Source of the DNA: Streptomyces sp. SID8352
Lineage (GTDB): Bacteria > Actinomycetota > Actinomycetes > Streptomycetales > Streptomycetaceae
Reading direction: 5' to 3'
Length of the DNA: 64,000 nt
NCBI RefSeq assembly: GCF_009862265.1
Contig: NZ_WWGX01000035.1
Coordinates: forward strand, 189,786-253,785
The notes below the pieces were generated by a model. That model had not been told where the DNA came from, searched no databases, and was given only the letters and a program-made list of their open reading frames with translations. How positions within the stretch are numbered: the stretch's first letter is position 1; every line of letters begins with the position of its first letter. The translations under genes and the position numbers were made by a program. Shown piece by piece: positions 1 to 64,000 of the stretch.

Positions 1-24
1 GGCGTCATCGGACCGGGCGGGGGA

Positions 25-660
25 TCACGGGCAGCCGGACAGGTCCGCGCCGGTCGCCGCGCGGATCTCCCGCGGCGTCACCCCCGGGGCGAGCTCCCTC
101 AGCACGAGCCCGTCGGCCGTCACATCGATGACTCCCATACCGGTGACCACACGGTCCACGCAGGCCCGGCCGGTGAGCGGGAGCGTGCACCGCTCGACGA
201 GCTTGGGCGAACCGTCCCTGGCCAGATGGTCCATCAGGACGATGACGCGGCGGGCTCCGTGGACGAGGTCCATCGCACCCCCCATGCCCTTGATCATCTT
301 TCCGGGGACGGACCAGTTGGCGAGGTCACCCGTCCGGGAGACCTGCATCGCGCCCAGGACGGCGGTGTCCACGTGACCGCCCCGGATCATGCCGAACGAG
401 AGCGCCGAATCGAAGAACGAGGCCCCTGGCAGAACCGTCACGGTCTCCTTGCCGGCGTTGATCAGATCCGGATCGACCTCGTCCGCGGCGGGGTACGGGC
501 CCGTGCCGAGGATGCCGTTCTCCGAGTGCAGCACCACGTGCACCCCCGCGGGAAGGTGGCCGGGTATCAGCGTCGGAAGCCCGATGCCGAGATTGACGTA
601 GGAGCCGTCCTCCAGCTCCGCCGCCGCCCGGGCGGCCATCTCGTCCCTGGTCCACGCCAT
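25..660 (-). CDS. scoB: 3-oxoacid CoA-transferase subunit B
   Basis: Small subunit of a two-subunit succinyl-CoA:3-ketoacid (acetoacetate) CoA-transferase, a cytoplasmic enzyme that moves CoA from succinyl-CoA onto a 3-oxoacid. The 211-residue protein has the family length, an early NLGIGLP segment, and the SENG motif whose glutamate (about residue 47) carries the covalent CoA intermediate. Its ATG overlaps the stop of subunit A as ATGA, so the two are translationally coupled. It is the last gene of the minus-strand operon that begins at 9415. Directly upstream are subunit A and 3-hydroxybutyrate dehydrogenase, which supports acetoacetate as substrate. A 3-oxoadipate (PcaJ-type) role is the alternative; the neighbouring 3-hydroxybutyrate dehydrogenase argues against it. 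Confidence 0.9.
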
Positions 661-1505
661 CAGGAGGTCACCTCCCCGCCCGAGTACGGTGCGCGGACCG
701 TCCTCTTCTCGATCCTCTTGTCCGCGGCCTGATCTGCGGTCAGCGCCACGACGCGCTGTACGAAAACACCGGGGAGGTGGACGTCGGCCGGGGCTATGGA
801 GCCAGGTTCCACCAGTTCCTCCACCTCGGCGATCGTGACCCGGCCGGCCATCGCCACCAAGGGGTTGAAGTTGCGTGCGGAGGCGTCGAAGACGAGGTTG
901 CCGTGGCCGTCGCCGCGTGCGGCCCGCACCAGGGCGAAACCGGTGGTGATGCCGGTCTCCAGCACATGGTCCCGCCCGTCGAAGGAACGGATCTCCTTGG
1001 GAGGAGAGGCGACGGCGACCGTCCCGTCGGAGGCGTAGCGCCAGGGCAGTCCGCCCTCGGCCACCTGGGTCCCGACCCCGGCGGGCGTGTAGAAGGCCGG
1101 GACGCCGCAGCCTCCGGCACGCAGCCGCTCCGCCAGCGTGCCCTGCGGGGTGAGCTCCAGTTCCAGCTCACCCGACAGGTACTGCCGGGCGAACTCCCTG
1201 TTCTCGCCGACGTACGAGCCGACGGCCCGTGAGATGCGTCCGGCCCGCAGCAGAACGCCCAGGCCCCAGTCGTCCGTCCCGCAGTTGTTGGAGACCACTT
1301 CCAGACACCCGGCCCCCTGCTCGTACAGCGCGGCGATCAGGACCGACGGGACGCCGCACAGCCCGAAGCCGCCCACGGCGACCGAGGCGCCGGATCCGAT
1401 GTCCGCGACGGCGTCCGCCGCGGAGGCACACAACTTGTTCAACTCACGACTCCAGGGACGGGAAAGGACGGACGAGGGGACGTGGGGAACCTCCGGGGCG
1501 GTCAC
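660..1505 (-). CDS. scoA: 3-oxoacid CoA-transferase subunit A
   Basis: Large partner of the CoA-transferase, 281 residues. The GGFGLCG glycine-rich loop lies at about residues 45-51, followed by the SNNCG segment typical of subunit A. The chosen GTG start at 1505 overlaps the stop of the preceding dehydrogenase (GTGA). The frame stays open to an upstream ATG at 1571, but that start would lie wholly inside the neighbour. About 20 residues precede the conserved family start, so initiation slightly downstream is possible. Together with subunit B it should activate acetoacetate to acetoacetyl-CoA for thiolysis, the final step of the operon's carbon flow. Confidence 0.9.
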
Positions 1506-2263
1506 TGCGCGGTCCAGCCGCCGTCCACCGGCAGCGACGCGCCGTTGACCATGGACCCGGCGGGACCGCACAGGAAGACCGCCAGTTCCGCGACCTCACG
1601 GGGCTCGGCGAGCCGTTTGACCGCGCTTTTCGCGAGCAGCACCTCGTCGACCACCCGGTCCTCGCGGACTCCTCGGGTGGCCGCCTGGGCGGCGATCTGA
1701 CCTGCGACGAGCGGCGTGCGGACATAGCCGGGGTTGACGCAGTTCGACGTCACCCCGTGCGGTCCGCCCTCCAGCGCGATCGTCTTCGACAGCCCCTCCA
1801 GCCCGTGCTTCGCGGCCACGTACGCGCACTTGAACGCGGAGGCGCGCAGTCCGTGAACGGAGGAGATGTTCACGATGCGGCCCCAGCCGCGGGCGTACAT
1901 GCCCGGCAGCATCGACCGCGCCAGCACGAACGGGGCGGTGACCATGAGCGACTGCATCGTCCGGAAGGTGTCCACCGGGAACCCGGTGACAGGGGCGATG
2001 TGCTGGAAGCCGGCGTTGTTGACCAGGACGTCCCCGGTGAGACCGAGAGCCTCCACGGCCTCGGGGGACGACAGGTCGGCCACGACAGCCGTTCCGCCGA
2101 CGGCCCCGGCCCGGGCCTCGACCGCCGCGCGGTCCCGGTCGACGAGCACCACGTCGGCGCCCGTCTGCGCGAACACCTCGGCGCAGGCCGCCCCGATGCC
2201 GCTGCCGGCCCCGGTCACCACGACGGTCCTGCCCCTCAGGTCCGCAGGGGGAGTAGGGCTCAT
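1502..2263 (-). CDS. bdhA: 3-hydroxybutyrate dehydrogenase (SDR family)
   Basis: Classical short-chain dehydrogenase of 253 residues. It has the nucleotide-binding TGxxxGIG at residues 17-24, NNAG at 82-85, and a catalytic Ser near 134 with Tyr148 and Lys152. The segments NNAGFQHIAPV and VNPGYVRTPLV are characteristic of bacterial D-3-hydroxybutyrate dehydrogenases, which oxidise 3-hydroxybutyrate to acetoacetate with NAD+. The ATG is preceded by GAGGAG at good spacing. The gene sits 47 bp after the preceding SDR and overlaps the CoA-transferase subunit A start by 4 bp, so oxidation and CoA activation are encoded back to back. The specific assignment rests on recognised segments rather than a search. 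Confidence 0.88.
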   Translation of the reverse strand: MSPTPPADLRGRTVVVTGAGSGIGAACAEVFAQTGADVVLVDRDRAAVEARAGAVGGTAVVADLSSPEAVEALGLTGDVLVNNAGFQHIAPVTGFPVDTFRTMQSLMVTAPFVLARSMLPGMYARGWGRIVNISSVHGLRASAFKCAYVAAKHGLEGLSKTIALEGGPHGVTSNCVNPGYVRTPLVAGQIAAQAATRGVREDRVVDEVLLAKSAVKRLAEPREVAELAVFLCGPAGSMVNGASLPVDGGWTAQ

Positions 2264-2310
2264 GTATGTCTCCTCACGTTCACTGGTCTCACCTGGCGGG
2301 ACGGGCCGGC

Positions 2311-3120
2311 TCAGCCGGGCAGCGTCTCCAGCAGGTAGAGGTTGGAGATGGTGCCGCCGTCCACCACGATGTCGGTGCCGTTGATGCCGGAGGCCTGGTC
2401 ACCGGCGAGGAACACGACCGCCGCGGCCACCTCCCCGGGCGTGACCATGCGGCGGTTCGGCGAGCGTTTCCACCCGTCGGCCATGACCCGGAGCTGCTCC
2501 TCGCTGAGGGCGGACTCCACCATCGGAGTCCTGGTCCAGCCGGGGCTGACCGAGTTGCAGCGGATGCCCAGGGGGCCGAGCTCCACGGCCGTCTGCCGGG
2601 TCAGATGCAGAACACCGGCCTTGGAGACGTTGTAGGCGACGTAGCTGCCGTCGACCCCGTGGCCGTCGACCGACGCCAGGTTGACGATCGCGCCGTGCCC
2701 CTGCCCGGCCATGACCTTGCCGACGCGCTGGGTGAGCAGGAACGGCGCGGTCAGGTTGACCGCGATGACCTGGTCCCAGGATTCCTTCGGCAGGCTCAGC
2801 AGCGTCGCGTCGTCGAAGACACCGGCGTTGTTGACCAGGATGTCGATACGGCCGGACGGCTCGAGCGCCGCGGCCACCACGCGGTCGAGGTCCTCGACGA
2901 CCGCCACGTCCGCGGCGACACCGCTGACCGTTCCGCTGCCTTCCCCGGCGGCGGCCGTCAGCTCCCGCACGGTCGCGTCGAGCAGTTCCCGGCGGCGGCC
3001 GACGATGACGACGTCGACGCCCTCGTCGAGGAGCCTTCGGGTGATCTCCCTGCCGATACCGATCGTGCCTCCGGTGACAAGGGCGGTCCGTCGCGAGAGG
3101 GTACGGGTCATGGCGGTCAT
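2311..3120 (-). CDS. SDR family oxidoreductase
   Basis: A 269-residue classical SDR with TGGTIGIG at residues 16-23, NNAG at 97-100, catalytic Ser150, Tyr163 and Lys167, and a C-terminal DGG segment. All catalytic residues are intact. The substrate cannot be read from sequence; within this operon it probably oxidises or reduces a hydroxy/keto intermediate. The start at 3120 forms an ATGA overlap with the upstream monooxygenase stop. A second ATG three codons later (3111) is possible. The frame remains open far upstream, but that extension lies antisense-like within the monooxygenase gene and has no SDR similarity. Confidence 0.85.
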   Translation of the reverse strand: MTAMTRTLSRRTALVTGGTIGIGREITRRLLDEGVDVVIVGRRRELLDATVRELTAAAGEGSGTVSGVAADVAVVEDLDRVVAAALEPSGRIDILVNNAGVFDDATLLSLPKESWDQVIAVNLTAPFLLTQRVGKVMAGQGHGAIVNLASVDGHGVDGSYVAYNVSKAGVLHLTRQTAVELGPLGIRCNSVSPGWTRTPMVESALSEEQLRVMADGWKRSPNRRMVTPGEVAAAVVFLAGDQASGINGTDIVVDGGTISNLYLLETLPG

Positions 3121-4652
3121 CCTTCGGGTGAGTGGGGACGGCCGGCGGCGGGCTCCTTCGCCGTGCGCGGGCCGAGGGGCGGGCGGGGTTCGTACTCGTT
3201 GAACGCCTTCGGTGAGAAGCGGCGGGTCCGCCACCAGTACTCCACGGTCGTCGCCGGCCAGAGGGAGTCGTTGCGTCCGTCCTGCTTCAGGTACCAGCTG
3301 CTGCAGCCCGAGGCCCAGACGGTGCCGCCCAGACGCTTCTGCACCTGCGTGTACGTCCGGTCCTGCACACTGCGCTTCAGCTGCAGGGCGGACGCTCCCG
3401 AGCGGCGCAGGTGCCCCAGCGCGGCCACGATGTAGCGCACCTGGGCCTCGATCATGAACACGATCGAGTTGTGTCCCAGAGCGGTGTTCGGGCCCATCAC
3501 CAGGAACAGGTTGGGGAAGTCGGAGGCGGCCACGCCCAGGTGGGTCGCCGCACCCGCCCGCCACGCCGAGGACAGCTCCACCCCGCCGACACCGACCACC
3601 TTCATCGGCGCCAGGAAGTCGGTGGCGGCGAAACCGGTGCCGAACACGATCGTGTCGGCGGGCCGCTCCACACCGTCGGACGTGACGATGGACCGGGCCC
3701 TGATCTCCCTGATCCCGGCGGTCACGAGGTCGACGTCGTCCCGCAGCAGGGCCGGGTACCAGTCGTCGGAGATCAGCCGGCGTTTGCAGCCCGGGTCGTA
3801 GTCCGGTGTGACCGCCCTGCGCAGGACGGGGTCGGGGATCGACTCCTCGATGTACCGCTCGGCGCCGCGGCGGTAGACGTCCACGGCCCTGCGCCCGCCG
3901 AGGAACCCGCGGGCGAGCCACTCGAAGTCCCAGTACGTCTTCCAGCGCACAGCCCGCTGCGCCGCCGGAAGCCTCCTGAACAGCGCGCGCTCGCGTGTGC
4001 CGTAGCGCCGGTTCGCGCGGGGCATCACCCAGGGAGGAGTGCGCTGGTACACGTCCACATGGTCCGCGAGGGGGGCGATCTCGGGCACGAACTGGATGGC
4101 GCTGGCACCGGTGCCGATGACGGCGACGCGTTCGCCGCCCATGTCGTGGCCGTGGTCCCAGTCGGCGGAGTGGAAGGACGTGCCCTCGAAGTCCTCCAGA
4201 CCGGGAAGGCGGGGCACGGCGGGCCGGCTCAGGGTTCCGGTGCTGTTGACCACGACATCGGCGACGAGGGTCTCACCCGCCGCGGTGGAGACCTCCCAGA
4301 CCGCCGCCGCCTCGTCGAACCGCATTCCGGTCACCTCGCTGCCGAAGCGGATCAGCGGCCGCAGCCCGTACCGGTCCGCGGTCCGGCGCAGGTAGGCGTA
4401 CAACTCGTCATGGCCGCAGTAGACGCTGCTCCAGTCGGCGTTGGGGGCGAACGAGAAGGAGTACAGGACGGCCGGCACGTCGCAGGCGCAGCCGGGGTAG
4501 TCGTTGTCGCGCCAGGTGCCGCCGACGTCACCGGCGCGCTCCAGGATGACGATGTCCGAGAAGCCGGCGCGGCGGAGCTGGATCGCCGCGCACACGCCTC
4601 CGAAGCCGGTGCCGACGATGACGATCCGCGGGTCGCGTGGGGCCGTGTTCAC
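3117..4652 (-). CDS. Flavin-containing Baeyer-Villiger monooxygenase
   Basis: FAD/NADPH-dependent type I Baeyer-Villiger monooxygenase, 511 residues, which inserts oxygen next to a ketone to give an ester or lactone. The first Rossmann motif GTGFGG lies at residues 14-19, the BVMO fingerprint FxGxxxHxxxWD at about 155-166, and a second dinucleotide motif GTGASA near 180. The GTG start at 4652 forms a GTGA overlap with the preceding aldehyde dehydrogenase. The protein has no N-terminal extension, unlike the second BVMO at 59094. The ketone substrate is unknown; placement between aldehyde dehydrogenase and SDR genes suggests degradation of a carbonyl intermediate. Confidence 0.9.
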   Translation of the reverse strand: MNTAPRDPRIVIVGTGFGGVCAAIQLRRAGFSDIVILERAGDVGGTWRDNDYPGCACDVPAVLYSFSFAPNADWSSVYCGHDELYAYLRRTADRYGLRPLIRFGSEVTGMRFDEAAAVWEVSTAAGETLVADVVVNSTGTLSRPAVPRLPGLEDFEGTSFHSADWDHGHDMGGERVAVIGTGASAIQFVPEIAPLADHVDVYQRTPPWVMPRANRRYGTRERALFRRLPAAQRAVRWKTYWDFEWLARGFLGGRRAVDVYRRGAERYIEESIPDPVLRRAVTPDYDPGCKRRLISDDWYPALLRDDVDLVTAGIREIRARSIVTSDGVERPADTIVFGTGFAATDFLAPMKVVGVGGVELSSAWRAGAATHLGVAASDFPNLFLVMGPNTALGHNSIVFMIEAQVRYIVAALGHLRRSGASALQLKRSVQDRTYTQVQKRLGGTVWASGCSSWYLKQDGRNDSLWPATTVEYWWRTRRFSPKAFNEYEPRPPLGPRTAKEPAAGRPHSPEG

Positions 4653-6142
4653 AGGGCGATCCAGGTGGTCTTGAGGGTGGTGAACTTGTCGATGCCGTGC
4701 AGGCTCTTGTCCGCGCCGTGGCCGGAGAGCTTGCGGCCGCCGAAGGGCACGGACATGTCGCCCTCCTCGAAGCAGTTGACCCAGACCGTTCCGGCGTCGA
4801 TCCGGCGGGCCGCGGACAGGGCCGTCGAGACGTCCCCGGTCCACACGGACGAGCCGAGCCCGAACCGGGAGTCGTTGGCCAGCCGCACGGCGTCCTCGGT
4901 GTCCGCCGCGGTGATGACCGACAGCACGGGACCGAAGACCTCTTCCTGGGCCAGGGACGACTTCGGGCCGACACCGGTGAGCACCGCCGGTTCCAGGTAC
5001 CAGCCGTCTCCGGGCCGTGGACTGGCCGAGCCGTGGACCAGTTCGGCTCCCTCGTCGATGCCGCGGCGGATGTCGGACAGGACGGACTCGCGGTGCCGCT
5101 CGCTCGCCACGGGGCCCATGTCGACCGCCGGGTCGAGCGGGTCGCCCACCACGCGTGCCGCGATCCGGTCCACCACCGAGGCGGTGAACTCCCCGGCGAT
5201 CTCCCGGTGGACGATCAGCCGCGAGGCCGCGGTGCAGAGCTGGCCCGAGTTGAAGGTGATGCCCCAGGCGAGCGCGTCGGCGGCGGCGTCGAGGCGGGCG
5301 CCGGGCAGCACCACGAAGGGGGTCTTGCCCCCGAGTTCGAGCCACACCGGCTTCGCGTTCGACCGGGCGGCGCAGGACTGGAGCCGCTTGCCGACCTCCG
5401 GGGACCCGGTGAAGGTCAGGCAGTCCACCCCGTCGTGGAGCGCGAGCGCCGAGCCCGCCACCGGACCGGTGCCGACGAGGACCTGGAGGACCCCGTCCGG
5501 CAGGCCCGCCTCCGTGCCGAGGCGGGCCAGGAGCAGTGCCGACAGGGGCGACTGCGCGGCCGGCTTGACCACGACACTGTTGCCGGCCACCAGCGCGGCC
5601 CCCAGCTTCCAGGACAGCAGGGTGACCGGCATGTTCCAGGGAGTGATGGCGCCGACCACGCCGACCGGCTCCCGGGTGACCAGCGCGAGCGCGTCGGTGA
5701 GCCCGCGGGGGGACTCGTCGAGGAGCTTTCCGGAGACCTCGCCGTACCAGCGCAGTGCCGAGACGCACGCCGTGACCTCCACGTCACGGGAGGCCGTGAC
5801 CGGCTTGCCCATTTCCAGGGTGATGAGCAGGGCGAGTTCGTCGCGGTGCTCCTCCACGAGACCGGCCCAGCGCTGCAGGACCCGGCCTCGGTGCTCGGCC
5901 GTGGCACGCGACCAGTGGCCCGCCTCGAAGGCGGCACGGGCGCCCTTGACAGCCCGGTCCACCTCCCCGGCTCCGGCGGCCGGCAGAGCGGTCAGTGTCC
6001 TGCCGTCGCGGGGGCCGATCACCTCGACGGGAGCCTCGCTCCCCTCGGTCGTGATCGCGCCGTCGATCCACATTCCGGCCGGGAGCGCGGTGCGCGAGGC
6101 CAGGGTCTCCCACTCGGCAAGGGTGCGGGGCATGTCGGTCAA
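4649..6142 (-). CDS. NAD(P)-dependent aldehyde dehydrogenase
   Basis: Full-length aldehyde dehydrogenase superfamily enzyme (497 residues from the TTG at 6142; 494 from the ATG at 6133). The general base Glu lies in LELGGKTP (about 269) and the catalytic Cys in SGQLCTAASR (about 303), with the usual TPWN cofactor segment near 168. AGGAAGG lies 3 bp before the TTG and 12 bp before the ATG. The TTG gives a 4-base overlap with the amidase stop, as elsewhere in the operon, so I use it, but the ATG cannot be excluded. In a Puu-like scheme this would occupy the PuuC position, oxidising a (gamma-glutamyl)amino-aldehyde to the acid. Confidence 0.9.
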   Translation of the reverse strand: MTDMPRTLAEWETLASRTALPAGMWIDGAITTEGSEAPVEVIGPRDGRTLTALPAAGAGEVDRAVKGARAAFEAGHWSRATAEHRGRVLQRWAGLVEEHRDELALLITLEMGKPVTASRDVEVTACVSALRWYGEVSGKLLDESPRGLTDALALVTREPVGVVGAITPWNMPVTLLSWKLGAALVAGNSVVVKPAAQSPLSALLLARLGTEAGLPDGVLQVLVGTGPVAGSALALHDGVDCLTFTGSPEVGKRLQSCAARSNAKPVWLELGGKTPFVVLPGARLDAAADALAWGITFNSGQLCTAASRLIVHREIAGEFTASVVDRIAARVVGDPLDPAVDMGPVASERHRESVLSDIRRGIDEGAELVHGSASPRPGDGWYLEPAVLTGVGPKSSLAQEEVFGPVLSVITAADTEDAVRLANDSRFGLGSSVWTGDVSTALSAARRIDAGTVWVNCFEEGDMSVPFGGRKLSGHGADKSLHGIDKFTTLKTTWIAL

Positions 6143-7593
6143 CTGCCTTCCTGGGGTGACGCGGCGGGCGGAGCCGCGTGGACGGTCGGGCGCGGCGCGG
6201 GTGCGCCGGCGGCCCGCTCAAGCTGTGCGGCCACGGACAGCAGCAGGTCCTCGCGCCCGGGGTGGGCGGCCAGCTGTACGCCCACCGGGAGCCCGTCGTC
6301 GAAGCCGGCGGGAACACTGATGGCGGGCTGGCCGGTGACGTTGTGGAGGGGGGTGAAGGGCACGAACTCGAACAACCGGGCCAGCCACTGCGCGGGCCGC
6401 TCCACGTGCTGGTCGAGACCGAGCAGGCCGACCGGCCACGCGGTACGGGCGACGGTGGGCGTCAGATGCAGGTCGAAGGACCGGAACTGCCGGGCCACCG
6501 CGCGCGTCAGCCGGTTCTGCCAGCCTCGGGCGGCGGAGACGTCGCTCCAGCGCTGGGTCCGCCCCTGTGCGGCGAACACCCGGGTGACCGGCTCCAGCAG
6601 CCGGTCGGTCTCATAGGTGCTGCGGTCCCGGGCGAAGCCGCCGACGGTGTCCGCGACGGACGCCGACCACAGGCGCGCGCTGTTCTCGACGAACTCGTCC
6701 GGATCGAGGGCGAGAGGGGTCTCGGTGACCTCGTGGCCGAGTGCTTCCAGCACGGCGGCGGTCTCCTCCACGGCGCGCCGGTGCGCGGTGTCGACACGTG
6801 CCGTCAGCGGGGGAGTGGAGGTGAAGGCGATCCGCAGCCGCGGCGGGTCCCGCCTGACGGCGCGGGAGTAGGGGAGGCCGGGTGCCGGGAGCTGGTAGCG
6901 CTCCCCGGGCTCCCACCCGGCGACGGCGTCCAGCAGGGCCGCGCTGTCGCGGACGGTCCGGGTGAGGGCGAACTCGGCCGACAGCCCGAACAGGGGGTCG
7001 TCGGCGTCCGGACCGGAGGGGATGCGGCCCCGGGTCGGCTTCAGCCCGACCAGCCCGCACAGGGCGGCGGGGATCCGGATGGACCCGGCGGCGTCATTGG
7101 CGTGCGCCCAGGGCAGCGCGCCGGCGGCGACGAGCGCGGCGGAGCCGCCGCTGGAGCCGCCGGGAGTCGCGTCGAGACGGAACGGGTTGCGGGTGATGCC
7201 GGTCGCCCGGGACTCGGTGGAGCAGCTCAGGCCGAACTCGGGGGTGGTGGTCCGGCACAGGGTGACGAGTCCCGCGGCACGCCACCGGCGCATCAGATGG
7301 GTGTCGTGGTCGGCGACGGTGTCCGCGCACAGCAGGCTGCCGCTCTGCTGGGGCAGCCCCTCGGCGTGGCAGACCAGGTCCTTCACGGCGAAGGGGACAC
7401 CGGCGAAGGGGCCGCCGGGGTCATGGGCCGGCGGGTCGGCCAGGACCCCGCCGACGGTGGCGTTCAGCTCGGTGTCGACCCGGACGATGCACGACCGGGC
7501 CGCACGGCGGACCTCCTCGGCGGTGACCTCTCCCGCACGCAGGAGGGCGGCCAGCGCGGTGCCGTCGAGCGAGGCGTACTCGGACGGTCTCAT
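6139..7593 (-). CDS. Amidase signature family amidohydrolase
   Basis: A 484-residue amidase with the complete Ser-cisSer-Lys triad: Lys71 in the AVKDL segment, Ser147 in the GGSSGGSAA signature, and nucleophile Ser171 in GSIRIPA. It hydrolyses a carboxamide; the substrate cannot be deduced. It is translationally coupled (ATGA) to the gamma-glutamyl hydrolase upstream and overlaps the aldehyde dehydrogenase downstream. Two amide-bond hydrolases in tandem with a glutamine-synthetase-like ligase nearby fit a route in which an amine is carried as an amide and later released. The long C-terminal region, including a LFEFVPFTPLHNVTGQPA segment, is typical of the family. Confidence 0.9.
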   Translation of the reverse strand: MRPSEYASLDGTALAALLRAGEVTAEEVRRAARSCIVRVDTELNATVGGVLADPPAHDPGGPFAGVPFAVKDLVCHAEGLPQQSGSLLCADTVADHDTHLMRRWRAAGLVTLCRTTTPEFGLSCSTESRATGITRNPFRLDATPGGSSGGSAALVAAGALPWAHANDAAGSIRIPAALCGLVGLKPTRGRIPSGPDADDPLFGLSAEFALTRTVRDSAALLDAVAGWEPGERYQLPAPGLPYSRAVRRDPPRLRIAFTSTPPLTARVDTAHRRAVEETAAVLEALGHEVTETPLALDPDEFVENSARLWSASVADTVGGFARDRSTYETDRLLEPVTRVFAAQGRTQRWSDVSAARGWQNRLTRAVARQFRSFDLHLTPTVARTAWPVGLLGLDQHVERPAQWLARLFEFVPFTPLHNVTGQPAISVPAGFDDGLPVGVQLAAHPGREDLLLSVAAQLERAAGAPAPRPTVHAAPPAASPQEGS

Positions 7594-8324
7594 GGCGCGC
7601 CCCGGTGGGCGGCGGCCCGGCCCGCCGAGACCGCGGCCAGCCACTCGAACGCCGGGTCGGGGCCGCTCATCCACTCCGGGTGCCACTGCACTCCCAGGAC
7701 CGGGGAGCCGGGTACCTCGATGACCTCGGCGGTGCCGTCGGGGGCGCGGCCGGTCACGGTGATTCCTCTGCCGCAGCGCCCGACGGCCTGGTGGTGCAGG
7801 GAGTTGACCCGGGTGCTGGGGCCGTAGAGCCGGCGGGCGAGCGAGCCCTCGGCCAGGCGGACCTCGTGCTGGAGCGTGTGGACCGGCAGCGTGCCGGACA
7901 CATGGTCGACCGGGTGGTCCGGCAGGTGGGGGACGAGCTGCCCGCCCCGGGCCACGTTCAGCACCTGGGCGCCGCGGCAGACCCCCAGGACGGGGAGGAG
8001 CAGGTCCAGCGCGGCGGTGGCGAGGGCGATCTCGTACTCGTCGCGCAGGACGTCGATCGGGCCCGCCGCGTCGTCGGGCCCGCCGCCCCACAGCGCGGGG
8101 TGGATGTCATGGCCACCGGTGATGACCAGCCCGTCGAGCCGGGTCACGGTCTCCCGGGTGCCCGCCTCGTAGGGGAGTTCCACGGGGATGCCGCCGGCTC
8201 GGTGCACCCGGCGGGGGAAGTCGGTGAAGTACATGTCTATTCGGGTGTGGCGGTAGCGCTCTTCGAGAAGGGGCAGGGACGCCGCGGGCAGTCGGCGCCC
8301 GGTGATGCCGATCAGCGGTTTCAC
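7590..8324 (-). CDS. Gamma-glutamyl-gamma-aminobutyrate hydrolase-like (peptidase C26)
   Basis: Class I glutamine-amidotransferase-like hydrolase, 244 residues. The nucleophile Cys116 lies in the GVCRG elbow, with the His215/Glu217 pair in QWHPE and an oxyanion-region TGGHD near 69-73. This is the PuuD family, which cleaves gamma-glutamyl amides such as gamma-Glu-GABA to glutamate plus the amino acid. The GTG start overlaps the preceding alcohol dehydrogenase by 4 bases. With the glutamine-synthetase-like gene at 9533-10912 and the aldehyde dehydrogenase it resembles a Puu pathway. No PuuB-type amine oxidase is present, so an alcohol dehydrogenase or a dioxygenase must act instead if the analogy holds. 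Confidence 0.87.
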   Translation of the reverse strand: MKPLIGITGRRLPAASLPLLEERYRHTRIDMYFTDFPRRVHRAGGIPVELPYEAGTRETVTRLDGLVITGGHDIHPALWGGGPDDAAGPIDVLRDEYEIALATAALDLLLPVLGVCRGAQVLNVARGGQLVPHLPDHPVDHVSGTLPVHTLQHEVRLAEGSLARRLYGPSTRVNSLHHQAVGRCGRGITVTGRAPDGTAEVIEVPGSPVLGVQWHPEWMSGPDPAFEWLAAVSAGRAAAHRGAP

Positions 8325-9415
8325 GGCTGCCGCTCCATCGTGACGACGACGCGGTTGACCGTTCCCGAACGCAGGGCGTGGAAGCCGTCGTTGATCTCCT
8401 CCAGGGGCAGCACCCGGGAGACCATCTCGTCGAGCCTGAGGCGGCCCTGCTGGTAGAGGTCGACGAAGCGGGGGATGTCGACCCGGAACTGGTTCGACCC
8501 GATGAAGGACCCCTGGAGCCGCTTCTCGTGGAGGAACAGTTCGGTGCCCGGGATGCTCAGCGGCTGGTCGGCGGGGATCATGCCGAGCACGGTGGCCGTT
8601 CCCCCGGGGGCCAGGGCGTGGAAGGCCTGTTCGGCGGTCTCGCGCCTGCCGATGGCCTCGAAGGAGTAGTCGACGCCGCCGCCGGTGAGCGCCCGCACGG
8701 TGCCGACGACGTCACCGTCGCGGGCGTCGACGGTGTGGGTGGCGCCCATGGAGCAGGCCAGGGCCAGCTTGTCCGGGCTGATGTCGACGGCCACGACGCG
8801 GTTCGCGCCGGCCAGCCGGGCTCCCTGGACGGCAGCCATGCCCACCCCGCCGCAGCCGAAGACGGCGACGTCGCTGCCCGGCCGCACGCGTGCCGCGCGG
8901 AAGACCGCGCCTGCTCCCGTCATCACCGAGCAGCCGATCAGGCAGGCGCGGTCCAGGGGCATCGACGGCGTGATCGTGACCAGCCCGTTCTCGTGGACGA
9001 GCATCCGCTCGGCGAACCCGCCGATCCCGCTCATCCGGCCCACGGCGGTGCCGTCGGCGTTGACGAGGGCGGGGCGCGGCCGGCTGTGCAGCGCTGACCG
9101 GTTGGCGCACAGGGACAGCCGTCCGTCCGTGCAGTAGCGGCAGTGCCCGCAGAAGACGGTCAGACAGGTGACGACGTGGTCGCCGGGCCGGACCGAGCGG
9201 ACCTCTTCGCCGACCTCCTCCACGACGCCGGCCGCCTCGTGGCCGAGGACCTCCGGCAGGCCGGTGGCGAAGACGGCGTCGAGGTAGTGCAGATCGCTGT
9301 GGCACAGGCCGACGGCGGCGGTGCGCACGAGCACCTCGTGCGGTCCGGGCGCGTCGATCTCGACCTCTTCCAGGTCCAGACGGCCTGGCGCCGAGTTCAG
9401 TACGGCCGCTCGCAT
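8321..9415 (-). CDS. Zinc-dependent alcohol dehydrogenase (MDR family)
   Basis: Medium-chain dehydrogenase of 364 residues. Catalytic zinc ligands are visible as Cys38 in GLCHSD and the GHE motif at 58-60. The structural zinc site has Cys89, Cys92, Cys95 and Cys103, and the cofactor loop reads GCGGVGMAA. It resembles class III / mycothiol-type alcohol dehydrogenases and should oxidise a primary alcohol to an aldehyde or act on an aldehyde adduct. It is the first gene of the nine-gene minus-strand operon. Immediately upstream a strong hairpin (9463-9493) separates it from the ligase gene, so it may have its own promoter or be reached by read-through. Confidence 0.9.
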   Translation of the reverse strand: MRAAVLNSAPGRLDLEEVEIDAPGPHEVLVRTAAVGLCHSDLHYLDAVFATGLPEVLGHEAAGVVEEVGEEVRSVRPGDHVVTCLTVFCGHCRYCTDGRLSLCANRSALHSRPRPALVNADGTAVGRMSGIGGFAERMLVHENGLVTITPSMPLDRACLIGCSVMTGAGAVFRAARVRPGSDVAVFGCGGVGMAAVQGARLAGANRVVAVDISPDKLALACSMGATHTVDARDGDVVGTVRALTGGGVDYSFEAIGRRETAEQAFHALAPGGTATVLGMIPADQPLSIPGTELFLHEKRLQGSFIGSNQFRVDIPRFVDLYQQGRLRLDEMVSRVLPLEEINDGFHALRSGTVNRVVVTMERQP

Positions 9416-9462
9416 GGCTGCTCCTTTCGGGTGCTGGGTCCTGCCGTCGTGTCGCCCTCGTC

Positions 9463-9493
9463 CGCAGGGCCCGGCCCGTGTCCGGGCCCTGCG
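9463..9493 (-). terminator. Strong inverted repeat after the ligase gene
   Basis: A perfect 12-bp stem (9463-9474 pairing with 9482-9493, loop of 7) lies between the end of the glutamine-synthetase-like gene and the start of the alcohol dehydrogenase. It has no T-run, as is common for actinomycete terminators. It probably ends or attenuates the 12648-to-9533 transcript before the downstream operon. Confidence 0.7.
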
Positions 9494-9532
9494 GTGGGCG
9501 GGCGTTGACGGCAGGGCTGAGGAGGGGAGTGG

Positions 9533-10912
9533 TCAGACGAGCTCGAAGTAGCGCCTGAGCTCCCAGTCGGACACGCCCTCGTCCGGGTCGCCGCCGCCGG
9601 TGTGGAACGTGAGCCATTCCCATCTGCGGGTGCCGATCCAGTAGTCGACGAGGTCCGTTCCCAGGGCCCCGGTCAGGTCGGTGTCGCGGGCCAGTGCGTC
9701 GGTGGCCCGTGACAGGGTGGGCGGGATGGGGTCCGTGCCGTCCGGCAGCGACCAGGCCATCACGTCCAGCGCGGGCCGCGGCTCGTTCCCGCGTTCCAGG
9801 CCGATCAGGCCGCCGGCGAGGAAGGCCGCGAACGCGAGGTAGAGGTTGGCATCGGCGGACGGGACGCGGTACTCGAGCCGGCTCTGCCCGGCGTCGCGGC
9901 AGATGGCGCGGATGGCGGTCGTCTTGTTCTCCACGCCCCAGGTGACCGTGGTGGGGGGCCCGTTCAGCTCCTGGATGCGGCGGTAGGAGTTGACGGTCGG
10001 GAAGGAGAACGTCGTCGCGGCGGCCATGGTGTCCAGGGCTCCGGCGACGAAGTGCCGCATCGTCCTGGACGGCCGCGCGGGGTCGTCCGCGTGGTGGAAG
10101 GCGTTCACGCCCTCCCTGAGCAGGGACAGGTTGATGTGCGCCCCCTGCCCGAACAGGTCGGGCGACCACTTCGCCATGAAGGTGACCGAGTGGCCCTGTT
10201 CGGAGGCGACCTGCCGCATCACGAGCTTGACACGGTTGTAGGTGTCCGTGGCGCGGAGGGGGTCCATGGGCGGGATGTTGAACTCGATCTGGCCGGCGGC
10301 GGACTCGTCGCACCAGCCCTCCCACGGGATGCCGGTCTCGTCGAGCCGGCGGCTTACGCCGTCCATGAAGGCGGTGAAGTCGCCGGTGCGGCCCAGGACG
10401 TAGAGGGCTCCCGCCCCGCCGCCCAGCGGGTGCAGGTCCCTGTACCGCTTCGCCCGGGCCTCCTGGAGGGACTCCTCGAAGACCGTGGCCTCGACCTCGA
10501 TGGCAGCCCTCGCGGTGTACCCGGCCCGGGCGAGCCGCCCGACCTGCTCGCGCAGGGCGGAGCGGGCGCACACCGGCAGCGGGCTGCCGTCGCGGTCGAC
10601 CAGGTCGCAGATCACCGCGCCCAGCCCGGGGAGTGAGGGGTCCACGATGACGGTGTCCGGGTCGGGACGCAGGAACACGTCGCCCATCTCGCCGCGCCAG
10701 GCCCCGAAGTCGAAGCCGAGCTGCGGCTCGTTGGACAGGTCGACACCGAACGCGACATCGCAGAAGCTCCAGCCGGAAGCCATGCCGGAGAGGAACTTGC
10801 GGGCCGAGAGGTACTTTCCGGAGGCCACACCGTCGAGGCTGATCGTCTCGGCCCGGACCGAGCGGATGCCGTTCTCCTCGGCCCACGCCCGCCAGTCGCG
10901 CTGCTCAGACAT
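9533..10912 (-). CDS. Glutamine-synthetase-like gamma-glutamyl-amine ligase
   Basis: A 459-residue member of the glutamine synthetase family, shaped like the GlnA3/GlnA4/PuuA branch rather than true GlnA. The beta-grasp N-terminus is followed by catalytic segments including an ExAAGQIEFN metal/glutamate region, GQGAHINLSL, the WGVENKTTAIR segment and LEYRVPSADANLYLA. The family uses ATP to join glutamate to an amine as a gamma-glutamylamide. It overlaps the upstream small gene by 8 bp and lies two genes below a phytanoyl-CoA-dioxygenase-like gene carrying the putative TetR operators. The predicted role is the first activation step for an amine brought in by the APC permease at 12931-14409. 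The amine is not identifiable. Confidence 0.85.
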   Translation of the reverse strand: MSEQRDWRAWAEENGIRSVRAETISLDGVASGKYLSARKFLSGMASGWSFCDVAFGVDLSNEPQLGFDFGAWRGEMGDVFLRPDPDTVIVDPSLPGLGAVICDLVDRDGSPLPVCARSALREQVGRLARAGYTARAAIEVEATVFEESLQEARAKRYRDLHPLGGGAGALYVLGRTGDFTAFMDGVSRRLDETGIPWEGWCDESAAGQIEFNIPPMDPLRATDTYNRVKLVMRQVASEQGHSVTFMAKWSPDLFGQGAHINLSLLREGVNAFHHADDPARPSRTMRHFVAGALDTMAAATTFSFPTVNSYRRIQELNGPPTTVTWGVENKTTAIRAICRDAGQSRLEYRVPSADANLYLAFAAFLAGGLIGLERGNEPRPALDVMAWSLPDGTDPIPPTLSRATDALARDTDLTGALGTDLVDYWIGTRRWEWLTFHTGGGDPDEGVSDWELRRYFELV

Positions 10913-11555
10913 CCCACATCACTCTCATCGAGGCCCCGCACACGACGGAGAACTGACTGAAGGTCCCGAGGATCCGGAACCCGCCGGCGAACACGGTGTC
11001 CGCGAAGAACTCCTGGCCGGCGAGGAGGCGGGTCAGCGCCTCGGCGTCGCCGTGGATCTCATAGGGGTCCGGTGTTCCGCCGAGTGACACCTCCTCGCCG
11101 GTCCCCGTGTCCACGAGCCGCAGCGAGGGCATGCCCCGCAGCTCCCGCACCGCCGACCAGAAGAAGAGGGCCAGGTCCTGCCAGGGCGGCAGGGCCGGGT
11201 CGAGGAGGCGCACCGTCCGCTCGGCACGGTCACGGTGCTCCGCGGACGTGGCCGTGAACACCCGGGCCCGGCCGGCGGGGCCGATCTCGACGACGGCGCC
11301 GGTGGCGGCCGTGAGACCGTGCTCGACCCCGAGACCGCCGTCCACCGCGCGGACCGTCGCCTTCTGGGGGCTGCCGGCCGACCGCACCCCCACCGCACCG
11401 TCGAAGTCCGCGAGTACGGCGCGGCCGTTCTCCGACCAGAGGTTGAGCGACAGGAGGTGGGAGACGAGGCGGACGAACGGTGTCGCGTCCGCGGCCCGGC
11501 GGATCGCGGCGCCGCCGGGCGGCGCCCCGGGCGGAACTACGGCATCGACTGTCAT
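10905..11555 (-). CDS. Conserved hypothetical protein, possibly SCP2-like
   Basis: A 216-residue soluble protein that I do not recognise with certainty. The C-terminal third (a dipeptide-rich 'EIHGDAEAL' region followed by an alternating hydrophobic stretch) is reminiscent of SCP2-type lipid-binding domains, but this is only an impression. No signal peptide, membrane segment or catalytic motif is visible. The ATG at 11555 is the first plausible start; the frame continues upstream into proline/arginine-rich sequence without a domain. It overlaps the ligase start by 8 bp, so the two are co-translated, and it may act as a partner or carrier for the gamma-glutamylation step. Confidence 0.6.
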   Translation of the reverse strand: MTVDAVVPPGAPPGGAAIRRAADATPFVRLVSHLLSLNLWSENGRAVLADFDGAVGVRSAGSPQKATVRAVDGGLGVEHGLTAATGAVVEIGPAGRARVFTATSAEHRDRAERTVRLLDPALPPWQDLALFFWSAVRELRGMPSLRLVDTGTGEEVSLGGTPDPYEIHGDAEALTRLLAGQEFFADTVFAGGFRILGTFSQFSVVCGASMRVMWDV

Positions 11556-11763
11556 GACAAGCCCCTTGATGTGACGGCGCGTCGGAGCGCGGTGTGAAGT
11601 CGTCGTGGACGGCTGGTGCTGTGTCCGGAATGGTCTGCCGGACAGCTCGCGGTGTCCGGTGCGGTGCGTCGCGAGGCGGCGGACGCACTCGGGTGGTGCG
11701 GCAATGCGGCGAGGCGCCGTGCCGGGCGTCGCCAGCCGGTGAACCCTTCCGGCCACGGCGGCG

Positions 11764-12648
11764 CTAGCGGTTCGGCAGCAGGTCGTGCGCGCTCCGGGTG
11801 CCGTCCGCCTCGCCGTCCCGCAGCAGCAGGTGCGGGTCCTGCATCTCGTACCAGCCGCAGAAGGGGATGCTCAGGCCGTACCCCAGCAGCCGTTGGACCT
11901 CCTCCGGGTATGCCAGAACCTGCTCCCGGGGCACGGCGAGGTACTGGTTCTCCTCCTGCCGCAGGTAGCCGCGGCACAGGGAGAGGGAGATGGCGAGGCG
12001 GTACTCGTCCGTGGTCGTGTTCGCACCGCCGCCGTGGTACGTCGAGCCGAGGTGGATCAGCCCCGAGCCGCGTGTCATCTCGGCGGGCACGGCCTCGCTC
12101 GGCAGCGGCTTGCGGTCGTCGTCCCACAGGTGGCTCCCGGGGATGACCATGGTCGCGCCGTTGGCGTAGTGGTACTCGGTACCCGCGTACAGCGTCTGCA
12201 CCTGGCTCTCCGGCCCGGGGTGGCGACGGTGGTGGACCATGTCGTCGCGGTGCAGGGGCTGTGCCTTCTGGCCGGGGCCGATGTAGATGGCCTGGCCGGC
12301 CGACACCTGCACGGTGCCCCGGTAGTGCGAGTGCTCGTCGCCGACCCACGACTTCGCGGTCTCCCTGAGCAGGGAGTCGGCCGCGCCCAGCAGATGCGGC
12401 TCGGTGACGAGCGCCGCGCACGCCGGTGACTTGGCCAGCAGACTGGAGGTGCGCCGGGTCAGATGGCCGACGAAGTCGCCGTCGCCGTTCGGCGTCGCCT
12501 CCAGGTACGGGGACAGCTCGGACCAGATCCGGTCCATGGTCTCGTCGGGGATCATGTCGGCGACGATGACGCCGCCGTCGCGTTCGAGGACTTCGAGGAC
12601 GTCGTCGACCGTTGCCGAGTTCGGCAGGGTGGTCAGTTTCGCGGTCAT
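11764..12648 (-). CDS. Phytanoyl-CoA dioxygenase (PhyH) family oxygenase
   Basis: Fe(II)/2-oxoglutarate-dependent oxygenase of 294 residues. The HxD facial-triad residues are His133 and Asp135 in PLHRDD, with distal His205 in STYHGGG and a 2-oxoglutarate-binding Arg expected near 217. Members hydroxylate small molecules including amines and acids. A paralogue with the same spacing of ligands is at 15977. Upstream (12755-12837) are two copies of the palindrome found in all promoters of this block, so expression is probably TetR-controlled. It heads a minus-strand set with the unknown protein (208-bp gap) and the ligase. It may replace an amine oxidase by hydroxylating the substrate. Confidence 0.85.
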   Translation of the reverse strand: MTAKLTTLPNSATVDDVLEVLERDGGVIVADMIPDETMDRIWSELSPYLEATPNGDGDFVGHLTRRTSSLLAKSPACAALVTEPHLLGAADSLLRETAKSWVGDEHSHYRGTVQVSAGQAIYIGPGQKAQPLHRDDMVHHRRHPGPESQVQTLYAGTEYHYANGATMVIPGSHLWDDDRKPLPSEAVPAEMTRGSGLIHLGSTYHGGGANTTTDEYRLAISLSLCRGYLRQEENQYLAVPREQVLAYPEEVQRLLGYGLSIPFCGWYEMQDPHLLLRDGEADGTRSAHDLLPNR

Positions 12649-12754
12649 GGTCGCTCTCCAGGGAACGAGGGGGCGGGGGAGGGCCGTGGTCCCGTCCGGT
12701 GCGGTGCTGCCGGCGGATGGGCGTCGAAGGCTTCAGACGCATCCATGATGAATG

Positions 12755-12774
12755 AGTTGGCCGGTTGCCCAACT
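12755..12774. promoter_or_regulatory. Predicted TetR operator 1
   Basis: AGTTGGCC-GGTT-GCCCAACT: 8-bp arms with one mismatch around a 4-bp spacer, about 107 bp upstream of the dioxygenase start at 12648. It has the same layout as four other copies near this TetR gene. Confidence 0.7.
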
Positions 12775-12817
12775 TTATGAAGTGCTGAACTGGGGAGTCA
12801 ATGGTTCTCGGTGAAAT

Positions 12818-12837
12818 ACTTGGGCGGTTGCCCAAGT
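12818..12837. promoter_or_regulatory. Predicted TetR operator 2 (perfect palindrome)
   Basis: ACTTGGGC-GGTT-GCCCAAGT: perfect 8-bp arms around the same 4-bp spacer as operator 1. It lies in the 282-bp gap between the dioxygenase start and the end of the permease gene. The two sites are 63 bp apart centre to centre, exactly six helical turns, which would suit cooperative binding on one face of the DNA. Confidence 0.75.
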
Positions 12838-12930
12838 TCGGGCGCGGAGGTGAGCGGCCCCGGGCGACGAGAGCGCGGGGTGGCGGGGGCTGCGGGGCGG
12901 GGAGGGGCCGGGGCGGGTGGGACGGCCTCG

Positions 12931-14409
12931 TCAGACGTCCTGACGGCCGATCCGGGAGTAGACCTCGGGCCGCCGGGAGCGGTAGACGAGGGCCAGCGCG
13001 GCGCCGCCCAGCATGATCGCGGCGGCCAGGGCCAGCACGAGGTTGCCGCCGAGTTCGCTGCCGATGATCGAGTCCATGTTCGTCGTCGCCAGCACCAGCA
13101 CCGTCAGCAGGCCGGCGAGGGACAGGGAGGGGGCGATCCGCGAGCGCCACGCACTCGCCGTGTGCCCCGTGGCGCTCCGGAAGAAGAGGATGACGGCGAC
13201 GCTGGTGGCAGTCATCAGCAGCAGGATGCCGAAGCCCCCGAATCCCGTCAGGGCCGCGTAGAGGGTGACCGGGTCCGTGCCCGCGAGGGCGGCCACCGCG
13301 TCCACTCCCAGGCACAGCAGGGCGACGGTCGCTGCCGCCACGTACGGCGACCCGTGCCGCCGGTGGACGCGGGCGAGCCGGGGGGTGAGGACCGCGTCGT
13401 GGCCCAGGGAGTAGAGGTAGCGCGCCGCGATGTTCTGCGTGGCGAGGATCGCCGCGAAGGCGCTCGTGACCAGCAGGACGATGACGACGTCGACGGCGAA
13501 CCTGCCGACGTATTCGTGCATGCTCGCGAGGAACGAGCCGGAGGGGTCGAGTGCGGAGTCGGGTGCCCTGGAGGGCCCGAACGCCACGATGTACGCCCAT
13601 GCTCCCAGCCCGTAGAGGACGGCGAGGAACGCGACGGCCGTGTACGTGGCCCGGGGGATCGTCCTGGCCGGGTCCCGCGCCTCCTCGCGGAACACCGCCA
13701 CCGCCTCGAAGCCGGTCACGCACAGCACTCCGAACAGCAGGGCGAAGCTGAGGGAACCGGAGGTGAAGGCGTCCGGTGTGAAGGAGGAGAGGGACCGGCC
13801 CTCCGGGCCGCCGTTGACCGCCACCGCGATCTGCCAGATCAGGACGATCACCACCTCGGCGCACATCGTCACCCCGAGCACGCGCGTCGACAGGTCGATG
13901 TGCAGCATCGTGAGCACCGAGGCACCCGTCCACAGGACCAGTGACCACACCCACCAGTCCAGGGAGGGGCCGCCCAGCAGGTCATGGACCAGGGTGTCGA
14001 CGAGGATGCCGCCGTACGCGTACGAGCCCGCGGCGATCGCGACATAGGCGCCGAAGGCGACGAAGGCGCCGGCCAGGCCGGGCACCTTGCCGATCCCGGC
14101 GGCGATGTAGCAGTAGAAGGCCCCCGGGCTGCTCATGAAACGGCTCATCGTCGTCAGGCCCACGGAGAACAGCAGCAGCAACGCGCCGATCACGAGATAG
14201 GTCGACGGGGCTCCGACCCGGTTGCCGTAGCCGACCACCAGGGGGACGAATCCGGCCATGACGGCCAGCGGGGCGTTGAAGGCGAGGACGGTGAAGACCA
14301 GGCCGATGACACCGATGTTTCCGCTGAGCCGGCGCGGCTCCTGCGGAGGGGAGGCGGTGGGGGCGGGAGGGTCCGCCGGAACGGAACGGGTGGAGGGAAG
14401 GCTGTCCAT
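12931..14409 (-). CDS. APC superfamily amino acid/amine permease
   Basis: Integral membrane transporter of 492 residues with about 12 hydrophobic segments. A soluble proline-rich N-terminus of about 30 residues precedes the first helix (GNIGVIGLVFTVLAFNAP), which carries the unwound-helix signature of APC permeases. It imports an amino acid or amine by proton or ion coupling; specificity is not visible. The ATG at 14409 has GGAG 6 bp upstream. A GTG four codons earlier is possible. The gene is flanked by TetR-box copies: 14529-14548 lies 120 bp upstream of its start. The context with a gamma-glutamyl ligase suggests that it brings in the amine substrate of the pathway. Confidence 0.88.
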   Translation of the reverse strand: MDSLPSTRSVPADPPAPTASPPQEPRRLSGNIGVIGLVFTVLAFNAPLAVMAGFVPLVVGYGNRVGAPSTYLVIGALLLLFSVGLTTMSRFMSSPGAFYCYIAAGIGKVPGLAGAFVAFGAYVAIAAGSYAYGGILVDTLVHDLLGGPSLDWWVWSLVLWTGASVLTMLHIDLSTRVLGVTMCAEVVIVLIWQIAVAVNGGPEGRSLSSFTPDAFTSGSLSFALLFGVLCVTGFEAVAVFREEARDPARTIPRATYTAVAFLAVLYGLGAWAYIVAFGPSRAPDSALDPSGSFLASMHEYVGRFAVDVVIVLLVTSAFAAILATQNIAARYLYSLGHDAVLTPRLARVHRRHGSPYVAAATVALLCLGVDAVAALAGTDPVTLYAALTGFGGFGILLLMTATSVAVILFFRSATGHTASAWRSRIAPSLSLAGLLTVLVLATTNMDSIIGSELGGNLVLALAAAIMLGGAALALVYRSRRPEVYSRIGRQDV

Positions 14410-14528
14410 GAGGGACTCCACTCTTCGGGCGTGCCGGCTGCCCGGGGCCGGGCGGCCGGTGGGGGAGGCGCGGAGGCGCGGCGGGGCGGGAAGGCGGCCC
14501 GGCGTCGCACTCCGATGCGATGGGTCGA

Positions 14529-14548
14529 ACTTGGGCGCTCGGCCAAGT
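14529..14548. promoter_or_regulatory. Predicted TetR operator 3
   Basis: ACTTGGGC-GCTC-GGCCAAGT, arms with one mismatch. It is in the permease/tetR divergent region (14410-14827), upstream of the permease. Confidence 0.7.
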
Positions 14549-14736
14549 GGTGCGAGCATCACGGTGCGGGCAGGAGGGAGTCAATACCCCGTGGTCGATC
14601 CTTTACCGTGCTGAGGCGGGTGGGGCGCCGTCGCAGCCGCCGGAGCAGGAGCGGAGTCCATCTTGGGCAAGTGGCCCGTCCGGCCCGGCGGGCTCCTCCG
14701 GGTCGGGCCCTGCCCGCCGCCAGGCCCGAGCGGCTG

Positions 14737-14756
14737 ACCGGGGCAATTGCCCAAGT
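14737..14756. promoter_or_regulatory. Predicted TetR operator 4 (autoregulatory)
   Basis: ACCGGGGC-AATT-GCCCAAGT: the right arm is identical to operator 2 and the left arm has two mismatches. It is about 70 bp upstream of the tetR start, suited to autorepression. Confidence 0.65.
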
Positions 14757-14827
14757 AAACTGGGAGCGGTGGCCGACCGGACAGTCGCCACCCCTGGCAT
14801 ATCCCTGAGGGCATCGAGGAGGCAACC

Positions 14828-15430
14828 GTGAGCCATGTGCCCGCCGCCGACCGGCGACGGCAGTTCGTCGACGCGGCGATCAAGGTCATCAGTACGGAGG
14901 GGGTCGCGCGCGCCACCACCCGCCGCATCGCCGACGCCGCGGGGGCCCCGGCGGCCAGCCTGCACTACTGCTTCCGGACCAAGGAGGAGGTGCTGCAGGC
15001 GGCGTTCGAGACGGGCACCACCGACGGGCTGGTGACCGTGGGGAGCGCGGTGACGCCGGGCGTCGGTCTGCGGGAGGGGATAGCCCGCGTCCTGGAGGGC
15101 TTCGCGCGCTGGATCAGGGAGCACCCCGAGATCCAGATGGCACAGTACGAACTGACCCTGTGGTCCCTGCGCAGCGAGTCCTCGCGCCACCTCGCCCAGC
15201 GCGTGTACCGCCGGTACATCGACGGCTGCCTCCAGCTGCTGCGGGAGTGCAGGGCGCCGGGCGACGAGGACATCGATCTGGAACTCCTCGCGCGCGAGAT
15301 CATCGCTCTGCTCGACGGGCACGTCCTGCAGTGGCTGGCGCTCGGTGACGACACGTTCGAGCGCATGGTCGACAGGTCGACCCGTCTGCTTCAGGACCAG
15401 TTCACGCCCCTCCCGGCTGCCACGTCCTGA
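14828..15430 (+). CDS. TetR family transcriptional regulator
   Basis: A 200-residue repressor. The N-terminal helix-turn-helix covers about residues 12-58 (GVARATTRRIADAAGAPAAS, then LHYCFRTKEEVL), followed by an all-helical ligand-binding and dimerisation domain. The GTG start follows GAGGCAACC. The gene is divergent from the APC permease and upstream of a second dioxygenase gene. Five copies of one palindrome occur in the promoter regions of the dioxygenases, the permease and this gene, so it is the likely repressor of the block, with an amine or its derivative as inducer. This is inferred from site placement only; the ligand is unknown. Confidence 0.9.
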   Translation: MSHVPAADRRRQFVDAAIKVISTEGVARATTRRIADAAGAPAASLHYCFRTKEEVLQAAFETGTTDGLVTVGSAVTPGVGLREGIARVLEGFARWIREHPEIQMAQYELTLWSLRSESSRHLAQRVYRRYIDGCLQLLRECRAPGDEDIDLELLAREIIALLDGHVLQWLALGDDTFERMVDRSTRLLQDQFTPLPAATS

Positions 15431-15437
15431 GGCGCCA

Positions 15438-15464
15438 CCGGGCCGCGGCCGTCCCGCGGCCCGG
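15438..15464 (+). terminator. tetR terminator hairpin
   Basis: A perfect 11-bp GC stem (15438-15448 with 15454-15464, loop of 5) begins 8 bp after the tetR stop codon. Confidence 0.75.
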
Positions 15465-15976
15465 GAGCGGGGCGCCGGGCCGCAGGGACGGGTGAGGGGC
15501 CCCGGGGTCCGCCGCCGGGAGCTCCGGCCCCCATCGGCCGCAGTGGTTCCCGGGCGGATGCCCGGGTCGGCCGCCGGGCGGCTTCTTGCCGGGACGCCCG
15601 CCCCTTCCGTCGTTCCGCGCCCCCCGTTTTCCGTGGGCCCGCCCCCGGCGGATCCCGGCGGCCTCTTGACAGGTGCCGAGGGGCTCACCCATCGTTGGGC
15701 AACCGACTTGACCAAATGCCCAAGTTGTTTCGTCCACCCGGCGGCCGACCGGAGGGGAGCGGCTGCGCGCGCGTCGGCCCTGCCCGTCGCCGCCGCCGTG
15801 CCCCGGACGCCCGCCGTTCCCCGACAAGCGGCCCGGCGGCCGGTCGCACGCCCCGTGCCGTGACGCGCCCTTCGGCCGGCCCTCCCGCGCCGTCGAGCGG
15901 CGCTGCCGTGACCGTCGGACCGATCCGTGCGCCACGCCTCCGGGCGGACCGCGCGGCGACCACAGGAGACAGCCAA
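15465..15976. other. Intergenic region with promoter for second dioxygenase
   Basis: About 0.5 kb without a recognisable gene. A TTGACA -35-like hexamer at 15665-15670 is followed 18 bp later by a weak -10 (CATCGT) and then by TetR-like sites. Upstream of that I see only proline/glycine-rich translations in every frame. An AGGAG at 15964-15968 serves the next gene. Confidence 0.45.
15706..15725. promoter_or_regulatory. Predicted TetR operator 5
   Basis: ACTTGACC-AAAT-GCCCAAGT, with right arm identical to operators 2 and 4. A further half-site pair GTTGGGC-AAC lies just before it (15694-15703). Both sit immediately downstream of the candidate -35/-10, where a repressor would block initiation. 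Confidence 0.65.
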
Positions 15977-16867
15977 GTGACAGGACTGACCACCCTCCCC
16001 GCCACGACCGGCGTCGAGGAGGCGGCGGCCGTGATGGACCGCGACGGCGGTGTCATCATCGAGGACCTCTTCGCCCCCGAGGTGGTGGCCGGACTGCTGC
16101 GCGATCTCACGCCCGTGCTCGGCGGCGTGGAGTTCGGCCGGGAGGAGTTCTTCGCCGGTGCGCGGACCCGGCGCGCCGGCGCGCTCTTCGCGAGGACCGA
16201 CGGCATTCTGCACATCGCCCGGAACCCGCTCTATCTGGGGCTGTCCCGGCACATCCTCCAGAAGCCGGTCGACGTGTGGTTCGGCACGGAGCGGACCACG
16301 ATCACCCCGGACATACAGATCGGCGTGACCCAGGCGATACAGATCGCGCCCGGCCAGGGAGCCCAGCCGCTCCACCGCGACGACACCAGTTTCCTCTGGC
16401 GTCACCCGCACTACGGCCGTGAGGCCCGGGTGCAGATCATGGTCGCCCTCAGCGAGTTCACAGCGGGCAACGGGGGGACCCTGGTCATCCCGGGCAGCCA
16501 CCGGTGGGACGACGAGCGCATGCCGTCCCCCGAGGAGGCGGTCGCCACCGAGATGACGCCCGGATCGGCCCTGGTCTGGGTCGGCTCCACCTACCACGGG
16601 GGCGGCACCAACACCTCGGACACCCTGCGGACCGGGATCACGATGGGCTACGACCTGGCGAGCCTGCGGCAGGAGGAGAACCAGTACCTCTCCGTCCCCC
16701 TGTCGCGCGTCAGGGCCCTCCCGGAGGAGGTGCAGCGGATGCTCGGCTGGAGTTCCGGCAGGAACTTCATGGGATGGGTCGAGGTCAACGGCCAGATGAT
16801 CGACCCGCACGCCCTGCTCGCCCGGGACGACCACGACATGGCCGGCGGCCTGCCCCCGGCGCTTTGA
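15977..16867 (+). CDS. Phytanoyl-CoA dioxygenase (PhyH) family oxygenase, second copy
   Basis: A 296-residue Fe(II)/2-oxoglutarate oxygenase paralogous to the gene at 11764. PLHRDD puts the metal ligands at His133 and Asp135, the same residue numbers as in the other copy, and the distal His207 is in STYHGGG. Both end segments share the RQEENQYL(S/A)VP stretch. The GTG start at 15977 has AGGAG 8 bp upstream; a longer frame from 15695 would run through the promoter and operator. Two divergent paralogues under one regulator could act on successive positions or could form a heteromer. Convergent with the ABC operon, separated by a large hairpin. Confidence 0.85.
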   Translation: MTGLTTLPATTGVEEAAAVMDRDGGVIIEDLFAPEVVAGLLRDLTPVLGGVEFGREEFFAGARTRRAGALFARTDGILHIARNPLYLGLSRHILQKPVDVWFGTERTTITPDIQIGVTQAIQIAPGQGAQPLHRDDTSFLWRHPHYGREARVQIMVALSEFTAGNGGTLVIPGSHRWDDERMPSPEEAVATEMTPGSALVWVGSTYHGGGTNTSDTLRTGITMGYDLASLRQEENQYLSVPLSRVRALPEEVQRMLGWSSGRNFMGWVEVNGQMIDPHALLARDDHDMAGGLPPAL

Positions 16868-17017
16868 GCCGTGCCCGCCCGCAGGCCGCGGACCACTGCC
16901 CGGATCCAGACCGCCGCCGGCCCCCGGAGGCATGCTCTCCGCGCGGGCCGGCGGGCGTCCACGGCCGGTCCGGCATCGAGCGGGTCCTGCCGTCCGCACG
17001 CGGTGCCCCTCGCCCGC

Positions 17018-17071
17018 CCGGCCGCCCGGCACCGCGGTCCGCGCCGGCCGTCAGCGGTGCCGGGCGGCCGG
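17018..17071. terminator. Bidirectional terminator, 18-bp perfect stem
   Basis: 17018-17035 pairs perfectly with 17054-17071 (18 bp, 18-nt loop) between two convergent genes. It probably ends both the dioxygenase transcript and the ABC-transporter transcript. Confidence 0.8.
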
Positions 17072-17097
17072 CCCGGCGGCGGAGTCCTCCGGGGGTG

Positions 17098-18210
17098 TCA
17101 GGGCGTCCCGCCGGCGGCCATGCTGATCAGCTTCTGGGCCGGCAGCCGCAGCCGCACCGTGCCCTGGGCGAACCGCTGGGGAGTGACCGCCGAGCGGACG
17201 TTCAGCCGCCCGAGCGGGGTCTCGAACCGGTAGAGGTACTGGCCGCCCAGGTAGTGGTGGTCGACCAGCCGCCCGCTCAGCAGGTTGGGGGCCGACGGCG
17301 ACTCGTCGTCGGCGTCGAGCACGACGATGTCGCCGGGGCGTATGCCGAGGGTCAGTTCGCCGCCCAGCGGATGGTCGCCCGGACCCAGGCGCAGGCGCAC
17401 GCCCCGCGCGGTGACCTCCGGGCCGGACGAGGCGTCGCACGAGGTGACCTCCGCCGACCGGATGAGGTTCATGTGGTCGAGGAAGGTGGCGACGAACTCC
17501 GACTTCGGCGCCCCGTACAGCTCGGCCGGTGTGCCCTCCTGGACGATGGCGCCGTCGTGCACGATGCCGACGCGGTCGGCGAGCATCATCGCCTCCTCCT
17601 GGTCGTGGGTGACCAGCAGGCAGGTGATCCCCTTGCGCCGCGCGAGTTCCTTCAGCTCCAGCCGCAGGTCCATGCGCAGCCGGGCGTCGAGGTTGGACAG
17701 GGGCTCGTCCATGAGCAGCACCCTGGGATGCAGGGCCAGGGCCCTCGCCAGTGCGACACGCTGCTGCTGGCCCCCGGAGAGCTGGGTGACCTTGCGGTCC
17801 GCCTGCTCGGTCAGCCGGAAGAGCCCGAGCGCCTCCTCGACCCGGGCCGCGGCCTCCGGCCCGGACGGGCGGCGGACCCCCCGGCGCAGGGGGAAGGCGA
17901 TGTTCTGCCGGATCGTCATGTGCGGCCACAGGGCGTAGGACTGGAAGACCATGGCCTGGGGCCGCTCCTCCGGCCCCACCCACACGTCGGGGGAACGCCC
18001 GAAGACCTGCCGGCCGTCGATCCGCACCGAGCCGCTGTCCGGGCGCTCCAGGCCCGCCACGATGCGCAGGGTCGTCGTCTTGCCGCAGCCGGACGCGCCG
18101 AGCAGCACGTAGAACTCGCCCTGGTCGACGGAGAGGGACACCTCGCGCAGCGCCGGGACCGGGGTGCGGCCCTGGGTGAACGCCTTCGACACGCCTACAA
18201 GTTCGATCAT
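17098..18210 (-). CDS. ABC importer ATP-binding protein (iron/polyamine type)
   Basis: ATPase of a binding-protein-dependent importer, 370 residues. Walker A is GASGCGKTT (about 38-46), the signature LSGGQQQR and Walker B VLLMDEP follow, and a C-terminal TOBE-like domain completes the Fbp/Pot-type layout. The ATG at 18210 has AGGAG 8 bp upstream; the frame is open to a GTG at 18246, which would overlap the permease. It is the last gene of the M24-binding protein-permease-ATPase set. The substrate could be ferric iron, a polyamine, a phosphonate or another small solute; the sequence alone does not decide. Confidence 0.9.
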   Translation of the reverse strand: MIELVGVSKAFTQGRTPVPALREVSLSVDQGEFYVLLGASGCGKTTTLRIVAGLERPDSGSVRIDGRQVFGRSPDVWVGPEERPQAMVFQSYALWPHMTIRQNIAFPLRRGVRRPSGPEAAARVEEALGLFRLTEQADRKVTQLSGGQQQRVALARALALHPRVLLMDEPLSNLDARLRMDLRLELKELARRKGITCLLVTHDQEEAMMLADRVGIVHDGAIVQEGTPAELYGAPKSEFVATFLDHMNLIRSAEVTSCDASSGPEVTARGVRLRLGPGDHPLGGELTLGIRPGDIVVLDADDESPSAPNLLSGRLVDHHYLGGQYLYRFETPLGRLNVRSAVTPQRFAQGTVRLRLPAQKLISMAAGGTP

Positions 18211-18220
18211 GGTGAGGCTC

Positions 18221-20014
18221 CTAGAGGGACTGGCGCCGGGCGACACGGCAGAAGGCGACGAGGAGAACGGTGATCATCCCGAGCTGTATCACCCCGAGGG
18301 CACCGGACAGGCTGGTCTCGCCGGCCGAGCTGTAGCCGTAGATCCGGGTGGACATCACGTCGGTCCCGTCGCTGGAGAGGATCAGGGTGATGGTCAGCTC
18401 GCGAAGGGTGAGCAGGGCGATCCAGAACCAGGCGTAGACGAGGCTGCCGCGGACGGTGGGCAGGACGACGGAGAGGAAGGCCCGGCCGCGGCGTATGCCG
18501 GAGACCGCGGCGGCCTCCTCCAGTTCGTGGTGGACCTGGAGCATGGTGCCGTGCAGCGTCCGGTACGCCGTCGCGACGAACCGGCAGGCCACCACGAGGG
18601 CGAGGAAGGCCGCGGTGCCGTACAGCGGGAGCCACCTGTACACGGAGAGCCCCACGTACACGAAGGACACGGCCATCACGATCGAGGGAATCGCGAGGGT
18701 CATCATGATCAGCGCGTCCAGCCCCCGCCGGCCGCGCAGCCGGGTGCGGGTGACCAGCCAGCCGGCGCACGCGGCGAAGGCGACGGCGGCGGTCGGCACC
18801 ACGGCGACCAGCAGCAGGGTGTTCGGCAGGACCTCCGCCAGGTCGTAGGCGGCGTCGGTGTAGGCGGCGAAGGACAGGTCCGCGAACGCCGCCGCCGACG
18901 GGGGCCTCAGATACGGCATCAGCGAGGCCCAGACGAGCATGAGGACCGGGAGGACCACGCCGGCCAGGGCGTACGACCCGATCAGGCCGTAGGCCGCGGT
19001 CCGGCCGCCCCGGGTCAGCCGGATCGGCTCGCGGGCCGCGCGCTTGCCGGTGACGGTGGCGAGCTGGTTGGCGCGCCGCATCGCCCGGTAGTAGGCGAAC
19101 ATGACCAGCCCGATCCCCAGCGCCATGCCCAGGCCCACGGCCGCCGCGTTCCCGTACTCGGGGACGCCGGTGGAGCCCTGGGTGTACTGGTAGATCAGGG
19201 TGGACAGGACCGTGATGCGGGAGGGCATGCCGAGCATCCCCGCGTAGTCGAACACCTCGACCGCGACGATGAAGAAGAAGATCGACACCCCGGCGATCGC
19301 GGGAGCGGCCACCGGCAGCAGCAGCTGGAGGGCGGCACGCCAGCGGGGGATCCCGTGGACCGCCGCCGCCTCCTCGATGTTGACGTCGATGACCCGCAGG
19401 GTCGGCACGAGCATGAAGAACGCCGGTCCGGCGAAGTCCAGGCCCTGGAGCAGGATGATCCACTTCAGGCTGTAGACGTTGCTCAGCGGGGCGCCGCCGC
19501 CCAGGTCGCCCCACCAGGTGTTGATGATCCCGTTGCTCGGGTTGAACATGAAGATGTAGCCGAGGGCGACGAGGAAGCCGGGGATCGCCATCTTGGCCGC
19601 GGCCAGGAAGAGGATCACGGTCTTGCCGCGCAGATCCGTCCTCGTGTAGAGCCAGGCGAGGGGAACCGCGACGACCAGCATCACCAGCACGCTGCCCACG
19701 CCGAGCAGCAGCGTCCGCACCAGTGTGCCGCCCAGACCGCTGGAGGCCAGCACGGTACGGAAGTTGTCCAAGGACGGTGCTCCGCCCCCGAACCCCTCTC
19801 CCGGCCCGAAGGCCGCCCAGACCAGACCGGCCAGCGGGACGAGGAGGACGGCGCACAGGAGGACGATCATCGCCGCCAGCACGGCCAGCGGCACATCGAC
19901 GCCGCGCCGGGGCCGGCGCGCCCGGGAGGGCGGCCCGGGCCGGGGCGTGCCCCGCTCGTCGTCGTCGGCGGCGGGAGGGCCGGTGACGGCCTCGGACACG
20001 CTGTGTGACCCCAT
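18221..20014 (-). CDS. ABC importer permease, two permease domains fused
   Basis: Inner-membrane permease of 597 residues built from two tandem binding-protein-dependent transport domains, each with about six helices and an EAA loop (ELEEAAAVSG in the second half, IEEAAAVHG in the first). This fused form is typical of FbpB/AfuB-like ferric iron and related importers. An acidic, proline-rich cytosolic leader of about 40 residues precedes helix 1. The ATG at 20014 starts 2 bp after the binding-protein stop. An upstream frame extension lacks any domain. It partners with the ATPase 10 bp downstream. Confidence 0.9.
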   Translation of the reverse strand: MGSHSVSEAVTGPPAADDDERGTPRPGPPSRARRPRRGVDVPLAVLAAMIVLLCAVLLVPLAGLVWAAFGPGEGFGGGAPSLDNFRTVLASSGLGGTLVRTLLLGVGSVLVMLVVAVPLAWLYTRTDLRGKTVILFLAAAKMAIPGFLVALGYIFMFNPSNGIINTWWGDLGGGAPLSNVYSLKWIILLQGLDFAGPAFFMLVPTLRVIDVNIEEAAAVHGIPRWRAALQLLLPVAAPAIAGVSIFFFIVAVEVFDYAGMLGMPSRITVLSTLIYQYTQGSTGVPEYGNAAAVGLGMALGIGLVMFAYYRAMRRANQLATVTGKRAAREPIRLTRGGRTAAYGLIGSYALAGVVLPVLMLVWASLMPYLRPPSAAAFADLSFAAYTDAAYDLAEVLPNTLLLVAVVPTAAVAFAACAGWLVTRTRLRGRRGLDALIMMTLAIPSIVMAVSFVYVGLSVYRWLPLYGTAAFLALVVACRFVATAYRTLHGTMLQVHHELEEAAAVSGIRRGRAFLSVVLPTVRGSLVYAWFWIALLTLRELTITLILSSDGTDVMSTRIYGYSSAGETSLSGALGVIQLGMITVLLVAFCRVARRQSL

Positions 20015-20016
20015 CT

Positions 20017-21120
20017 CTACTTCCTCAGCAGCTGGGCGACCTGCTTGTCGACCTTCTCGTAATCGTTCATCCACCAGTCGAGGTCCGCGGTCATCACACC
20101 GCCGGCCTTCTCGGCGAGTGCGTGCAGATCGGTGCCGGGCGTGGTGTACCGGGGCCAGTCCAGCACCTCGAACGCCTTCCTGCGGCCCTGTTCGGTGGCG
20201 TTGAGCCAGTAGAGGAAGAGCTGGGCCGCGGCGGGGTTGCGTGCCCCCTTGAGGACCAGGCCCGCGCGCGGGACCACGGGGGTCTTGACCGGCGCGTACG
20301 CGATGGGGGCCTTGGCGGCGCGCTGGCTCTCGCCGATGCGGATGCCGTATCCGATGGGGAACTCCCCGCTGCTCACCTGGGTCCGGACGGCGGTCGGGAC
20401 GGACGCCATGGACGCTCTGCCCTTCTCGAGCAGACGGTGCACGAAGTCGAGCATTCCGTCGGTGCCGAGGCCGGCGGCGAGCGGGCTGAACACGTCCGGC
20501 ATCCCGGCGGTGACGATCTTGCCGCGCCAGGTGTCGGTGAGCAGGTCGTCCAGGGTGCGGGGGGCGTCGGCCTCCTGGACCGTGCCGGTGTTGTAGAGGA
20601 CGGCGCGGGCGATCTCGGCGATGTAGATGCCCTGGTGGCCCTGCCAGACGTCGGCGGGTGCGACGCCCTCCATGGAGGCCCAGTCGACCTGCTGCACCAG
20701 GCCCTCGGCGTTGAGCTGTTTGACCACCAGGGGAGTGGTGGCGAAGACGTCGATGGCCGGCGCGATCCTGGCCTTCGACTCCTGCACCAGCTTGCTGGCG
20801 TAGCGCGGGTCGGGCTCACCGCCGACGAACGAGATGTCGAGGTCGACGCCGGTGTCGGCGCGCAGCGCCTGGCGGAGCTTGCGGGCGTGGGCGGAGGTAC
20901 GGGAGTCGGTGCTGACGAACAGGCGGACCTTGCCCTCCTTGGCCGCCTCGCTCGCGAGGGAGTCGAGCGACGAGGGCAGCTTTCCGCCGCCCGGGCCGCC
21001 CGGGCCGCCGGGTCTGGAATCCGTGCCGCCGCCGCAGGCGGCGAGGAGTCCGCCCGCTCCCAGCGCGGCCATGCCGTGCAGGACCGAACGGCGGTTGAGT
21101 GAGGGGAACTGCTTGGTCAT
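20017..21120 (-). CDS. Extracellular solute-binding lipoprotein
   Basis: A 367-residue periplasmic-type binding protein (family 1, iron/phosphonate-like). The N-terminus has an RR pair (NRRSVL) before a hydrophobic stretch and a lipobox LAAC at about residues 26-29, so it is exported, possibly by Tat, and lipid-anchored. A glycine/proline linker follows. The mature part shows YKL/VFATTPLVV-like segments and a C-terminal GARNPAAAQLFLYWL region as in Fbp-type proteins. ATG 21120 was chosen because the signal peptide begins there. A strong hairpin lies just upstream (21184-21219). Confidence 0.88.
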   Translation of the reverse strand: MTKQFPSLNRRSVLHGMAALGAGGLLAACGGGTDSRPGGPGGPGGGKLPSSLDSLASEAAKEGKVRLFVSTDSRTSAHARKLRQALRADTGVDLDISFVGGEPDPRYASKLVQESKARIAPAIDVFATTPLVVKQLNAEGLVQQVDWASMEGVAPADVWQGHQGIYIAEIARAVLYNTGTVQEADAPRTLDDLLTDTWRGKIVTAGMPDVFSPLAAGLGTDGMLDFVHRLLEKGRASMASVPTAVRTQVSSGEFPIGYGIRIGESQRAAKAPIAYAPVKTPVVPRAGLVLKGARNPAAAQLFLYWLNATEQGRRKAFEVLDWPRYTTPGTDLHALAEKAGGVMTADLDWWMNDYEKVDKQVAQLLRK

Positions 21121-21183
21121 GAGCGTTGTCACCTTGCTGAGAGGGCCGGACGGACTGTCCGGTCGGAGCCGCGGGGTGAGCCT

Positions 21184-21219
21184 CCCGGCCACGCGGTACG
21201 GGGGTACCGCGTGGCCGGG
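21184..21219 (-). terminator. 16-bp perfect hairpin between M24 gene and ABC genes
   Basis: 21184-21199 pairs perfectly with 21204-21219 around a GGGG loop, in the 202-bp gap between the M24 gene and the binding-protein gene. It could terminate, attenuate, or protect a processed 3' end so that binding protein is made in excess. Confidence 0.65.
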
Positions 21220-21322
21220 GCGTCCCGCGGCCGGGGACCGCGCCGGGCGGCGGGAGGGCCGGGAAGCGCGCCGGGGGATCCGGGGAGGGAACCGCCGACG
21301 GGATCCGGGGAGGGATCCGGGA

Positions 21323-22600
21323 TCAGACGTCCACGGTGTTGAGCCGGGTGGACACGGTGTTGAACTCGCGGCAGCCGGACTCGGTCGCGGCCACCACACC
21401 GCCGACGATCGCACCGCTCCTGCCGGACCGGGCGTCGGGCTGGAGGGAGAAGGTCATGCCGGGCCTGATCTCGAAGTCGAAGAACGGACGGGCGTGGCCA
21501 TCGGCGTGAGGATACGTTTCTGCGAACGCGTCGACGTGCTCCCGGATGCCGAGGGCGGAGCCGCCGCCGGACAGCAGGGGGTTGAGGGAGGCGAACTGGG
21601 GCGTCAGATGCCACATCCCCGACTCGGTCAGCGGCACCTCCATCGCCGCGCACACCTCGCCGAAGGTCGCCCCGGGCCGGACCGCGGCCACTCCCGCCTC
21701 GTAGGAGGCGCGGGCGACCTCGGCGCAGCGGGCCGTTTCGGCCGGCGGCTCGCCGAGCGTAAAGCTCATGTTGACATGGGTGTTCAGCTCGGCGTAGTTG
21801 GGGAAGATCTCCGCCCACACCATGTCCCGGCGCTCCAGCTTCCGGGAGGGCTCGGGGCGGGTGAGCCAGGTGGGCTCGCCCCAGGCGTAGTTGTCGAGCC
21901 CGGTCTGGAAGAGCATCCAGGTGACGCGCATCCCCTTGCGCATCATCGTCGCCACGCCCTCGGCGTACAGCTCCGTCTCGTCCACTCCGGGCCGGGCGAG
22001 GGCCATCATGGCCTCGATGGCGGCGTCGCCCGCGGCGGCAGCGGTGGCGATGTGGGCGAGGTCCTCGTCGCTGCGCCGGGCCATCACCAGTCCGTAGTCA
22101 CGGGTGACGTCGACCAGGGTGGCCTCGGGGAGCCGTTCGCTGATGGCGTCCCAGACCGGCTTGGACACCCAGCCGCCCGGGTAGAACGGCGAGCCGTAAC
22201 CCGCCCCGATCACCCCCAGCCTGCCCCTGCCGAGCTTCTTCTCGTGGGCGATCGCGGGCAGCAGCTCGGGGGCGGAGCCCACCCTGATGTCGTCGATCCA
22301 GGTCTCCAGGCCGCGTTCCCTGGAGAGCTGGTGCTGCGCGGCGACCTGCGCGGCGAAGGCGACCATGGTGGGCTCGCCGTGCCGGGGGAGGACGTAGTGC
22401 TGGTAGCGCCGGTCGCGGAAGAGGTACTGGCCCGCGTCGTAGCGGTCGCTGCGGTCGGCGCCGAAGATGAGCAGGCCGTCGAGCTCATGGGCGTCCATGA
22501 ACTCCTCGGTCTGCCGCATCCGGAACGCGCGCTCGCTGTGCGGTGCGGCGGCTTCCGGGATCGTGCCGCCGGAGGCGGGGAGGGGAGTGGGAGTCGGCAC
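21323..22600 (-). CDS. M24 'pita-bread' family protein lacking metal ligands
   Basis: A 425-residue protein with a creatinase-type N-terminal domain and a C-terminal M24 peptidase-like domain. In active M24 metalloenzymes five ligands (Asp, Asp, His, Glu, Glu) bind two metals. Aligned by eye, the first Asp is Glu in MVWAEIFPNY, the second is His in NTHVNMSF, the fourth ligand Glu is Gln in FSLQPDA, and the last is Gly in AIVGGVVAAT. It is therefore unlikely to be a metallopeptidase; creatinase-like non-metal hydrolysis or a binding role are alternatives. GTG 22600 has AGGAG 7 bp upstream. It precedes an ABC importer, so it may act on the imported solute. Confidence 0.75.
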   Translation of the reverse strand: MPTPTPLPASGGTIPEAAAPHSERAFRMRQTEEFMDAHELDGLLIFGADRSDRYDAGQYLFRDRRYQHYVLPRHGEPTMVAFAAQVAAQHQLSRERGLETWIDDIRVGSAPELLPAIAHEKKLGRGRLGVIGAGYGSPFYPGGWVSKPVWDAISERLPEATLVDVTRDYGLVMARRSDEDLAHIATAAAAGDAAIEAMMALARPGVDETELYAEGVATMMRKGMRVTWMLFQTGLDNYAWGEPTWLTRPEPSRKLERRDMVWAEIFPNYAELNTHVNMSFTLGEPPAETARCAEVARASYEAGVAAVRPGATFGEVCAAMEVPLTESGMWHLTPQFASLNPLLSGGGSALGIREHVDAFAETYPHADGHARPFFDFEIRPGMTFSLQPDARSGRSGAIVGGVVAATESGCREFNTVSTRLNTVDV

Positions 22601-23686
22601 GGGTCGCTCCTTTCGTGGCCCCCGCGGGCGCACCGCGCGGTCGGCGGTGCCCGAGGGGGCGTCGACTCGGTCCTGAGTCGTTGCGGGGTGATCGGGAAGG
22701 GCGTGGGGGACCGGGCATGGCGTGACCGTCCGTCCGGAGGTAAGGAAGGGCCGGGCCGCACGGGGACGCGCGGGCCGGGGCGAGCCCCGCCGGCGGCCCC
22801 TTCGGACACCGGGCGGGCCGCACCCCTCCGGACCCGGCGGGCCGCCGGGCGGTGTCCGCCGGCCCGGCCGGCGGTGGAGCCGGTCCGGCGACGGTCCTCG
22901 TGGCCGGACGGCGGCCGTCGCCCCGCCGCGCCGCGTGGGGCGGCGGGGCGACGGTGCGCGCCGCGGCGCCGGGCCTCCCGTCCGCCATGGACGGGACGCC
23001 GGGCCGGGCGGCGCGTCCGGTTCGCCGTCCGCATCGCGTCAGCGCCCCGCGCCGTCCGGCCCGGGGCCGGGCAAGGGCCGCGGGACCCGCCTGCCGGCGG
23101 GGCCGTGCGGCCGGTGCGGTCCGGTGCTTCGGGAGCGCCGTGCGGGGACGGCGCGGCGTCCGCCTCCGGACCCGTCGCGTTCGCCGGGGAGCGGGGCGGT
23201 CACCGCCCTCCGGGTGCGGGCGCGGTGACCGGCGCGGGCCGGACGGCACCCGGGCGGTTCGGTGCGGAGTCCGTTGAGCGAGGTGGATGACCCGGCCATT
23301 CAGGTGTCTCCGATCTCGTGGTCGAACCTCACGTGTGCCGCACGGCGCCGGGCGGGGTGTCCCGGCCGTTCGCCGTACCCCGGCCCGGATTCCCGCCGCG
23401 CTTCCGCGTGCACCGCTGCCGGTGGAAGAACCCGTCCGGCAACCGGGAGCCGTCCGGCGGCCGGGGCGAGAGCCCTGGCCGCCCGGTGAGCTCGTGGCCG
23501 GAGGGGCTGATCCGGTGCCGAGACCATAGGCACCGAGAACCCGGATGCACAAGGCTCAGACAAAAGAAGCTTTGACTTGAGCATCTTTGCTCGCCCGGCA
23601 CCGTCCCGCCCGGCCCCGCACCGTCCCGCCCGGGTCCGCCCCCGCATCGCCCGGGTCCGTCGGGCCCGCCCCCCGCGGCGGCCGGG
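22601..23686. other. 1.1-kb region without a recognisable gene
   Basis: All frames translate to arginine/proline/glycine-rich sequence with no domain. The only composition change is an AT-richer patch at 23555-23592. On the minus strand TTGTGC and TATGGT (about 23552 to 23524, 18-bp spacing) could form a promoter for the 22600 operon, leaving a leader of roughly 0.9 kb, which is unusually long. Confidence 0.35.
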
Positions 23687-24271
23687 TCAGTCCAGGTGCC
23701 GGAGCCGGGTCTCCAGCTTGCGCAGCAGCCGGGCGAGCTGCTCCTGCTCCCCCTCGTCGAGCGACGCCAGCATCTCCCGCTCCCGCTCCAGGTGGTCGTC
23801 GATGATCCGGTCGATCAGGGCGAACCCCGCGGGCGTCAGCTCCGCGTACACGCTCCTGCGGTCCTCGGTCGACCTGATCCTCCTGATCAGCCCGTCCCGC
23901 TCCATCCGGTCGAGCCTCATCGTCATGCCGCCCGAGGTCAGCAGGGAGGAGTTGGCCAGCTCCCGGGCGGTCTTGCGGTACGGGGGTCCCATCCGGCGCA
24001 GGCTGGCCAGGACCTCGAAGACGGACTGGTTGATGGAGTGCCGGTCGTACAGCCGGTTCGACAGGTTGCGGATCAGCAGGCTGCAGCGGGTCACCCGGCC
24101 GACGACGTCGATGCTCCGGGGGTCCAGCGTCGGGCGCTCCGTCCGCCACTCGGCGATGATCCGGTCCACGTCGTCCGGCGGACCCTCCCGGGTCGTGCCG
24201 GCGGCGGCCGCCTTCGGCCGGGAGCCGTCCTGGCCAGGGGTTTCGGTTCGCCCGGCGCTTGGTGAACTCAC
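23687..24271 (-). CDS. MarR family transcriptional regulator
   Basis: A 194-residue winged-helix repressor. A disordered, Ala/Gly-rich leader of about 30 residues precedes the MarR core. The recognition region reads ARELANSSLLTSGGMTMRLDRMERDGL and the wing reads STEDRRSVYAELT, the signature of the family. The C-terminal helix is long and charged, typical of the dimer interface. GTG 24271. It is transcribed away from the aromatic catabolic operon that begins at 24411, with a compact AT-rich divergent promoter between them, so it most likely controls that operon in response to an aromatic ligand. Autoregulation is likely. Confidence 0.9.
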   Translation of the reverse strand: MSSPSAGRTETPGQDGSRPKAAAAGTTREGPPDDVDRIIAEWRTERPTLDPRSIDVVGRVTRCSLLIRNLSNRLYDRHSINQSVFEVLASLRRMGPPYRKTARELANSSLLTSGGMTMRLDRMERDGLIRRIRSTEDRRSVYAELTPAGFALIDRIIDDHLEREREMLASLDEGEQEQLARLLRKLETRLRHLD

Positions 24272-24323
24272 GTGCGCCCGCCCTTCGGTCGTCGGGAAAA
24301 GCTGAGCAGCAAGAATATCAGCG

Positions 24324-24360
24324 ATAGCTATTGACGCTCTAAGAGACTTATATCTAAGTT
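24324..24360. promoter_or_regulatory. Divergent marR/catabolic-operon promoter with palindromes
   Basis: The only AT-rich stretch of the area. ATAGCTAT (24324-24331) is a perfect palindrome. ACTTA-TATC-TAAGT (24346-24359) is a second one with 5-bp arms. A plus-strand promoter TTGACG (24331-24336) and TAAGTT (24355-24360), spacing 18, overlaps the second palindrome, which is where a MarR repressor would act. Confidence 0.5.
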
Positions 24361-24410
24361 ACTTGCGCCGGGGAGGCCCCGGCCCGGCAGAAGCTGCTCA
24401 AGGGGGCGTC

Positions 24411-25883
24411 ATGGCTGGTGGGGCGAGAGACATCATCGTGGCCGGCGGGTTCCGGCAGGGGCGCGGTGAACCGCTGTCCTCGGTCGACCCGGCGACCGGC
24501 CGGGTGTTCGCCGAGGTCTCGACCGCGAGCGTCGAGGACGTCGACGAGGCGGTCACCGCGGGGGAGGCGGCCATGCGGGACCCCGCCTGGCGCGACCTGC
24601 TGCCCCACCGGCGGGCGGCGCTCCTGCACCGGGCCGCGGATCTCATCCACGCGGAGTCGGAGAGCCTCGCCCGGCTCCAGACCCTGGACAACGGCAAGAC
24701 GATCACCGAGACCCGGGCCCTGGTGGCGAGCGCCGCCGGCACCTTCCGCTACACCGCCTCCGCCCTGGAGACCCTCGACGACACACTGACCACGGCCCGC
24801 GGCCCCTACCTGAGCATGAGCGTCCACGAGCCGGTCGGCCCGGTCGCCGCCATCACCCCGTGGAACTCACCGATCGCCAGCGAGGCCCAGAAGGCCGCCC
24901 CCGCGCTCGCGGCGGGCAACGCGGTGCTGATCAAGCCGGCCGAGTGGTCCCCGATGGCGGCCCTGAGCCTGGGCGCGCTCCTGCTGCGCGCGGGCTTCCC
25001 TCCCGGCCTGGTCAGCGTGCTGCCGGGACCGGGCGGCGTGGTGGGGGAGGCACTGGTCCGCCACCCGGGCGTCCGCAAGGTGACCTTCACCGGCGGCACC
25101 AGCACCGGCCGCCGGATCGCCGCCGTCGCCGCCGGGAAGCTGATGCCGGTCTCCCTCGAACTGGGCGGCAAGTCACCGACGATCGTGCTGCCCGACGCTG
25201 ATCTGGACCAGGCGGTCCGGGGCATCGTGTTCGGCATCTTCTCCTCCCAGGGACAGGCGTGCGTCGCGGGATCGCGGCTCATCGTCCACCGGTCCGTCCA
25301 CGACGAGGTCGTCGAGAGGATCACCGCGGCCGCCGAAGCGCTGGTCATCGGCGCTCCCGCCCGGGAGAGCACCCACATGGGCCCGCTCATCGCCGCGGAA
25401 CACCGCGCCGAGGTCGAGTCGTACGTCCGGCTCGCGGCCGAGGAGGGCGGGCACATCAGCACCGGAGGCACCCGTCCTTCCGGGGACGCCCTCGGCGAAG
25501 GCTTCTACTACCGGCCCACCGTGATCACCGGGCTCGGCCCCGGGTCACGGGTCTGCCGGGAGGAGATCTTCGGGCCCGTCCTCGTCACGCTCCCGTACGA
25601 CGACGAGGACGAGCTGCCGGCCCTGGCCGACGCCACCCCCTACGGACTGGCCTGCGGCATATGGAGCCGCGACTACCGCAGGGCGTGGCGTCTGGGCCGC
25701 CGCATCGAGGCCGGCACCGTCTGGATCAACACGTACAAGCAGCTCTCCGCGGCCACCCCCTTCGGCGGGGTCAAGGAGAGCGGCCTCGGCCGCGAGAAGG
25801 GCCGGGAGGGCATCCGGTCCTACATGACCCAGAAGGGCGTCTACTGGGGCCTCGACGAGACGCCGTCCGCCTGGGGCCTCTGA
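24411..25883 (+). CDS. Aldehyde dehydrogenase, likely for a ring-cleavage semialdehyde
   Basis: Full-length NAD(P)-dependent aldehyde dehydrogenase, 490 residues from ATG 24411, which is preceded by AAGGGGG. The general base Glu is in SLELGGKSP and the catalytic Cys in SQGQACVAGSR, with the TPWN segment present. The C-terminus (TPFGGVKESGLGREKG) matches the hydroxymuconic/aminomuconic semialdehyde and betaine-aldehyde groups. As first gene of an operon that includes an extradiol dioxygenase and an aromatic hydroxylase, it probably oxidises the semialdehyde made by ring cleavage; this is inferred from context. A promoter with a putative MarR site is directly upstream. Confidence 0.88.
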   Translation: MAGGARDIIVAGGFRQGRGEPLSSVDPATGRVFAEVSTASVEDVDEAVTAGEAAMRDPAWRDLLPHRRAALLHRAADLIHAESESLARLQTLDNGKTITETRALVASAAGTFRYTASALETLDDTLTTARGPYLSMSVHEPVGPVAAITPWNSPIASEAQKAAPALAAGNAVLIKPAEWSPMAALSLGALLLRAGFPPGLVSVLPGPGGVVGEALVRHPGVRKVTFTGGTSTGRRIAAVAAGKLMPVSLELGGKSPTIVLPDADLDQAVRGIVFGIFSSQGQACVAGSRLIVHRSVHDEVVERITAAAEALVIGAPARESTHMGPLIAAEHRAEVESYVRLAAEEGGHISTGGTRPSGDALGEGFYYRPTVITGLGPGSRVCREEIFGPVLVTLPYDDEDELPALADATPYGLACGIWSRDYRRAWRLGRRIEAGTVWINTYKQLSAATPFGGVKESGLGREKGREGIRSYMTQKGVYWGLDETPSAWGL

Positions 25884-26020
25884 CCCCTCTCCGGCCCCCG
25901 CCCCTTCGGGGACCCGCCGCACCCGCGCCCGGGAGCCCCCGCCCGCGGCACGCGGCACGCGCACCACTCCACCCCGCCCGACACGGGCACCACCCCACCC
26001 GACACGCAAAGGACACACCC

Positions 26021-26554
26021 GTGAACCAGCACAGCACCGCCCACGAGGACCGGTCCCCGTCCGCCCTCCGGGAACTCCTCGACTCCTGCGTGGCCACCCG
26101 CGAGTCACGCCACGAGGACTGGGACACCCTGGGCTTCCAGGCCAAGGCCGGCGACGAGTTCCGGCGCGCGCAGATCCGCTACGTCGGATCCGGCGCCACC
26201 GGCGACCACGAGGGCGACGACCGGATACTCCCGGCCGGCCACTTCACCTTCTCGAACATGCGCCTGCCCGCCGGAGCCGTCGGCCCCGAGCACACCCACC
26301 ACGACGCCGAGGAGGCCTTCTTCGTCCTCGAGGGGACCCTGGAGGTCACCGTCCACGACGTCGAGGACGGCACGCGGACGGCCAGCCGCACCCTCGGCTA
26401 CCGCGACCTGGTCAGGGTCCCGGCCGGAGTGCCCCGCAGCCTGCGCAACACCGGGGAGACCGACGCCCTCTTCTGCGTGATCATCGGCGCGGCCCGGCCG
26501 CAACTGCCGACCTACCCGTCGACCTCCGCGATGCACGGCGTGACCCGTGACTGA
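26021..26554 (+). CDS. Cupin-domain protein
   Basis: A 177-residue protein with one cupin barrel. The metal-binding motif reads HTHHDAEEAFFVLEG (His91, His93/His94, Glu98), and a second motif is near residues 128-142 (DLVRVPAGVPRSL) where the usual His is replaced. Such proteins serve as small dioxygenases, isomerases or ligand sensors. GTG 26021 has AAAGGA 7 bp upstream. It lies 137 bp after the aldehyde dehydrogenase and overlaps the next gene by 8 bp, so it is part of the aromatic operon. The function is unassigned; a role in processing the ring-cleavage product is possible. Confidence 0.75.
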   Translation: MNQHSTAHEDRSPSALRELLDSCVATRESRHEDWDTLGFQAKAGDEFRRAQIRYVGSGATGDHEGDDRILPAGHFTFSNMRLPAGAVGPEHTHHDAEEAFFVLEGTLEVTVHDVEDGTRTASRTLGYRDLVRVPAGVPRSLRNTGETDALFCVIIGAARPQLPTYPSTSAMHGVTRD

Positions 26555-27491
26555 CCACCGCCCCTCCGGCCCGCCCGCCCCGGTCGTCCGGCTCCGCTCA
26601 CTGCGCTCGGTGACCCTCCACACGCCGGACGCCGCCGAGTCCGCCGCCTTCTACGGCGAGGTCTGGGGCCTGACCCCGGTGGAGCGCGACGACGGAGCGG
26701 CCTGGCTGCGCGGCACCGGCACCGAACACCACATCCTCGAGGTCCGGGAGGCCGCCCGGAACGCCGTCGGCAAGATCGTTTTCTCGGTCGGGGACCGCCG
26801 GGAGATCGACTCCGCGGCCCGGCGGCTGGCCGGACACGGAGTGCAGCTCCTGACCGGCCCCACCGCACTGGACCAGCCGGGCGGCGGCTACGGACTGAGG
26901 TTCGCCGACCCCGAGGGCCGGCTGATCGAACTCTCCTGCGAGGTCGAGGCCGTCACCCCCGGCGACCCGGAGGGCCGCGCCGCGATCCCGCGCAAGCTCG
27001 CCCACGTCGTCCTCAACACCGTCGACATCGAGGCCGCCTGCGCCTTCTACACCGACGTCCTCGGCATGCGGATATCCGACTGGTCGGAACGGCAGATGGC
27101 GTTCCTGCGCTGCGGCACCGACCACCACTCCATCGCCTTCAACCGGGCGGAATGGACCTCGCTCAACCACGTGGCCTACGAGATGACGACGATCGACCAC
27201 TTCATGCGCGGCATCGGCCGGCTCAGACACCACGGACAGCTCCCCCTGTGGGGACCGGGACGGCACGGCCCCGGCAACAACACCTTCTCCTACTTCGCCG
27301 ACCCCTCGGGACTCGTCTGCGAGTACACCTCCGAGGTCGACCAGGTCCAGGAGGACACCTGGCTCTGCCGCACCTGGCGGCGCACCCCGGAACTCTCCGA
27401 CCTGTGGGGCACCGCGGGACCGCCCTCCGCGGACACCCGCACCCGCATGGCCGGCATCCCCGACCCCGGAACCCTCGGCGGCCCGGCATGA
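26547..27491 (+). CDS. Extradiol ring-cleavage dioxygenase, VOC (type I) superfamily
   Basis: A 314-residue two-domain vicinal-oxygen-chelate protein. Domain 1 (about 18-130) is the degenerate repeat. Domain 2 (about 145-285) carries the likely Fe(II) ligands: His in RKLAHVVLN, His in SLNHVAYEM, and Glu in LVCEYTSE. This is the catechol 2,3-dioxygenase type layout, cleaving a catechol next to the diol. The GTG start at 26547 overlaps the cupin gene. Together with the HpaB-type hydroxylase downstream it indicates that a phenol is hydroxylated to a catechol and opened by meta cleavage. It belongs to a different superfamily from the LigB-type dioxygenase at 54750-56572. Confidence 0.88.
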   Translation: MTDHRPSGPPAPVVRLRSLRSVTLHTPDAAESAAFYGEVWGLTPVERDDGAAWLRGTGTEHHILEVREAARNAVGKIVFSVGDRREIDSAARRLAGHGVQLLTGPTALDQPGGGYGLRFADPEGRLIELSCEVEAVTPGDPEGRAAIPRKLAHVVLNTVDIEAACAFYTDVLGMRISDWSERQMAFLRCGTDHHSIAFNRAEWTSLNHVAYEMTTIDHFMRGIGRLRHHGQLPLWGPGRHGPGNNTFSYFADPSGLVCEYTSEVDQVQEDTWLCRTWRRTPELSDLWGTAGPPSADTRTRMAGIPDPGTLGGPA

Positions 27492-28282
27492 CGGCCCCCC
27501 GCGAACTGACCGTGGCCGTACTGGGACACGGAGCCATCGGGTCCGCCGTCGCGGCGGCGCTGCGGGCGAACGCCGTACCGGGCGCCAGACTGGTCGCCGT
27601 CGTCGACCGCGTACCGCCCGCCCCGCCCGTGCCCGCCGCCTCGCTCGACACGGCCCTCGAACGCGCCGAACTCGTCGTGGAATGCGCCGGGCAGACCGCC
27701 CTGCGCGAGGCCGGACCCGCCGTCGTGGCCGCCGGCCGCCACCTGCTCGCCCTGTCCACCGGCGCCCTCGCGGACACGGCCCTGCACGAGCGCCTGCTCG
27801 CGGGCCCCGGCCGGCTCACCCTGTGCGCCGGCGCCGTCGGCGGCCTCGACCTCCTGACGACCGCCACGCGCCAGGCCCCCTTCGACACCGTCACGATCCG
27901 CACGACCAAGGCCCCCAGAGCCCTGCTGCGGCCCTGGATGACCGAGCGCGAGACCGAGCGCCTGCACACCGCGACGGCCCCCTTCGAGGTGCTGCGCGGC
28001 CCCGCCCGCGAGGTCACCCGCGCGTTCCCCGCCACCAGCAACGTGGCGGCGTCCGTGGCCCTGGCCGTCGGCGACTGGGACCTCGTCGAGGCATCCGTCG
28101 TCGCCGACCCCGAGGCGAGGCTGAGCCGGCACCGGATCGAGGCGTCCGGACCCACGGGCCGGTACGCCTTCGACGTCGCCAACCACCCCTCCCCGGACAA
28201 CCCGAGAACCAGCGCGGTGGTGCCGTACGCGGTCCTGCGCGCCATCGGCGCCCTGGTGGGGACCAACGGGAGCGTGGCATGA
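27488..28282 (+). CDS. Aspartate dehydrogenase-like NAD(P) oxidoreductase
   Basis: A 264-residue protein with an N-terminal Rossmann motif GHGAIG (13-18) and the C-terminal NHPSPDNPRTS segment that marks the L-aspartate dehydrogenase family (NadX/DUF108). A CAGAVGGLDLL segment in the middle also fits. Real aspartate dehydrogenases convert aspartate to iminoaspartate with NAD(P)+. Inside an aromatic degradation operon its substrate may instead be an amino acid or imine derived from the pathway, perhaps one bearing the ring nitrogen. ATG 27488 overlaps the dioxygenase stop (ATGA). Confidence 0.8.
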   Translation: MTAPRELTVAVLGHGAIGSAVAAALRANAVPGARLVAVVDRVPPAPPVPAASLDTALERAELVVECAGQTALREAGPAVVAAGRHLLALSTGALADTALHERLLAGPGRLTLCAGAVGGLDLLTTATRQAPFDTVTIRTTKAPRALLRPWMTERETERLHTATAPFEVLRGPAREVTRAFPATSNVAASVALAVGDWDLVEASVVADPEARLSRHRIEASGPTGRYAFDVANHPSPDNPRTSAVVPYAVLRAIGALVGTNGSVA

Positions 28283-29190
28283 CCACCACACGCACCGTCA
28301 CCACCGGAACCGGCCTGCGCGTCGACACCGCGGGCGAACACGGCACCCCCGTGCTCCTGCTCCACGGGATCGGCTCGGCCGCCGCCTCCTTCGCCGGGCA
28401 ACTGCCCGCACTCGCCCGCCACCACCGGGCGGCAGCCTGGGACGCCCCCGGCTACGCCCGCTCGGACGACCCCCCCGCCCCCTACCGCATGGACGACTTC
28501 GCCGACGCCGCCGCTGCCGTGCTGACCGGCCTCGGACCACCGCCCGCGCACGTCGTCGGGGTCTCCTGGGGCGGCGTCGTCGCCACCCGCCTGGCACTGC
28601 GCCACCCGCACCTGCTGCGCTCCCTCGTCCTCGTCGGCTCCACCCGAGGCTCGGGCCGCGACCCCGCGGCGGCACGGGCGATGCTCGAACGGGGCGGGGA
28701 ACTGGCCGCGCTCGGGGCACGGGAGTTCGCCCGGACCAGAGCACCCCGGCTGCTCTCCGACCGGGCCCCGGCATCCGCCGTCGCCGCCGTGCGCGACCTG
28801 ATGGCCCGCTCCGTACGCCTGCCCGGATACGCCGAGGCCGCCGCCTCCATGGCCGAGACCGACCACACCGGGGCACTGCCCACCCTGCGCCTGCCCACCC
28901 TCGTCCTGGTCGGCGAGCACGACCGGGTCACCGGCGTCGCGGAGTCGGAGCACATCCACCGGCTGGTCCCCGGCAGCGCGTTCGCCGTCATCCCCGGCGC
29001 CGGCCACCTCGCCAACCAGGAGCGGCCCGACCTCTTCCTCCGCCTCCTGGAGGGCTTCCTCGCCGACGTGGACGCCCGGCCCGGCCCGGCCGCGGACGGG
29101 CCCGCCCCCCGCGAGGACCCGCCACCGGGACGGGCCGCGACGACGGACGGCGCGACGCGTGACAAGGAGCGCACATGGACCTCCGACTGA
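28279..29190 (+). CDS. Alpha/beta hydrolase (meta-cleavage-type)
   Basis: A 303-residue alpha/beta hydrolase. The HG oxyanion segment is LLLHGIGS, the nucleophile elbow GVSWGG places Ser at about 96, the acid is in VLVGEHDRV and the His is in GAGHLANQE. The fold and size fit hydrolases that split meta-cleavage products (C-C hydrolases) or enol-lactones. A C-terminal tail of about 30 Pro/Gly/Ala residues runs past the fold and overlaps the next gene by 16 bp; the real end of the functional domain is earlier. ATG 28279 overlaps the previous stop. Confidence 0.85.
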   Translation: MTTTRTVTTGTGLRVDTAGEHGTPVLLLHGIGSAAASFAGQLPALARHHRAAAWDAPGYARSDDPPAPYRMDDFADAAAAVLTGLGPPPAHVVGVSWGGVVATRLALRHPHLLRSLVLVGSTRGSGRDPAAARAMLERGGELAALGAREFARTRAPRLLSDRAPASAVAAVRDLMARSVRLPGYAEAAASMAETDHTGALPTLRLPTLVLVGEHDRVTGVAESEHIHRLVPGSAFAVIPGAGHLANQERPDLFLRLLEGFLADVDARPGPAADGPAPREDPPPGRAATTDGATRDKERTWTSD

Positions 29191-29951
29191 ACGGCAGGGC
29201 CTACCTGGTCACCGGCGCGAGTTCCGGTGTGGGACTCGCCACCGCGCGGCTGCTGCTCGACGAGGGCTGCGCCGTCGCCGCGTGCGCCCGAGACGGGGAC
29301 CGCCTCACCGCCGCCCTCGGCCCCGACACCGACCGGCTGCTCACCGGGGCGGCCGACGTCCGCGACCCCGAGGCGGTCCGGAGCCTCACCGAACGGGCCG
29401 CCGGCCGCTTCGGCCGCCTGGACGGCGTCGTCAACAACGCCGGCCGCTCGCTGATGGCCCCCTGGAACGGCACGTCCAGGGACCAGTGGCGGGCCGAACT
29501 CGAACTCAAGCTCTTCTCCGTGCTCAACACCGTCGAGGCCGCGCTGCCCTGGCTGGGCGCCTCCGACGGGCCGTCCGTCGTCAACGTCAACGCGATCCTC
29601 GCCCGCCAGCCCGAGCCCGCCCTCGCCGCCACCTCGGCCGCCCGGGCCGCCCTGCTCAACCTCACCCGCACCCTGGCCACCGACCTCGGCCCGCGGGGCA
29701 TCCGCGTCAACTCGGTATCCCTGGGACTGATCGACACCGGCCAGTGGCGACGGCGCCACCGGGAGGACGGCGGCAAACACGACTACACGGCCTGGAGCGC
29801 CGCCCTCGCCGCCGACCGCGGCATCCCGATGGGCCGTCTCGGCACGGCCGAGGAGGTCGCGTTCCCCGTCGTCACCCTGCTCTCCCCCCGGTCGGCCTAC
29901 GTCACCGGGGCGACGCTCGACGTCGGCGGCGGGGTGAGCCGCTATGCGTGA
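29175..29951 (+). CDS. SDR-fold protein lacking the catalytic Tyr-Lys
   Basis: A 258-residue short-chain dehydrogenase fold with intact cofactor motifs TGASSGVG (13-20) and NNAG (87-90). At the catalytic position the expected Tyr-x3-Lys reads Thr153-x3-Arg157 (AATSAARAAL), and the usual Ser is replaced by the NVNAIL segment. It can still bind NAD(P), but ordinary SDR proton relay is missing, so it may catalyse a different reaction or act structurally. The rest, including a DVGGGVSRYA C-terminus, is normal, and the reading frame is undamaged. It is embedded in the aromatic operon, overlapping the hydrolase gene. Confidence 0.82.
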   Translation: MDLRLNGRAYLVTGASSGVGLATARLLLDEGCAVAACARDGDRLTAALGPDTDRLLTGAADVRDPEAVRSLTERAAGRFGRLDGVVNNAGRSLMAPWNGTSRDQWRAELELKLFSVLNTVEAALPWLGASDGPSVVNVNAILARQPEPALAATSAARAALLNLTRTLATDLGPRGIRVNSVSLGLIDTGQWRRRHREDGGKHDYTAWSAALAADRGIPMGRLGTAEEVAFPVVTLLSPRSAYVTGATLDVGGGVSRYA

Positions 29952-30036
29952 GCGGCACCCGACGGCGGCGGCCCCGCCGCCCGCCCCCGCGGCGGCGCCC
30001 CATCCCCCGGAACCGAGACCTAGAACGGAGCCTCCC

Positions 30037-31668
30037 ATGCCCCAGGGCGACGGCGGTGAACTGCTGGTGACCGTACTGCGCGAACAGGGCGCCGAAGTGG
30101 TCTTCGGCGTGGTGAGCGTGCACAACCTCCCGCTCGTCGAAGCGGTCAGCGGCGCACTGAGGTTCGTCCCGGTGCGGCACGAGGCCGCGGCGGTGAACGC
30201 GGCCGACGCGTACGCCCGGGTGAGCGGCGGCCTGGGCGTCGCGCTGACCAGCACCGGAACGGGCTGCGGCAACGCGGCCGGCTCCCTGATCGAGGCCCAG
30301 TCGGGCGGAGCACCGGTCCTGCACGTGACGGGCCAGATCGACAGCCGGTACCTCGGACTCGGCCGCGGAGTCATCCACGAGACCCGCGACCAGACCGGAC
30401 TGCTGCGCGCGGTCTCCGCCCACACCGCGACGGTACGGCCGGGCGCGGACGCGGGCGCCCTGCTCCGCGACGCGATCGCGCACGCCCGCACACCCCCGTG
30501 CGGCCCGGTCAGCGTCGAGTGGCCGATCGACCTCCAGTACGCCCGCCACCGGCTCGACGGCCCGGCCGTCCCGGCCGGCCACCCGCCCGCCCCGGACCCC
30601 GGACAGCTCGCCGCCGCGGCCGAACTGCTGGCGGCGGCCCGCCGGCCGGTGATCTGGGCCGGCGGCGGCGCCCGCCGCGCCGGCCGCCCCCTGCTCGCCC
30701 TCGCCGAACGGCTCGGGGCCCCCGTACTGTCCAGCAACGCGGGCCGCGGCACCCTGCCGGAGGACCATCCGCTGGTGGTGGGCAACTTCGCCGCGTCGCC
30801 CGCCGGCCGGGAACTGCTGGCGGACGCGGACCTCCTGCTGAGCGTGGGAACCCACTTCCGCTCCAACGAGACCGCCGACTACACCCTCCCCTCGCCCGGC
30901 CGCCACGTCCAGATCGACATCTCGGCACCCGCGATCGGCCGGGTCGTCCCCGCCGACGCGGGGATCGTCGCCGCGGCCCACCCAGCCCTCACCGCTCTGC
31001 TGGAACTGCTCCCGGACAGCGGCGCCGAGCCGGGATGGAGGCAGCGCGGCGCGGACCTCGCCGCCCGGGCCCGCACCGACCTGCGGGCCGCGATCGGCCC
31101 GTACGCACTGGTCTGCGACGCGCTCAGGAGCCGCCTGGACCGGGCGTCGGTGATCGCCCGCGACGTGACCATCGCCTCCAGCCAGTGGGGCAACCGGCTG
31201 CTGGAGATCTACGACCCCTCGACCAACCTCTTCCCGCTGGGCGGCGGCATCGGCCAGGGCCTGTCCATGGGGATCGGCGGCGCCCTCGCCCGGCCCCGCA
31301 CACCCACCCTGGTCATCGCAGGCGACGGCGGACTCAGTGTCCACCTCGGTGAACTCGGCACGCTCGCCCAGGAACGGCCCTGGCTGGTGCTGTGCGTCTT
31401 CAACGACGGGGGCTACGGCGTGCTCCGCAACATGCAGGAGGCCCACCGCGGCCGGCGCAGCGGAGTGGACCTGACCACGCCCGACTTCGCGGCCCTGGCC
31501 GCCGCCTACCGGCTGCCCTTCCAACGGGTCACCCGCGCCCAGGACTTCGCCCGCGCCCTCGACGAGAGCCTCGCCGTCCGCGGACCGAGCGTGATCGAGA
31601 TCGACGTGGACGCGCTCGGCCCCACCCCGGTCCCCTTCACCCCGCCCGTCACGGTCCCCGGCACCTGA
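30037..31668 (+). CDS. Thiamine diphosphate-dependent enzyme (acetolactate synthase-like)
   Basis: A 543-residue ThDP enzyme with the three-domain plan of acetolactate synthase / benzoylformate decarboxylase. The cofactor-activating Glu is in RHEAAAVNAADAYAR (about residue 49), a central domain follows, and the Mg-ThDP motif begins at GDGGLS and ends in FNDGGYG. It decarboxylates or ligates 2-oxo acids. In this operon it may decarboxylate an oxo acid such as a benzoylformate or a ring-cleavage 2-oxo acid. ATG 30037 follows AACGGAG. It begins about 85 bp after the SDR gene, the largest gap inside the operon apart from that after the first gene. Confidence 0.86.
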   Translation: MPQGDGGELLVTVLREQGAEVVFGVVSVHNLPLVEAVSGALRFVPVRHEAAAVNAADAYARVSGGLGVALTSTGTGCGNAAGSLIEAQSGGAPVLHVTGQIDSRYLGLGRGVIHETRDQTGLLRAVSAHTATVRPGADAGALLRDAIAHARTPPCGPVSVEWPIDLQYARHRLDGPAVPAGHPPAPDPGQLAAAAELLAAARRPVIWAGGGARRAGRPLLALAERLGAPVLSSNAGRGTLPEDHPLVVGNFAASPAGRELLADADLLLSVGTHFRSNETADYTLPSPGRHVQIDISAPAIGRVVPADAGIVAAAHPALTALLELLPDSGAEPGWRQRGADLAARARTDLRAAIGPYALVCDALRSRLDRASVIARDVTIASSQWGNRLLEIYDPSTNLFPLGGGIGQGLSMGIGGALARPRTPTLVIAGDGGLSVHLGELGTLAQERPWLVLCVFNDGGYGVLRNMQEAHRGRRSGVDLTTPDFAALAAAYRLPFQRVTRAQDFARALDESLAVRGPSVIEIDVDALGPTPVPFTPPVTVPGT

Positions 31669-31713
31669 CCCCCGGCACCCGCCCCCGCCCCCGACCCCCT
31701 CTGGACGTGACCC

Positions 31714-33207
31714 ATGACGAACCAACTCCTCGACGGACAGTCCTACCTGGAAAGCCTGCGCGACGGCCGCACCGTCTACATCGACGGCGAGAAGGTCGAG
31801 GACGTCACCGAACACCCGGCGTTCCGCAACAGCGCGCGCTCCGTGGCCCGCCTCTACGACGCCCTCCACGATCCCGTGACACGTGACGCCCTGACCTTCG
31901 AGGACGACCAGGGCATCACCACCCACCGGTTCTTCGCGCCGTCCCGCACGGCCGACGAACTGCTGGGGGCACGGGACGCCATCGCCGCGTGGTCCCGGCT
32001 CAGCTACGGCTTCATGGGCCGCACGCCCGACTACAAGGCCGCCTTCATGGCGAGCCTGTCCAGCGACCCCGAGCTGTACGCCCCCTACGCGGACAACGCC
32101 CGCGCCTGGTACCGCCGTTACGCCTCCCAGGCACTGTTCCTCAACCACGTCCTCGTCAACCCGCCGGTCGACCGCAGCCGTCCGGTCCACGAGGTGGGCG
32201 ACGTGTTCGTGCACGTCGTCAGGGAGAACGACCGGGGCATCGTCGTCAGCGGCGCCAAGATGCTGGCGACCGGCTCGGCACTGACCCACGCCACGTTCGT
32301 CGCACAGAACAGCGCGGTCGGGCTCGAACCGGGCAAGGCCGAGGACTTCGCCCTGGCGTTCATCGCCCCCATGGACACCCCCGGCTGCGTCCTGCTCAGC
32401 CGCAGCTCCTACGAAGCCGCCGCCACCAGCCCGTTCGACCACCCGCTCTCCTCGCGCTTCGACGAGAACGACGCGGTCCTCGTCTTCCAGGAAGCACTCA
32501 TCCCCTGGGAGAACGTGCTGATCTACCGGGACGTGGAGAGGGCCAACTCCTTCTTCCCCCGCTCGGGGTTCATCAACCGCTCGCACCTCCAGGCGGGCAC
32601 CCGCTTCGCCGTCAAACTCGACCTGATGGCCGGGCTGTTCGCGCGGGCCGCCAAGTCGAACGGCACCGACGGGTTCCGCGGGGTGCAGGCGGCCATCGGC
32701 GAGGTGCTCACCCTGCGCAACACCGCCTGGGCCCTCTCCACGGTCATGGCGACGGACACCCAGCCCGGCCCCGGGGGAAGCGTCGTCCCCCGCATCGAAC
32801 ACGCGGGCTCCCTGCGCATGTTCACCTCCCAGGCATGGGAACGCGTCCGGGAACTCTTCGAAACGCACCTCGGGGGCGCCCCGCTGGTGGTGCCCTCCAG
32901 CCACCGCGACCTCGCCAACCCCGAACTCCGCCCGCTCATCGACCGCTACTACCGCGGCTCGGACTCCTCGGCCGAGAGCCGCATCAAACTCTTCAAGCTG
33001 GTCTGGGACACCATCGGCACGGGCTTCGGAGGACGCCACGACCTGTACGAGCGGGTCTACTCCGGCAACGCCGACCAGGTCAGGATCGACGCCCTGAACG
33101 CGGCCCGGCGCGGCGGACTCGCCGACCGCCTCGACGCCTTCGCCGAGGAGTGCATGGCCGACTACGACCTCGACGGCTGGGTCCGCGGCCCCTGGGCACA
33201 GCGGTGA
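31714..33207 (+). CDS. hpaB: 4-hydroxyphenylacetate 3-monooxygenase oxygenase component (HpaB family)
   Basis: A 497-residue FADH2-dependent aromatic hydroxylase of the HpaB/PvcC family, a cytoplasmic enzyme that hydroxylates phenols ortho to the hydroxyl group. Recognisable segments are the early SYLESLRDGRTVYIDGEKV, the central GAKMLATGSALTHATFVAQ region, and a C-terminal LFKLVWDTIGTGFGGRHDLYER. It requires reduced flavin from a separate reductase, which is the next gene, overlapping by four bases (GTGA). The substrate in vivo may be 4-hydroxyphenylacetate or another phenol. It would produce the catechol for the dioxygenase at 26547. Confidence 0.9.
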   Translation: MTNQLLDGQSYLESLRDGRTVYIDGEKVEDVTEHPAFRNSARSVARLYDALHDPVTRDALTFEDDQGITTHRFFAPSRTADELLGARDAIAAWSRLSYGFMGRTPDYKAAFMASLSSDPELYAPYADNARAWYRRYASQALFLNHVLVNPPVDRSRPVHEVGDVFVHVVRENDRGIVVSGAKMLATGSALTHATFVAQNSAVGLEPGKAEDFALAFIAPMDTPGCVLLSRSSYEAAATSPFDHPLSSRFDENDAVLVFQEALIPWENVLIYRDVERANSFFPRSGFINRSHLQAGTRFAVKLDLMAGLFARAAKSNGTDGFRGVQAAIGEVLTLRNTAWALSTVMATDTQPGPGGSVVPRIEHAGSLRMFTSQAWERVRELFETHLGGAPLVVPSSHRDLANPELRPLIDRYYRGSDSSAESRIKLFKLVWDTIGTGFGGRHDLYERVYSGNADQVRIDALNAARRGGLADRLDAFAEECMADYDLDGWVRGPWAQR

Positions 33208-34373
33208 ATCGGCCCGTGGACCAGGCGCCTTCGGAGCAGGCGCCCATGGAGCAGGCTCCCCTGGACCAGACGCTGTTCCGGCACGTCATCGGACACTTCG
33301 CCAGCGGCGTGGCCGTCATCACCACCCGGGAGGGGGACACCGACCACGGAATGACCGTGAGCGCCGTCTCCTCCCTCTCCCTCGACCCGCCGATGCTGCT
33401 GGTCTGCGCGCACACCAAGGCGCCGACCCACGCGGCCCTCCACCGCGCGGGAGTGTTCTGCGTCAACGTGCTCGGCGAGAACCAGGAGCACCTCGCCTCC
33501 CAGTTCGCCGGCCCCCGCGCCGACAAGTTCGCCGGCGTCGCCCATGAGCGCGGCGCCCGGGGAATGCCGGTCCTCACGGACGCGCTCGCGGTCCTGGAGT
33601 GCGAGGTGGTGGAGGACATCGTCGGCGGCACCCACCGGGTCTTCCTGGCCCGGGTACTGGGCGCGCGGGCACGGGAGGGATCCCCGCTCGCCTACTTCCG
33701 GGGCGGCTTCGGCCGGTTCGAACCCGCCCGGCACACCGTCGCCCACGAACGGCTGCGGGACCTCGTCGTCAGCCGGCGGCTGCCGCCGGACACCGGCCTG
33801 CGCGCCGAGGACCTCGCCCCACTGCTGGACACCCCGGTGGCCGCGGCCCACTACGCGGTGACCCGGCTGGTGGGGGAGGGGCTCATCGGCCGCGACCCCG
33901 AACGCGGACACGTCCTGGTCCCCCTGGCCCGTGCCTCCGTCGACGCGTTCGACGGCCGCCTCGCCCTGGAGATCGGCGTCGCGGCCGGCCTGCCGGGTCC
34001 CCTGGACCCGGCAGCGGTCCGGCAGTGGCGGGAGATCGCGGACCGGGCGGGCAAACACGTCGCCCACGGACGGATCACGGACACCGACGGCTACCTCACC
34101 GCGATCGAGGAGTTCCACGAGTACCTGATCGGACTCGCGGGGAACCCGAGCCTGCGCCGGATCTACCGGCGACTCGGTACACCCGGCCTCATGGCCGCGG
34201 CACTCAGCGGCAGCGACACCCCCAGCGCCCACGCCGTCGAGGAGCACCACGAGATCATCGACGCCTTCGCCGCCGGTGACTTCGCCGGGATCAAGCGGGT
34301 CCTCACCCTCCACAACCAGCACACGAAACAGGCACAGCACCACGGCGTCGGCGGGGAGGCGACCGCCTCCTGA
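33204..34373 (+). CDS. Flavin reductase fused to a GntR/FCD-type regulator
   Basis: A 389-residue fusion. Residues about 20-175 form a HpaC-type flavin reductase (VIGHFASGVAVITT, FCVNVLGENQEHLASQFAG, and a terminal YFRGGFGRFEP). Residues about 178-243 look like a GntR winged helix (LRDLVVSRRLPPDTGL, then VTRLVGEGLIGRDPERG). Residues about 245-380 look like the helical FCD ligand-binding domain. Partner of the HpaB enzyme directly upstream (GTGA). The reading frame is continuous with no sign of frameshift. It could supply reduced flavin and regulate genes, or the DNA-binding part could have lost that role. Confidence 0.85.
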   Translation: MNRPVDQAPSEQAPMEQAPLDQTLFRHVIGHFASGVAVITTREGDTDHGMTVSAVSSLSLDPPMLLVCAHTKAPTHAALHRAGVFCVNVLGENQEHLASQFAGPRADKFAGVAHERGARGMPVLTDALAVLECEVVEDIVGGTHRVFLARVLGARAREGSPLAYFRGGFGRFEPARHTVAHERLRDLVVSRRLPPDTGLRAEDLAPLLDTPVAAAHYAVTRLVGEGLIGRDPERGHVLVPLARASVDAFDGRLALEIGVAAGLPGPLDPAAVRQWREIADRAGKHVAHGRITDTDGYLTAIEEFHEYLIGLAGNPSLRRIYRRLGTPGLMAAALSGSDTPSAHAVEEHHEIIDAFAAGDFAGIKRVLTLHNQHTKQAQHHGVGGEATAS

Positions 34374-34394
34374 GACACGCCGACGCCCCGCCCC

Positions 34395-34439
34395 CGGCCC
34401 CCGGACCGACCGCCGACCGGCGGGGAGCGCCGGGGGCCG
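34395..34439 (+). terminator. Candidate terminator after aromatic operon
   Basis: A 10-bp perfect stem (34395-34404 with 34430-34439, loop of 25) starts 21 bp after the flavin reductase stop. The loop is long, so it is a moderate call. Confidence 0.45.
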
Positions 34440-35353
34440 TCCGGCCAACGGCCGATCCCGGTCGCCGGGGCCCGGCGGGCGGGTGAGCCCGGCCTCCGCG
34501 AGCGATCCGGAAGACACCCGGCGGCGCCTTCAGCGCATCGCCCGGTACTCGCCGGTCCCCCGCCGGACGGGGCCCGGGCCCATCGGCATCGTGCGGACGC
34601 GCTCCGACACGGCGGCTCCGCCCGGCGCGGTGCGAACGGGCTTCGGCTCCCCGGCGGCCCCCGCCCGGTCCTGACGGGTGCCGACCGGCCGAAGGCGATC
34701 GGCTCCTCCCGGCCCCGGAGGTCCCAGCAAGGCGTTGGACGTGCCGGTGGGTGATGAGGCGGGTGGCGCGCCCGAGGAACACTTCGTGGATGTCGCCGCG
34801 TCGTTCCCGCCGGACACCACGCCCTCGTCGACGCACAGGGCATTCCGACCGCTGACTTCTCATGACGGCGGAGTTGCCGGATGATGCATGTGCTGTGGAC
34901 AGCGGGTGACGCCTTCGTGCGGGAGCGCGGCCTGATTCGCGACACCCACACTCCTGAGGCGCGGGCCGCTTTCTGCGGCATTCACGGCGCACGCCGGTCC
35001 GGTGACCTCGCAGGCGCGGGCCGAGCGGCACTGCATGCCGCTCCCGCCGCGGCAGCCGGCGCCCCCCCGGGGAATCGGCGCCACCGCACGTCGGCGCGGG
35101 TCCGAAGCGTCGTCCGCTCCGTGGAGACGTGCGGGAAGCGGCGGATGGCGGTATCCGACCGGTGTTCAACGCGTGCACGCCGTGCCACCCGTCCGGACCT
35201 TTCACCGACCGGACCGCTGCGCCCTACTGGAGAGGACGAGAAGGCCGGAGGGAGCGCGGCGGTGGCTGTCCGCCGCCAGGCCCCGGCCGTCTCCGCCGGC
35301 CTGCCCGGGCGCGCCGGCGGAGGACAGAGGACCACGACACCCAGGAGGGCTTC
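34440..35353. other. 0.9-kb region without a recognisable gene
   Basis: No frame gives a recognisable protein. Around 34690-34990 base composition is less extreme and short frames on both strands look protein-like but have no start, motif or length I can defend; this may be decayed coding sequence. The stretch ends in AGGAGG (35343-35348) for the next gene. Confidence 0.35.
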
Positions 35354-35824
35354 ATGCTCACCGACCTCTCCCCCCGGCGCAGGCGCCGCCTTGTCGCGGC
35401 ATGCGGCGCGGCCCTGCTGGTATGCGCGGCCGGCGGCACCACACTCGCCGCCGCGATGCCCGCCCAGACACCCCGGACATGCGGCCTCGGCACCCTGAAG
35501 GGCCGCTACCACTTCGCCGCCGACGGATGGCTGACCACCGCATCGGGCCGGACTCCCCTCAGCTACGCCGGATTCGAGGAGTTCGACGGCGCGGGACACA
35601 TCAAGGGGACCATCCGCGTGAGCGTCGGCGGAAACGTCGCTCCCATCGAACGGTACGACGCCGCCTACACGCTCGGTTCCGACTGCGTGGCCTCCCAGAC
35701 CGGAGTCATCGCCGGGGAGATGACCCACTGGGACCTCTACCCGTCCCCGAAGGGGGACCGGTTCACCTTCATCCGCACCGACCCGGGGACGGTCACTTCG
35801 GGGGTCGAACACCGTGTCGGCTGA
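35354..35824 (+). CDS. Secreted protein of unknown function
   Basis: A 156-residue exported protein. Five consecutive arginines (RRRRR), a hydrophobic stretch rich in Ala/Leu/Cys and an AAAMPA cleavage-like site make a clear signal peptide of about 36 residues. The mature part has two cysteines, many Gly/Thr and a repeated G-x-Y / beta-rich pattern resembling small secreted beta-barrel or lipocalin-like proteins. ATG 35354 has AGGAGG 5 bp upstream. Its 3' end overlaps the chorismatase start by 11 bp, so it is co-expressed with a biosynthetic operon. I do not recognise the family. Confidence 0.72.
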   Translation: MLTDLSPRRRRRLVAACGAALLVCAAGGTTLAAAMPAQTPRTCGLGTLKGRYHFAADGWLTTASGRTPLSYAGFEEFDGAGHIKGTIRVSVGGNVAPIERYDAAYTLGSDCVASQTGVIAGEMTHWDLYPSPKGDRFTFIRTDPGTVTSGVEHRVG

Positions 35825-36794
35825 CAGGCCCCTGACGGCGGTGTTCGCCGACCGGGAACCGGCGGAGGGCGCGCAGGGAGTGCTCGGTTTCGTCACCCAC
35901 GGCACGGAGCTGGACAGCGGACTGCGCTTCGACGGGATACCCCGCCTCTCCCTGCCCGTATCGGACAGCGGGTGGCAGTTCTCCGAGACATGGAGCGCGG
36001 GAGGAGCCGTCAGAAGCGGACGGGTGGGGAACCTGGTGTACGCCCACGACGGGGAACGGCTGTTCTGCGCGGCCCACATCCCCGCGTCGCCCACCTACCA
36101 CGAGTCGACCGAGGCCATCTACCGGGCGGTCTTCGAACTGACCGGCAGGCTCCGCTACCCGCGCGTGTTCCGGATGTGGAACTTCATCGGCGGGATCAAC
36201 GACGACAACAGCGAGGGCACCGAGATCTACCGCGACTTCTGCGTCGGCCGGGCGAGGGCCTTCGAGGAACTCGGCCCGGACGCGCCGGTCCCGGCGGCCA
36301 CCGGCATCGGCGCGCACGGCCGGGGCATCGGGATCTACGCCCTCGCCTGCCGCGGCGGACTGCCGGTGCACATCGAGAACCCGCAGCAGGTGCCCGCCTA
36401 CGAGTACCCGGACCGGTACGGCATCAAGCCGCCGAAGTTCGCGCGGGCCACGCTCCTGGACGACGCGGGCACACCCCGCCTGTTCGTCTCCGGCACCGCC
36501 AGCATCATCGGCTCGGAGACGGTCGGGCACGGGGACGTGGCGGCTCAGTGCGAGACGACACTGGGAAACATCCGGCTCCTGATCGGCGGTGAGAACCTCC
36601 GCGCGCACGGTGGCACCCGCGGCTACACCCTCAGGGACCTCAAGCTCGTGAAGGTCTACGTGAAGCACGCCGCGGACGTGGCACGGGTCGAGGCGCTCTG
36701 CGCGGGCCGGTTCGGCACCGGCACCCGGGTCGTGTTCCTGAACGTGGACGTCTGCCGCTCGGACCTGCTGGTGGAGATCGAGGCATATGCCTGA
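35814..36794 (+). CDS. Chorismatase (FkbO/Hyg5 family)
   Basis: A 326-residue enzyme of the chorismatase family, which removes pyruvate from chorismate to give either dihydroxycyclohexadiene carboxylate (FkbO/RapK type) or hydroxybenzoate (Hyg5/XanB2 types). Family segments are the MWNFIGGINDDNSEG motif, GIGAHGRGIGIYALA, NPQQVPAYEYP and the C-terminal VCRSDLLVEIEAYA. I cannot assign the product subtype by eye. GTG 35814 has a GGGGG stretch about 9 bp upstream. Known relatives make starter units for polyketides such as FK506/rapamycin or 3-hydroxybenzoate units; no polyketide synthase is in this window. A DAHP synthase two genes later should raise chorismate supply. Confidence 0.85.
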   Translation: MSADRPLTAVFADREPAEGAQGVLGFVTHGTELDSGLRFDGIPRLSLPVSDSGWQFSETWSAGGAVRSGRVGNLVYAHDGERLFCAAHIPASPTYHESTEAIYRAVFELTGRLRYPRVFRMWNFIGGINDDNSEGTEIYRDFCVGRARAFEELGPDAPVPAATGIGAHGRGIGIYALACRGGLPVHIENPQQVPAYEYPDRYGIKPPKFARATLLDDAGTPRLFVSGTASIIGSETVGHGDVAAQCETTLGNIRLLIGGENLRAHGGTRGYTLRDLKLVKVYVKHAADVARVEALCAGRFGTGTRVVFLNVDVCRSDLLVEIEAYA

Positions 36795-36834
36795 CAACGC
36801 CCGGGCAACCCGACGAACGAGCAGGAGGACGGGT

Positions 36835-37863
36835 GTGACCGAGAACGACGGACCGAGGATCGGTGTGGTGCTGCCCGGCCGTGAGGCCGTGGTCACCGGG
36901 GGCGGCTACCCGCGTCGCATCGCCGCCCTGGCGGCGCGCGCCGAAGGCATGGGGTACGACTCGGTGTGGGCGGGGGAGTCGCCCCTGGCGCGCTGCCGCT
37001 TCGACCCCCTGCTGCTCCTGGCAGCGGCGGCGGCCCGCACGGAACGGATCGCACTGGGCACCGCCGTGGTGCTCGGTGTCCAGCACCAGCCGGTACGCCT
37101 CGCCCACGCGACCGCCTGCCTCGACCAACTGGCCGGAGGCCGCCTCCTGCTGGGTCTGGGGGTCGGGTTCACCTCCGCCGCGTGCGAAGCGGAGTTCGCC
37201 GCGCTCGGCGTGCCCTATCAGGGCCGGGTGCAGCGGTCCGTTGAACTCATCGAAGCGTGCCGCCTCCTGTGGCAGTCCCACGGGGAGCCCGTGAACTACG
37301 AAGGCACACACGTCCGACTGCGGGATGTGGCCATGGAAGTGGCGCCCCACACCAAGGGCGGTCCACCGTTGTGGCTGGCCGGCGCCGCCGCTCCGGCGCT
37401 GCGCCGTGTGGGCTCTCTCGCCGACGGCTGGTTCCCCACGGCCACCGGCGCCCAGTCGTACGCGGAGGGCTGGCGCGCGGTCGAGTCCAGCAGAAGCAGG
37501 GCCGGCCGGCCGGAGGGTTCCGTCACACCGGCGATGTACGTCACCGTCGCACTCGGAAAGGACAGGCCCGCGGCGGAAGCGGATCTAGAGCGCTTCGTCC
37601 GCGGCTACTACCGGCAGGACCTCGCATCGATCCGCCGAACCCAGGGAGTGTTCGGCGGCACGCCCGAACAGGTCGCCGGACAACTGCTGCGCTACGCCGA
37701 CGCCGGAGCACGCCACTTCGCGCTCCGCCTCGCCACTCCCGACCTCCTCCCCTCTTCGTACGAGAGGGCGCTGACCGATGTGGCACAACGGCTCGTGCCG
37801 CTGCTGCGACGGCGCACCCCCGCCCCGGAGCCGGGAGGTGCCCAGCCGTGCCCGCACCGGTGA
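36835..37863 (+). CDS. Luciferase-like (probably F420-dependent) oxidoreductase
   Basis: A 342-residue TIM-barrel oxidoreductase of the luciferase-like monooxygenase superfamily. It shows the GYDSVWAGESPLAR segment, an RIALGTAVVLGVQHQPVRLA stretch and the later PPLWLAGAA and ADGWFPTA segments, which fit the F420-dependent subgroup common in actinomycetes. GTG 36835 is chosen because AGGAGG lies 6 bp upstream; an earlier ATG (36787) would overlap the chorismatase by 8 bp without a good ribosome site. The probable role is a hydride-transfer tailoring step on the chorismate-derived product. The substrate is unknown. Confidence 0.82.
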   Translation: MTENDGPRIGVVLPGREAVVTGGGYPRRIAALAARAEGMGYDSVWAGESPLARCRFDPLLLLAAAAARTERIALGTAVVLGVQHQPVRLAHATACLDQLAGGRLLLGLGVGFTSAACEAEFAALGVPYQGRVQRSVELIEACRLLWQSHGEPVNYEGTHVRLRDVAMEVAPHTKGGPPLWLAGAAAPALRRVGSLADGWFPTATGAQSYAEGWRAVESSRSRAGRPEGSVTPAMYVTVALGKDRPAAEADLERFVRGYYRQDLASIRRTQGVFGGTPEQVAGQLLRYADAGARHFALRLATPDLLPSSYERALTDVAQRLVPLLRRRTPAPEPGGAQPCPHR

Positions 37864-39092
37864 TCACCGCCCAGGACCAACTGCTGCACGACTACCTGGC
37901 ACCCGCCCTCGCCCTGCCGGCGGCCCAGCAACCGGTGTGGCCCGAACCCCTGCTGACCCGAGCGGTACGCCAGCTTCTGGGCCACGCCCCGGGCCTGGTC
38001 ACGGTGGCGGAGATCGAACGACTGCGTCGCCGGCTGGCCGACGTGGCCGAAGGCCGCGCGTTCGTGCTCCAGGGCGGTGACTGCGCCGAGACCTTCGCCG
38101 ACAACACGCCCGCGCACGTGGGAGCGAACGTGTCCGCGCTGCACCGCACGGCACAGACCCTGCGGCGGGCCACCGGTCTCCCGGTGACGGTCCTCGCACG
38201 CCTCGCCGGCCAGTACGCGAAACCGAGGTCGGCGCAGCTCGACGGCCAGGGTCTGCCGAGCTATCGGGGAGATGCGGTCAACGGCCTCGCACCGGACGCC
38301 CGTTCCCGCCTCCCCGACGCCGCGCGGATGCTCGCCGCGTACGCCCAGGCCTCCGCGACCCTGAATTGGCTGGGAACCCACTCCTTCGCCCCGGACCTCT
38401 TCGTCAGCCATGAAGCACTGCTCCTCGACTACGAGGCCCCGCTGGTGCGCTGGGGACCGGAGGGCAACGCCGCCCGCCCGTACTCGCTGTCGGCGCACTC
38501 GCTGTGGATCGGGGAGCGGACCCGGCAGCGGTACGGTGCGCACCTCGCGTTCGCGGCGGCGGTCGACAACCCGGTCGCGGTGAAGCTCGGTCCCCGGGCG
38601 ACACCCGACGAGGTTCTGCGATACGCGCGGACACTCGATCCGGCCGGGGTGCCGGGACGGCTGACCTTCATCTGCCGGATGGGGCACGACAAGGTCACCG
38701 AGTGCCTGCCTCCGCTGATCGCGAAGCTGACCGAGGCCCGGCGCACCGTCGTGTGGCAGTGCGACCCCATGCACGCGAACACCCACGTGTCGGCGAACGG
38801 ATACAAGACCCGCGACCTCGAGCACGTCATGGCGGAGCTGGACGGCTACTTCTCGGTGCACCGGGCCCTCGGCACCCATCCCGGCGGTGTCCACCTGGAG
38901 CTGACGGGGGACGACGTGACCGAGTGCGTCGGGGGCACCCCGCCGGTGACCCCGGACCGCCTCCCGCAGCGCTACCGCACGGCCTGCGACCCCCGTCTCA
39001 ACCCCGCGCAGACCCGCGAAGTGGCCCGCCAGGTCGGTGACCTGCTGCACGAAGCCGTCATCCGGGCACCGGGACAGGAGGACCTCTCGTGA
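37848..39092 (+). CDS. Class II DAHP synthase (PhzC-like)
   Basis: A 414-residue type II 3-deoxy-D-arabino-heptulosonate-7-phosphate synthase, condensing phosphoenolpyruvate with erythrose 4-phosphate, the first step of the shikimate pathway. Recognisable parts are FVLQGGDCAETF, RLAGQYAKPRS, the HSLWIGERTRQ segment, ITRMGHDKV-like CRMGHDKV, and WQCDPMHANT with metal-binding residues. It is shorter than the housekeeping actinobacterial enzyme and resembles PhzC-type secondary-metabolism copies. GTG 37848 has GGGAGG 9 bp upstream; a GTG at 37860 gives a GTGA overlap but a poor ribosome site. A dedicated copy beside chorismatase supports a chorismate-consuming biosynthetic pathway. Confidence 0.9.
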   Translation: MPAPVITAQDQLLHDYLAPALALPAAQQPVWPEPLLTRAVRQLLGHAPGLVTVAEIERLRRRLADVAEGRAFVLQGGDCAETFADNTPAHVGANVSALHRTAQTLRRATGLPVTVLARLAGQYAKPRSAQLDGQGLPSYRGDAVNGLAPDARSRLPDAARMLAAYAQASATLNWLGTHSFAPDLFVSHEALLLDYEAPLVRWGPEGNAARPYSLSAHSLWIGERTRQRYGAHLAFAAAVDNPVAVKLGPRATPDEVLRYARTLDPAGVPGRLTFICRMGHDKVTECLPPLIAKLTEARRTVVWQCDPMHANTHVSANGYKTRDLEHVMAELDGYFSVHRALGTHPGGVHLELTGDDVTECVGGTPPVTPDRLPQRYRTACDPRLNPAQTREVARQVGDLLHEAVIRAPGQEDLS

Positions 39093-40147
39093 AAGCGGCC
39101 GTTCTGCACCGCGTCGGCGACGGACGCCTGGACCTGCGGGACGACGTGCTCCCCGTCGAGCCCGGCCCCACGGACGTCCGGGTCCGTGTCGAGGCCGCCG
39201 GAATCTGCCGCAGCGACCTGTCCGCCATGACCGGCGCACTGCCCGCGCAGGCCCCGCTCGTCCCCGGCCACGAGGGCGCGGGAGTGGTGACCCGGGTCGG
39301 CTCCGGTGTGGCCGACCGCAAACCCGGCGACCACGTGGTCCTCACCTTCGTCCCGCCGTGCGGCACCTGCCCCGTCTGTCTGCGCGGCACCCCGCACCTG
39401 TGCGAAACGTACGCGCAGGAACCGCCCCGGCTGCGGGTGGGAGGACAGCCGCTGCGCGGCTACGTCGGGCTCGGCACCTTCGCGCGGGAGCTGACGGTGC
39501 CGGCCGCCGCCGCGATTCCGGTCGGCGACGTTCCCTTCGACCTCGCGGCGGTGCTGTCCTGCGGCGTGGTGAGCGGGGTCGGCGCGGTCCTCAACACCGC
39601 CCGGGTGCGGCCCGGGGAGAGCGTTCTCGTGATCGGCTGCGGAGGAGTGGGCGCGGCGGTGCTCCAGGGCGCCCGGATCGCCGGGGCCGGGCGGGTCATC
39701 GCCGTCGACCCCTCGAAGGACAAGCGGGAACTGGCGTACGGGTTCGGCGCCACGGAAGCGCTCACCCCGGAACAACTGGCCGGGCGTGAACACGAACTGG
39801 GCGTCGACCACGCCTTCGACGTCGTCGGTTCGCCACGGACCGTGCGGACGGCCTGGGACGCGGTGCGCAGAGGAGGGCAGGCCGTGGTCGTCGGCTCGGG
39901 CCGGACCGACGCCCTGGTCACCTTCAACGCCTACGAACTGTTCCGCCACGAGAAGAAGCTGATCGGCTCACTGTCCGGCTCCGCCGATGTCCGGTACGAG
40001 TTCGGCCGGCTCCTGCGGCTGTGGCGGGCCGGCCTGCTCGACCTCGAGGCAATGGTCGGTGCGCGCATCCCGTTCGCCCGGATCAACGAAGGCATCGAGG
40101 CGCTGAGAACCGGGACCGCGCCGGTACGCCAGGTCGTGGTGTGGTGA
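39089..40147 (+). CDS. Zinc-dependent alcohol dehydrogenase (MDR family)
   Basis: A 352-residue medium-chain dehydrogenase. Catalytic zinc residues are Cys in GICRSD (about 38) and the GHE motif. The structural zinc cysteines lie in the CGTCPVCLRGTPHLC stretch, and the cofactor loop is GCGGVGAA. GTG 39089 overlaps the DAHP synthase stop (GTGA) and has AGGAGG about 7 bp upstream. It probably oxidises or reduces a hydroxyl on the cyclohexadiene or benzoate product, for example a diol-to-aromatic step, though this is only inferred from the operon. It is the last gene of the chorismatase operon. It is similar to but clearly distinct from the enzyme at 8321. Confidence 0.88.
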   Translation: MKAAVLHRVGDGRLDLRDDVLPVEPGPTDVRVRVEAAGICRSDLSAMTGALPAQAPLVPGHEGAGVVTRVGSGVADRKPGDHVVLTFVPPCGTCPVCLRGTPHLCETYAQEPPRLRVGGQPLRGYVGLGTFARELTVPAAAAIPVGDVPFDLAAVLSCGVVSGVGAVLNTARVRPGESVLVIGCGGVGAAVLQGARIAGAGRVIAVDPSKDKRELAYGFGATEALTPEQLAGREHELGVDHAFDVVGSPRTVRTAWDAVRRGGQAVVVGSGRTDALVTFNAYELFRHEKKLIGSLSGSADVRYEFGRLLRLWRAGLLDLEAMVGARIPFARINEGIEALRTGTAPVRQVVVW

Positions 40148-40200
40148 CAAGGGTGACCGGGGCCGTGAAGCGGCGGGGCGGGAGGACGCGGCGCGGCGCC

Positions 40201-40240
40201 GCGCCTTCCCGGCCGGCCCCGCGCCTTCCCGGCCGGCCCC
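40201..40240. repeat. Tandem 20-bp duplication
   Basis: GCGCCTTCCCGGCCGGCCCC occurs twice head to tail (40201-40220 and 40221-40240) directly after an inverted GGCGCGGCGCC stretch. It is downstream of the chorismatase operon and may be a slippage product. Confidence 0.75.
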
Positions 40241-40963
40241 GCGTGCCCACCGGGGCCGGGGACGCTCCGCCGGCCGGTGCCGGGCTCCGGTCCCGCTCAC
40301 CGGCCCGGCGCCGTCGCCCCGCCCTCCGACAGGACATGCCTCGGGCATATGCATTCAATGGGGGTGGAAGGAGTGATTCACCGGCCGCACCGATGCCGGC
40401 CGCGAGGATGTTTCACCCGTGTTGGCGGAGTGTGAGGTAGTGGTGACCCATGGATGATCCCTTTGCCTTCTGCCCCCTGCCGGCCGGCCTGCCGCTCCCG
40501 GCAGAGGGGCCTGCCCCCGGTGACGCGTGGGCCGTTCCGACCGCTCCGCCCGTGCCGGACGGCGCGGCCACCGTGGAGAGGCCGGCCGACGCCGTCGCAC
40601 CCGGGCCACTGCCATGACGGCCGGCCCGGCGGGGCGCGAGCCCGCTCGGCCGGATTGACCGCCTGGGACCGCCCCCGGCCGCCCGCCCCGCCGCCCGCCC
40701 GGACCTGACGTCCCGCGGATCGGCCATCGGGGCGGCCGCCCGTCCCGGCCGGGGAGCCGTGGCACGGAGGCCGAACGCCACCGTGCCACGGGTGCCCGGT
40801 GCCGGCCGGGCACCCGCAGCGCGGGGCCGTCCGCCGGCGGGCGGGGCGTGCGTCGCGGCCGCCGGGAACGGAGGCGGCCCCCGGCGCATCGGAGAGCCCG
40901 CGCGGACGAGGCCGTCAAGACCAGGGCAGGTAGGGCTGCGGGACAGCCCTTAGGCTTGCTTCC
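40241..40963. other. Intergenic region before the AraC gene
   Basis: About 0.7 kb with no confident gene. The segment 40330-40470 is less GC-rich and carries three small palindromes (ATGCC-TCG-GGCAT at 40336-40348; GCATATGC at 40345-40352; GTGA-T-TCAC at 40373-40381), so a promoter or regulator site is likely here. A 55-codon frame starts in it (see separate entry). Further downstream all frames are low-complexity. Confidence 0.4.
40450..40617 (+). CDS. Possible small protein, 55 residues
   Basis: A short open frame starting ATG GAT GAT with GGTGA/GAGG upstream, giving an acidic, Pro/Ala-rich peptide (MDDPFAFCPLPAG at the N-terminus, one Cys). About 80% of third positions are G/C, lower than neighbours. 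It follows the only AT-richer, palindrome-bearing stretch of the area and ends in ATGA. No family is recognised. A minus-strand 12-codon frame (MGHHYLTLRQHG) overlaps its start. Could equally be chance. Confidence 0.22.
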   Translation: MDDPFAFCPLPAGLPLPAEGPAPGDAWAVPTAPPVPDGAATVERPADAVAPGPLP

Positions 40964-41977
40964 GTGTCGAGTGCTCACTTCCTGTCCGGCGGGACCGGCT
41001 CGGCCGAGCAGGAGCGTCAGTACGCGCGCTACTACTCGGCGATAGCGACCCGCAGCCGGAGCCGGACCACCCCGCACATCACGACGTACACGCTCCGTCC
41101 CGAGGTCGGCCGGGGATCGATCGAGGTGACGCGGCTGCGGGGATCGTTGCGGGTGATCCGGTACGACGTGGGCTTCACCGCCGATCACCGGGTCGGCTAT
41201 CACTTCCCCGGGGACCGCTTCGAGCTGGAGGTCTGCCTCGACGGCCGGCTGCGCATAGCCGAGGACGAGGCGGGAGGGGCGGACCTGGGCCGGTTCTCGT
41301 CGTCACTGACGCCTCCGCGGCCCACCAGGGGAATGATCACGCACCCCGCGGGCCGGCCCTATCGCGGTCTCTCGCTGACCGGGTCCCGTGACGCGCTCTC
41401 GCCGTACCTGGGGAGCGTCGGCACCGGGGCGTTCGCGTCGGCGCTGGAACGGCTGGACTCGTCCGGGGGCGCCGACCTCTACCTCGGGCGCGGGGCACGG
41501 CTCCACGGCCTGCCGGGCCCGCTGGCGGACATCTTCGGATCGCGTGCCGAGAGCCCCGGCGGGATCCTGCTGATGGAGTCGCGGGTGATGGCGGCCCTGG
41601 CACTGCTCGTCGACGCGGCGTCGGCGCGCGAGCACCACGGCGGGCTGGACGATCACGAGGCGGAGGCCCTGCGCCGTGTCCCGCTGATCCTGTGGCGGGA
41701 GCGCCACGACCCGCCCGCCCTCGCCGAGGTCGCCGGTGAGCTGTCGATGAGCCCGAAGCGCCTGGCCCGCGGTTTCAAGGCGCTGTTCGGCGTGACACCG
41801 TTCGAGCACCACCGCCGCCGCTGCCTCGAACGCGCCGCCGAACTGCTACTGGAGACGGACTGGACGGTCGAGCGCATCGGACACGAAGTGGGATACGCGT
41901 CGGCCGGCAACTTCGTCTACGCCTTCCGCCGACGCCTCGGGACGACCCCCGCCGCGTACCGGCGCGGGCACAGCTGA
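40964..41977 (+). CDS. AraC family transcriptional regulator
   Basis: A 337-residue activator. The N-terminal part (about 1-230) is an effector domain without recognised motif. The C-terminal 100 residues hold the two helix-turn-helix motifs of AraC/XylS: ALAEVAGELSMSPKRLARGFKALFGVTPFEHH, then TVERIGHEVGYASAGNFVYAFRRRLGTTPAAYRR (read as separate short segments). GTG 40964 is the first start of the frame. It lies between the chorismatase operon (upstream, same strand) and a drug-exporter-type gene (downstream), and may control either. The target is inferred only from position. Confidence 0.85.
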   Translation: MSSAHFLSGGTGSAEQERQYARYYSAIATRSRSRTTPHITTYTLRPEVGRGSIEVTRLRGSLRVIRYDVGFTADHRVGYHFPGDRFELEVCLDGRLRIAEDEAGGADLGRFSSSLTPPRPTRGMITHPAGRPYRGLSLTGSRDALSPYLGSVGTGAFASALERLDSSGGADLYLGRGARLHGLPGPLADIFGSRAESPGGILLMESRVMAALALLVDAASAREHHGGLDDHEAEALRRVPLILWRERHDPPALAEVAGELSMSPKRLARGFKALFGVTPFEHHRRRCLERAAELLLETDWTVERIGHEVGYASAGNFVYAFRRRLGTTPAAYRRGHS

Positions 41978-42584
41978 CCGCTCCGTCCGGATCACCGCGC
42001 GGACAGGGGAAGGGGTCCGGCGGCACGGACCGCGGCCGGGCGGGACGCGGCTCTTCCCTCGGCGGGCGCCCCGCCGCCCGCCGCGGCGAAGACCTCACCG
42101 CCCGCGTCGTCGTCCGGAACACGTGGCGCGCCGGGCGGGCCTCCCGCCACCGGGGCGCCCGCACCGGACACCGCCGCTCCTTCCGGGCGGCCGGGGCGGA
42201 CCCCGGCGCGGGCCCGCCGGCCGTGGGCGACGGGCCCGCGCCGCTCGCTCCACATGAACCGGTCCTCCGCTCCACACCCGGTCCGGGCCCCCGGCGCGAC
42301 GATCGGTGCGGACCGCTTCCCGGCGGCCCGCGCCGACCGCCCCTGGAAGAGGTCCGGACCCCATGTCTCCCCGTGTGCCGCACGACCCGTGTCCGGCCGC
42401 CCGCTACCGCGACGCGGTCCGCCCCGCCGACCACGGCGCTGCCGTCGCCGCCGGAGAGCACCGGGAGGCCCCGGCCCCCGGGCCGGTCCGCGGGGCACGT
42501 CACGCCGGCCGCGAGACCTTCGTCGGCCGGGAAGGAGACCCCGCCCTCGCGCACGGCCCGGCACCGGCGCCGCCCGAGGGGCGC
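41978..42584. other. Region between AraC and MFS genes
   Basis: No independent gene seen. Its 3' part (from ATG 42363) is in frame with the MFS gene and could be an N-terminal extension of 74 residues, but that sequence is low-complexity and has no transporter feature. Confidence 0.35.
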
Positions 42585-43955
42585 GTGAAACGGCAGATGC
42601 CGCTGGTCATCTCCTGCACGGCGACCTTCCTCCTGCTGGCGTACGCCACGGTCGTGACCGTCGCGATGCCGGTGATCGCCGCCGATCTCCGCACCGGCTT
42701 CGGCGCCCTGCAGTGGGTCATCGACATCTACACCATCGCCCTGGCCGCGCTCCTCGTCCCGCTGGGCACCCTCAGCGACAGGATCGGCAGGCGTTCCCTC
42801 CTCCTGTGGAGCCTCGTCGCGTTCGCCGCCGCCTCGCTCGCCTGCGCCTCGGCCCCCGGCGTCCTCGTGCTCGTCCTCGCCCGGCTGGTGCAGGGGACCG
42901 CCGCCGCCGCGCTGTTCGCCACCACCCTGCCGCTGCTCGACGCCTCCTACAGCGGCCGGGCCAGACACCGTGCCTTTGCCATCTGGGGGGCCGTGTCCGG
43001 ACTGGCCGCCGCCGTCGGCAACGTCTCCGGCGGGCTGCTCTCCGCCCTCGGCTGGCGCGCCGTCTTCGCCGCCGCCGTCCCCCTCGCGCTCGCCGCCGCG
43101 GTGCTCACCGCGGTGTTCCTGCCCCGCGACCGGCCGGGCGGGCGCTCCCCGCTGAACGCCACCGGAATGGTCCTGCTCGGGGCTGCCGTCGGCGGACTCG
43201 TCGCCGCCACCCTCGTGTTCGCCGAGCACGGCCCCCACATGAGCGCGACGGCGGTTCTCGTGGCGTGCGCGTGCCTGGGCACCGTGTTCGCCGTCCACGA
43301 ACGCCGCCACCCGGACCGGGCGCTCATCGGCCCTGCGCTGGTCGGCAACCCCGTCTTCCGCACGACGGCCGTGGTCGCCGCCGCGTACTACTTCGCCGCC
43401 TTCGGCACGCTCCCGGCCGTCTCCTTCTGGCTCCAGGACGCACACGGCCTGGCCCCCGCGGCCATCGCGCTGGTCCTCTCCGCGCAACCGGTGGCCTTCT
43501 TCCTCACCTCCGCGCTGTCCGGTGCCCGCCTCGGCCGGCTGGACCGGCGCGTCCCCTTCACCGCCGGTCTGGTGATCTGCGGTTCCGGATGCCTCGGCCT
43601 CGCGCTGCCCGCGCTGGCACCCGGATGGCAGAGCATCCTGGCCGCGCTGGTCCTCACCGGTGTCGGCTCCGGGATCATCTCCCCCGTGCTGCCGGCCGCC
43701 GCCATGGACGGTGTGGCCCCGTCCCGGACGGGCGTCTCCTCCAGCGCGGTCAACGCGGCACGCCAGTTCGGGATCAGCCTCGGCATCGCCGCCTGCGCCG
43801 CCGCCGTACGCGTCCACCAGCCCGGTGACGACCCCGCCCGGTGGCCCCGCACCCTGGTCACCATCGCCCTGGCCACCGCCCTGGTCTGCGCCGGGGCGAC
43901 CGCGGCCGTGCTCCTCGGCCTGCGCCGCCGCCCGTCGCCTGATGCGCCCGCGTAG
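42585..43955 (+). CDS. MFS transporter, DHA2-type drug exporter
   Basis: Membrane exporter of 456 residues with 14 hydrophobic segments, the number typical of the DHA2 drug:proton antiporter family. The loop after helix 2 has the LGTLSDRIGRRSLLL motif A, and the helix 5 region has a GAVSGLAAAVGNVSGG motif C-like stretch of antiporters. GTG 42585, with GAGGGG 4 bp upstream, starts directly before helix 1. ATG 42363 gives a version with a 74-residue low-complexity leader. It sits downstream of the AraC gene and may export the product of the chorismatase operon or confer self-resistance. Confidence 0.82.
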   Translation: MKRQMPLVISCTATFLLLAYATVVTVAMPVIAADLRTGFGALQWVIDIYTIALAALLVPLGTLSDRIGRRSLLLWSLVAFAAASLACASAPGVLVLVLARLVQGTAAAALFATTLPLLDASYSGRARHRAFAIWGAVSGLAAAVGNVSGGLLSALGWRAVFAAAVPLALAAAVLTAVFLPRDRPGGRSPLNATGMVLLGAAVGGLVAATLVFAEHGPHMSATAVLVACACLGTVFAVHERRHPDRALIGPALVGNPVFRTTAVVAAAYYFAAFGTLPAVSFWLQDAHGLAPAAIALVLSAQPVAFFLTSALSGARLGRLDRRVPFTAGLVICGSGCLGLALPALAPGWQSILAALVLTGVGSGIISPVLPAAAMDGVAPSRTGVSSSAVNAARQFGISLGIAACAAAVRVHQPGDDPARWPRTLVTIALATALVCAGATAAVLLGLRRRPSPDAPA

Positions 43956-44001
43956 CACCGTCCGGGCCCGGACGGGAATCCCCCGCGCCCCCGCGGTGGC
44001 A

Positions 44002-44028
44002 CTGCCGGAACCTCAGGTGTTCCGGCAG
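44002..44028. terminator. Bidirectional terminator hairpin
   Basis: A perfect 10-bp stem (44002-44011 with 44019-44028, 7-nt loop) between the convergent MFS and MHS genes. Confidence 0.75.
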
Positions 44029-44222
44029 GCCCCCCGGGCGCGACGGTGGGCGCGGCCCGCTCGCCGCCCGCACCCGCTGCCGTGGCGGTGCACGCGCGGC
44101 ACACGGGCGGCATGGCCGGTGCGGGGGCCGGCCCCGCGAGGCCGCCGCGCCCGGGGCCGGCCCTCACGCCGTGATGTGCGGACGGCCGCCCCGTTCCGTC
44201 CGGGCCGGGCGGCTTCCCGTGC

Positions 44223-45584
44223 TCAGGCGACGGCGAGTTCGGTGCGGCTGGTCTCCTTCAGGGCGAGCACGCAGAGGAAGGAGACCACCGCGGCGCCGAT
44301 CAGGTACCAGGCCACCGAGTCGCTGGTGTTGGTGGTCGTCATCAGCGACGCCATGATCAAGGCGGCCGGCGCTCCGGCGATCATGCAGGCGAACTGGTAG
44401 GAGACCGATGTCCCGGTGTAGCGGTACCGGGCCGGGAACTGCTCGGAGTACATGACGCCGTTGATGGCCCCGGTCGGCCCGTAGCCGAGTACGAGCGGCA
44501 GCGCGATACCGAGCACGACCAGGGCGGGATGGCGGGTGTCCAGCAGCATGAAGGAGGGGAAGGCGAGGACGCCCATGGCCGCGGTGGCCGTCAGGTAGAC
44601 GACCTTGCGGCCGTACCGGTCGGACAGCCAGGCGTAGACGGGCATGAGGACCAGCAGCGCCGCGGCAGAACTCAGGATGCCGGTGAGGGCGTAGGAGTTG
44701 GGAAGGCCGAGGGTGTCACGGGCGTAGTTGACGACGAAGACCGTGAAACAGGTGTAGACGATGGTGGACGCGCCGGAGGCGAACATCAGCAGCAGCGTCG
44801 GCTTCTTGGCGTTCTGGAAGAGGTCGGCGAGCGGCAGCTTGGGACGCTCCGGGGCGTCTTCCCGCAGCTTCTGGAACTCCTTGGGCTCCTCGATCCTGGT
44901 GCGGATCCACAGGCCGATCAGTACCAGCAAACCCGAGAACGCGAAGGGGACGCGCCATCCCCATGAGAGGAACTGGTCCTCGGGCAGCAGCGAGAAGCCC
45001 GCGAGCATCCCGGAGGAGAGCAGCTGGCCGGCCGGAATGCCCAGCTGCGCGGCCGAACAGTAGAATCCCCGTTTGTCCCTGGGGGAGTTCTCCATGATGA
45101 GGATCGCGGCACCGCCCCATTCCCCGCCCATGCCGATGCCCTGTGCCATGCGAAGAACGACCAGCAGGGCCGGTGCCAGCACACCGATTTGGTCCGCTGT
45201 CGGCAGCAGGGCTATCAGGAACGTGCCGACACCCATGATCATCAAGGTGGACACGAGGGCCGTCTTGCGGCCCACCTTGTCCCCGAGGTGACCGAAGACG
45301 ATGCCGCCCAGGGGGCGCATGACAAAGGCGGCGCCAAAGGTCGCCAGGGAGGCGAGAAGGGCTCCGGTCGGCCCCATGCCGTTGAAGAAGACGTGCGGGA
45401 ACACGGCGGCTGCGGCGGCGCCGTAGAGGAAGTAGTCGTACCACTCGATGACCGTGCCGCTGAAACTCGCCCGGGCCGTCCTCACGACCGTCGAGCGGTC
45501 GAGTTCGGCCGGTGCCGACGGCCGGCCGCCCCCGTCGGGACGGGGGACGGCGTCCGCGCCGGACGCGGAAACGGGCTGGTTCAT
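44223..45584 (-). CDS. MHS family MFS metabolite:proton symporter
   Basis: A 453-residue importer with 12 helices of the metabolite:H+ symporter group (relatives: ShiA, ProP, KgtP). Diagnostic parts are SGTVIEWYDYFLYG in helix 1, FGHLGDKVGRKTAL motif A, the RMAQGIGMGGEWGGA helix 4 segment, and SDRYGRKV in the second half. It takes up an organic acid, amino acid or betaine-like compound. AGGAG lies 7 bp before its ATG. The upstream region holds GntR-type operators (46369-46426), so the imported solute is probably the substrate of the hydantoinase genes on the other side. Confidence 0.9.
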   Translation of the reverse strand: MNQPVSASGADAVPRPDGGGRPSAPAELDRSTVVRTARASFSGTVIEWYDYFLYGAAAAAVFPHVFFNGMGPTGALLASLATFGAAFVMRPLGGIVFGHLGDKVGRKTALVSTLMIMGVGTFLIALLPTADQIGVLAPALLVVLRMAQGIGMGGEWGGAAILIMENSPRDKRGFYCSAAQLGIPAGQLLSSGMLAGFSLLPEDQFLSWGWRVPFAFSGLLVLIGLWIRTRIEEPKEFQKLREDAPERPKLPLADLFQNAKKPTLLLMFASGASTIVYTCFTVFVVNYARDTLGLPNSYALTGILSSAAALLVLMPVYAWLSDRYGRKVVYLTATAAMGVLAFPSFMLLDTRHPALVVLGIALPLVLGYGPTGAINGVMYSEQFPARYRYTGTSVSYQFACMIAGAPAALIMASLMTTTNTSDSVAWYLIGAAVVSFLCVLALKETSRTELAVA

Positions 45585-45592
45585 GTTCGCTC

Positions 45593-46273
45593 CTAGAGAT
45601 GGGGGATCAGCGTGGTGAGATGACTGCCGCCCGAAGGGCCGTCGTCCGACTGCGGAAACCGTGACCGTTCCTGAGATCCCGGTGCGGGACTGGGTCGTAC
45701 CCGTAGGGGAAGGCCGCCCGGAACCGGTGGTGCCGCCCTGCGGGTCCGTTCACGGCGGACCGGTGAAGCGGCTTCCGGCCGGTGCTCCGCCCGCCGGTTC
45801 TTCCGCGGATCGCTTCTGGCGGCCGCCCATGAAGTCACGCCCGGGACCCCGTCCCGGGGTGCGGCTTCCCGCGTGCCGGCTTCGAACGGTACAGCGGGCC
45901 TCCCGGCGCCGCCGCGGCGGCCGTACGCGCCGGTGGCGGGCCGGACGGCATGCGTGCGCACGCCGTCGGGGGCGGGTGCGAAGGCCGGGTCGCGCTCGGC
46001 GGCCGCGTCATGGACCAGCGCCTCGCGGTCCTCCCGGCCAGGATCACGGGCGATGCCCCCGCCCCGCCGCGGGCGGGGCCCGACCGCGTCTCCGGGGCCC
46101 GACCGGCAGGGGAGCCGCGGCGGCCGTGCCGAGCGGCCGGGCCACGGCCGCGACGTCCCGGCCGCGGCCTGCGGCGCCGGTCGCGCCGTCGAGCCGGGCG
46201 GCGGGGCCCGCAGGAGACGTGCTCCCGTTCGCTCGGCCGCGGCGCGGACGTGGGCTGTGCTCAGACGGTCCAT
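45593..46273 (-). CDS. Uncertain open frame upstream of the MHS transporter
   Basis: A 226-codon frame with features that look genuine at both ends: GAGGTGA 8 bp before its ATG, a promoter-like TTGTTA-17-TACTGT about 90 bp upstream (46388-46360, minus strand) and a stop codon only 8 bp before the MHS start. The start MDRLSTAHVRAAAERTGARLL and a stretch near residues 87-125 look protein-like, but most of it is Pro/Arg/Gly-rich, with no family recognised. It could be a decayed gene or a chance frame in a long leader. If it is not real, 45585-46350 is non-coding leader. Confidence 0.28.
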   Translation of the reverse strand: MDRLSTAHVRAAAERTGARLLRAPPPGSTARPAPQAAAGTSRPWPGRSARPPRLPCRSGPGDAVGPRPRRGGGIARDPGREDREALVHDAAAERDPAFAPAPDGVRTHAVRPATGAYGRRGGAGRPAVPFEAGTREAAPRDGVPGVTSWAAARSDPRKNRRAEHRPEAASPVRRERTRRAAPPVPGGLPLRVRPSPAPGSQERSRFPQSDDGPSGGSHLTTLIPHL

Positions 46274-46359
46274 GGGGATGTCACCTCAGGGGGGTAAGGG
46301 GCCGCCGTGCTCGGGGCCCGGCAGCGGCCGGTCGCCCTCGGGCGGCGTCATGCCGTGGA

Positions 46360-46388
46360 ACAGTAGAGGAACGTCTGACGATTAACAA
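46360..46388 (-). promoter_or_regulatory. Predicted promoter of the MHS transporter unit
   Basis: On the minus strand TTGTTA (46388-46383) and TACTGT (46365-46360) are 17 bp apart. The spacer holds a GntR-type palindrome copy, so repressor binding would block polymerase. Confidence 0.5.
46369..46383. promoter_or_regulatory. Predicted GntR operator A
   Basis: GAACGTC-T-GACGATT: right arm matches the consensus ATCGTC-N-GACGAT fully, left arm 5 of 7. Inside the spacer of the minus-strand promoter. Confidence 0.65.
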
Positions 46389-46411
46389 TCGTTTGCCGGA
46401 TGATTCTCTTT

Positions 46412-46426
46412 GGTCGTCCGGCGATT
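46412..46426. promoter_or_regulatory. Predicted GntR operator B (weaker)
   Basis: GGTCGTC-C-GGCGATT, three mismatches to the consensus. A further loosely symmetric AATCGT/ATGATT pair lies between operators A and B (46387-46405). Confidence 0.45.
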
Positions 46427-46747
46427 ACTCTCGTGTCGAGTGCGGAGCGGCCGTATCGGACACGACGGGCCCCTTCCGGTACTGCCGTGGGGGTGCCGAG
46501 GGTGCTCCCCGTGCACGCCCTCCCGGAAGGGGGGGGGGTGTGCGTAGCCGGCGCCTCGGTGACATGCGCTCCAGGGCTGCGTCCGGGGGCTGTGCCGCAC
46601 GGTCACGGCCGCGGGCCGGCCGCCGGGAGCCCTCGTACGGACCGTCGCGTGAAGCGCCGCGCCCGGTCCGTGCGCGCCCCTCGGTGCGGGCGCCCGCACG
46701 CGGCATGTTCGCGACCCGGTACGCCGCGTCGGCGGCAGGGAGGCCTT

Positions 46748-46762
46748 TTTCGTCCGACGATC
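46748..46762. promoter_or_regulatory. Predicted GntR operator C
   Basis: TTTCGTC-C-GACGATC with perfect TCGTC/GACGA inner arms, 23 bp upstream of the perfect copy D (about two helical turns centre to centre). Confidence 0.65.
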
Positions 46763-46764
46763 TA

Positions 46765-46794
46765 TTGCTAAATCGTCGGACGATTGACTATCGT
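46765..46794 (+). promoter_or_regulatory. Predicted promoter of the hyuAB unit
   Basis: TTGCTA (46765-46770) and TATCGT (46789-46794) with 18-bp spacing, in one of the few AT-rich stretches of the region. The spacer is filled by operator D, the same design as the opposing promoter at 46360-46388. Confidence 0.5.
46771..46785. promoter_or_regulatory. Predicted GntR operator D (perfect palindrome)
   Basis: AATCGTC-G-GACGATT, perfect 7-bp arms around one base, about 185 bp upstream of hyuA. It defines the consensus used for the other sites. Confidence 0.75.
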
Positions 46795-46970
46795 TCGATG
46801 TCATCGCGCAGGCCTCGTCCGCGCCGGTGCCGGACAAGGCCCGGCGCCCGGGCGCCGCGCCCGGGACGGCACGCCCCCTTTGCGCAGCGCGGCCCCGCGA
46901 CTTGAACAGCACGGCCCCGCGACCGAGGAGCGGCGGCGCACCGGTCCGCCAGCCACGAATGGAAGTACTG

Positions 46971-49067
46971 ATGACGCATTCCGGACAGCTACGCGTAGGC
47001 GTGGACATCGGCGGCACCTTCACCGACATGGCGATCATGGACGACACCGGCATCGTCGCCGTCGGCAAGACCCTCACGACGCACGCCGAGCCGGCCGCGG
47101 GCGTGGAACGGCTGCTGGGGGAGACGCTCGTGGCCAACGCCCTCCCCGTCGACGCCGTCTCAACGGTCGTGCACGGCACCACACTGGTCACCAACGCCCT
47201 CATCGAGCGCCGCGGCGCCCGCACCGCGCTGCTCACCACCGAAGGCTTCCGCGACGTGGTCGAGATGGCCCGCGAACACCGCTACGAGCTCTACGACCTC
47301 AACCTCGACCTGCCCAGGCCACTGGTCCCGCGGTACCTGCGGTTCGGGATACCGGAACGCACGCTGGCCACCGGAGCGGTCGAACGGCCGCTGGACGAGG
47401 CCGTCGTCCGCCGCCTCGCCACGGAACTGCGGTCGGTCGGCATCGAGGCCGTCGGGGTCTGCCTGCTGCACAGCCACGTCAACCCCGCGCACGAGCAGCG
47501 CGTCGCCGACATCTTCCGCGACGTCGCCCCCACGGTGCGGGTGGCACTGTCCAGCGAGGTCAACCCCGAGATCCGCGAGTACGAACGCGCGACGACCACC
47601 CTGGCCAACGTCTACGTGCAGGACCTCGTCGAGACCTACCTGGCCGACCTGCGCAGCCGGCTGCGCAGGATGGGCATCGCACGGGACCCGCTCATCATGC
47701 TGTCCAACGGCGGCGTCGCCACCGTGGACGTCGCCGCCAGATTCCCCATCCGCATGCTCGAGTCGGGCCCCGCCGGAGGGGCCCTGGGCGCGGTGGCGTT
47801 CGGCCGCGTCGCCGGCCGCCCCCACCAGATGGCCTTCGACATGGGCGGTACGACGGCGAAGCTGTGCGTCATCGAGAACCACCGCCCCCTGGTCACCCAC
47901 ACCTTCGAGGTCGACCGCATGTACCGCATGCTGGCAGGCTCGGGACTGCCGGTGCGGGCCCCCGTCATCGACATGATCGAGATCGGGACCGGCGGTGGCT
48001 CGATCGCCCGGATCAGCAGCCTCGGCCTCGTCACGGTCGGTCCCGACTCGGCCGGCTCCGAACCGGGCCCGGTCGCCTTCGGACGCGGCGGCACCGGCTG
48101 CACGGTGACCGACGCGGACTTCGTCCTGGGCTACCTCGATCCCGCCTCCTTCAGCGGCGGGGACCTCGTCCTGGACGTCCCGGCGGCGGCCGCCGCGATC
48201 GACGAGCAGATCGCCGGCCCGCTCGGCCTGAGCGTCCCCGAGGCCGCCTGGGGCATCCACACCACCGCGAACGAGGCCATGGCCAGCGCGGCGCGCGTGC
48301 ACGCCATCGAACGCGGCCAGGACCCCGCCCGACTGCCGCTGTTCGTCTCCGGCGGCAACGGACCCCTGCACGGCCCGGGCGTGGCCAGGGCCCTGGGCGC
48401 CCCTCGCCTCGTCTCCCCGCCCGCCGCCGGCGTCCTGAGCACGCTGGGATTCCTCTCCGCGCCGATGTCCATCGACATCGTCCGCTCGCGCCACTACCCG
48501 CTCGCCGGGATCACCCTCGCCGACGTCGTGACGCTGTACGAGGAGATGGCCTCCGAAGGCGTCAGGATCTTGGAGGAGTCGGGCATCCCGCGCGGCGACA
48601 TCGTCTGCGAGCGCACCCTGGAGATGCGCTTCATCGGCCAGGGCAACGAGCTGGAGGTGCCGGCACCCGCCGCCGACGAGAACTGGCACAACGCCGTGGC
48701 CACCAACTTCACCCGGCTCTACCTCCAGCGCTTCGGCACCGCCGTCCCCCGCGGGGTCGCCCCCGAGATCATCAGCTGGCGGGCCGTCGTACGCGGCCCC
48801 GGCCCTGACGCGACACTTCGCCTGACCGGGGCCGGCCGCACCGGTGAGGCCCTCAAGGGACACCGCCGGGCGTACTTCCCCGCCGCGGGCGGCTACGTCG
48901 CCACTCCGGTCTACAGCCGGTACCACCTGCAGGCCGGCACCGTCCTCACGGGTCCGGCACTGATCGAGGAACGCGAGTCCACCCTCGTCGTCGGCCCGGG
49001 AGACCGGTGCACCGTGGCCGAGGACACCAGCATCGTCGTCGAGTTCGACCGGGAGCAGTTTCAGTGA
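46971..49067 (+). CDS. hyuA: Hydantoinase/oxoprolinase subunit A
   Basis: A 698-residue ATP-dependent N-methylhydantoinase / 5-oxoprolinase / acetone-carboxylase-type subunit. The ASKHA phosphate-binding loop GVDIGGTFTD is at the N-terminus. VHGTTLVTNALIER, LSNGGVATV, SGPAGGALGAV and FDMGGTTAKL follow, all hallmark segments of HyuA. It probably hydrolyses a cyclic amide with ATP together with subunit B. ATG 46971 has GGAAG 5 bp upstream; ATG 46959 and upstream codons are possible. It starts the plus-strand operon behind the GntR operators. The substrate could be a hydantoin, an N-methylhydantoin from creatinine, or an oxoproline. Confidence 0.9.
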   Translation: MTHSGQLRVGVDIGGTFTDMAIMDDTGIVAVGKTLTTHAEPAAGVERLLGETLVANALPVDAVSTVVHGTTLVTNALIERRGARTALLTTEGFRDVVEMAREHRYELYDLNLDLPRPLVPRYLRFGIPERTLATGAVERPLDEAVVRRLATELRSVGIEAVGVCLLHSHVNPAHEQRVADIFRDVAPTVRVALSSEVNPEIREYERATTTLANVYVQDLVETYLADLRSRLRRMGIARDPLIMLSNGGVATVDVAARFPIRMLESGPAGGALGAVAFGRVAGRPHQMAFDMGGTTAKLCVIENHRPLVTHTFEVDRMYRMLAGSGLPVRAPVIDMIEIGTGGGSIARISSLGLVTVGPDSAGSEPGPVAFGRGGTGCTVTDADFVLGYLDPASFSGGDLVLDVPAAAAAIDEQIAGPLGLSVPEAAWGIHTTANEAMASAARVHAIERGQDPARLPLFVSGGNGPLHGPGVARALGAPRLVSPPAAGVLSTLGFLSAPMSIDIVRSRHYPLAGITLADVVTLYEEMASEGVRILEESGIPRGDIVCERTLEMRFIGQGNELEVPAPAADENWHNAVATNFTRLYLQRFGTAVPRGVAPEIISWRAVVRGPGPDATLRLTGAGRTGEALKGHRRAYFPAAGGYVATPVYSRYHLQAGTVLTGPALIEERESTLVVGPGDRCTVAEDTSIVVEFDREQFQ

Positions 49068-50842
49068 GCGCATCGACCCCAGCAGCCGCGTCACCCACCG
49101 TCCCCGAGGACACCGCGGTCGACCCCATCGTCGTCGGCCTCGTCGCCAACCGCATGCACTCCCTGCTCAACGAACAGCAGGTGGCACTCATCCGCGTCGC
49201 GTTCAGTCCCGTCGTCCGCGAGTCGCTCGACCTCGCGTGCGCCGTGTTCGACTCGGCCGGGCGGATGATCGGCCAGTCCTCCGGAGGCACCCCCGGTCAC
49301 ATCAACGCGATGGCCACCGGCATGGAGCACATCGTGGCCGCCTTCCCCCAGGACACCCTCGCCGAGGGCGACGTACTGATCACCAACGATCCCTGGCTCA
49401 CCGCCGGACAGATCAACGACATCACCGTGGCCACCCCCGTCTACCGGGGCGGCACCCTCGTGGCCTGGTTCGCCAGTTGCTGCCACTCGCCCGACATCGG
49501 CGGCAGGATCCTGTCCGCGGCCGCGACGGAGGTCTTCGAGGAGGGCCTGCGCCTGCCGGTCATGCGGCTGCGCTCGGCCGCCGGCCCGGACGAGACCCTC
49601 GAACAGATCATCCGCGCCAACGTCCGCACCCCTGACGAGACCCTGGGCGACATCTATGCCCAGGTCGCCGCGAACGAGGTGGGCGCCCGCAGCCTGCTGG
49701 CGATGATGGACGAATTCGGCCTGCACACCATCGACCCGGTGGCCGACGAGATCATGCGCCGTTCGGAGGCGGCGCTGCGCACGGCCCTGAGTGAACTCCA
49801 GGACGGTGTGTACTGCGCCGAGGCGACCTCCGACGGCTTCGACGGGGAGGCCATCCACCTCAAGGCACGGGTGACCATCCGCGGTGACGCCATCGACATC
49901 GACTACGACGGCTCCTCGCCGCAGTCGCGCAACGGCGTCAACGTGGTGCTCAACTACACCCGCGCCTACACCTCCTTCGCCGTCAAGGCCGCCTTCGCCC
50001 CGGAAGTGCCGCACAACGCGGGATCGTTCCGGCCGGTCACCGTCAGGGCGCCGGCGGGATCCGTGCTCAACTGCGTGGACCCCGCCCCCGTCGCCTCCCG
50101 CCACCTGGTCGGGCACTTCCTGCCCAGTCTGCTCTTCGAAGCCCTGCGCCCCGCCGTCCCCGGCGGGCTCCAGGCCAGCAGCGCCGACGCCCTGTGGATG
50201 ACGGTGTGGCGCAGCGCCGAGCTCGGCGAGCCGTTCCCCTTCACACTGACCGCCTTCGCCGCCGGCGGCGCGGGGGCACGCCCGGCCAAGGACGGCCTGA
50301 ACACCACCAGTTTCCCCACCGGTGTGCGCGCCGCGCCGACCGAGGTCCTCGAGACACTCACCTCGCTGGTGCAGGTCCAGCGCGAGCTGCGGCAGGACTC
50401 CGGCGGTGCGGGGGAGTTCCGCGGCGGCCTCGGGCAGATCCTGCGGGTCCGCCGGCTCGGCGTGAACGCCTGGTCGGTCAACGCCAACATCGACCGCCTC
50501 ACCCACCCGGCCCCCGGGGCCCGGGGAGGTGCCGAGGGCACCCGGGGCGAGTTCGTCGACGACGCCACCGGCCGGCCGCTGCCGGCCAAGCGACTGGTGC
50601 GGCTGGCGCCCGGAACCACTGTCCGGCTGTCCTTCCCGGGCGGAGGCGGCTACGGGAACCCTGCCGACCGCGCCCCCGAGAAGGTCCTCGACGACGTCGT
50701 CAACGGATACGTCGGCATCGACGCGGCCCGCGCGGTCTACGGCGTGGACATCGAGTACACCGGCGACCCGGCCGCCCTGGTCAGGATGCCCGGAAGCTAT
50801 GTCGTCCGGGGCACCTCCCGCGGCCCGGCCACGGGCCCGTGA
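49064..50842 (+). CDS. hyuB: Hydantoinase/oxoprolinase subunit B
   Basis: A 592-residue partner of HyuA. It shows the family segments SPVVRESLDLACAVFD, GTPGHINAMATGMEHI, VLITNDPWLTAGQIND and the C-terminal FPGGGGYGNPADR. These enzymes work as A/B complexes; the B subunit carries metal ligands in the NDPW/H region. The GTG start at 49064 overlaps the hyuA stop (GTGA), so A and B are made in a fixed ratio. Length and domain order are normal. It is followed 275 bp later by the GntR gene with its own operators. Confidence 0.9.
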   Translation: MSASTPAAASPTVPEDTAVDPIVVGLVANRMHSLLNEQQVALIRVAFSPVVRESLDLACAVFDSAGRMIGQSSGGTPGHINAMATGMEHIVAAFPQDTLAEGDVLITNDPWLTAGQINDITVATPVYRGGTLVAWFASCCHSPDIGGRILSAAATEVFEEGLRLPVMRLRSAAGPDETLEQIIRANVRTPDETLGDIYAQVAANEVGARSLLAMMDEFGLHTIDPVADEIMRRSEAALRTALSELQDGVYCAEATSDGFDGEAIHLKARVTIRGDAIDIDYDGSSPQSRNGVNVVLNYTRAYTSFAVKAAFAPEVPHNAGSFRPVTVRAPAGSVLNCVDPAPVASRHLVGHFLPSLLFEALRPAVPGGLQASSADALWMTVWRSAELGEPFPFTLTAFAAGGAGARPAKDGLNTTSFPTGVRAAPTEVLETLTSLVQVQRELRQDSGGAGEFRGGLGQILRVRRLGVNAWSVNANIDRLTHPAPGARGGAEGTRGEFVDDATGRPLPAKRLVRLAPGTTVRLSFPGGGGYGNPADRAPEKVLDDVVNGYVGIDAARAVYGVDIEYTGDPAALVRMPGSYVVRGTSRGPATGP

Positions 50843-51007
50843 GCCAGGTACCGCACCTGGACGGGGAGAGCCGTCCGCCACGGGCCGGTCCGCGGGACAC
50901 CGTGCCCGCTGCCCGCCCCGCACCTGTCCGGACCTCCCGGCACCCCGCGCACGACGGCACCGTGCCAGAGGGCGGCCGGTCAGGGGGGCGACTCCGTCCG
51001 ATCCATG

Positions 51008-51022
51008 GATCGTCTGACAATC
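51008..51022. promoter_or_regulatory. Predicted GntR operator E
   Basis: GATCGTC-T-GACAATC, 11 of 14 arm positions match the consensus. It lies 110 bp before the gntR start; operator F is 23 bp further on, the same spacing as C to D. Confidence 0.6.
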
Positions 51023-51030
51023 TTCTCATG

Positions 51031-51045
51031 GATCGTCGGACGTTC
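51031..51045. promoter_or_regulatory. Predicted GntR operator F
   Basis: GATCGTC-G-GACGTTC, directly upstream of a TACGAT -10-like hexamer (51052-51057). It would give autorepression. Confidence 0.65.
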
Positions 51046-51117
51046 CTTGGGTACGATGAGACGGGTGAGGAACCATGGGACGCGACCGGACGGCCGGCGT
51101 CCGGGGAAGGGGTGTCC

Positions 51118-51750
51118 ATGAGCGAGGTCAACGGCGGTGCCGCCATGCGGGTCGCCGATCTGCTCCGTGCGGAGATCAGGGCGGGTACGCTCCGGCCGGG
51201 CCAGCGGCTGTCCGAGGAGCACTTCCGCGCCAGGTACGGGGTCTCGCGCAGCAGCCTGCGCGAGGCGTTCCGGCTGCTGGTCCGGGACCGCCTCCTCGTG
51301 CACGAACTCAGCCGCGGCGTCTTCGTCCGGGAACCGACCCGCGCGGAGCTGCGTGACCTCTACCGGGTCCGCAGAGTGATCGAGTGTGCGGCGCTGCGCC
51401 AGGTCGAGACGCTGACCCCGGTACTCCTGCGGCAGCTCGCCGAAGCGATCGAGGAGGGCAAGCGCGCGGCCGGGGAGGGGCAGTGGGAACTGGTGGCCTC
51501 GGCCAGCATCCGCTTCCACCAGACCCTGGTCGCCCTGGCGGGCAGCGAACGCCTGAACGAGATCATGGACGGTGTCCTCGCCGAGCACCGGCTCGCCTAC
51601 GCGCTCATGAAGGACACCCAGGTCTTCCACCTCGGCTTCCTCAACCGGCACGAGGCCATCGCCGACACCCTGCGCGCCGGTGATCTCGACGGTGCCGCCG
51701 CGCTGCTCGACCAGTACCTCCGCGACTCCGAGCGGGCAGTGCTCGACTGA
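51118..51750 (+). CDS. GntR family (FadR/FCD subfamily) regulator
   Basis: A 210-residue regulator. The winged helix is at about residues 5-70 (LLRAEIRAGTLRPGQRLSEE, then RYGVSRSSLREAFRLLVRDRLL, then a SRGVFV wing), and the helical FCD domain is about 75-205. ATG 51118 has GGAAGG 8 bp upstream; an in-frame ATG at 51028 would put the start inside operators. Copies of one palindrome lie before this gene, hyuA, the MHS transporter and the threonine-aldolase-like gene, so it is the probable local repressor. The inducer would be the imported substrate or its product. Confidence 0.9.
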   Translation: MSEVNGGAAMRVADLLRAEIRAGTLRPGQRLSEEHFRARYGVSRSSLREAFRLLVRDRLLVHELSRGVFVREPTRAELRDLYRVRRVIECAALRQVETLTPVLLRQLAEAIEEGKRAAGEGQWELVASASIRFHQTLVALAGSERLNEIMDGVLAEHRLAYALMKDTQVFHLGFLNRHEAIADTLRAGDLDGAAALLDQYLRDSERAVLD

Positions 51751-52184
51751 CGAACCAACGCCGTCACCGCCCTCGGAACGGTGAATCATCGGACGTTCCC
51801 TTGTCCTCCCGGGAGGAAGGGGCCCGGATGCCGACCGCGCCCCGGCACCGCGCCTCTTCCACCGCAGAACCGCCGAGGCGGGCACCCGTGTGCCCGGCCC
51901 GGGCCCGGCGGGCATCCGCACCGCGGCCCGGCCCCTCCGTCCCCGCTCCTCTCCGGACCCCGCCAAAGGAGCGGCACCATCGGGGCGCACGCCTCCGCAC
52001 CACCACCGCGGCGGCCGACGGCCCCCGCCCCGGCCCGCCGCGCGCCGGCCGGGGAAGACAGCGCGGCCGGAGCCCGCGATCGACCGATCACACCGGGCCG
52101 CGCCCCCCGCGGTCCCGCCGCAGCACCGGGGGAGAAGGCATCGGCCCCGGCTCCCCCCGACACCGGCTACCAGGAAGGCCCTCC
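51751..52184. other. Leader of the threonine-aldolase-like gene
   Basis: 434 bp with one GntR-type site (51784-51798) 34 bp after the regulator's stop codon. The rest shows no gene, and low-complexity translations. AGGAAGG precedes the next ATG. Confidence 0.45.
51784..51798. promoter_or_regulatory. Predicted GntR operator G
   Basis: AATCATC-G-GACGTTC, 11 of 14 arm positions match the consensus. It places the downstream aldolase gene in the same predicted regulon. Confidence 0.55.
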
Positions 52185-53246
52185 ATGGACACCTCCGCCG
52201 ACCCTGCCCCCTCCAACCCCGCTTTCCTCAGCGACAACATGGCGGGGGCCTCGCCCGAGATGGTCCGGGCCGTCGCCGACGCGGCTGCCGGGCAGGCCCC
52301 GCCGTACGGCAGGGACCCCCTGACCGAAGCCGTCCGCCACCGACTGAGCGCCGTATTCGAACGGAAGGCTTCCGTCTTCCTGGTCAACACCGGATCCGCC
52401 GCCAACGCCCTGGGCCTGGCCGCCCTCACCCGGCCGTGGAGCGGCGTGCTGTGCCATCCGGCCAGCCACATCAACAACAGCGAGTGCGGCGCTCCCGAGT
52501 TCTTCACCGACGGCGCCAAGCTGCTCGCCGTTCCGGGCGACGACAGCAAGATCGACCCCGACGCCCTGGAGCGGGCGGCGCGCCACCGGGCCGGTGATGT
52601 GCACAGCGTGCAGCCGTCCGTGCTGAGCATCAGCCAGGCCACGGAGAGCGGCAGCGTCTACACCCTCGGGGAGATCCACCGCCTGGCCGGCATCGCCAAG
52701 GACGCCGGCCTGCGCGTCCACATGGACGGTGCGCGCTTCGCCAACGCCCTGGAACACCTCGGCGCCACCCCCGCCGAGATGAGCTGGAAGGCCGGCGTCG
52801 ACGTGCTCTCGTTCGGGGCCACGAAGAACGGCGCGATGACCGCCGAAGCGATCGTCTGCTTCGATCCGGCACTGACCGACGAACTCACCTTCCGCGTCAA
52901 GCGGGCCGGGCAACTCGCCTCCAAGATGCGCTTCCAGGCCGCCCAGATGCAGGCATACCTCACCGATGACCTCTGGCTGCGCAACGCCCGCCGGGCCAAC
53001 GCCATGGCCGCACGGCTCGGCGACGGCCTCAAAGCCATGGCCGGCACCGACCTGCTGGCCGCCCCACAGGCCAACATCATCTTCTGCCGCCTGCCCGAGC
53101 GGACCATCGACGGACTCCTCGCGGAGGGCTACACCTTCTACCGGGGGCGCTGGGGACCGGGGGTCGTCCGGCTCGTCACCGCCTTCTCCCACACCCCCGA
53201 CGACATCGACCGGTTCCTCGACGCGCTCCGCCGCCACGCCCGCTGA
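52185..53246 (+). CDS. Threonine-aldolase/beta-eliminating-lyase family PLP enzyme
   Basis: A 353-residue fold-type I pyridoxal-phosphate enzyme. The cofactor Lys is in SFGATKNGAM, the phosphate-binding region is TGSAANALGLAAL, and the VHMDGARFANAL segment contains the Asp that contacts the pyridine nitrogen. This is the low-specificity L-threonine aldolase pattern: a beta-hydroxy-amino acid is split to glycine and an aldehyde. ATG 52185 has AGGAAGG 6 bp upstream. With the hydantoinase genes under the same operators it may process the amino acid released from the cyclic amide. Confidence 0.85.
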   Translation: MDTSADPAPSNPAFLSDNMAGASPEMVRAVADAAAGQAPPYGRDPLTEAVRHRLSAVFERKASVFLVNTGSAANALGLAALTRPWSGVLCHPASHINNSECGAPEFFTDGAKLLAVPGDDSKIDPDALERAARHRAGDVHSVQPSVLSISQATESGSVYTLGEIHRLAGIAKDAGLRVHMDGARFANALEHLGATPAEMSWKAGVDVLSFGATKNGAMTAEAIVCFDPALTDELTFRVKRAGQLASKMRFQAAQMQAYLTDDLWLRNARRANAMAARLGDGLKAMAGTDLLAAPQANIIFCRLPERTIDGLLAEGYTFYRGRWGPGVVRLVTAFSHTPDDIDRFLDALRRHAR

Positions 53247-53512
53247 CCCCGCGGCCACGGACCGCTCCGGCCCACGGCGGGCACCACACACCATGACCTC
53301 CGGGCACCGCAGGGCCGCCGGCCCGGTGCGCGGGAGCGGTCCCGCGCGCTCAGCGCTGACGTGCTCAGGGGCCCGGCCGGGGGAACGCGCCGCGGACGGC
53401 CCCCGCCCCGCCCGCCCAACCGGCTTGGTCTCCCGGACAGCTCCATTGCAGGATGTCCGCAGGATCCCGGACGGGACACGCCCGTCCGCCCGGACATCAC
53501 CCCGAGGAACAC

Positions 53513-54289
53513 ATGCACTCCGGCTTCGACGACACCGCCTGGCGCTACGGCCCGCTGGCCACCCTGTTCTACGAACTCGACAAGCCGGTCGGCACCTCGT
53601 TCGGAGACGTCGAGTTCTACGCCGACCGTCTGCGGAACGTGTCCGGCCCCGTCCTGGAACCCGCCGTGGGAACCGGCCGCGTCCTGATCCCCCTGCTCGA
53701 ACGGGGACTGGACGTACGCGGTTACGACACCTCGGCCCCCATGCTGGAACGGTGCCGCGCCAACTGCGCCCGGCACGGCGTGCGGGCCGAGCTGTCCGAG
53801 GGCGACATGACCACCCACCGTGCCCCGGGGGTCTTCGAGGCGATCGTGATCCCCACGGGCTCCTTCGCCCTGCTGCCCGACCAGGCGGGCGCGCGGACCG
53901 CGCTCGCGGCCATGCACACGAACCTGGCCCCGGGAGGACGGCTGATCGTCGACGTCGAACCGCCGTCCACGGGCACGGCCCCCGACGACGGACCGGTCCG
54001 CCACCGGTGGAGCGGCGACGACCTCATCACCCTCACCACCTGGCGCACCCACGTGGACCCGGTCGCCCAGCGCACCACCCGCTGGCTCCGCTACGAAGCC
54101 TGGCGGAGCGGCGCCCTGACGCGCACCGAACTCCAGGTCTTCTCCCTGCTGTGGTTCGGGCTGGCCGAGTTCACCGCCATGCTGCACCGGGCGGGCTTCG
54201 CCCGGGTCGAGGTCCACGGCGGCTACCGCGCGGGCGCCGCCCCGACCGCCGCGGACGACGTGTGGACCTTCGAGGCCACCCGCGCGTAG
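53513..54289 (+). CDS. Class I SAM-dependent methyltransferase
   Basis: A 258-residue methyltransferase. Motif I is VLEPAVGTGRVLIPL (about 47-61), an acidic residue follows in RGYDTSAPML, and post-motif segments IVIPTGSFALL and LAPGGRLIVDVEPP fit the fold. The acceptor substrate is unknown. ATG 53513 with GAGGAA upstream. It stands alone between the aldolase gene and the microcompartment operon with 223- and 460-bp gaps, so it is not clearly tied to either. Confidence 0.82.
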   Translation: MHSGFDDTAWRYGPLATLFYELDKPVGTSFGDVEFYADRLRNVSGPVLEPAVGTGRVLIPLLERGLDVRGYDTSAPMLERCRANCARHGVRAELSEGDMTTHRAPGVFEAIVIPTGSFALLPDQAGARTALAAMHTNLAPGGRLIVDVEPPSTGTAPDDGPVRHRWSGDDLITLTTWRTHVDPVAQRTTRWLRYEAWRSGALTRTELQVFSLLWFGLAEFTAMLHRAGFARVEVHGGYRAGAAPTAADDVWTFEATRA

Positions 54290-54749
54290 CGGACTCGCCC
54301 CGCAGGCGGGCCGTCCCCGGACCGCCCCGTGAACGCCGGTGACCCGCGGACGGCCCGGCTTGCCCCGCCGGCCACCCGTCCGGACAGACGCACAGCGGAC
54401 AGCCCCCGCACCAGGGTCTTTCGTCTGGATCAGGCCGGATCGGGGAGCGGGGTCCGGCGCCGTGCGTCGCAGGGCGGAGGAGGGAGTCGGGGCGGAGCCC
54501 TGGGGACCGACGACAACGCGGCGAGGTGCGGTGCCAGGGTCCGCGAGCCCGGCATGATCCAAACGAGAGGCCCTAGCCTCCAGGCCGTCGGGCCCCGGCC
54601 GACGACCGGCCACGACCGCCTCTTCCCGGCAAGCCGGCGCCGGCCCCTGGCGAACCCGCTGGGATCCACCGCCGGTCTGCCCGCCGCTCCTGTCCCGCGC
54701 TGCCGGACAGCCCCTGGCCGCCCCCGTGCCGGCGATTCAGACTCCTCCC
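54290..54749. other. Upstream region of the microcompartment operon
   Basis: 460 bp without a recognisable gene; the promoter of the following ten-gene operon should lie here or start at the first codon. I see no convincing -35/-10 pair, no purine-rich ribosome site before either candidate start, and no copy of the TetR or GntR palindromes found elsewhere. Confidence 0.4.
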
Positions 54750-55715
54750 ATGTCGCGCATTTTTCGTGCAACGCCGGGAGACAACTCGTGGCGGCGTAGG
54801 CCCTCCCCGGTCACCTCGCCGGCCGACGACGGCCCCGGCATCGTCGCCGGCTACCTCGCGCCGCACCCGCCCCATTTGCTGTACGCGGAGAATCCGCCGC
54901 AGAACGAACCGCGGTCCCAGGGCGGATGGGAGGTCCTGCGCTGGGCCTACGAGAACGTCAGGAAGCGGATCAAGGAGCTTCGGCCGGACGTCATCGTGAT
55001 CCACGCCCCGCACTGGATCACGATGGTGGGCCACCACGTGAACTGCGTGCCCAACCCGCGCGGTGTCTCCGTGGAGCCGATCTTTCCCAACCTGCTGCGC
55101 TACCGCTACGACTTCCGGACGGACGTCGAACTGGCCGAGGCCATCGCGGACCAGGCGTCCGCCGACGGTCTGGTGACCCGCAAGCTGAAGACCGAGGGGG
55201 TACGCGTCGACTACGCCACCATCACCGCGCTCCACCTGCTGAACCCGGAATGGGACATCCCCGTGGTGTCGCTGTCCGCCAACAACAACCCCTACTACTA
55301 CTCGACCAGCTCGCTGGACCAGATGGAAGTGCTCGGGGAGGCCACCCGCAAGGCGATCGAGGCGACCGGGCGCCGGGCCGTCCTGGCGGGCTCGAACTCG
55401 CTGTCCCATCTGCACTGGGACCGGGAGCCCGAGCTGCCCGAGGACATGGCCGGTGAGCATGTCTACAGCAACCACCAGTACCAGTGGGACATGCGTCTGC
55501 TCGAACTCGTCCGGGCGGGCCGCACGCGCGACCTCAAGGGGTTCATCCCCGAGCACATCGAAGCCACCGAGTCGGAGACGAAGGCCGGCAGCCTGAGCTG
55601 GATGCTGTCCGCTCTCGGGTGGCCCGAGGGACTCGGAGAAGTGCTGGCCTACGGCACGGTCATCGGCACCGGCAACGCCGTCGCGGCCTGGGAGCCCGGA
55701 AGGGTGTCGGCATGA
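54750..55715 (+). CDS. 2-aminophenol 1,6-dioxygenase-type LigB oxygenase, catalytic (beta) subunit
   Basis: Type III (LigB superfamily) extradiol ring-cleavage oxygenase, 321 residues. It has the iron-ligand regions LAPHPPHLLY (His39/42) and VIHAPHW (His85/88), plus a Glu in EATESE. These are the catalytic marks of the AmnB/CnbC beta subunit, which opens 2-aminophenol to 2-aminomuconic 6-semialdehyde, or catechol. A 30-residue basic/disordered N-terminal extension precedes the conserved core. ATG 54750 or GTG 54726 could start it; neither has a clear ribosome site. Its partner follows in ATGA overlap. It heads an operon with microcompartment shell genes. Confidence 0.87.
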   Translation: MSRIFRATPGDNSWRRRPSPVTSPADDGPGIVAGYLAPHPPHLLYAENPPQNEPRSQGGWEVLRWAYENVRKRIKELRPDVIVIHAPHWITMVGHHVNCVPNPRGVSVEPIFPNLLRYRYDFRTDVELAEAIADQASADGLVTRKLKTEGVRVDYATITALHLLNPEWDIPVVSLSANNNPYYYSTSSLDQMEVLGEATRKAIEATGRRAVLAGSNSLSHLHWDREPELPEDMAGEHVYSNHQYQWDMRLLELVRAGRTRDLKGFIPEHIEATESETKAGSLSWMLSALGWPEGLGEVLAYGTVIGTGNAVAAWEPGRVSA

Positions 55716-56572
55716 ACCACTCACCGGGCTTCGCGGGTGCGGCCCTGGTCCCGGGGATGCCCCAGCTGCTCGCAGGGCACAGGGCGAGCAGCTGGGAGGC
55801 GCTCGCGGCGGCGACCACCGAGGTGGGCGGGATCATCGCGGACGAGGCGCCGGACGCGCTGCTGATCCTCTCGACCCAGTGGTTCACGGTACTGGGCCAC
55901 CAGTTCCAGATGGACCCACGCCCGCAGGGCGTGCACGTCGACGAGAACTGGTACGACTTCGACTACGGGACCCTGAGGTACTCGTTCCCCGTCGACGTCG
56001 AATTGACCGAGGAATGGGCGGCGGAAACCGAGCGGTCCGGATTCCAGGCCCGGCGTACCCGCTATGAGCACTTCCCCATCGATACGGGAACGATTGTCGC
56101 CCAGAATTTCCTCAACCCCGGCGGCAAAATACCTTCCGCTCTTGTCTCGTGCAATCTCTACGCCGCGGCCGACGACCTGGGGGAAATCGCCGCGGCAGGA
56201 GTACGGGCCGCGGAATCCTCCGGGAAACGGGTCTTCCTCGTGGCTGTGTCCGGGATGTCCAGCGGCTTGACACAGCGCTGGATGGCCCCTGAGGAGGACC
56301 GCGTCGAGAAACACGAGCACCAAGCGTGGGACCGCAGGATGCTCGATCTGCTGTCCGACGGTGACCTGGAACGGGCGCTGGCCACCCGTGAACGGTACGC
56401 GTCCGAGGCGCAGGCGGACAGCCAGTTCCGCGCCCTGGCCTTCCTGGCCGGGACCGGGCGGCTCACCTCCCCGGCGAGGGTTCTCGCCTACGGCCCCCTG
56501 TGGGGCACCGGGGGAGCTGTCGTCCACTGGCCGTCCTCATTCGTAGAAAACAATGTGAGAGGTGAATCGTGA
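55712..56572 (+). CDS. 2-aminophenol 1,6-dioxygenase-type LigB oxygenase, non-catalytic (alpha) subunit
   Basis: A 286-residue LigB-fold partner of the beta subunit. At the positions equivalent to the iron ligands it reads PGMPQLL (14-20) and STQWF (54-58) instead of the His-containing segments of beta, so it has no iron site. This is exactly the alpha/beta division of 2-aminophenol dioxygenases, where alpha stabilises or shapes the complex. ATG 55712 overlaps the beta stop (ATGA). Its last codons overlap the first shell-protein gene (GTGA), so dioxygenase and shell are translated together. Confidence 0.85.
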   Translation: MNHSPGFAGAALVPGMPQLLAGHRASSWEALAAATTEVGGIIADEAPDALLILSTQWFTVLGHQFQMDPRPQGVHVDENWYDFDYGTLRYSFPVDVELTEEWAAETERSGFQARRTRYEHFPIDTGTIVAQNFLNPGGKIPSALVSCNLYAAADDLGEIAAAGVRAAESSGKRVFLVAVSGMSSGLTQRWMAPEEDRVEKHEHQAWDRRMLDLLSDGDLERALATRERYASEAQADSQFRALAFLAGTGRLTSPARVLAYGPLWGTGGAVVHWPSSFVENNVRGES

Positions 56573-56859
56573 ACCACGCGGTGGGGTTTATCGAGGCAGA
56601 GGGGTTCGTGCCGGTCTTCGACGCGGTCGACGCCATGGTGAAAGCGACCTCGGTACAGGTGAACGGCACCGTCAGGCTCGGCGGCGGACTCGTCGCGGTC
56701 GCGGTCACGGGAGACCTGGCCACGGTGGAGGAAGCCGTGGAAGTGGGGGAGACGGCAGCGCGTGAGGTGTCGGGCGCGCGGGTACGTTCGATCATTTTCG
56801 CGAGCCCGGCCGCACCGGTGGCGGCGCTCGCTTTTCATCCGGAACTGCTGGACTCGTAG
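56569..56859 (+). CDS. Bacterial microcompartment hexameric shell protein (BMC-H)
   Basis: A 96-residue single BMC domain of normal length. It runs HAVGFIEAEGFVPVFDAVDAM, then VKATSVQVNGTVRLGGGL, then VAVTGDLATVEEAVEVG (read as separate short segments), the canonical order of a hexamer-forming shell protein. The pore loop region contains three glycines (RLGGGL), typical of an open polar pore. GTG 56569 overlaps the alpha-subunit stop by four bases. Microcompartment shells confine a toxic or unstable intermediate; here that is predicted to be the ring-cleavage semialdehyde. Confidence 0.92.
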   Translation: MNHAVGFIEAEGFVPVFDAVDAMVKATSVQVNGTVRLGGGLVAVAVTGDLATVEEAVEVGETAAREVSGARVRSIIFASPAAPVAALAFHPELLDS

Positions 56860-56870
56860 GAGGAAGTGCG

Positions 56871-57218
56871 ATGAACCAGTCTGGTCAGGCCGTCGGCCTG
56901 GTGGAGACGCGCGGAGCGGTCGCGTTGGCAGCGGGCATCGAGGCGATGCTGAAGACCGCGGACGTGGAAGTGGCCGGGATCGAACGGATCTCGTACGGGT
57001 TCTTCGCGGTCGCGGTACGAGGGCAGCTCGCGGCCGTACGGCAGGCGCTGGACTCGGGGTCCGCGGCGGTGGCGCAGTACGGGGAACTGCGGGCGGTGCG
57101 GATGTATCCGCGTCCTGACGCGGTGTCGCTGGGACTGCTGGAGAACGGTTCCCGTGCGGCACTGGCGACAGCGGCGCCCCAGGGGACACGGAGCCTGGAA
57201 AGCGGAGGTGCGGGGTGA
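56871..57218 (+). CDS. Bacterial microcompartment hexameric shell protein (BMC-H), second
   Basis: A 115-residue BMC domain (QAVGLVETRGAVALAAGIEAM, then LKTADVEVAG, then VAVRGQLAAVRQALDSG). It has a C-terminal tail of about 25 residues beyond the hexamer core (ATAAPQGTRSLESGGAG). The pore-lining position reads ERISYGFF rather than the usual glycine-rich loop, so the channel should be narrower and more aromatic than that of the first copy. AGGAGGAAG precedes ATG 56871. The two BMC-H proteins could tile one shell and set different permeabilities. Confidence 0.92.
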   Translation: MNQSGQAVGLVETRGAVALAAGIEAMLKTADVEVAGIERISYGFFAVAVRGQLAAVRQALDSGSAAVAQYGELRAVRMYPRPDAVSLGLLENGSRAALATAAPQGTRSLESGGAG

Positions 57219-57517
57219 TAGTCGGCCAGGTTGTCGGACGGGTGTGGAACGCCCGGGAGATCCCGTCGCTGGCGAAGCGGCGTCTGGTGATGGTCAAGCC
57301 CGCGGAGGGCGCGCTGGTCGTGGCCGTCGACCTGGTGGAGGTGGCCGAGGGGAACACGGTGCTGGTGACCGGTGACGACGTGGCCCGGAGGCTGGCCGGT
57401 GAGGGCGTCGACGCCGCGGTGGTCGCCCTGGTCGGCGGCGCCGACCACCACCATGCCCAGGGGGCGGCGGTGTCTCCCGGCGCGCCGGGGCATCCTGCGG
57501 ACCGGGCCCGGGAGTAG
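57215..57517 (+). CDS. Microcompartment pentameric vertex protein (BMC-P, EutN/CcmL)
   Basis: A 100-residue EutN/CcmL-type protein: VIVGQVVGRVWNAREIPSLAKRRL, then VVAVDLVEVAEGNTVLVTGDDVAR, then GVDAAVVALV (in short segments), the expected order of the vertex-capping pentamer. It has a short His-rich, Pro-rich C-terminal tail (DHHHAQGAA). GTG 57215 overlaps the previous stop (GTGA). Its presence makes a closed shell plausible. It is the only BMC-P here and no BMC-T (fused trimer) gene is present, giving a minimal shell gene set of two BMC-H and one BMC-P. Confidence 0.92.
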   Translation: MIVGQVVGRVWNAREIPSLAKRRLVMVKPAEGALVVAVDLVEVAEGNTVLVTGDDVARRLAGEGVDAAVVALVGGADHHHAQGAAVSPGAPGHPADRARE

Positions 57518-57519
57518 AC

Positions 57520-58995
57520 GTGGGTGCGAGCCGATCCTCACTCCGCAATTTCGTACGCGGCCGGTTCGTGGAGGGCATCTCGACGTTCGAGAAGGTCAGT
57601 CCGGTCGACGGCTCCGTGGTGGCGGTCGTCCACGAGGCCGGCTCCGGCCTCGTGGACGCCGCCGTACGCGCGGGGCGAGAGGCGCTGGAGGGCCCCTGGG
57701 GGCGCACCACCGTCGCCGAGCGGGTACGCCTGCTGCGCCGTGTCGCCGACACCGTCGAAGCCCGGTTCGATGATCTGGTGCGAGCCGAGGTGGCGGATAC
57801 CGGAAAACCCGTCCAGCTCGCCCGGGAACTGGATGTCACCCGTGCGGCCATGAACTTCCGCAGCTTCGCCGACATGGTCGCCTGCACCGGTCCGGAGGCC
57901 TTCGTCACCGAGTTCGGGAACGGCGGCAGGGCACTGAACTACACGGTGCCCAAACCCCTGGGGGTCGTCGGGGTCATCGTTCCGTGGAACCTTCCGCTCC
58001 TTCTGCTCACCTGGAAAGTGGCACCTGCCCTGGCCTGCGGAAACGCGGTGGTCGTCAAGCCTTCGGAAGAGACACCCTCATCGGCCGTGGTACTCGCCGA
58101 GATCATGGCGGAGGCCGGTGTCCCCGACGGCGTGTTCAACGTGGTCCACGGGTTCGGTGCCGGATCGGCCGGTGAGTTCCTGACCACCCACCCCGGGGTG
58201 GACGCCATCACGTTCACCGGGGAATCCCGCACCGGCTCGACGATCATGCGTGCCGTGGCCGACCATGTGCGTCCGGTCTCCTTCGAACTGGGCGGCAAGA
58301 ACGCCGCCGTCGTGTTCGCCGACGCCGATCTCGACCGGGCGGTCGAAGGACTGAGCCGTTCCATCTTCACCAACACGGGACAAGTCTGCCTGTGCACCGA
58401 ACGGGTCTACGTCGAGCGGCCGGTGTTCGACGAAGTCGTCTCCCGGCTCAGGGAGAAGGCGGCTTCGCTGCGTATGGGGTCGCCCTACGCGGCCGGGACG
58501 ACAACCGGACCGCTGATTTCCCTCGGGCACCGGGCGAAGGTGGCCTCCTTCCTGGAACGGGCCGTGCAGGAGGGCGCCGATGTCGTCGTCGGCGGTGGCA
58601 TCCCGGACCTGGGGCCGGGACTGGACGGCGGAGCGTGGATCGAGCCCACCCTGTGGACCGGACTGGACAACTCCTCCCGGGTGATGCGGGAGGAGGTCTT
58701 CGGCCCGGTCGCCGGGCTGGTGCCCTTCGACAGCGAGCCCGAAGCGGTCTCGCTGGCCAACGACACCGAGTACGGACTGGCCGCCGTGGTCTGGACCAGC
58801 GATCTGGAGCGTGGCCACCGGGTGGCCCAGCAGATGCGCGTGGGCATGTCATGGGTCAACGACTGGTACCTGCGCGACCTGCGATCGCCGTTCGGTGGCA
58901 CCGGCCTGTCCGGGATCGGCCGCGAAGGCGGAAGGCACTCACTGGATTTCTACAGTGAGCCCACCAACGTGTGCGTCCGCCTGGCCGGGCCCTGA
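57520..58995 (+). CDS. 2-aminomuconic / 2-hydroxymuconic semialdehyde dehydrogenase
   Basis: A 491-residue aldehyde dehydrogenase with Glu256 in SFELGGKN and catalytic Cys290 in NTGQVCLCTER. The segments YTVPKPLGVVG, TWKVAPALACGNAVV and the C-terminal RDLRSPFGGTGLSGIGREGG-HSLDFYSE stretch match the XylG/DmpC/AmnC group that oxidises ring-cleavage semialdehydes with NAD+. GTG 57520 starts 2 bp after the shell-protein stop. It is the obvious second enzyme inside the compartment: it consumes the reactive product of the dioxygenase to 2-aminomuconate or 2-hydroxymuconate. Cofactor NAD+ must be recycled inside or pass through the shell. Confidence 0.9.
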   Translation: MGASRSSLRNFVRGRFVEGISTFEKVSPVDGSVVAVVHEAGSGLVDAAVRAGREALEGPWGRTTVAERVRLLRRVADTVEARFDDLVRAEVADTGKPVQLARELDVTRAAMNFRSFADMVACTGPEAFVTEFGNGGRALNYTVPKPLGVVGVIVPWNLPLLLLTWKVAPALACGNAVVVKPSEETPSSAVVLAEIMAEAGVPDGVFNVVHGFGAGSAGEFLTTHPGVDAITFTGESRTGSTIMRAVADHVRPVSFELGGKNAAVVFADADLDRAVEGLSRSIFTNTGQVCLCTERVYVERPVFDEVVSRLREKAASLRMGSPYAAGTTTGPLISLGHRAKVASFLERAVQEGADVVVGGGIPDLGPGLDGGAWIEPTLWTGLDNSSRVMREEVFGPVAGLVPFDSEPEAVSLANDTEYGLAAVVWTSDLERGHRVAQQMRVGMSWVNDWYLRDLRSPFGGTGLSGIGREGGRHSLDFYSEPTNVCVRLAGP

Positions 58996-59093
58996 GCCCC
59001 GGCGGGACCCCGGACGTGAGAAGTCACCTGGAGCGGGCCGAGGCGTGTGCCGCGCCCACCCGCAGTGTGCCGATAGAGAGAGTGAGCGCAGGC

Positions 59094-61040
59094 ATGACCG
59101 AACCGCGACCCGTCAATCCCGTCACCGCTGGTGATGACGAGATCAGGGAGGCGCTGCTCGAAGCGGATCTGCCTGCCCTGCTGCCGGCCCTCGCCCATCT
59201 GACCGGGGATCCGGCGCTCATCGCGGACCGGTTTCGCCCGGCGCCTCCCTCACCGGTGGCGGACCTGCTCCCGCAGGGAGGAATGTCCCCCGAGAGCCAG
59301 GCCGCGGCCCGCGAACTCGCTCTCAGGGCCCTGCGACAGTACCGCGACGCGGGGTCGCCCCCGCCGGGGCCTCTCTCCCCGGAGGAACAGCGGACTCTCG
59401 TCCGGTTCGTCACGGGAGACCTTCCCGACGACTACCTGCCGCTCCTGAACCATGAACTCGGGCTCACCGGCGACGCCGGGGCGCCGGACTGGCACAAGGA
59501 CGAACTCGCGCCGGACAGGGAATTCTCGGTCGCGGTGATCGGGGCCGGGATGTCGGGAATCGCTGCCGCTCACCGCCTCGATCAGGCCGGAGTCCCCTAT
59601 GTCGTTCTCGAGAAGAGCGAGGACGTGGGCGGCACCTGGTGGGCGAACCGCTACCCCGGATGCCGGCTGGACACCAGCAATTTCGCCTACAGCTACTCCT
59701 TCGCGCAGAAGGCCGACTGGCAGAACCAGTTCTCTCCCCGGGACGAGATCTTCGACTACTTCGACGAGGTCGTCGACGAATTCGCGATCCGCCCACGCAT
59801 CCGCTTCGGGACCGAGGTCGTCTCCGCCCACTTCGATGAGGGGACGGCGGCCTGGGAGCTGACCTGCGAGTCCACTGACGGATCACGGTCGGTCGTCCGG
59901 GCCGATGCCGTCATCAGCGCGGTCGGCCAACTCAACCGGCCCAGCTACCCGGACATCCCCGGCCGGAGCCGGTTCCGGGGACTGGCGTTCCACACCGCGC
60001 AATGGCCGGACGGGGCCGACCTGGCAGGACTGCGGGTGGCCGTCATCGGGACCGGCGCCAGCGCCTACCAGGTGATCCCCGCCATCGCACCCGAGGTCGG
60101 GGAACTGCGGGTGTTCCAGCGCACCGCTCCCTGGATGATGCCCACCCCCTCCTATCACGACAAGCTTCCCGACGGCATGCGCTGGCTGCTGAGGCATGTG
60201 CCCAACTACCACCGCTGGTTCAGGTTCATGCAGTTCTGGAACAGCCTCGAGGCCAGACGCCAGTTCATGGTGATCGATCCCGACTGGACGTCCGAACGGT
60301 CCGTGTCCAGGCTGAACGAAGCGGTGCGCCGGGCACTCCACTCCCACCTGGAGGGCCAGTACGCCGACCGCCCCGACCTGCTGGCCCGGGTGGTCCCGGA
60401 CTATCCCCCGTACACGAAGCGGATGCTGCGTGACAACGGGGACTGGGCACGCACCCTGAAGTCAAAGCACGTCCACCTGATCACCGAGGGCGTCGAGGAG
60501 ATCACCGAGAAGGGCATCGTGACCGCCGACGGGGTCGAGCACGAGGTGGACGTGATCATCTACGGCACCGGCTTCCTCGCCGCGCACTTCCTGGAGCCCA
60601 TGAAGATCACCGGACGAGGCGGTGTCGATCTGCACGAGCAATGGGCGGGTGACCCGCGTGCCTACCTCGGGATCACGATCCCCGGGTTCCCCAACCTGTT
60701 CTGCCTCTACGGGCCGAACACCAATCTGGTCCTCAACGGAAGCATCATCCTCTTCTCCGAGGCGGGAGTTCACTACACGATCGGCTGCATCCAGGAGCTG
60801 ATGCGCCGCGGCGCGGGCTCCATGGAATGCCGTCAGGACGTTTTCGAGTCCTACAACTCCCGGATCGACGAGGCGAATCAGTCGATGGCCTGGAGCACGC
60901 CGGGGGTCAACAGCTGGTACAAGAACGCCTCCGGCCGGGTCACGCAGAACTGGCCGCTGCCGATCATCGAGTACTGGCGGCTGACAAGGCGGCCCGACCC
61001 CGCCGACTACCACTTTGGACAGGACGTCCCTGATGCCTGA
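59094..61040 (+). CDS. Baeyer-Villiger monooxygenase, 4-hydroxyacetophenone monooxygenase-like
   Basis: A 648-residue FAD enzyme. A 140-residue N-terminal extension (EADLPALLPALAHLTGD-like start, then ARELALRALRQYRDAG) precedes the FAD motif GAGMSG (150-155), the BVMO fingerprint FRGLAFHTAQWP (294-305), and the second Rossmann motif GTGASA (319-324). This extension and length are diagnostic of the HAPMO group, known to turn aryl methyl ketones into aryl acetates. ATG 59094 or GTG 59082 could start it. The gene has a 98-bp gap to the dehydrogenase and overlaps the hydrolase. It suggests that an acetophenone feeds the microcompartment. Confidence 0.88.
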   Translation: MTEPRPVNPVTAGDDEIREALLEADLPALLPALAHLTGDPALIADRFRPAPPSPVADLLPQGGMSPESQAAARELALRALRQYRDAGSPPPGPLSPEEQRTLVRFVTGDLPDDYLPLLNHELGLTGDAGAPDWHKDELAPDREFSVAVIGAGMSGIAAAHRLDQAGVPYVVLEKSEDVGGTWWANRYPGCRLDTSNFAYSYSFAQKADWQNQFSPRDEIFDYFDEVVDEFAIRPRIRFGTEVVSAHFDEGTAAWELTCESTDGSRSVVRADAVISAVGQLNRPSYPDIPGRSRFRGLAFHTAQWPDGADLAGLRVAVIGTGASAYQVIPAIAPEVGELRVFQRTAPWMMPTPSYHDKLPDGMRWLLRHVPNYHRWFRFMQFWNSLEARRQFMVIDPDWTSERSVSRLNEAVRRALHSHLEGQYADRPDLLARVVPDYPPYTKRMLRDNGDWARTLKSKHVHLITEGVEEITEKGIVTADGVEHEVDVIIYGTGFLAAHFLEPMKITGRGGVDLHEQWAGDPRAYLGITIPGFPNLFCLYGPNTNLVLNGSIILFSEAGVHYTIGCIQELMRRGAGSMECRQDVFESYNSRIDEANQSMAWSTPGVNSWYKNASGRVTQNWPLPIIEYWRLTRRPDPADYHFGQDVPDA

Positions 61041-61932
61041 CACCGATCCGCGCCCGCTCCCCGCCGACGGGCCGGCTGCCGCCGCGGGCCCGTGGCCCGT
61101 CACCGAACGACGAGTCAGGGCCGGGGGGTACACGACGCGCTACCTGGAAGCCGGTGACCCCGCCGCACCGGTGCTCCTGCTGCTGCACGACGGGGCGTGG
61201 GGCGGCAGCAGCGACGTCACCTGGGGAGCCATGATCCCCATGTTCGCGCAGCACTACCGCGTCCTCGCCCCGGACCTCCTGGGCTTCGGCGGAACCGACA
61301 AGGTGGCGTATTTCGACCGGCCCCCCCACGAGTTCCGTATCCGGCACCTGGCGGCCTTCCTGCGGGTCCTGGCCGTGGAAGAGCCGGTACACGTCATCGG
61401 CAACTCCTTCGGGGGGACGGTCGCGCTGCGGTCCCTGCCCGAGGCGGCGCTCCCGGCCCGGTCGGTGGTCAGCATCGCGGGCGGCGGAGGACCGTGGCGA
61501 ACGCCGTTGTCACGGCAACTGTCGCGCTGGGACGGGTCGCGGGCCGATATCGAACGCATACTCAGGCTGCTCGTGGACGACTTCCCCGGCTTTGCGGAAC
61601 AGGCCGCCGACCGGACCCGCTGGGCGAGGCAGCCCGGACACTTCCGCGCGATGGCCTCCATCGGCGTGGCGCTGCCCGAGCCGCTCAAGCAGCCCCGCCA
61701 GGACGCGTGGCCCGCCGCCCTCGCCGCGACCGATGTCCCCCTCCTCCTGGTCAAAGGCACGTCCGACAGTCTGCTGGAGCCCGGCTGGGCCGCGCACATC
61801 GCCGCCGTCGCACCCCGCTGCGAGGTGGTGGAACTCCCATGCAGACATGCGCCGAACATCGACATGCCTCATGTGCTCCTGCCCGTTCTCCTCGGCTTCC
61901 TCCGCCGGATCGACCGCGCGGCAGCGCGGTGA
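61033..61932 (+). CDS. Alpha/beta hydrolase, candidate aryl-ester hydrolase
   Basis: A 299-residue alpha/beta hydrolase with nucleophile Ser125 in GNSFGG, the oxyanion segment LLLHDGAWGG, an acid in KGTSDSLLEP and a His in the CRHAPNIDMPH region. It resembles both meta-cleavage product hydrolases and esterases. ATG 61033 overlaps the BVMO stop by 8 bp. After a Baeyer-Villiger step, an esterase would release acetate and the aminophenol or catechol (as HapD does after HAPMO in other bacteria). The choice between esterase and C-C hydrolase is inferred from context, not sequence. Confidence 0.85.
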   Translation: MPDTDPRPLPADGPAAAAGPWPVTERRVRAGGYTTRYLEAGDPAAPVLLLLHDGAWGGSSDVTWGAMIPMFAQHYRVLAPDLLGFGGTDKVAYFDRPPHEFRIRHLAAFLRVLAVEEPVHVIGNSFGGTVALRSLPEAALPARSVVSIAGGGGPWRTPLSRQLSRWDGSRADIERILRLLVDDFPGFAEQAADRTRWARQPGHFRAMASIGVALPEPLKQPRQDAWPAALAATDVPLLLVKGTSDSLLEPGWAAHIAAVAPRCEVVELPCRHAPNIDMPHVLLPVLLGFLRRIDRAAAR

Positions 61933-62061
61933 CCGTGTACGCCTCGGTGATCAGCCGGCCGACCGCTCGGTCAAAGACCCCCGGCCCTGTGCGGGACCGG
62001 TGTCCGGCCTTGCCGGACGGGTGTTGGACCGGCTGTGAGCCCCGATTCTAGGTTCGATTCC

Positions 62062-63318
62062 ATGGCAAAGGTATTTCATTCGGGCGTCGGTGACCGGACG
62101 CGCCCCCGCCGGCTGGCAAGCAGTCCTGCCGGCCCCCAGGACTGCTGCGACGACGGCCTGTCCCCGAAGCCGACGCTCCCCGCGGTCACCGGGCTCCGAA
62201 CGGACTTGACGCGCGGCCCCGGCACGGAGTCCGGGGAGCACCCGTCCCGGGACAGTGCCGCCCTTCGCGTCCTGACGCTGGGGACCGCGGCCGGGCCGGT
62301 CGTCTGGCGCGGGCGCACGGGAATCTCGACAGTGATCGTCGTCGAGGGCGTCAGCTACATGGTGGACGCGGGGATCGGTTCCGTCCAGCGGTACCGGCAG
62401 CTGGGTCTGCGCTGGGAGGACCTCCGCCACATCTTCATCACCCACATGCATTCCGACCACTACCTGGAGCTGCCTCACGCGCTCCTGGTGCCGTGGGAGT
62501 TGCCGGGGGAGTCCTACACCGACACGCTGTCGATCTGGGGACCCGGCGCGGTCCCCCTGGACCTGCCGCATCACGGCCCGCCGGGACAGCCCAGCTTCCC
62601 GAGACGTGTGGAGAACCTCGCCTCGCCGATCCCCGGTATCAGCGAGGTCGTCGACGGTATCCTCGGCTCGGCGTTCCAGGGCGACCTCAACATCCGGTAC
62701 GTCGATGAGGACCACGCCGACATCCATGAGCTCATCCGGACCCGGGACCTGCGAATTCCCAAGGAAGCCGGCGCGGACTACGCCACCCGCCGGTGCCCGC
62801 CCATGGACCCGTTCAAGGTCTTCGAGGACGACCGGGTGCGGGTGACCGCCACTCTGGTCGACCACCGCTTCTGCTTTCCCGCGTTCGCCTACCGGTTCGA
62901 CACCGAGCACGGCTCCGTGGTGTGCAGCGGCGACACCAGGCCGAACGACAACCTGCTGCGGCTCGCAGCCGACAGCGACCTCCTGCTGCACGAGTCGATC
63001 CACCTCGACCACCTGCTTTCCGAACTCAAGCCCGCGCCGGGCCTCATGGAGGGGTTGCTCGCTAACTGGGAGGAGCGCCACACCCTGCACTCCGCGGTGG
63101 GCAGGGTGGCCGAGTCCGCCGCGGTGTCCAACCTCGTCCTCAGCCACCTCGCTCCCGCGCACACCGATGTCGTCTCGGACGACGAATGGCTGGAGCACGT
63201 ACGGCGGGACTTCAGAGGCGGCAGCGCCGTCGGGCACGACCTGCACGAGATCCGGCTGGTGGAGCGGCCCGGCCGCCGGAAGGACCTCCAGATGCGGCCT
63301 GCGAAGGGCGTGCTGTGA
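62062..63318 (+). CDS. Metallo-beta-lactamase-fold hydrolase
   Basis: A 418-residue MBL-fold protein of the ribonuclease-Z-like/lactonase type. The metal motif THMHSDH gives His128, His130, Asp132, His133, later ligands are in SGDTRPND and LSHLAPAHTD. A 65-residue low-complexity N-terminal region precedes the fold. ATG 62062 or GTG 62035 is the start. It follows the hydrolase after 129 bp and is overlapped by the RidA gene. It could hydrolyse an ester, lactone, thioester or ring-cleavage product; the substrate is unknown. Confidence 0.8.
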   Translation: MAKVFHSGVGDRTRPRRLASSPAGPQDCCDDGLSPKPTLPAVTGLRTDLTRGPGTESGEHPSRDSAALRVLTLGTAAGPVVWRGRTGISTVIVVEGVSYMVDAGIGSVQRYRQLGLRWEDLRHIFITHMHSDHYLELPHALLVPWELPGESYTDTLSIWGPGAVPLDLPHHGPPGQPSFPRRVENLASPIPGISEVVDGILGSAFQGDLNIRYVDEDHADIHELIRTRDLRIPKEAGADYATRRCPPMDPFKVFEDDRVRVTATLVDHRFCFPAFAYRFDTEHGSVVCSGDTRPNDNLLRLAADSDLLLHESIHLDHLLSELKPAPGLMEGLLANWEERHTLHSAVGRVAESAAVSNLVLSHLAPAHTDVVSDDEWLEHVRRDFRGGSAVGHDLHEIRLVERPGRRKDLQMRPAKGVL

Positions 63319-63863
63319 CGATGAGCGGGGCAAAGCGGACGGATGGTCTCGTGGGGGCCCACGATGCCTGTGGAACCTCCGGTCACCGGGGCGGAGACGG
63401 GCGGTTGGAAACCGTCTCCCCCGAAGAACGTCTCCTACGGCTCGGCCTGGTGCTTCCGCCGCTGCGGCCGAAGGCCGGAAACTACCTCGGATATGTGCGC
63501 CACGGCGACCTGCTGTTCCTCTCCGGACAGGGCGCCGACGGGCATGTCGGGCATGTCGGCGCCGCCCGCTCCATCGAGGAGGGGCGCCTCGCCGCACGTG
63601 ACTGCATGCTGAATCTGTTGGCGCAGACACGCGACGCCCTCGGGTCGCTGGATTCCGTGGGCCGGATCATCAAGATCCTGGGATTCGTCGCCTGTGCCCC
63701 CGAGTTCCGCGACGCACCGAAAGTCATCGACGGTGCCTCCGATCTCCTGCACGAGCTGTTCGGTCCCGAGCGCGGTTCGCATGCCCGTTCCGCCATCGGG
63801 GCGTCCGCGCTCCCGCTGGGCTTCACGGTCGAGATCGAGATGGTCCTGTCCATAGAGGACTGA
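63315..63863 (+). CDS. RidA/YjgF family protein, 2-aminomuconate-deaminase-like
   Basis: A 182-residue RidA domain with a 40-residue N-terminal extension. The conserved substrate Arg is at about 158 (ARSAIGASALP) and Glu at about 173 (FTVEIEM), which retain or hydrolyse imine substrates. 2-aminomuconate deaminases of 2-aminophenol degraders belong to this family, so it may remove the nitrogen as ammonia from 2-aminomuconate. Its presence suggests that the substrate is aminophenol rather than catechol. GTG 63315 overlaps the MBL stop (GTGA) and has GAAGGG 7 bp upstream; ATG 63321 is an alternative. Last gene of the operon. Confidence 0.82.
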   Translation: MTMSGAKRTDGLVGAHDACGTSGHRGGDGRLETVSPEERLLRLGLVLPPLRPKAGNYLGYVRHGDLLFLSGQGADGHVGHVGAARSIEEGRLAARDCMLNLLAQTRDALGSLDSVGRIIKILGFVACAPEFRDAPKVIDGASDLLHELFGPERGSHARSAIGASALPLGFTVEIEMVLSIED

Positions 63864-63882
63864 GGACCGAGGGCTGAGGACC

Positions 63883-63915
63883 GCCGGGCCGGCGACCGCA
63901 CCCTCCCGGCCCGGC
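63883..63915 (+). terminator. Terminator of the microcompartment operon
   Basis: A perfect 10-bp stem (63883-63892 with 63906-63915, 13-nt loop) 20 bp after the RidA stop codon. It marks the operon end, so lower pathway genes are not part of this transcript. Confidence 0.6.
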
Positions 63916-64000
63916 GCCGCCGAGGGGCGGCCCCCGACGGGTGCGGACGCCCTCTCCGGCGACGGCCCGGCGGGTCGCGACGAAAGGTACCGCGCCCCGG

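Follow-up and report, generated by a model that had tools for sequence, protein, structure and literature searches.

What supplies the 2-aminophenol that an ARO-type bacterial microcompartment (BMC) would consume? For the Micromonospora rosaria ARO BMC, the shell was proposed to enclose 2-aminophenol 1,6-dioxygenase and a semialdehyde dehydrogenase; in vitro work demonstrated the two enzyme steps, and encapsulation was an inference (Doron, Sutter and Kerfeld 2023, PMC10470539). The original prediction for the present locus had cited this paper, which does state that the 2-aminophenol precursor was unknown, and it confirms that 2-aminomuconic semialdehyde goes to picolinate without the dehydrogenase. 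At the ARO locus, no upper-pathway enzyme was reported except possibly HyuAB (PMC10470539).

We analyzed a 64,000-nucleotide stretch of a Streptomyces genome (the window), in which positions 54750–63863 hold ten genes, all on the + strand and each an open frame with a start and a stop (Table 1). All ten were found with the families named in the original prediction. Its description of mostly 4-base overlaps was too strong, as this is true of three of the nine junctions; the other six comprise one 8-base overlap and gaps of 11, 2, 98, 129 and 2 bases. Because the BVMO and MBL genes begin after the 98- and 129-base gaps, respectively, a single transcript is uncertain. A promoter scan found no sigma-70-type site, such a scan being uninformative in DNA this rich in GC. 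Beyond the window end (L084), the same strand continues with a decarboxylase/hydratase homologue, an IclR regulator and an MFS transporter, and the ARO locus seems to extend into this region.

Table 1 Predicted features of the locus (window positions unless another stretch is named)
Feature	Position	Strand	Basis or remark
ARO 2-aminophenol 1,6-dioxygenase beta (catalytic) subunit, 321 aa	54750..55715	+	LigB Pfam; 7txy_B match; tree
Dioxygenase alpha subunit, 286 aa	55712..56572	+	LigB Pfam; 4-base overlap with beta
BMC-H1 shell hexamer (lipstickred-like), 96 aa	56569..56859	+	PF00936; 68% to M. rosaria counterpart
BMC-H2 shell hexamer (cerulean-like), 115 aa	56871..57218	+	PF00936; alignment
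BMC-P shell pentamer, 100 aa	57215..57517	+	PF03319
2-aminomuconic/2-hydroxymuconic semialdehyde dehydrogenase, 491 aa	57520..58995	+	TIGR03216; catalytic Cys context GQVC
Type I BVMO, 648 aa	59094..61040	+	FRGLAFHTAQWP fingerprint; 70% to A. jejuensis ARO-locus BVMO
Alpha/beta hydrolase, 299 aa; esterase or meta-cleavage-product hydrolase	61033..61932	+	GNSFGG nucleophile motif
MBL-fold hydrolase, 418 aa	62062..63318	+	N-terminal tag, variable linker, MBL domain
Rid-family protein, 180 aa; candidate 2-aminomuconate deaminase	63321..63863	+	Arg (RSAIG)
IclR-type regulator	L084:3691-4530	same strand as operon	beyond window end

The assignment of these genes to an ARO-type BMC locus is solid at the level of sequence. 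The search against known ARO loci and the dioxygenase phylogeny, both proposed with the original prediction, led to M. rosaria and to the ARO clade, respectively, and together with the shell make-up they back its ARO reading. Residues 1–316 of the dioxygenase beta subunit align to residues 1–320 of the crystallised M. rosaria ARO enzyme (7txy_B, E 2.5e-154), including an ARO-specific N-terminal extension at about 54750–54830 (MSRIFRATPGDNSWRRR...). In the dioxygenase tree, with an outgroup of six rows, all 31 rows from shell-bearing loci fall in one clade (100/100), where the window sequence is sister to that of Amycolatopsis jejuensis (100/99). The shell set consists of two distinct BMC-H proteins and one BMC-P, and the 68% identity between the BMC-H1 proteins of the window and M. 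rosaria compares with an ARO shell criterion of a lipstickred homologue above 55%. The two BMC-H proteins were told apart by the cerulean-type motif, canonically P(R/K)PH, which reads PRPD in the window, PRPS in A. jejuensis and PKPH in M. rosaria. The semialdehyde dehydrogenase scores 789.9 bits against TIGR03216 (cut-off 693). The solved non-BMC enzyme 3vsg aligns to the window beta subunit only from residue 31, i.e. past the extension. 3vsg is related to the non-BMC Comamonas testosteroni pCNB (cnb/amn) system, which resembles the window in its dioxygenase beta (54%), its semialdehyde dehydrogenase (60%), a RidA-family protein adjoining the dioxygenase and hydratase/decarboxylase homologues, but has no shell, BVMO or MBL match within 18.9 kb.

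The ARO BMC itself is already published (Doron 2023), and what is new is the gene content. Across the captured stretches of 32 ARO loci, PEP-synthase-like genes occur in 17 and HyuAB in 11, two loci end too soon to judge, and a BVMO together with an MBL-fold hydrolase occurs in only two, the window and A. jejuensis. Compared with the M. rosaria ARO BMC, the window is without ARO-type HyuAB at the locus, and has a BVMO, an alpha/beta hydrolase, a tagged MBL, an MFS transporter and a Rid protein from another subfamily. The A. jejuensis ARO locus (L005) is similar in its BVMO (70%), MFS transporter (70%), IclR regulator (70%), dehydrogenase (76%) and Rid protein (75%), and its MBL is 82% identical over the domain and carries the same tag. 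Gene order differs, however: the shell, dehydrogenase, BVMO and MBL genes of A. jejuensis lie on one strand and the dioxygenase and Rid genes on the other, and the captured locus is without the alpha/beta hydrolase. The novelty claimed for the genes after the dehydrogenase holds as far as checked, the main text of Doron 2023 having no occurrence of 'monooxygenase' or 'metallo'; since a Streptomyces sp. AmelKG-F2B ARO locus is listed there, the window locus or a close relative may sit in those data. Searches for further loci of this kind returned only the window genome itself among 295 sampled congeners with the dioxygenase and among 392 with the full-length MBL. The MBL domain matched in 14 of 394 genomes of the class, at no more than 47% identity apart from the window's own gene, and the dioxygenase in 2 of 80 genomes of the A. 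jejuensis genus, the second being of the PEP type. The window also contains a HyuAB pair (46965–50842), which we rejected as an ARO upper pathway and treat as unrelated: it is only 30–38% identical to the HyuAB of ARO loci L006 and L007 (76–82% identical to each other), GntR, lyase and methyltransferase genes part it from the ARO operon, and no HyuAB match was found at the A. jejuensis locus.

Our best explanation, to which we assign a probability of about 0.5 jointly with the subtype assignment, is that the window represents a third subtype of ARO BMC locus in which the BVMO and hydrolases feed 2-aminophenol to the organelle and the MBL hydrolase is cargo. By homology, the shell of two BMC-H proteins and one BMC-P would hold the 2-aminophenol 1,6-dioxygenase together with the semialdehyde dehydrogenase, as proposed for M. 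rosaria, and oxidation of the unstable ring-opened aldehyde would thereby forestall its cyclisation to picolinate. The 2-aminophenol would probably derive from an ester that the BVMO forms out of an o-aminophenyl ketone, a hypothetical substrate for which 2'-aminoacetophenone or a compound with a kynurenine-like side chain would be examples, and which might be imported by the aromatic-acid-type MFS transporter. The cytosolic alpha/beta hydrolase, the lumenal MBL hydrolase or both would then free 2-aminophenol from the o-aminophenyl ester; tagging the MBL as cargo would release it beside the enzyme that destroys it. The Rid-family deaminase, the decarboxylase/hydratase and a satellite set (a second hydratase/decarboxylase, an aldolase and an acetaldehyde dehydrogenase) could complete the pathway. 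The Rid protein belongs to a different subfamily from the AmnD type at other ARO loci, and its Arg (RSAIG) aligns with the Arg of AmnD-type Rid proteins. BVMO, MBL, MFS, IclR and Rid genes all recur at the rearranged A. jejuensis locus.

Type I BVMOs have an FxGxxxHxxxW(P/D) fingerprint and two nucleotide-binding GxGxx(G/A) motifs, and the window protein has FRGLAFHTAQWP, GAGMSG and GTGASA at these places. Its best PDB matches are cyclohexanone and phenylacetone monooxygenases, and its N-terminal extension of about 140 residues presumably fits the 4-hydroxyacetophenone type. The BVMO-esterase pairs of aryl/alkyl ketone degradation, which we take to be of this type, likewise combine a type I BVMO and its long N-terminal extension with an alpha/beta hydrolase beside or near it, but the stretches read have no BMC or matched 2-aminophenol dioxygenase. 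In A. jejuensis (L132) and R. pyridinivorans (L088), BVMO homologues lie beside alpha/beta hydrolase homologues (46% and 37%), and no ARO dioxygenase homologue was matched there; the 46% protein is the best A. jejuensis match and lies on a different contig from the ARO locus. No alpha/beta hydrolase is annotated beside the closest plasmid BVMO homologue, and no report of a 2-aminoacetophenone BVMO route was among the literature matches listed. For the MBL, the matches listed are of RNase Z, GntH and arylsulfatase types, and the closest relative of solved structure goes by the name of arylsulfatase; the family leaves the substrate unfixed.

The MBL protein starts with a tag (62062–62127), followed by a variable linker and the MBL domain from about 62257, and its N-terminus (MAKVFHSGVGDRTRPRR) is nearly that of ARO dioxygenase beta subunits (compare MSSVFKVPVGDRTWQRR in Microtetraspora). 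This dioxygenase-like tag, the main clue at the locus, was missed in the first reading. The two MBLs agree at 16 of their first 22 residues but at only 10 of the 43 that follow, and conservation returns with the domain. An 8-position profile built from dioxygenase beta N-termini only was run over 16,525 candidate starts from 31 sources (30 ARO loci and L084). It ranked 28 dioxygenases first, then two M24-family proteins (from L006 and L007) and the two MBLs (16.0 and 11.2), and no other start scored above 10.6, either in this set or among 18,980 starts in 50 shell-less loci. The window MBL thus exceeds the top background score narrowly (11.2 versus 10.6), so the case for the tag rests on the longer match: among 36,731 starts, the two MBLs are the only proteins other than dioxygenases to share 9 or more of 16 residues with a dioxygenase N-terminus. 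A short start pattern fits 13 sites across the genome, of which only the dioxygenase and the MBL continue with GD...RR. The peptide is missing from all 17 non-ARO MBL homologues, 11 of which have Tat-like export signals. An MBL model from a two-row alignment (mean pLDDT 28) was too poor to show any tag helix. For the dioxygenase, the beta-subunit extension was suggested to be an encapsulation signal (Doron 2023, PMC10470539). We regard the MBL peptide as a putative encapsulation signal, of the form MxxVF[RH]xxxGDxxxxRR in this subtype, and the MBL hydrolase as likely encapsulated in the ARO shell; it would be cargo whose dioxygenase-beta peptide stands where many relatives have a Tat-like export signal.

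Instead, the tagged MBL could act inside the shell on the plant allelochemical 2-benzoxazolinone, opening it directly to 2-aminophenol, or on a different conjugate, whether cyclic or N-/O-linked, with the BVMO serving another feed. MBL-superfamily or lactonase enzymes, Fusarium Mbl1 (PMC4726666) and BxdA of maize-root bacteria (PMC11297187), are described as opening benzoxazolinones toward aminophenols; like the window MBL as proposed, they act upstream of an aminophenol, and the family models matching the window MBL are of other kinds. The tagged M24 proteins, whose best NCBIfam matches are ectoine (ring) hydrolases far below cut-off, and the retention of the MBL at the captured A. jejuensis locus, where the alpha/beta hydrolase is absent, would suit this account. 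We nevertheless consider it rather unlikely, as the MBL matches listed include no lactonase model and the BVMO, kept in both loci, would be left without a role. It is very improbable that the BVMO, alpha/beta hydrolase and MBL genes are passengers merely adjoining a plain ARO BMC: the two gaps noted above and the occurrence of BVMO and MBL in only two of the 32 captured loci are consistent with this, but the set recurs in rearranged order in A. jejuensis, where the MBL adjoins BMC-H1 and the BVMO adjoins the dehydrogenase, and the MBL bears the dioxygenase tag.

A catechol-degrading subtype, with catechol formed by the BVMO from an o-hydroxyaryl ketone and the alpha/beta hydrolase serving as a DmpD-like hydrolase of meta-cleavage products, would explain why the nearest solved relatives of that hydrolase are C–C hydrolases of such products. 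Catechol is also cleaved by the ARO dioxygenase (PMC10470539), and no AmnD-type match was found at the locus. The presence of the Rid protein speaks against this subtype, as does the lack of a tautomerase at the locus (the two tautomerase-family genes of the genome are on contig C54); moreover, the BVMO and alpha/beta hydrolase pairs of L132 and L088 occur without a matched ARO dioxygenase homologue, L088 having an annotated tautomerase nearby, and we find this subtype improbable. The shared N-terminal peptide might, for its part, have no targeting role and serve instead in expression at the start of the gene or as a tether to a different protein: in several tagged genes a -10-like box (TAGGTT, TAGCGT) directly precedes the ATG, an arrangement seen in leaderless mRNAs. 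The extension is also predicted to be non-helical, unlike usual encapsulation peptides (PMC10470539). On the other hand, the likeness is at the amino-acid level and spans three enzyme families that are unrelated to each other and all encoded at ARO loci, and solved non-BMC dioxygenases align only past the extension (also PMC10470539), so that we hold a non-targeting role to be unlikely.

Returning to the reading with a BVMO-derived ester and an encapsulated MBL, a broader form can be offered tentatively, with more doubt than confidence: the ARO BMC may be modular, with a shell and a conserved core that cleaves the ring, a transferable N-terminal entry signal and at least three different upper pathways joined to them, and the MBL, whose family is largely Tat-exported, would have swapped an export signal for an entry signal and free 2-aminophenol from the BVMO product. 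The subtype offers candidates for upper-pathway enzymes both in A. jejuensis NRRL B-24427, a named strain, and in a Streptomyces-like genome, so that the extra enzymes of a soil bacterium become testable candidates for producing the organelle's starting material. In the MBL, a second, unrelated protein with the same kind of peptide makes the encapsulation-signal question directly testable; should the peptide prove to direct packaging, it could be used as it stands to load enzymes into a shell that is small and simple. If the BVMO reading is true, the long-sought precursor class would be o-aminophenyl ketones or their esters, at least in these organisms, and toxic 2-aminophenol would be freed within the shell. 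The exchange of an export signal for an organelle signal would, if true, illustrate a route by which BMCs acquire new cargo.

All ten genes of the original prediction are complete and in frame on the forward strand (54750-63863; window G000:C45:189786-253785 of a 7.8-Mb host genome), and their family assignments were confirmed, including a shell of two BMC-H proteins and one BMC-P protein. The predicted spacing was overstated: 4-base overlaps, expected at most junctions, occur at only 3 of 9. One further junction overlaps by 8 bases, and the remaining five are separated by 11, 2, 98, 129 and 2 bases. The dioxygenase beta subunit aligns over residues 1-316, extension included, to the crystallised ARO dioxygenase of M. 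rosaria (7txy_B, E 2.5e-154), whereas its alignment to the non-BMC enzyme 3vsg begins only at residue 31. In a tree of the alpha and beta subunits, 31 rows of shell-bearing loci form a single clade (100/100) against six outgroup rows, and the closest partner of the window dioxygenase is that of Amycolatopsis jejuensis (100/99), so that both search and phylogeny place the enzyme with ARO loci, as had been proposed. Among the best 80 of 237 loci encoding a beta-subunit relative, 30 carry the two BMC-H genes, and the other 50 lack any shell match (E 1e-8). From the beta-subunit alignment, the dioxygenase tree and the shell make-up, the window operon is an ARO BMC locus, a type that was already catalogued in 2021 (PMC8217296) and is the subject of the 2023 paper by Doron, Sutter and Kerfeld (PMC10470539). 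That paper demonstrates both enzyme steps in vitro, supports encapsulation by argument only, and lists an ARO locus of Streptomyces sp. AmelKG-F2B, which may be the window locus or a close relative.

In BMC-H2 (57108-57119), the cerulean-type P(R/K)PH lateral-contact motif reads PRPD, and in A. jejuensis PRPS. The semialdehyde dehydrogenase match of Micromonospora sp. NBS 11-29 is split in three pieces, which suggests frameshifts or sequencing error. Shell-less aminophenol dioxygenases with just 55-58% identity to that of the window lie on contigs binned as Klebsiella pneumoniae (L035) and Streptomyces griseus (L067), both possibly mis-binned.

The MBL-fold frame of the window opens at 62062 with MAKVFHSGVGDRTRPRR and that of A. 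jejuensis with MPKVFHAPVGDRTRTRR. For the dioxygenase beta subunits, the first residues are MSRIFRATPGDNSWRRR (window), MSSVFKVPVGDRTWQRR (Microtetraspora glauca) and MSNVFRVPVGDRTWQRR (Nocardioides soli). A profile of this peptide (positions 2-9), trained on 20 dioxygenase N-termini alone, was run over 16,525 candidate starts from 31 sources (30 ARO loci and the window locus continued past the window end) and 18,980 starts from 50 shell-less loci. It ranked 28 dioxygenases first, followed by M24-family proteins of M. glauca (16.2) and N. soli (13.1) and the two MBL-fold proteins (16.0, and 11.2 for the window), with a background ceiling of 10.6 in both sets. In a 16-residue comparison over 36,731 starts, at least 9 identities were found in seven, namely five dioxygenases outside the reference list and the two MBL-fold proteins (10 and 9); unrelated starts topped out at 8, as did the N. 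soli M24 protein, and the M. glauca M24 protein was absent from the best 15 rows listed. Across the whole genome, the short start pattern (ATG starts only) occurred at 13 sites versus 6 for a reversed control, and only the dioxygenase and the MBL-fold gene among the 13 continue with GD...RR. The two MBL-fold proteins are identical at 16 of their first 22 residues and at 10 of the next 43, after which the domain is conserved again. By eye, a TAGGTT/TAGCGT-like -10 box (62049-62054 in the window) lies about 7-8 bases ahead of the ATG in several dioxygenase-beta, MBL-fold and M24 genes; a -10 box right before the ATG is the arrangement of leaderless mRNAs.

The peptide is common to the dioxygenase beta subunit and the MBL-fold hydrolase, and is missing (0/17) in the non-ARO MBL-fold homologues read upstream of the domain (16 from 394 genomes of the class, one from a plasmid). 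In eleven of these 17, one being a paralogue in the source genome, a hydrophobic stretch comes after a twin-arginine motif, together a putative Tat export signal; the remaining six have neither signal. Because the relatives lack the peptide and so often carry the twin-arginine motif, the ARO MBL-fold proteins appear to belong to a family of mostly exported enzymes, with the ARO peptide having taken the place of their export signal. The MBL-fold protein keeps its HxHxDH motif and later His/Asp residues intact, and we infer that the shared peptide would package it into the organelle. No other start in the window has a profile score of at least 8, and hence the BVMO, alpha/beta hydrolase, dehydrogenase and Rid protein appear to be untagged. 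The best matches of the two tagged M24 proteins are ectoine (ring) hydrolases, far under cut-off; judged from its N-terminus, this protein is perhaps a third ARO cargo, and given these matches tagged hydrolases may be a theme at ARO loci.

The window BVMO shows the type I fingerprint together with the two nucleotide-binding motifs, and its long N-terminal extension, outside the coverage of the best solved relatives, is presumably of the kind typical of 4-hydroxyacetophenone monooxygenase. Four of 191 plasmid records with a BVMO homologue were inspected; in two of them, from Rhodococcus rhodochrous and R. pyridinivorans, an annotated alpha/beta hydrolase adjoins the homologue, in Sphingobium one lies a gene away, and the R. 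antarcticus plasmid, with the closest homologue and an incomplete gene table, has none annotated alongside. In A. jejuensis, a second BVMO (44%) adjoins a homologue (46%) of the window alpha/beta hydrolase. These BVMO-hydrolase stretches have no match to the ARO dioxygenase. The overall pattern favours ketone-to-ester-to-phenol chemistry. At the window locus the BVMO would convert an o-aminophenyl ketone to an ester that would yield 2-aminophenol, and our hypothesis is that such a ketone is the precursor. However, the alpha/beta hydrolase has meta-cleavage-product hydrolases as its closest PDB relatives and no counterpart in the captured A. jejuensis ARO locus. The MBL-fold protein could instead open benzoxazolinone, as related enzyme kinds do in fungi and maize-root bacteria (PMC4726666, PMC11297187).

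For the lower pathway, a satellite set on contig C99 encodes acetaldehyde dehydrogenase (73%) and 4-hydroxy-2-oxovalerate aldolase (74%), along with another decarboxylase/hydratase (39%) and an IclR-type match (28%). With the ARO locus, this set could provide a route from 2-aminophenol to central metabolites, provided that the Rid protein is a deaminase. The window Rid differs from the AmnD type present at many ARO loci and retains an Arg aligned with that of AmnD, which we assume to be catalytic; its relatives occur at ARO loci without an AmnD match in the captured stretch, most of them PEP-type. In the non-BMC pCNB pathway, a RidA-family protein likewise adjoins the dioxygenase.

The ARO region has a GC content of 0.69 versus 0.71-0.76 in the rest of the window (4-kb steps), and the source genome is the sole carrier among 295 of the genus; this rarity and the lower GC fit a horizontal gain. 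Two further monooxygenase matches make more aromatic or ketone catabolism genes within the window possible.

Features at and around the ARO loci
Feature	Location	Remarks
M24 protein (creatinase/ectoine-hydrolase-like)	L006:3640-5043	Microtetraspora glauca, between AmnD and HyuB; N-terminus MASVFRVPLG
M24 protein (creatinase/ectoine-hydrolase-like)	L007:3620-5041	Nocardioides soli, between AmnD and HyuB; N-terminus MTRVFRVPHG
2-oxo-3-hexenedioate decarboxylase/hydratase homologue	just beyond window end	NCBIfam model, score under cut-off
IclR regulator, nearest PcaR/PcaU types	just beyond window end	NCBIfam model, score under cut-off
MFS transporter, nearest aromatic acid/H+ symporters	just beyond window end	NCBIfam model, score under cut-off
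HyuAB pair (hydantoinase/acetophenone-carboxylase-like)	46965-50842	4 kb upstream of ARO operon; followed by GntR regulator; sequence distant from ARO-type HyuAB
Second BVMO match, 38%	window, about 3.2 kb (-)	
HpaB-like monooxygenase	31714-33207 (+)	score under cut-off
Split semialdehyde dehydrogenase match	L032:12692-14027	Micromonospora sp. NBS 11-29

We compared 32 ARO loci, comprising L004-L033 (30 loci of the GTDB collection), L135 and the window, each within a captured stretch of up to about 10 kb on either side. Eleven of these stretches contain the HyuAB pair and 17 contain PEP-synthase-like genes (L004, L009, L018-L024, L026-L031, L033 and L135). Sixteen of the 17 have both halves (an ATP-binding PPDK_N protein and a PEP-utiliser, about 608 aa long) and a HAD-family gene; at L009, where the contig ends, the PEP-utiliser alone is visible. 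At L008 and L025 (2/32) the contig stops too early for an upper module to be assigned. The PEP-synthase-like and HAD-family genes, in our assessment, resemble an aryl phosphate synthase (CreHI, for example) paired with a phosphatase, and a second upper pathway through aryl phosphate is possible at the PEP-type loci. The BVMO and MBL-fold genes occur together at two of the 32 loci, the window and A. jejuensis, so this set recurs. The main text of PMC10470539 has no occurrence of monooxygenase, metallo, phosphoenolpyruvate, dikinase, peptidase or Amycolatopsis, and the only upper-pathway candidate it names is HyuAB, which, as far as that main text goes, agrees with the suspected novelty of the genes after the dehydrogenase. 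On the dioxygenase tree, HyuAB requires 2 label changes and the PEP type 5 (2 and 3 forced by starred branches); with several changes needed, exchange or loss of upper modules seems to have happened on more than one occasion among ARO loci. The window locus is a new subtype of a known organelle.
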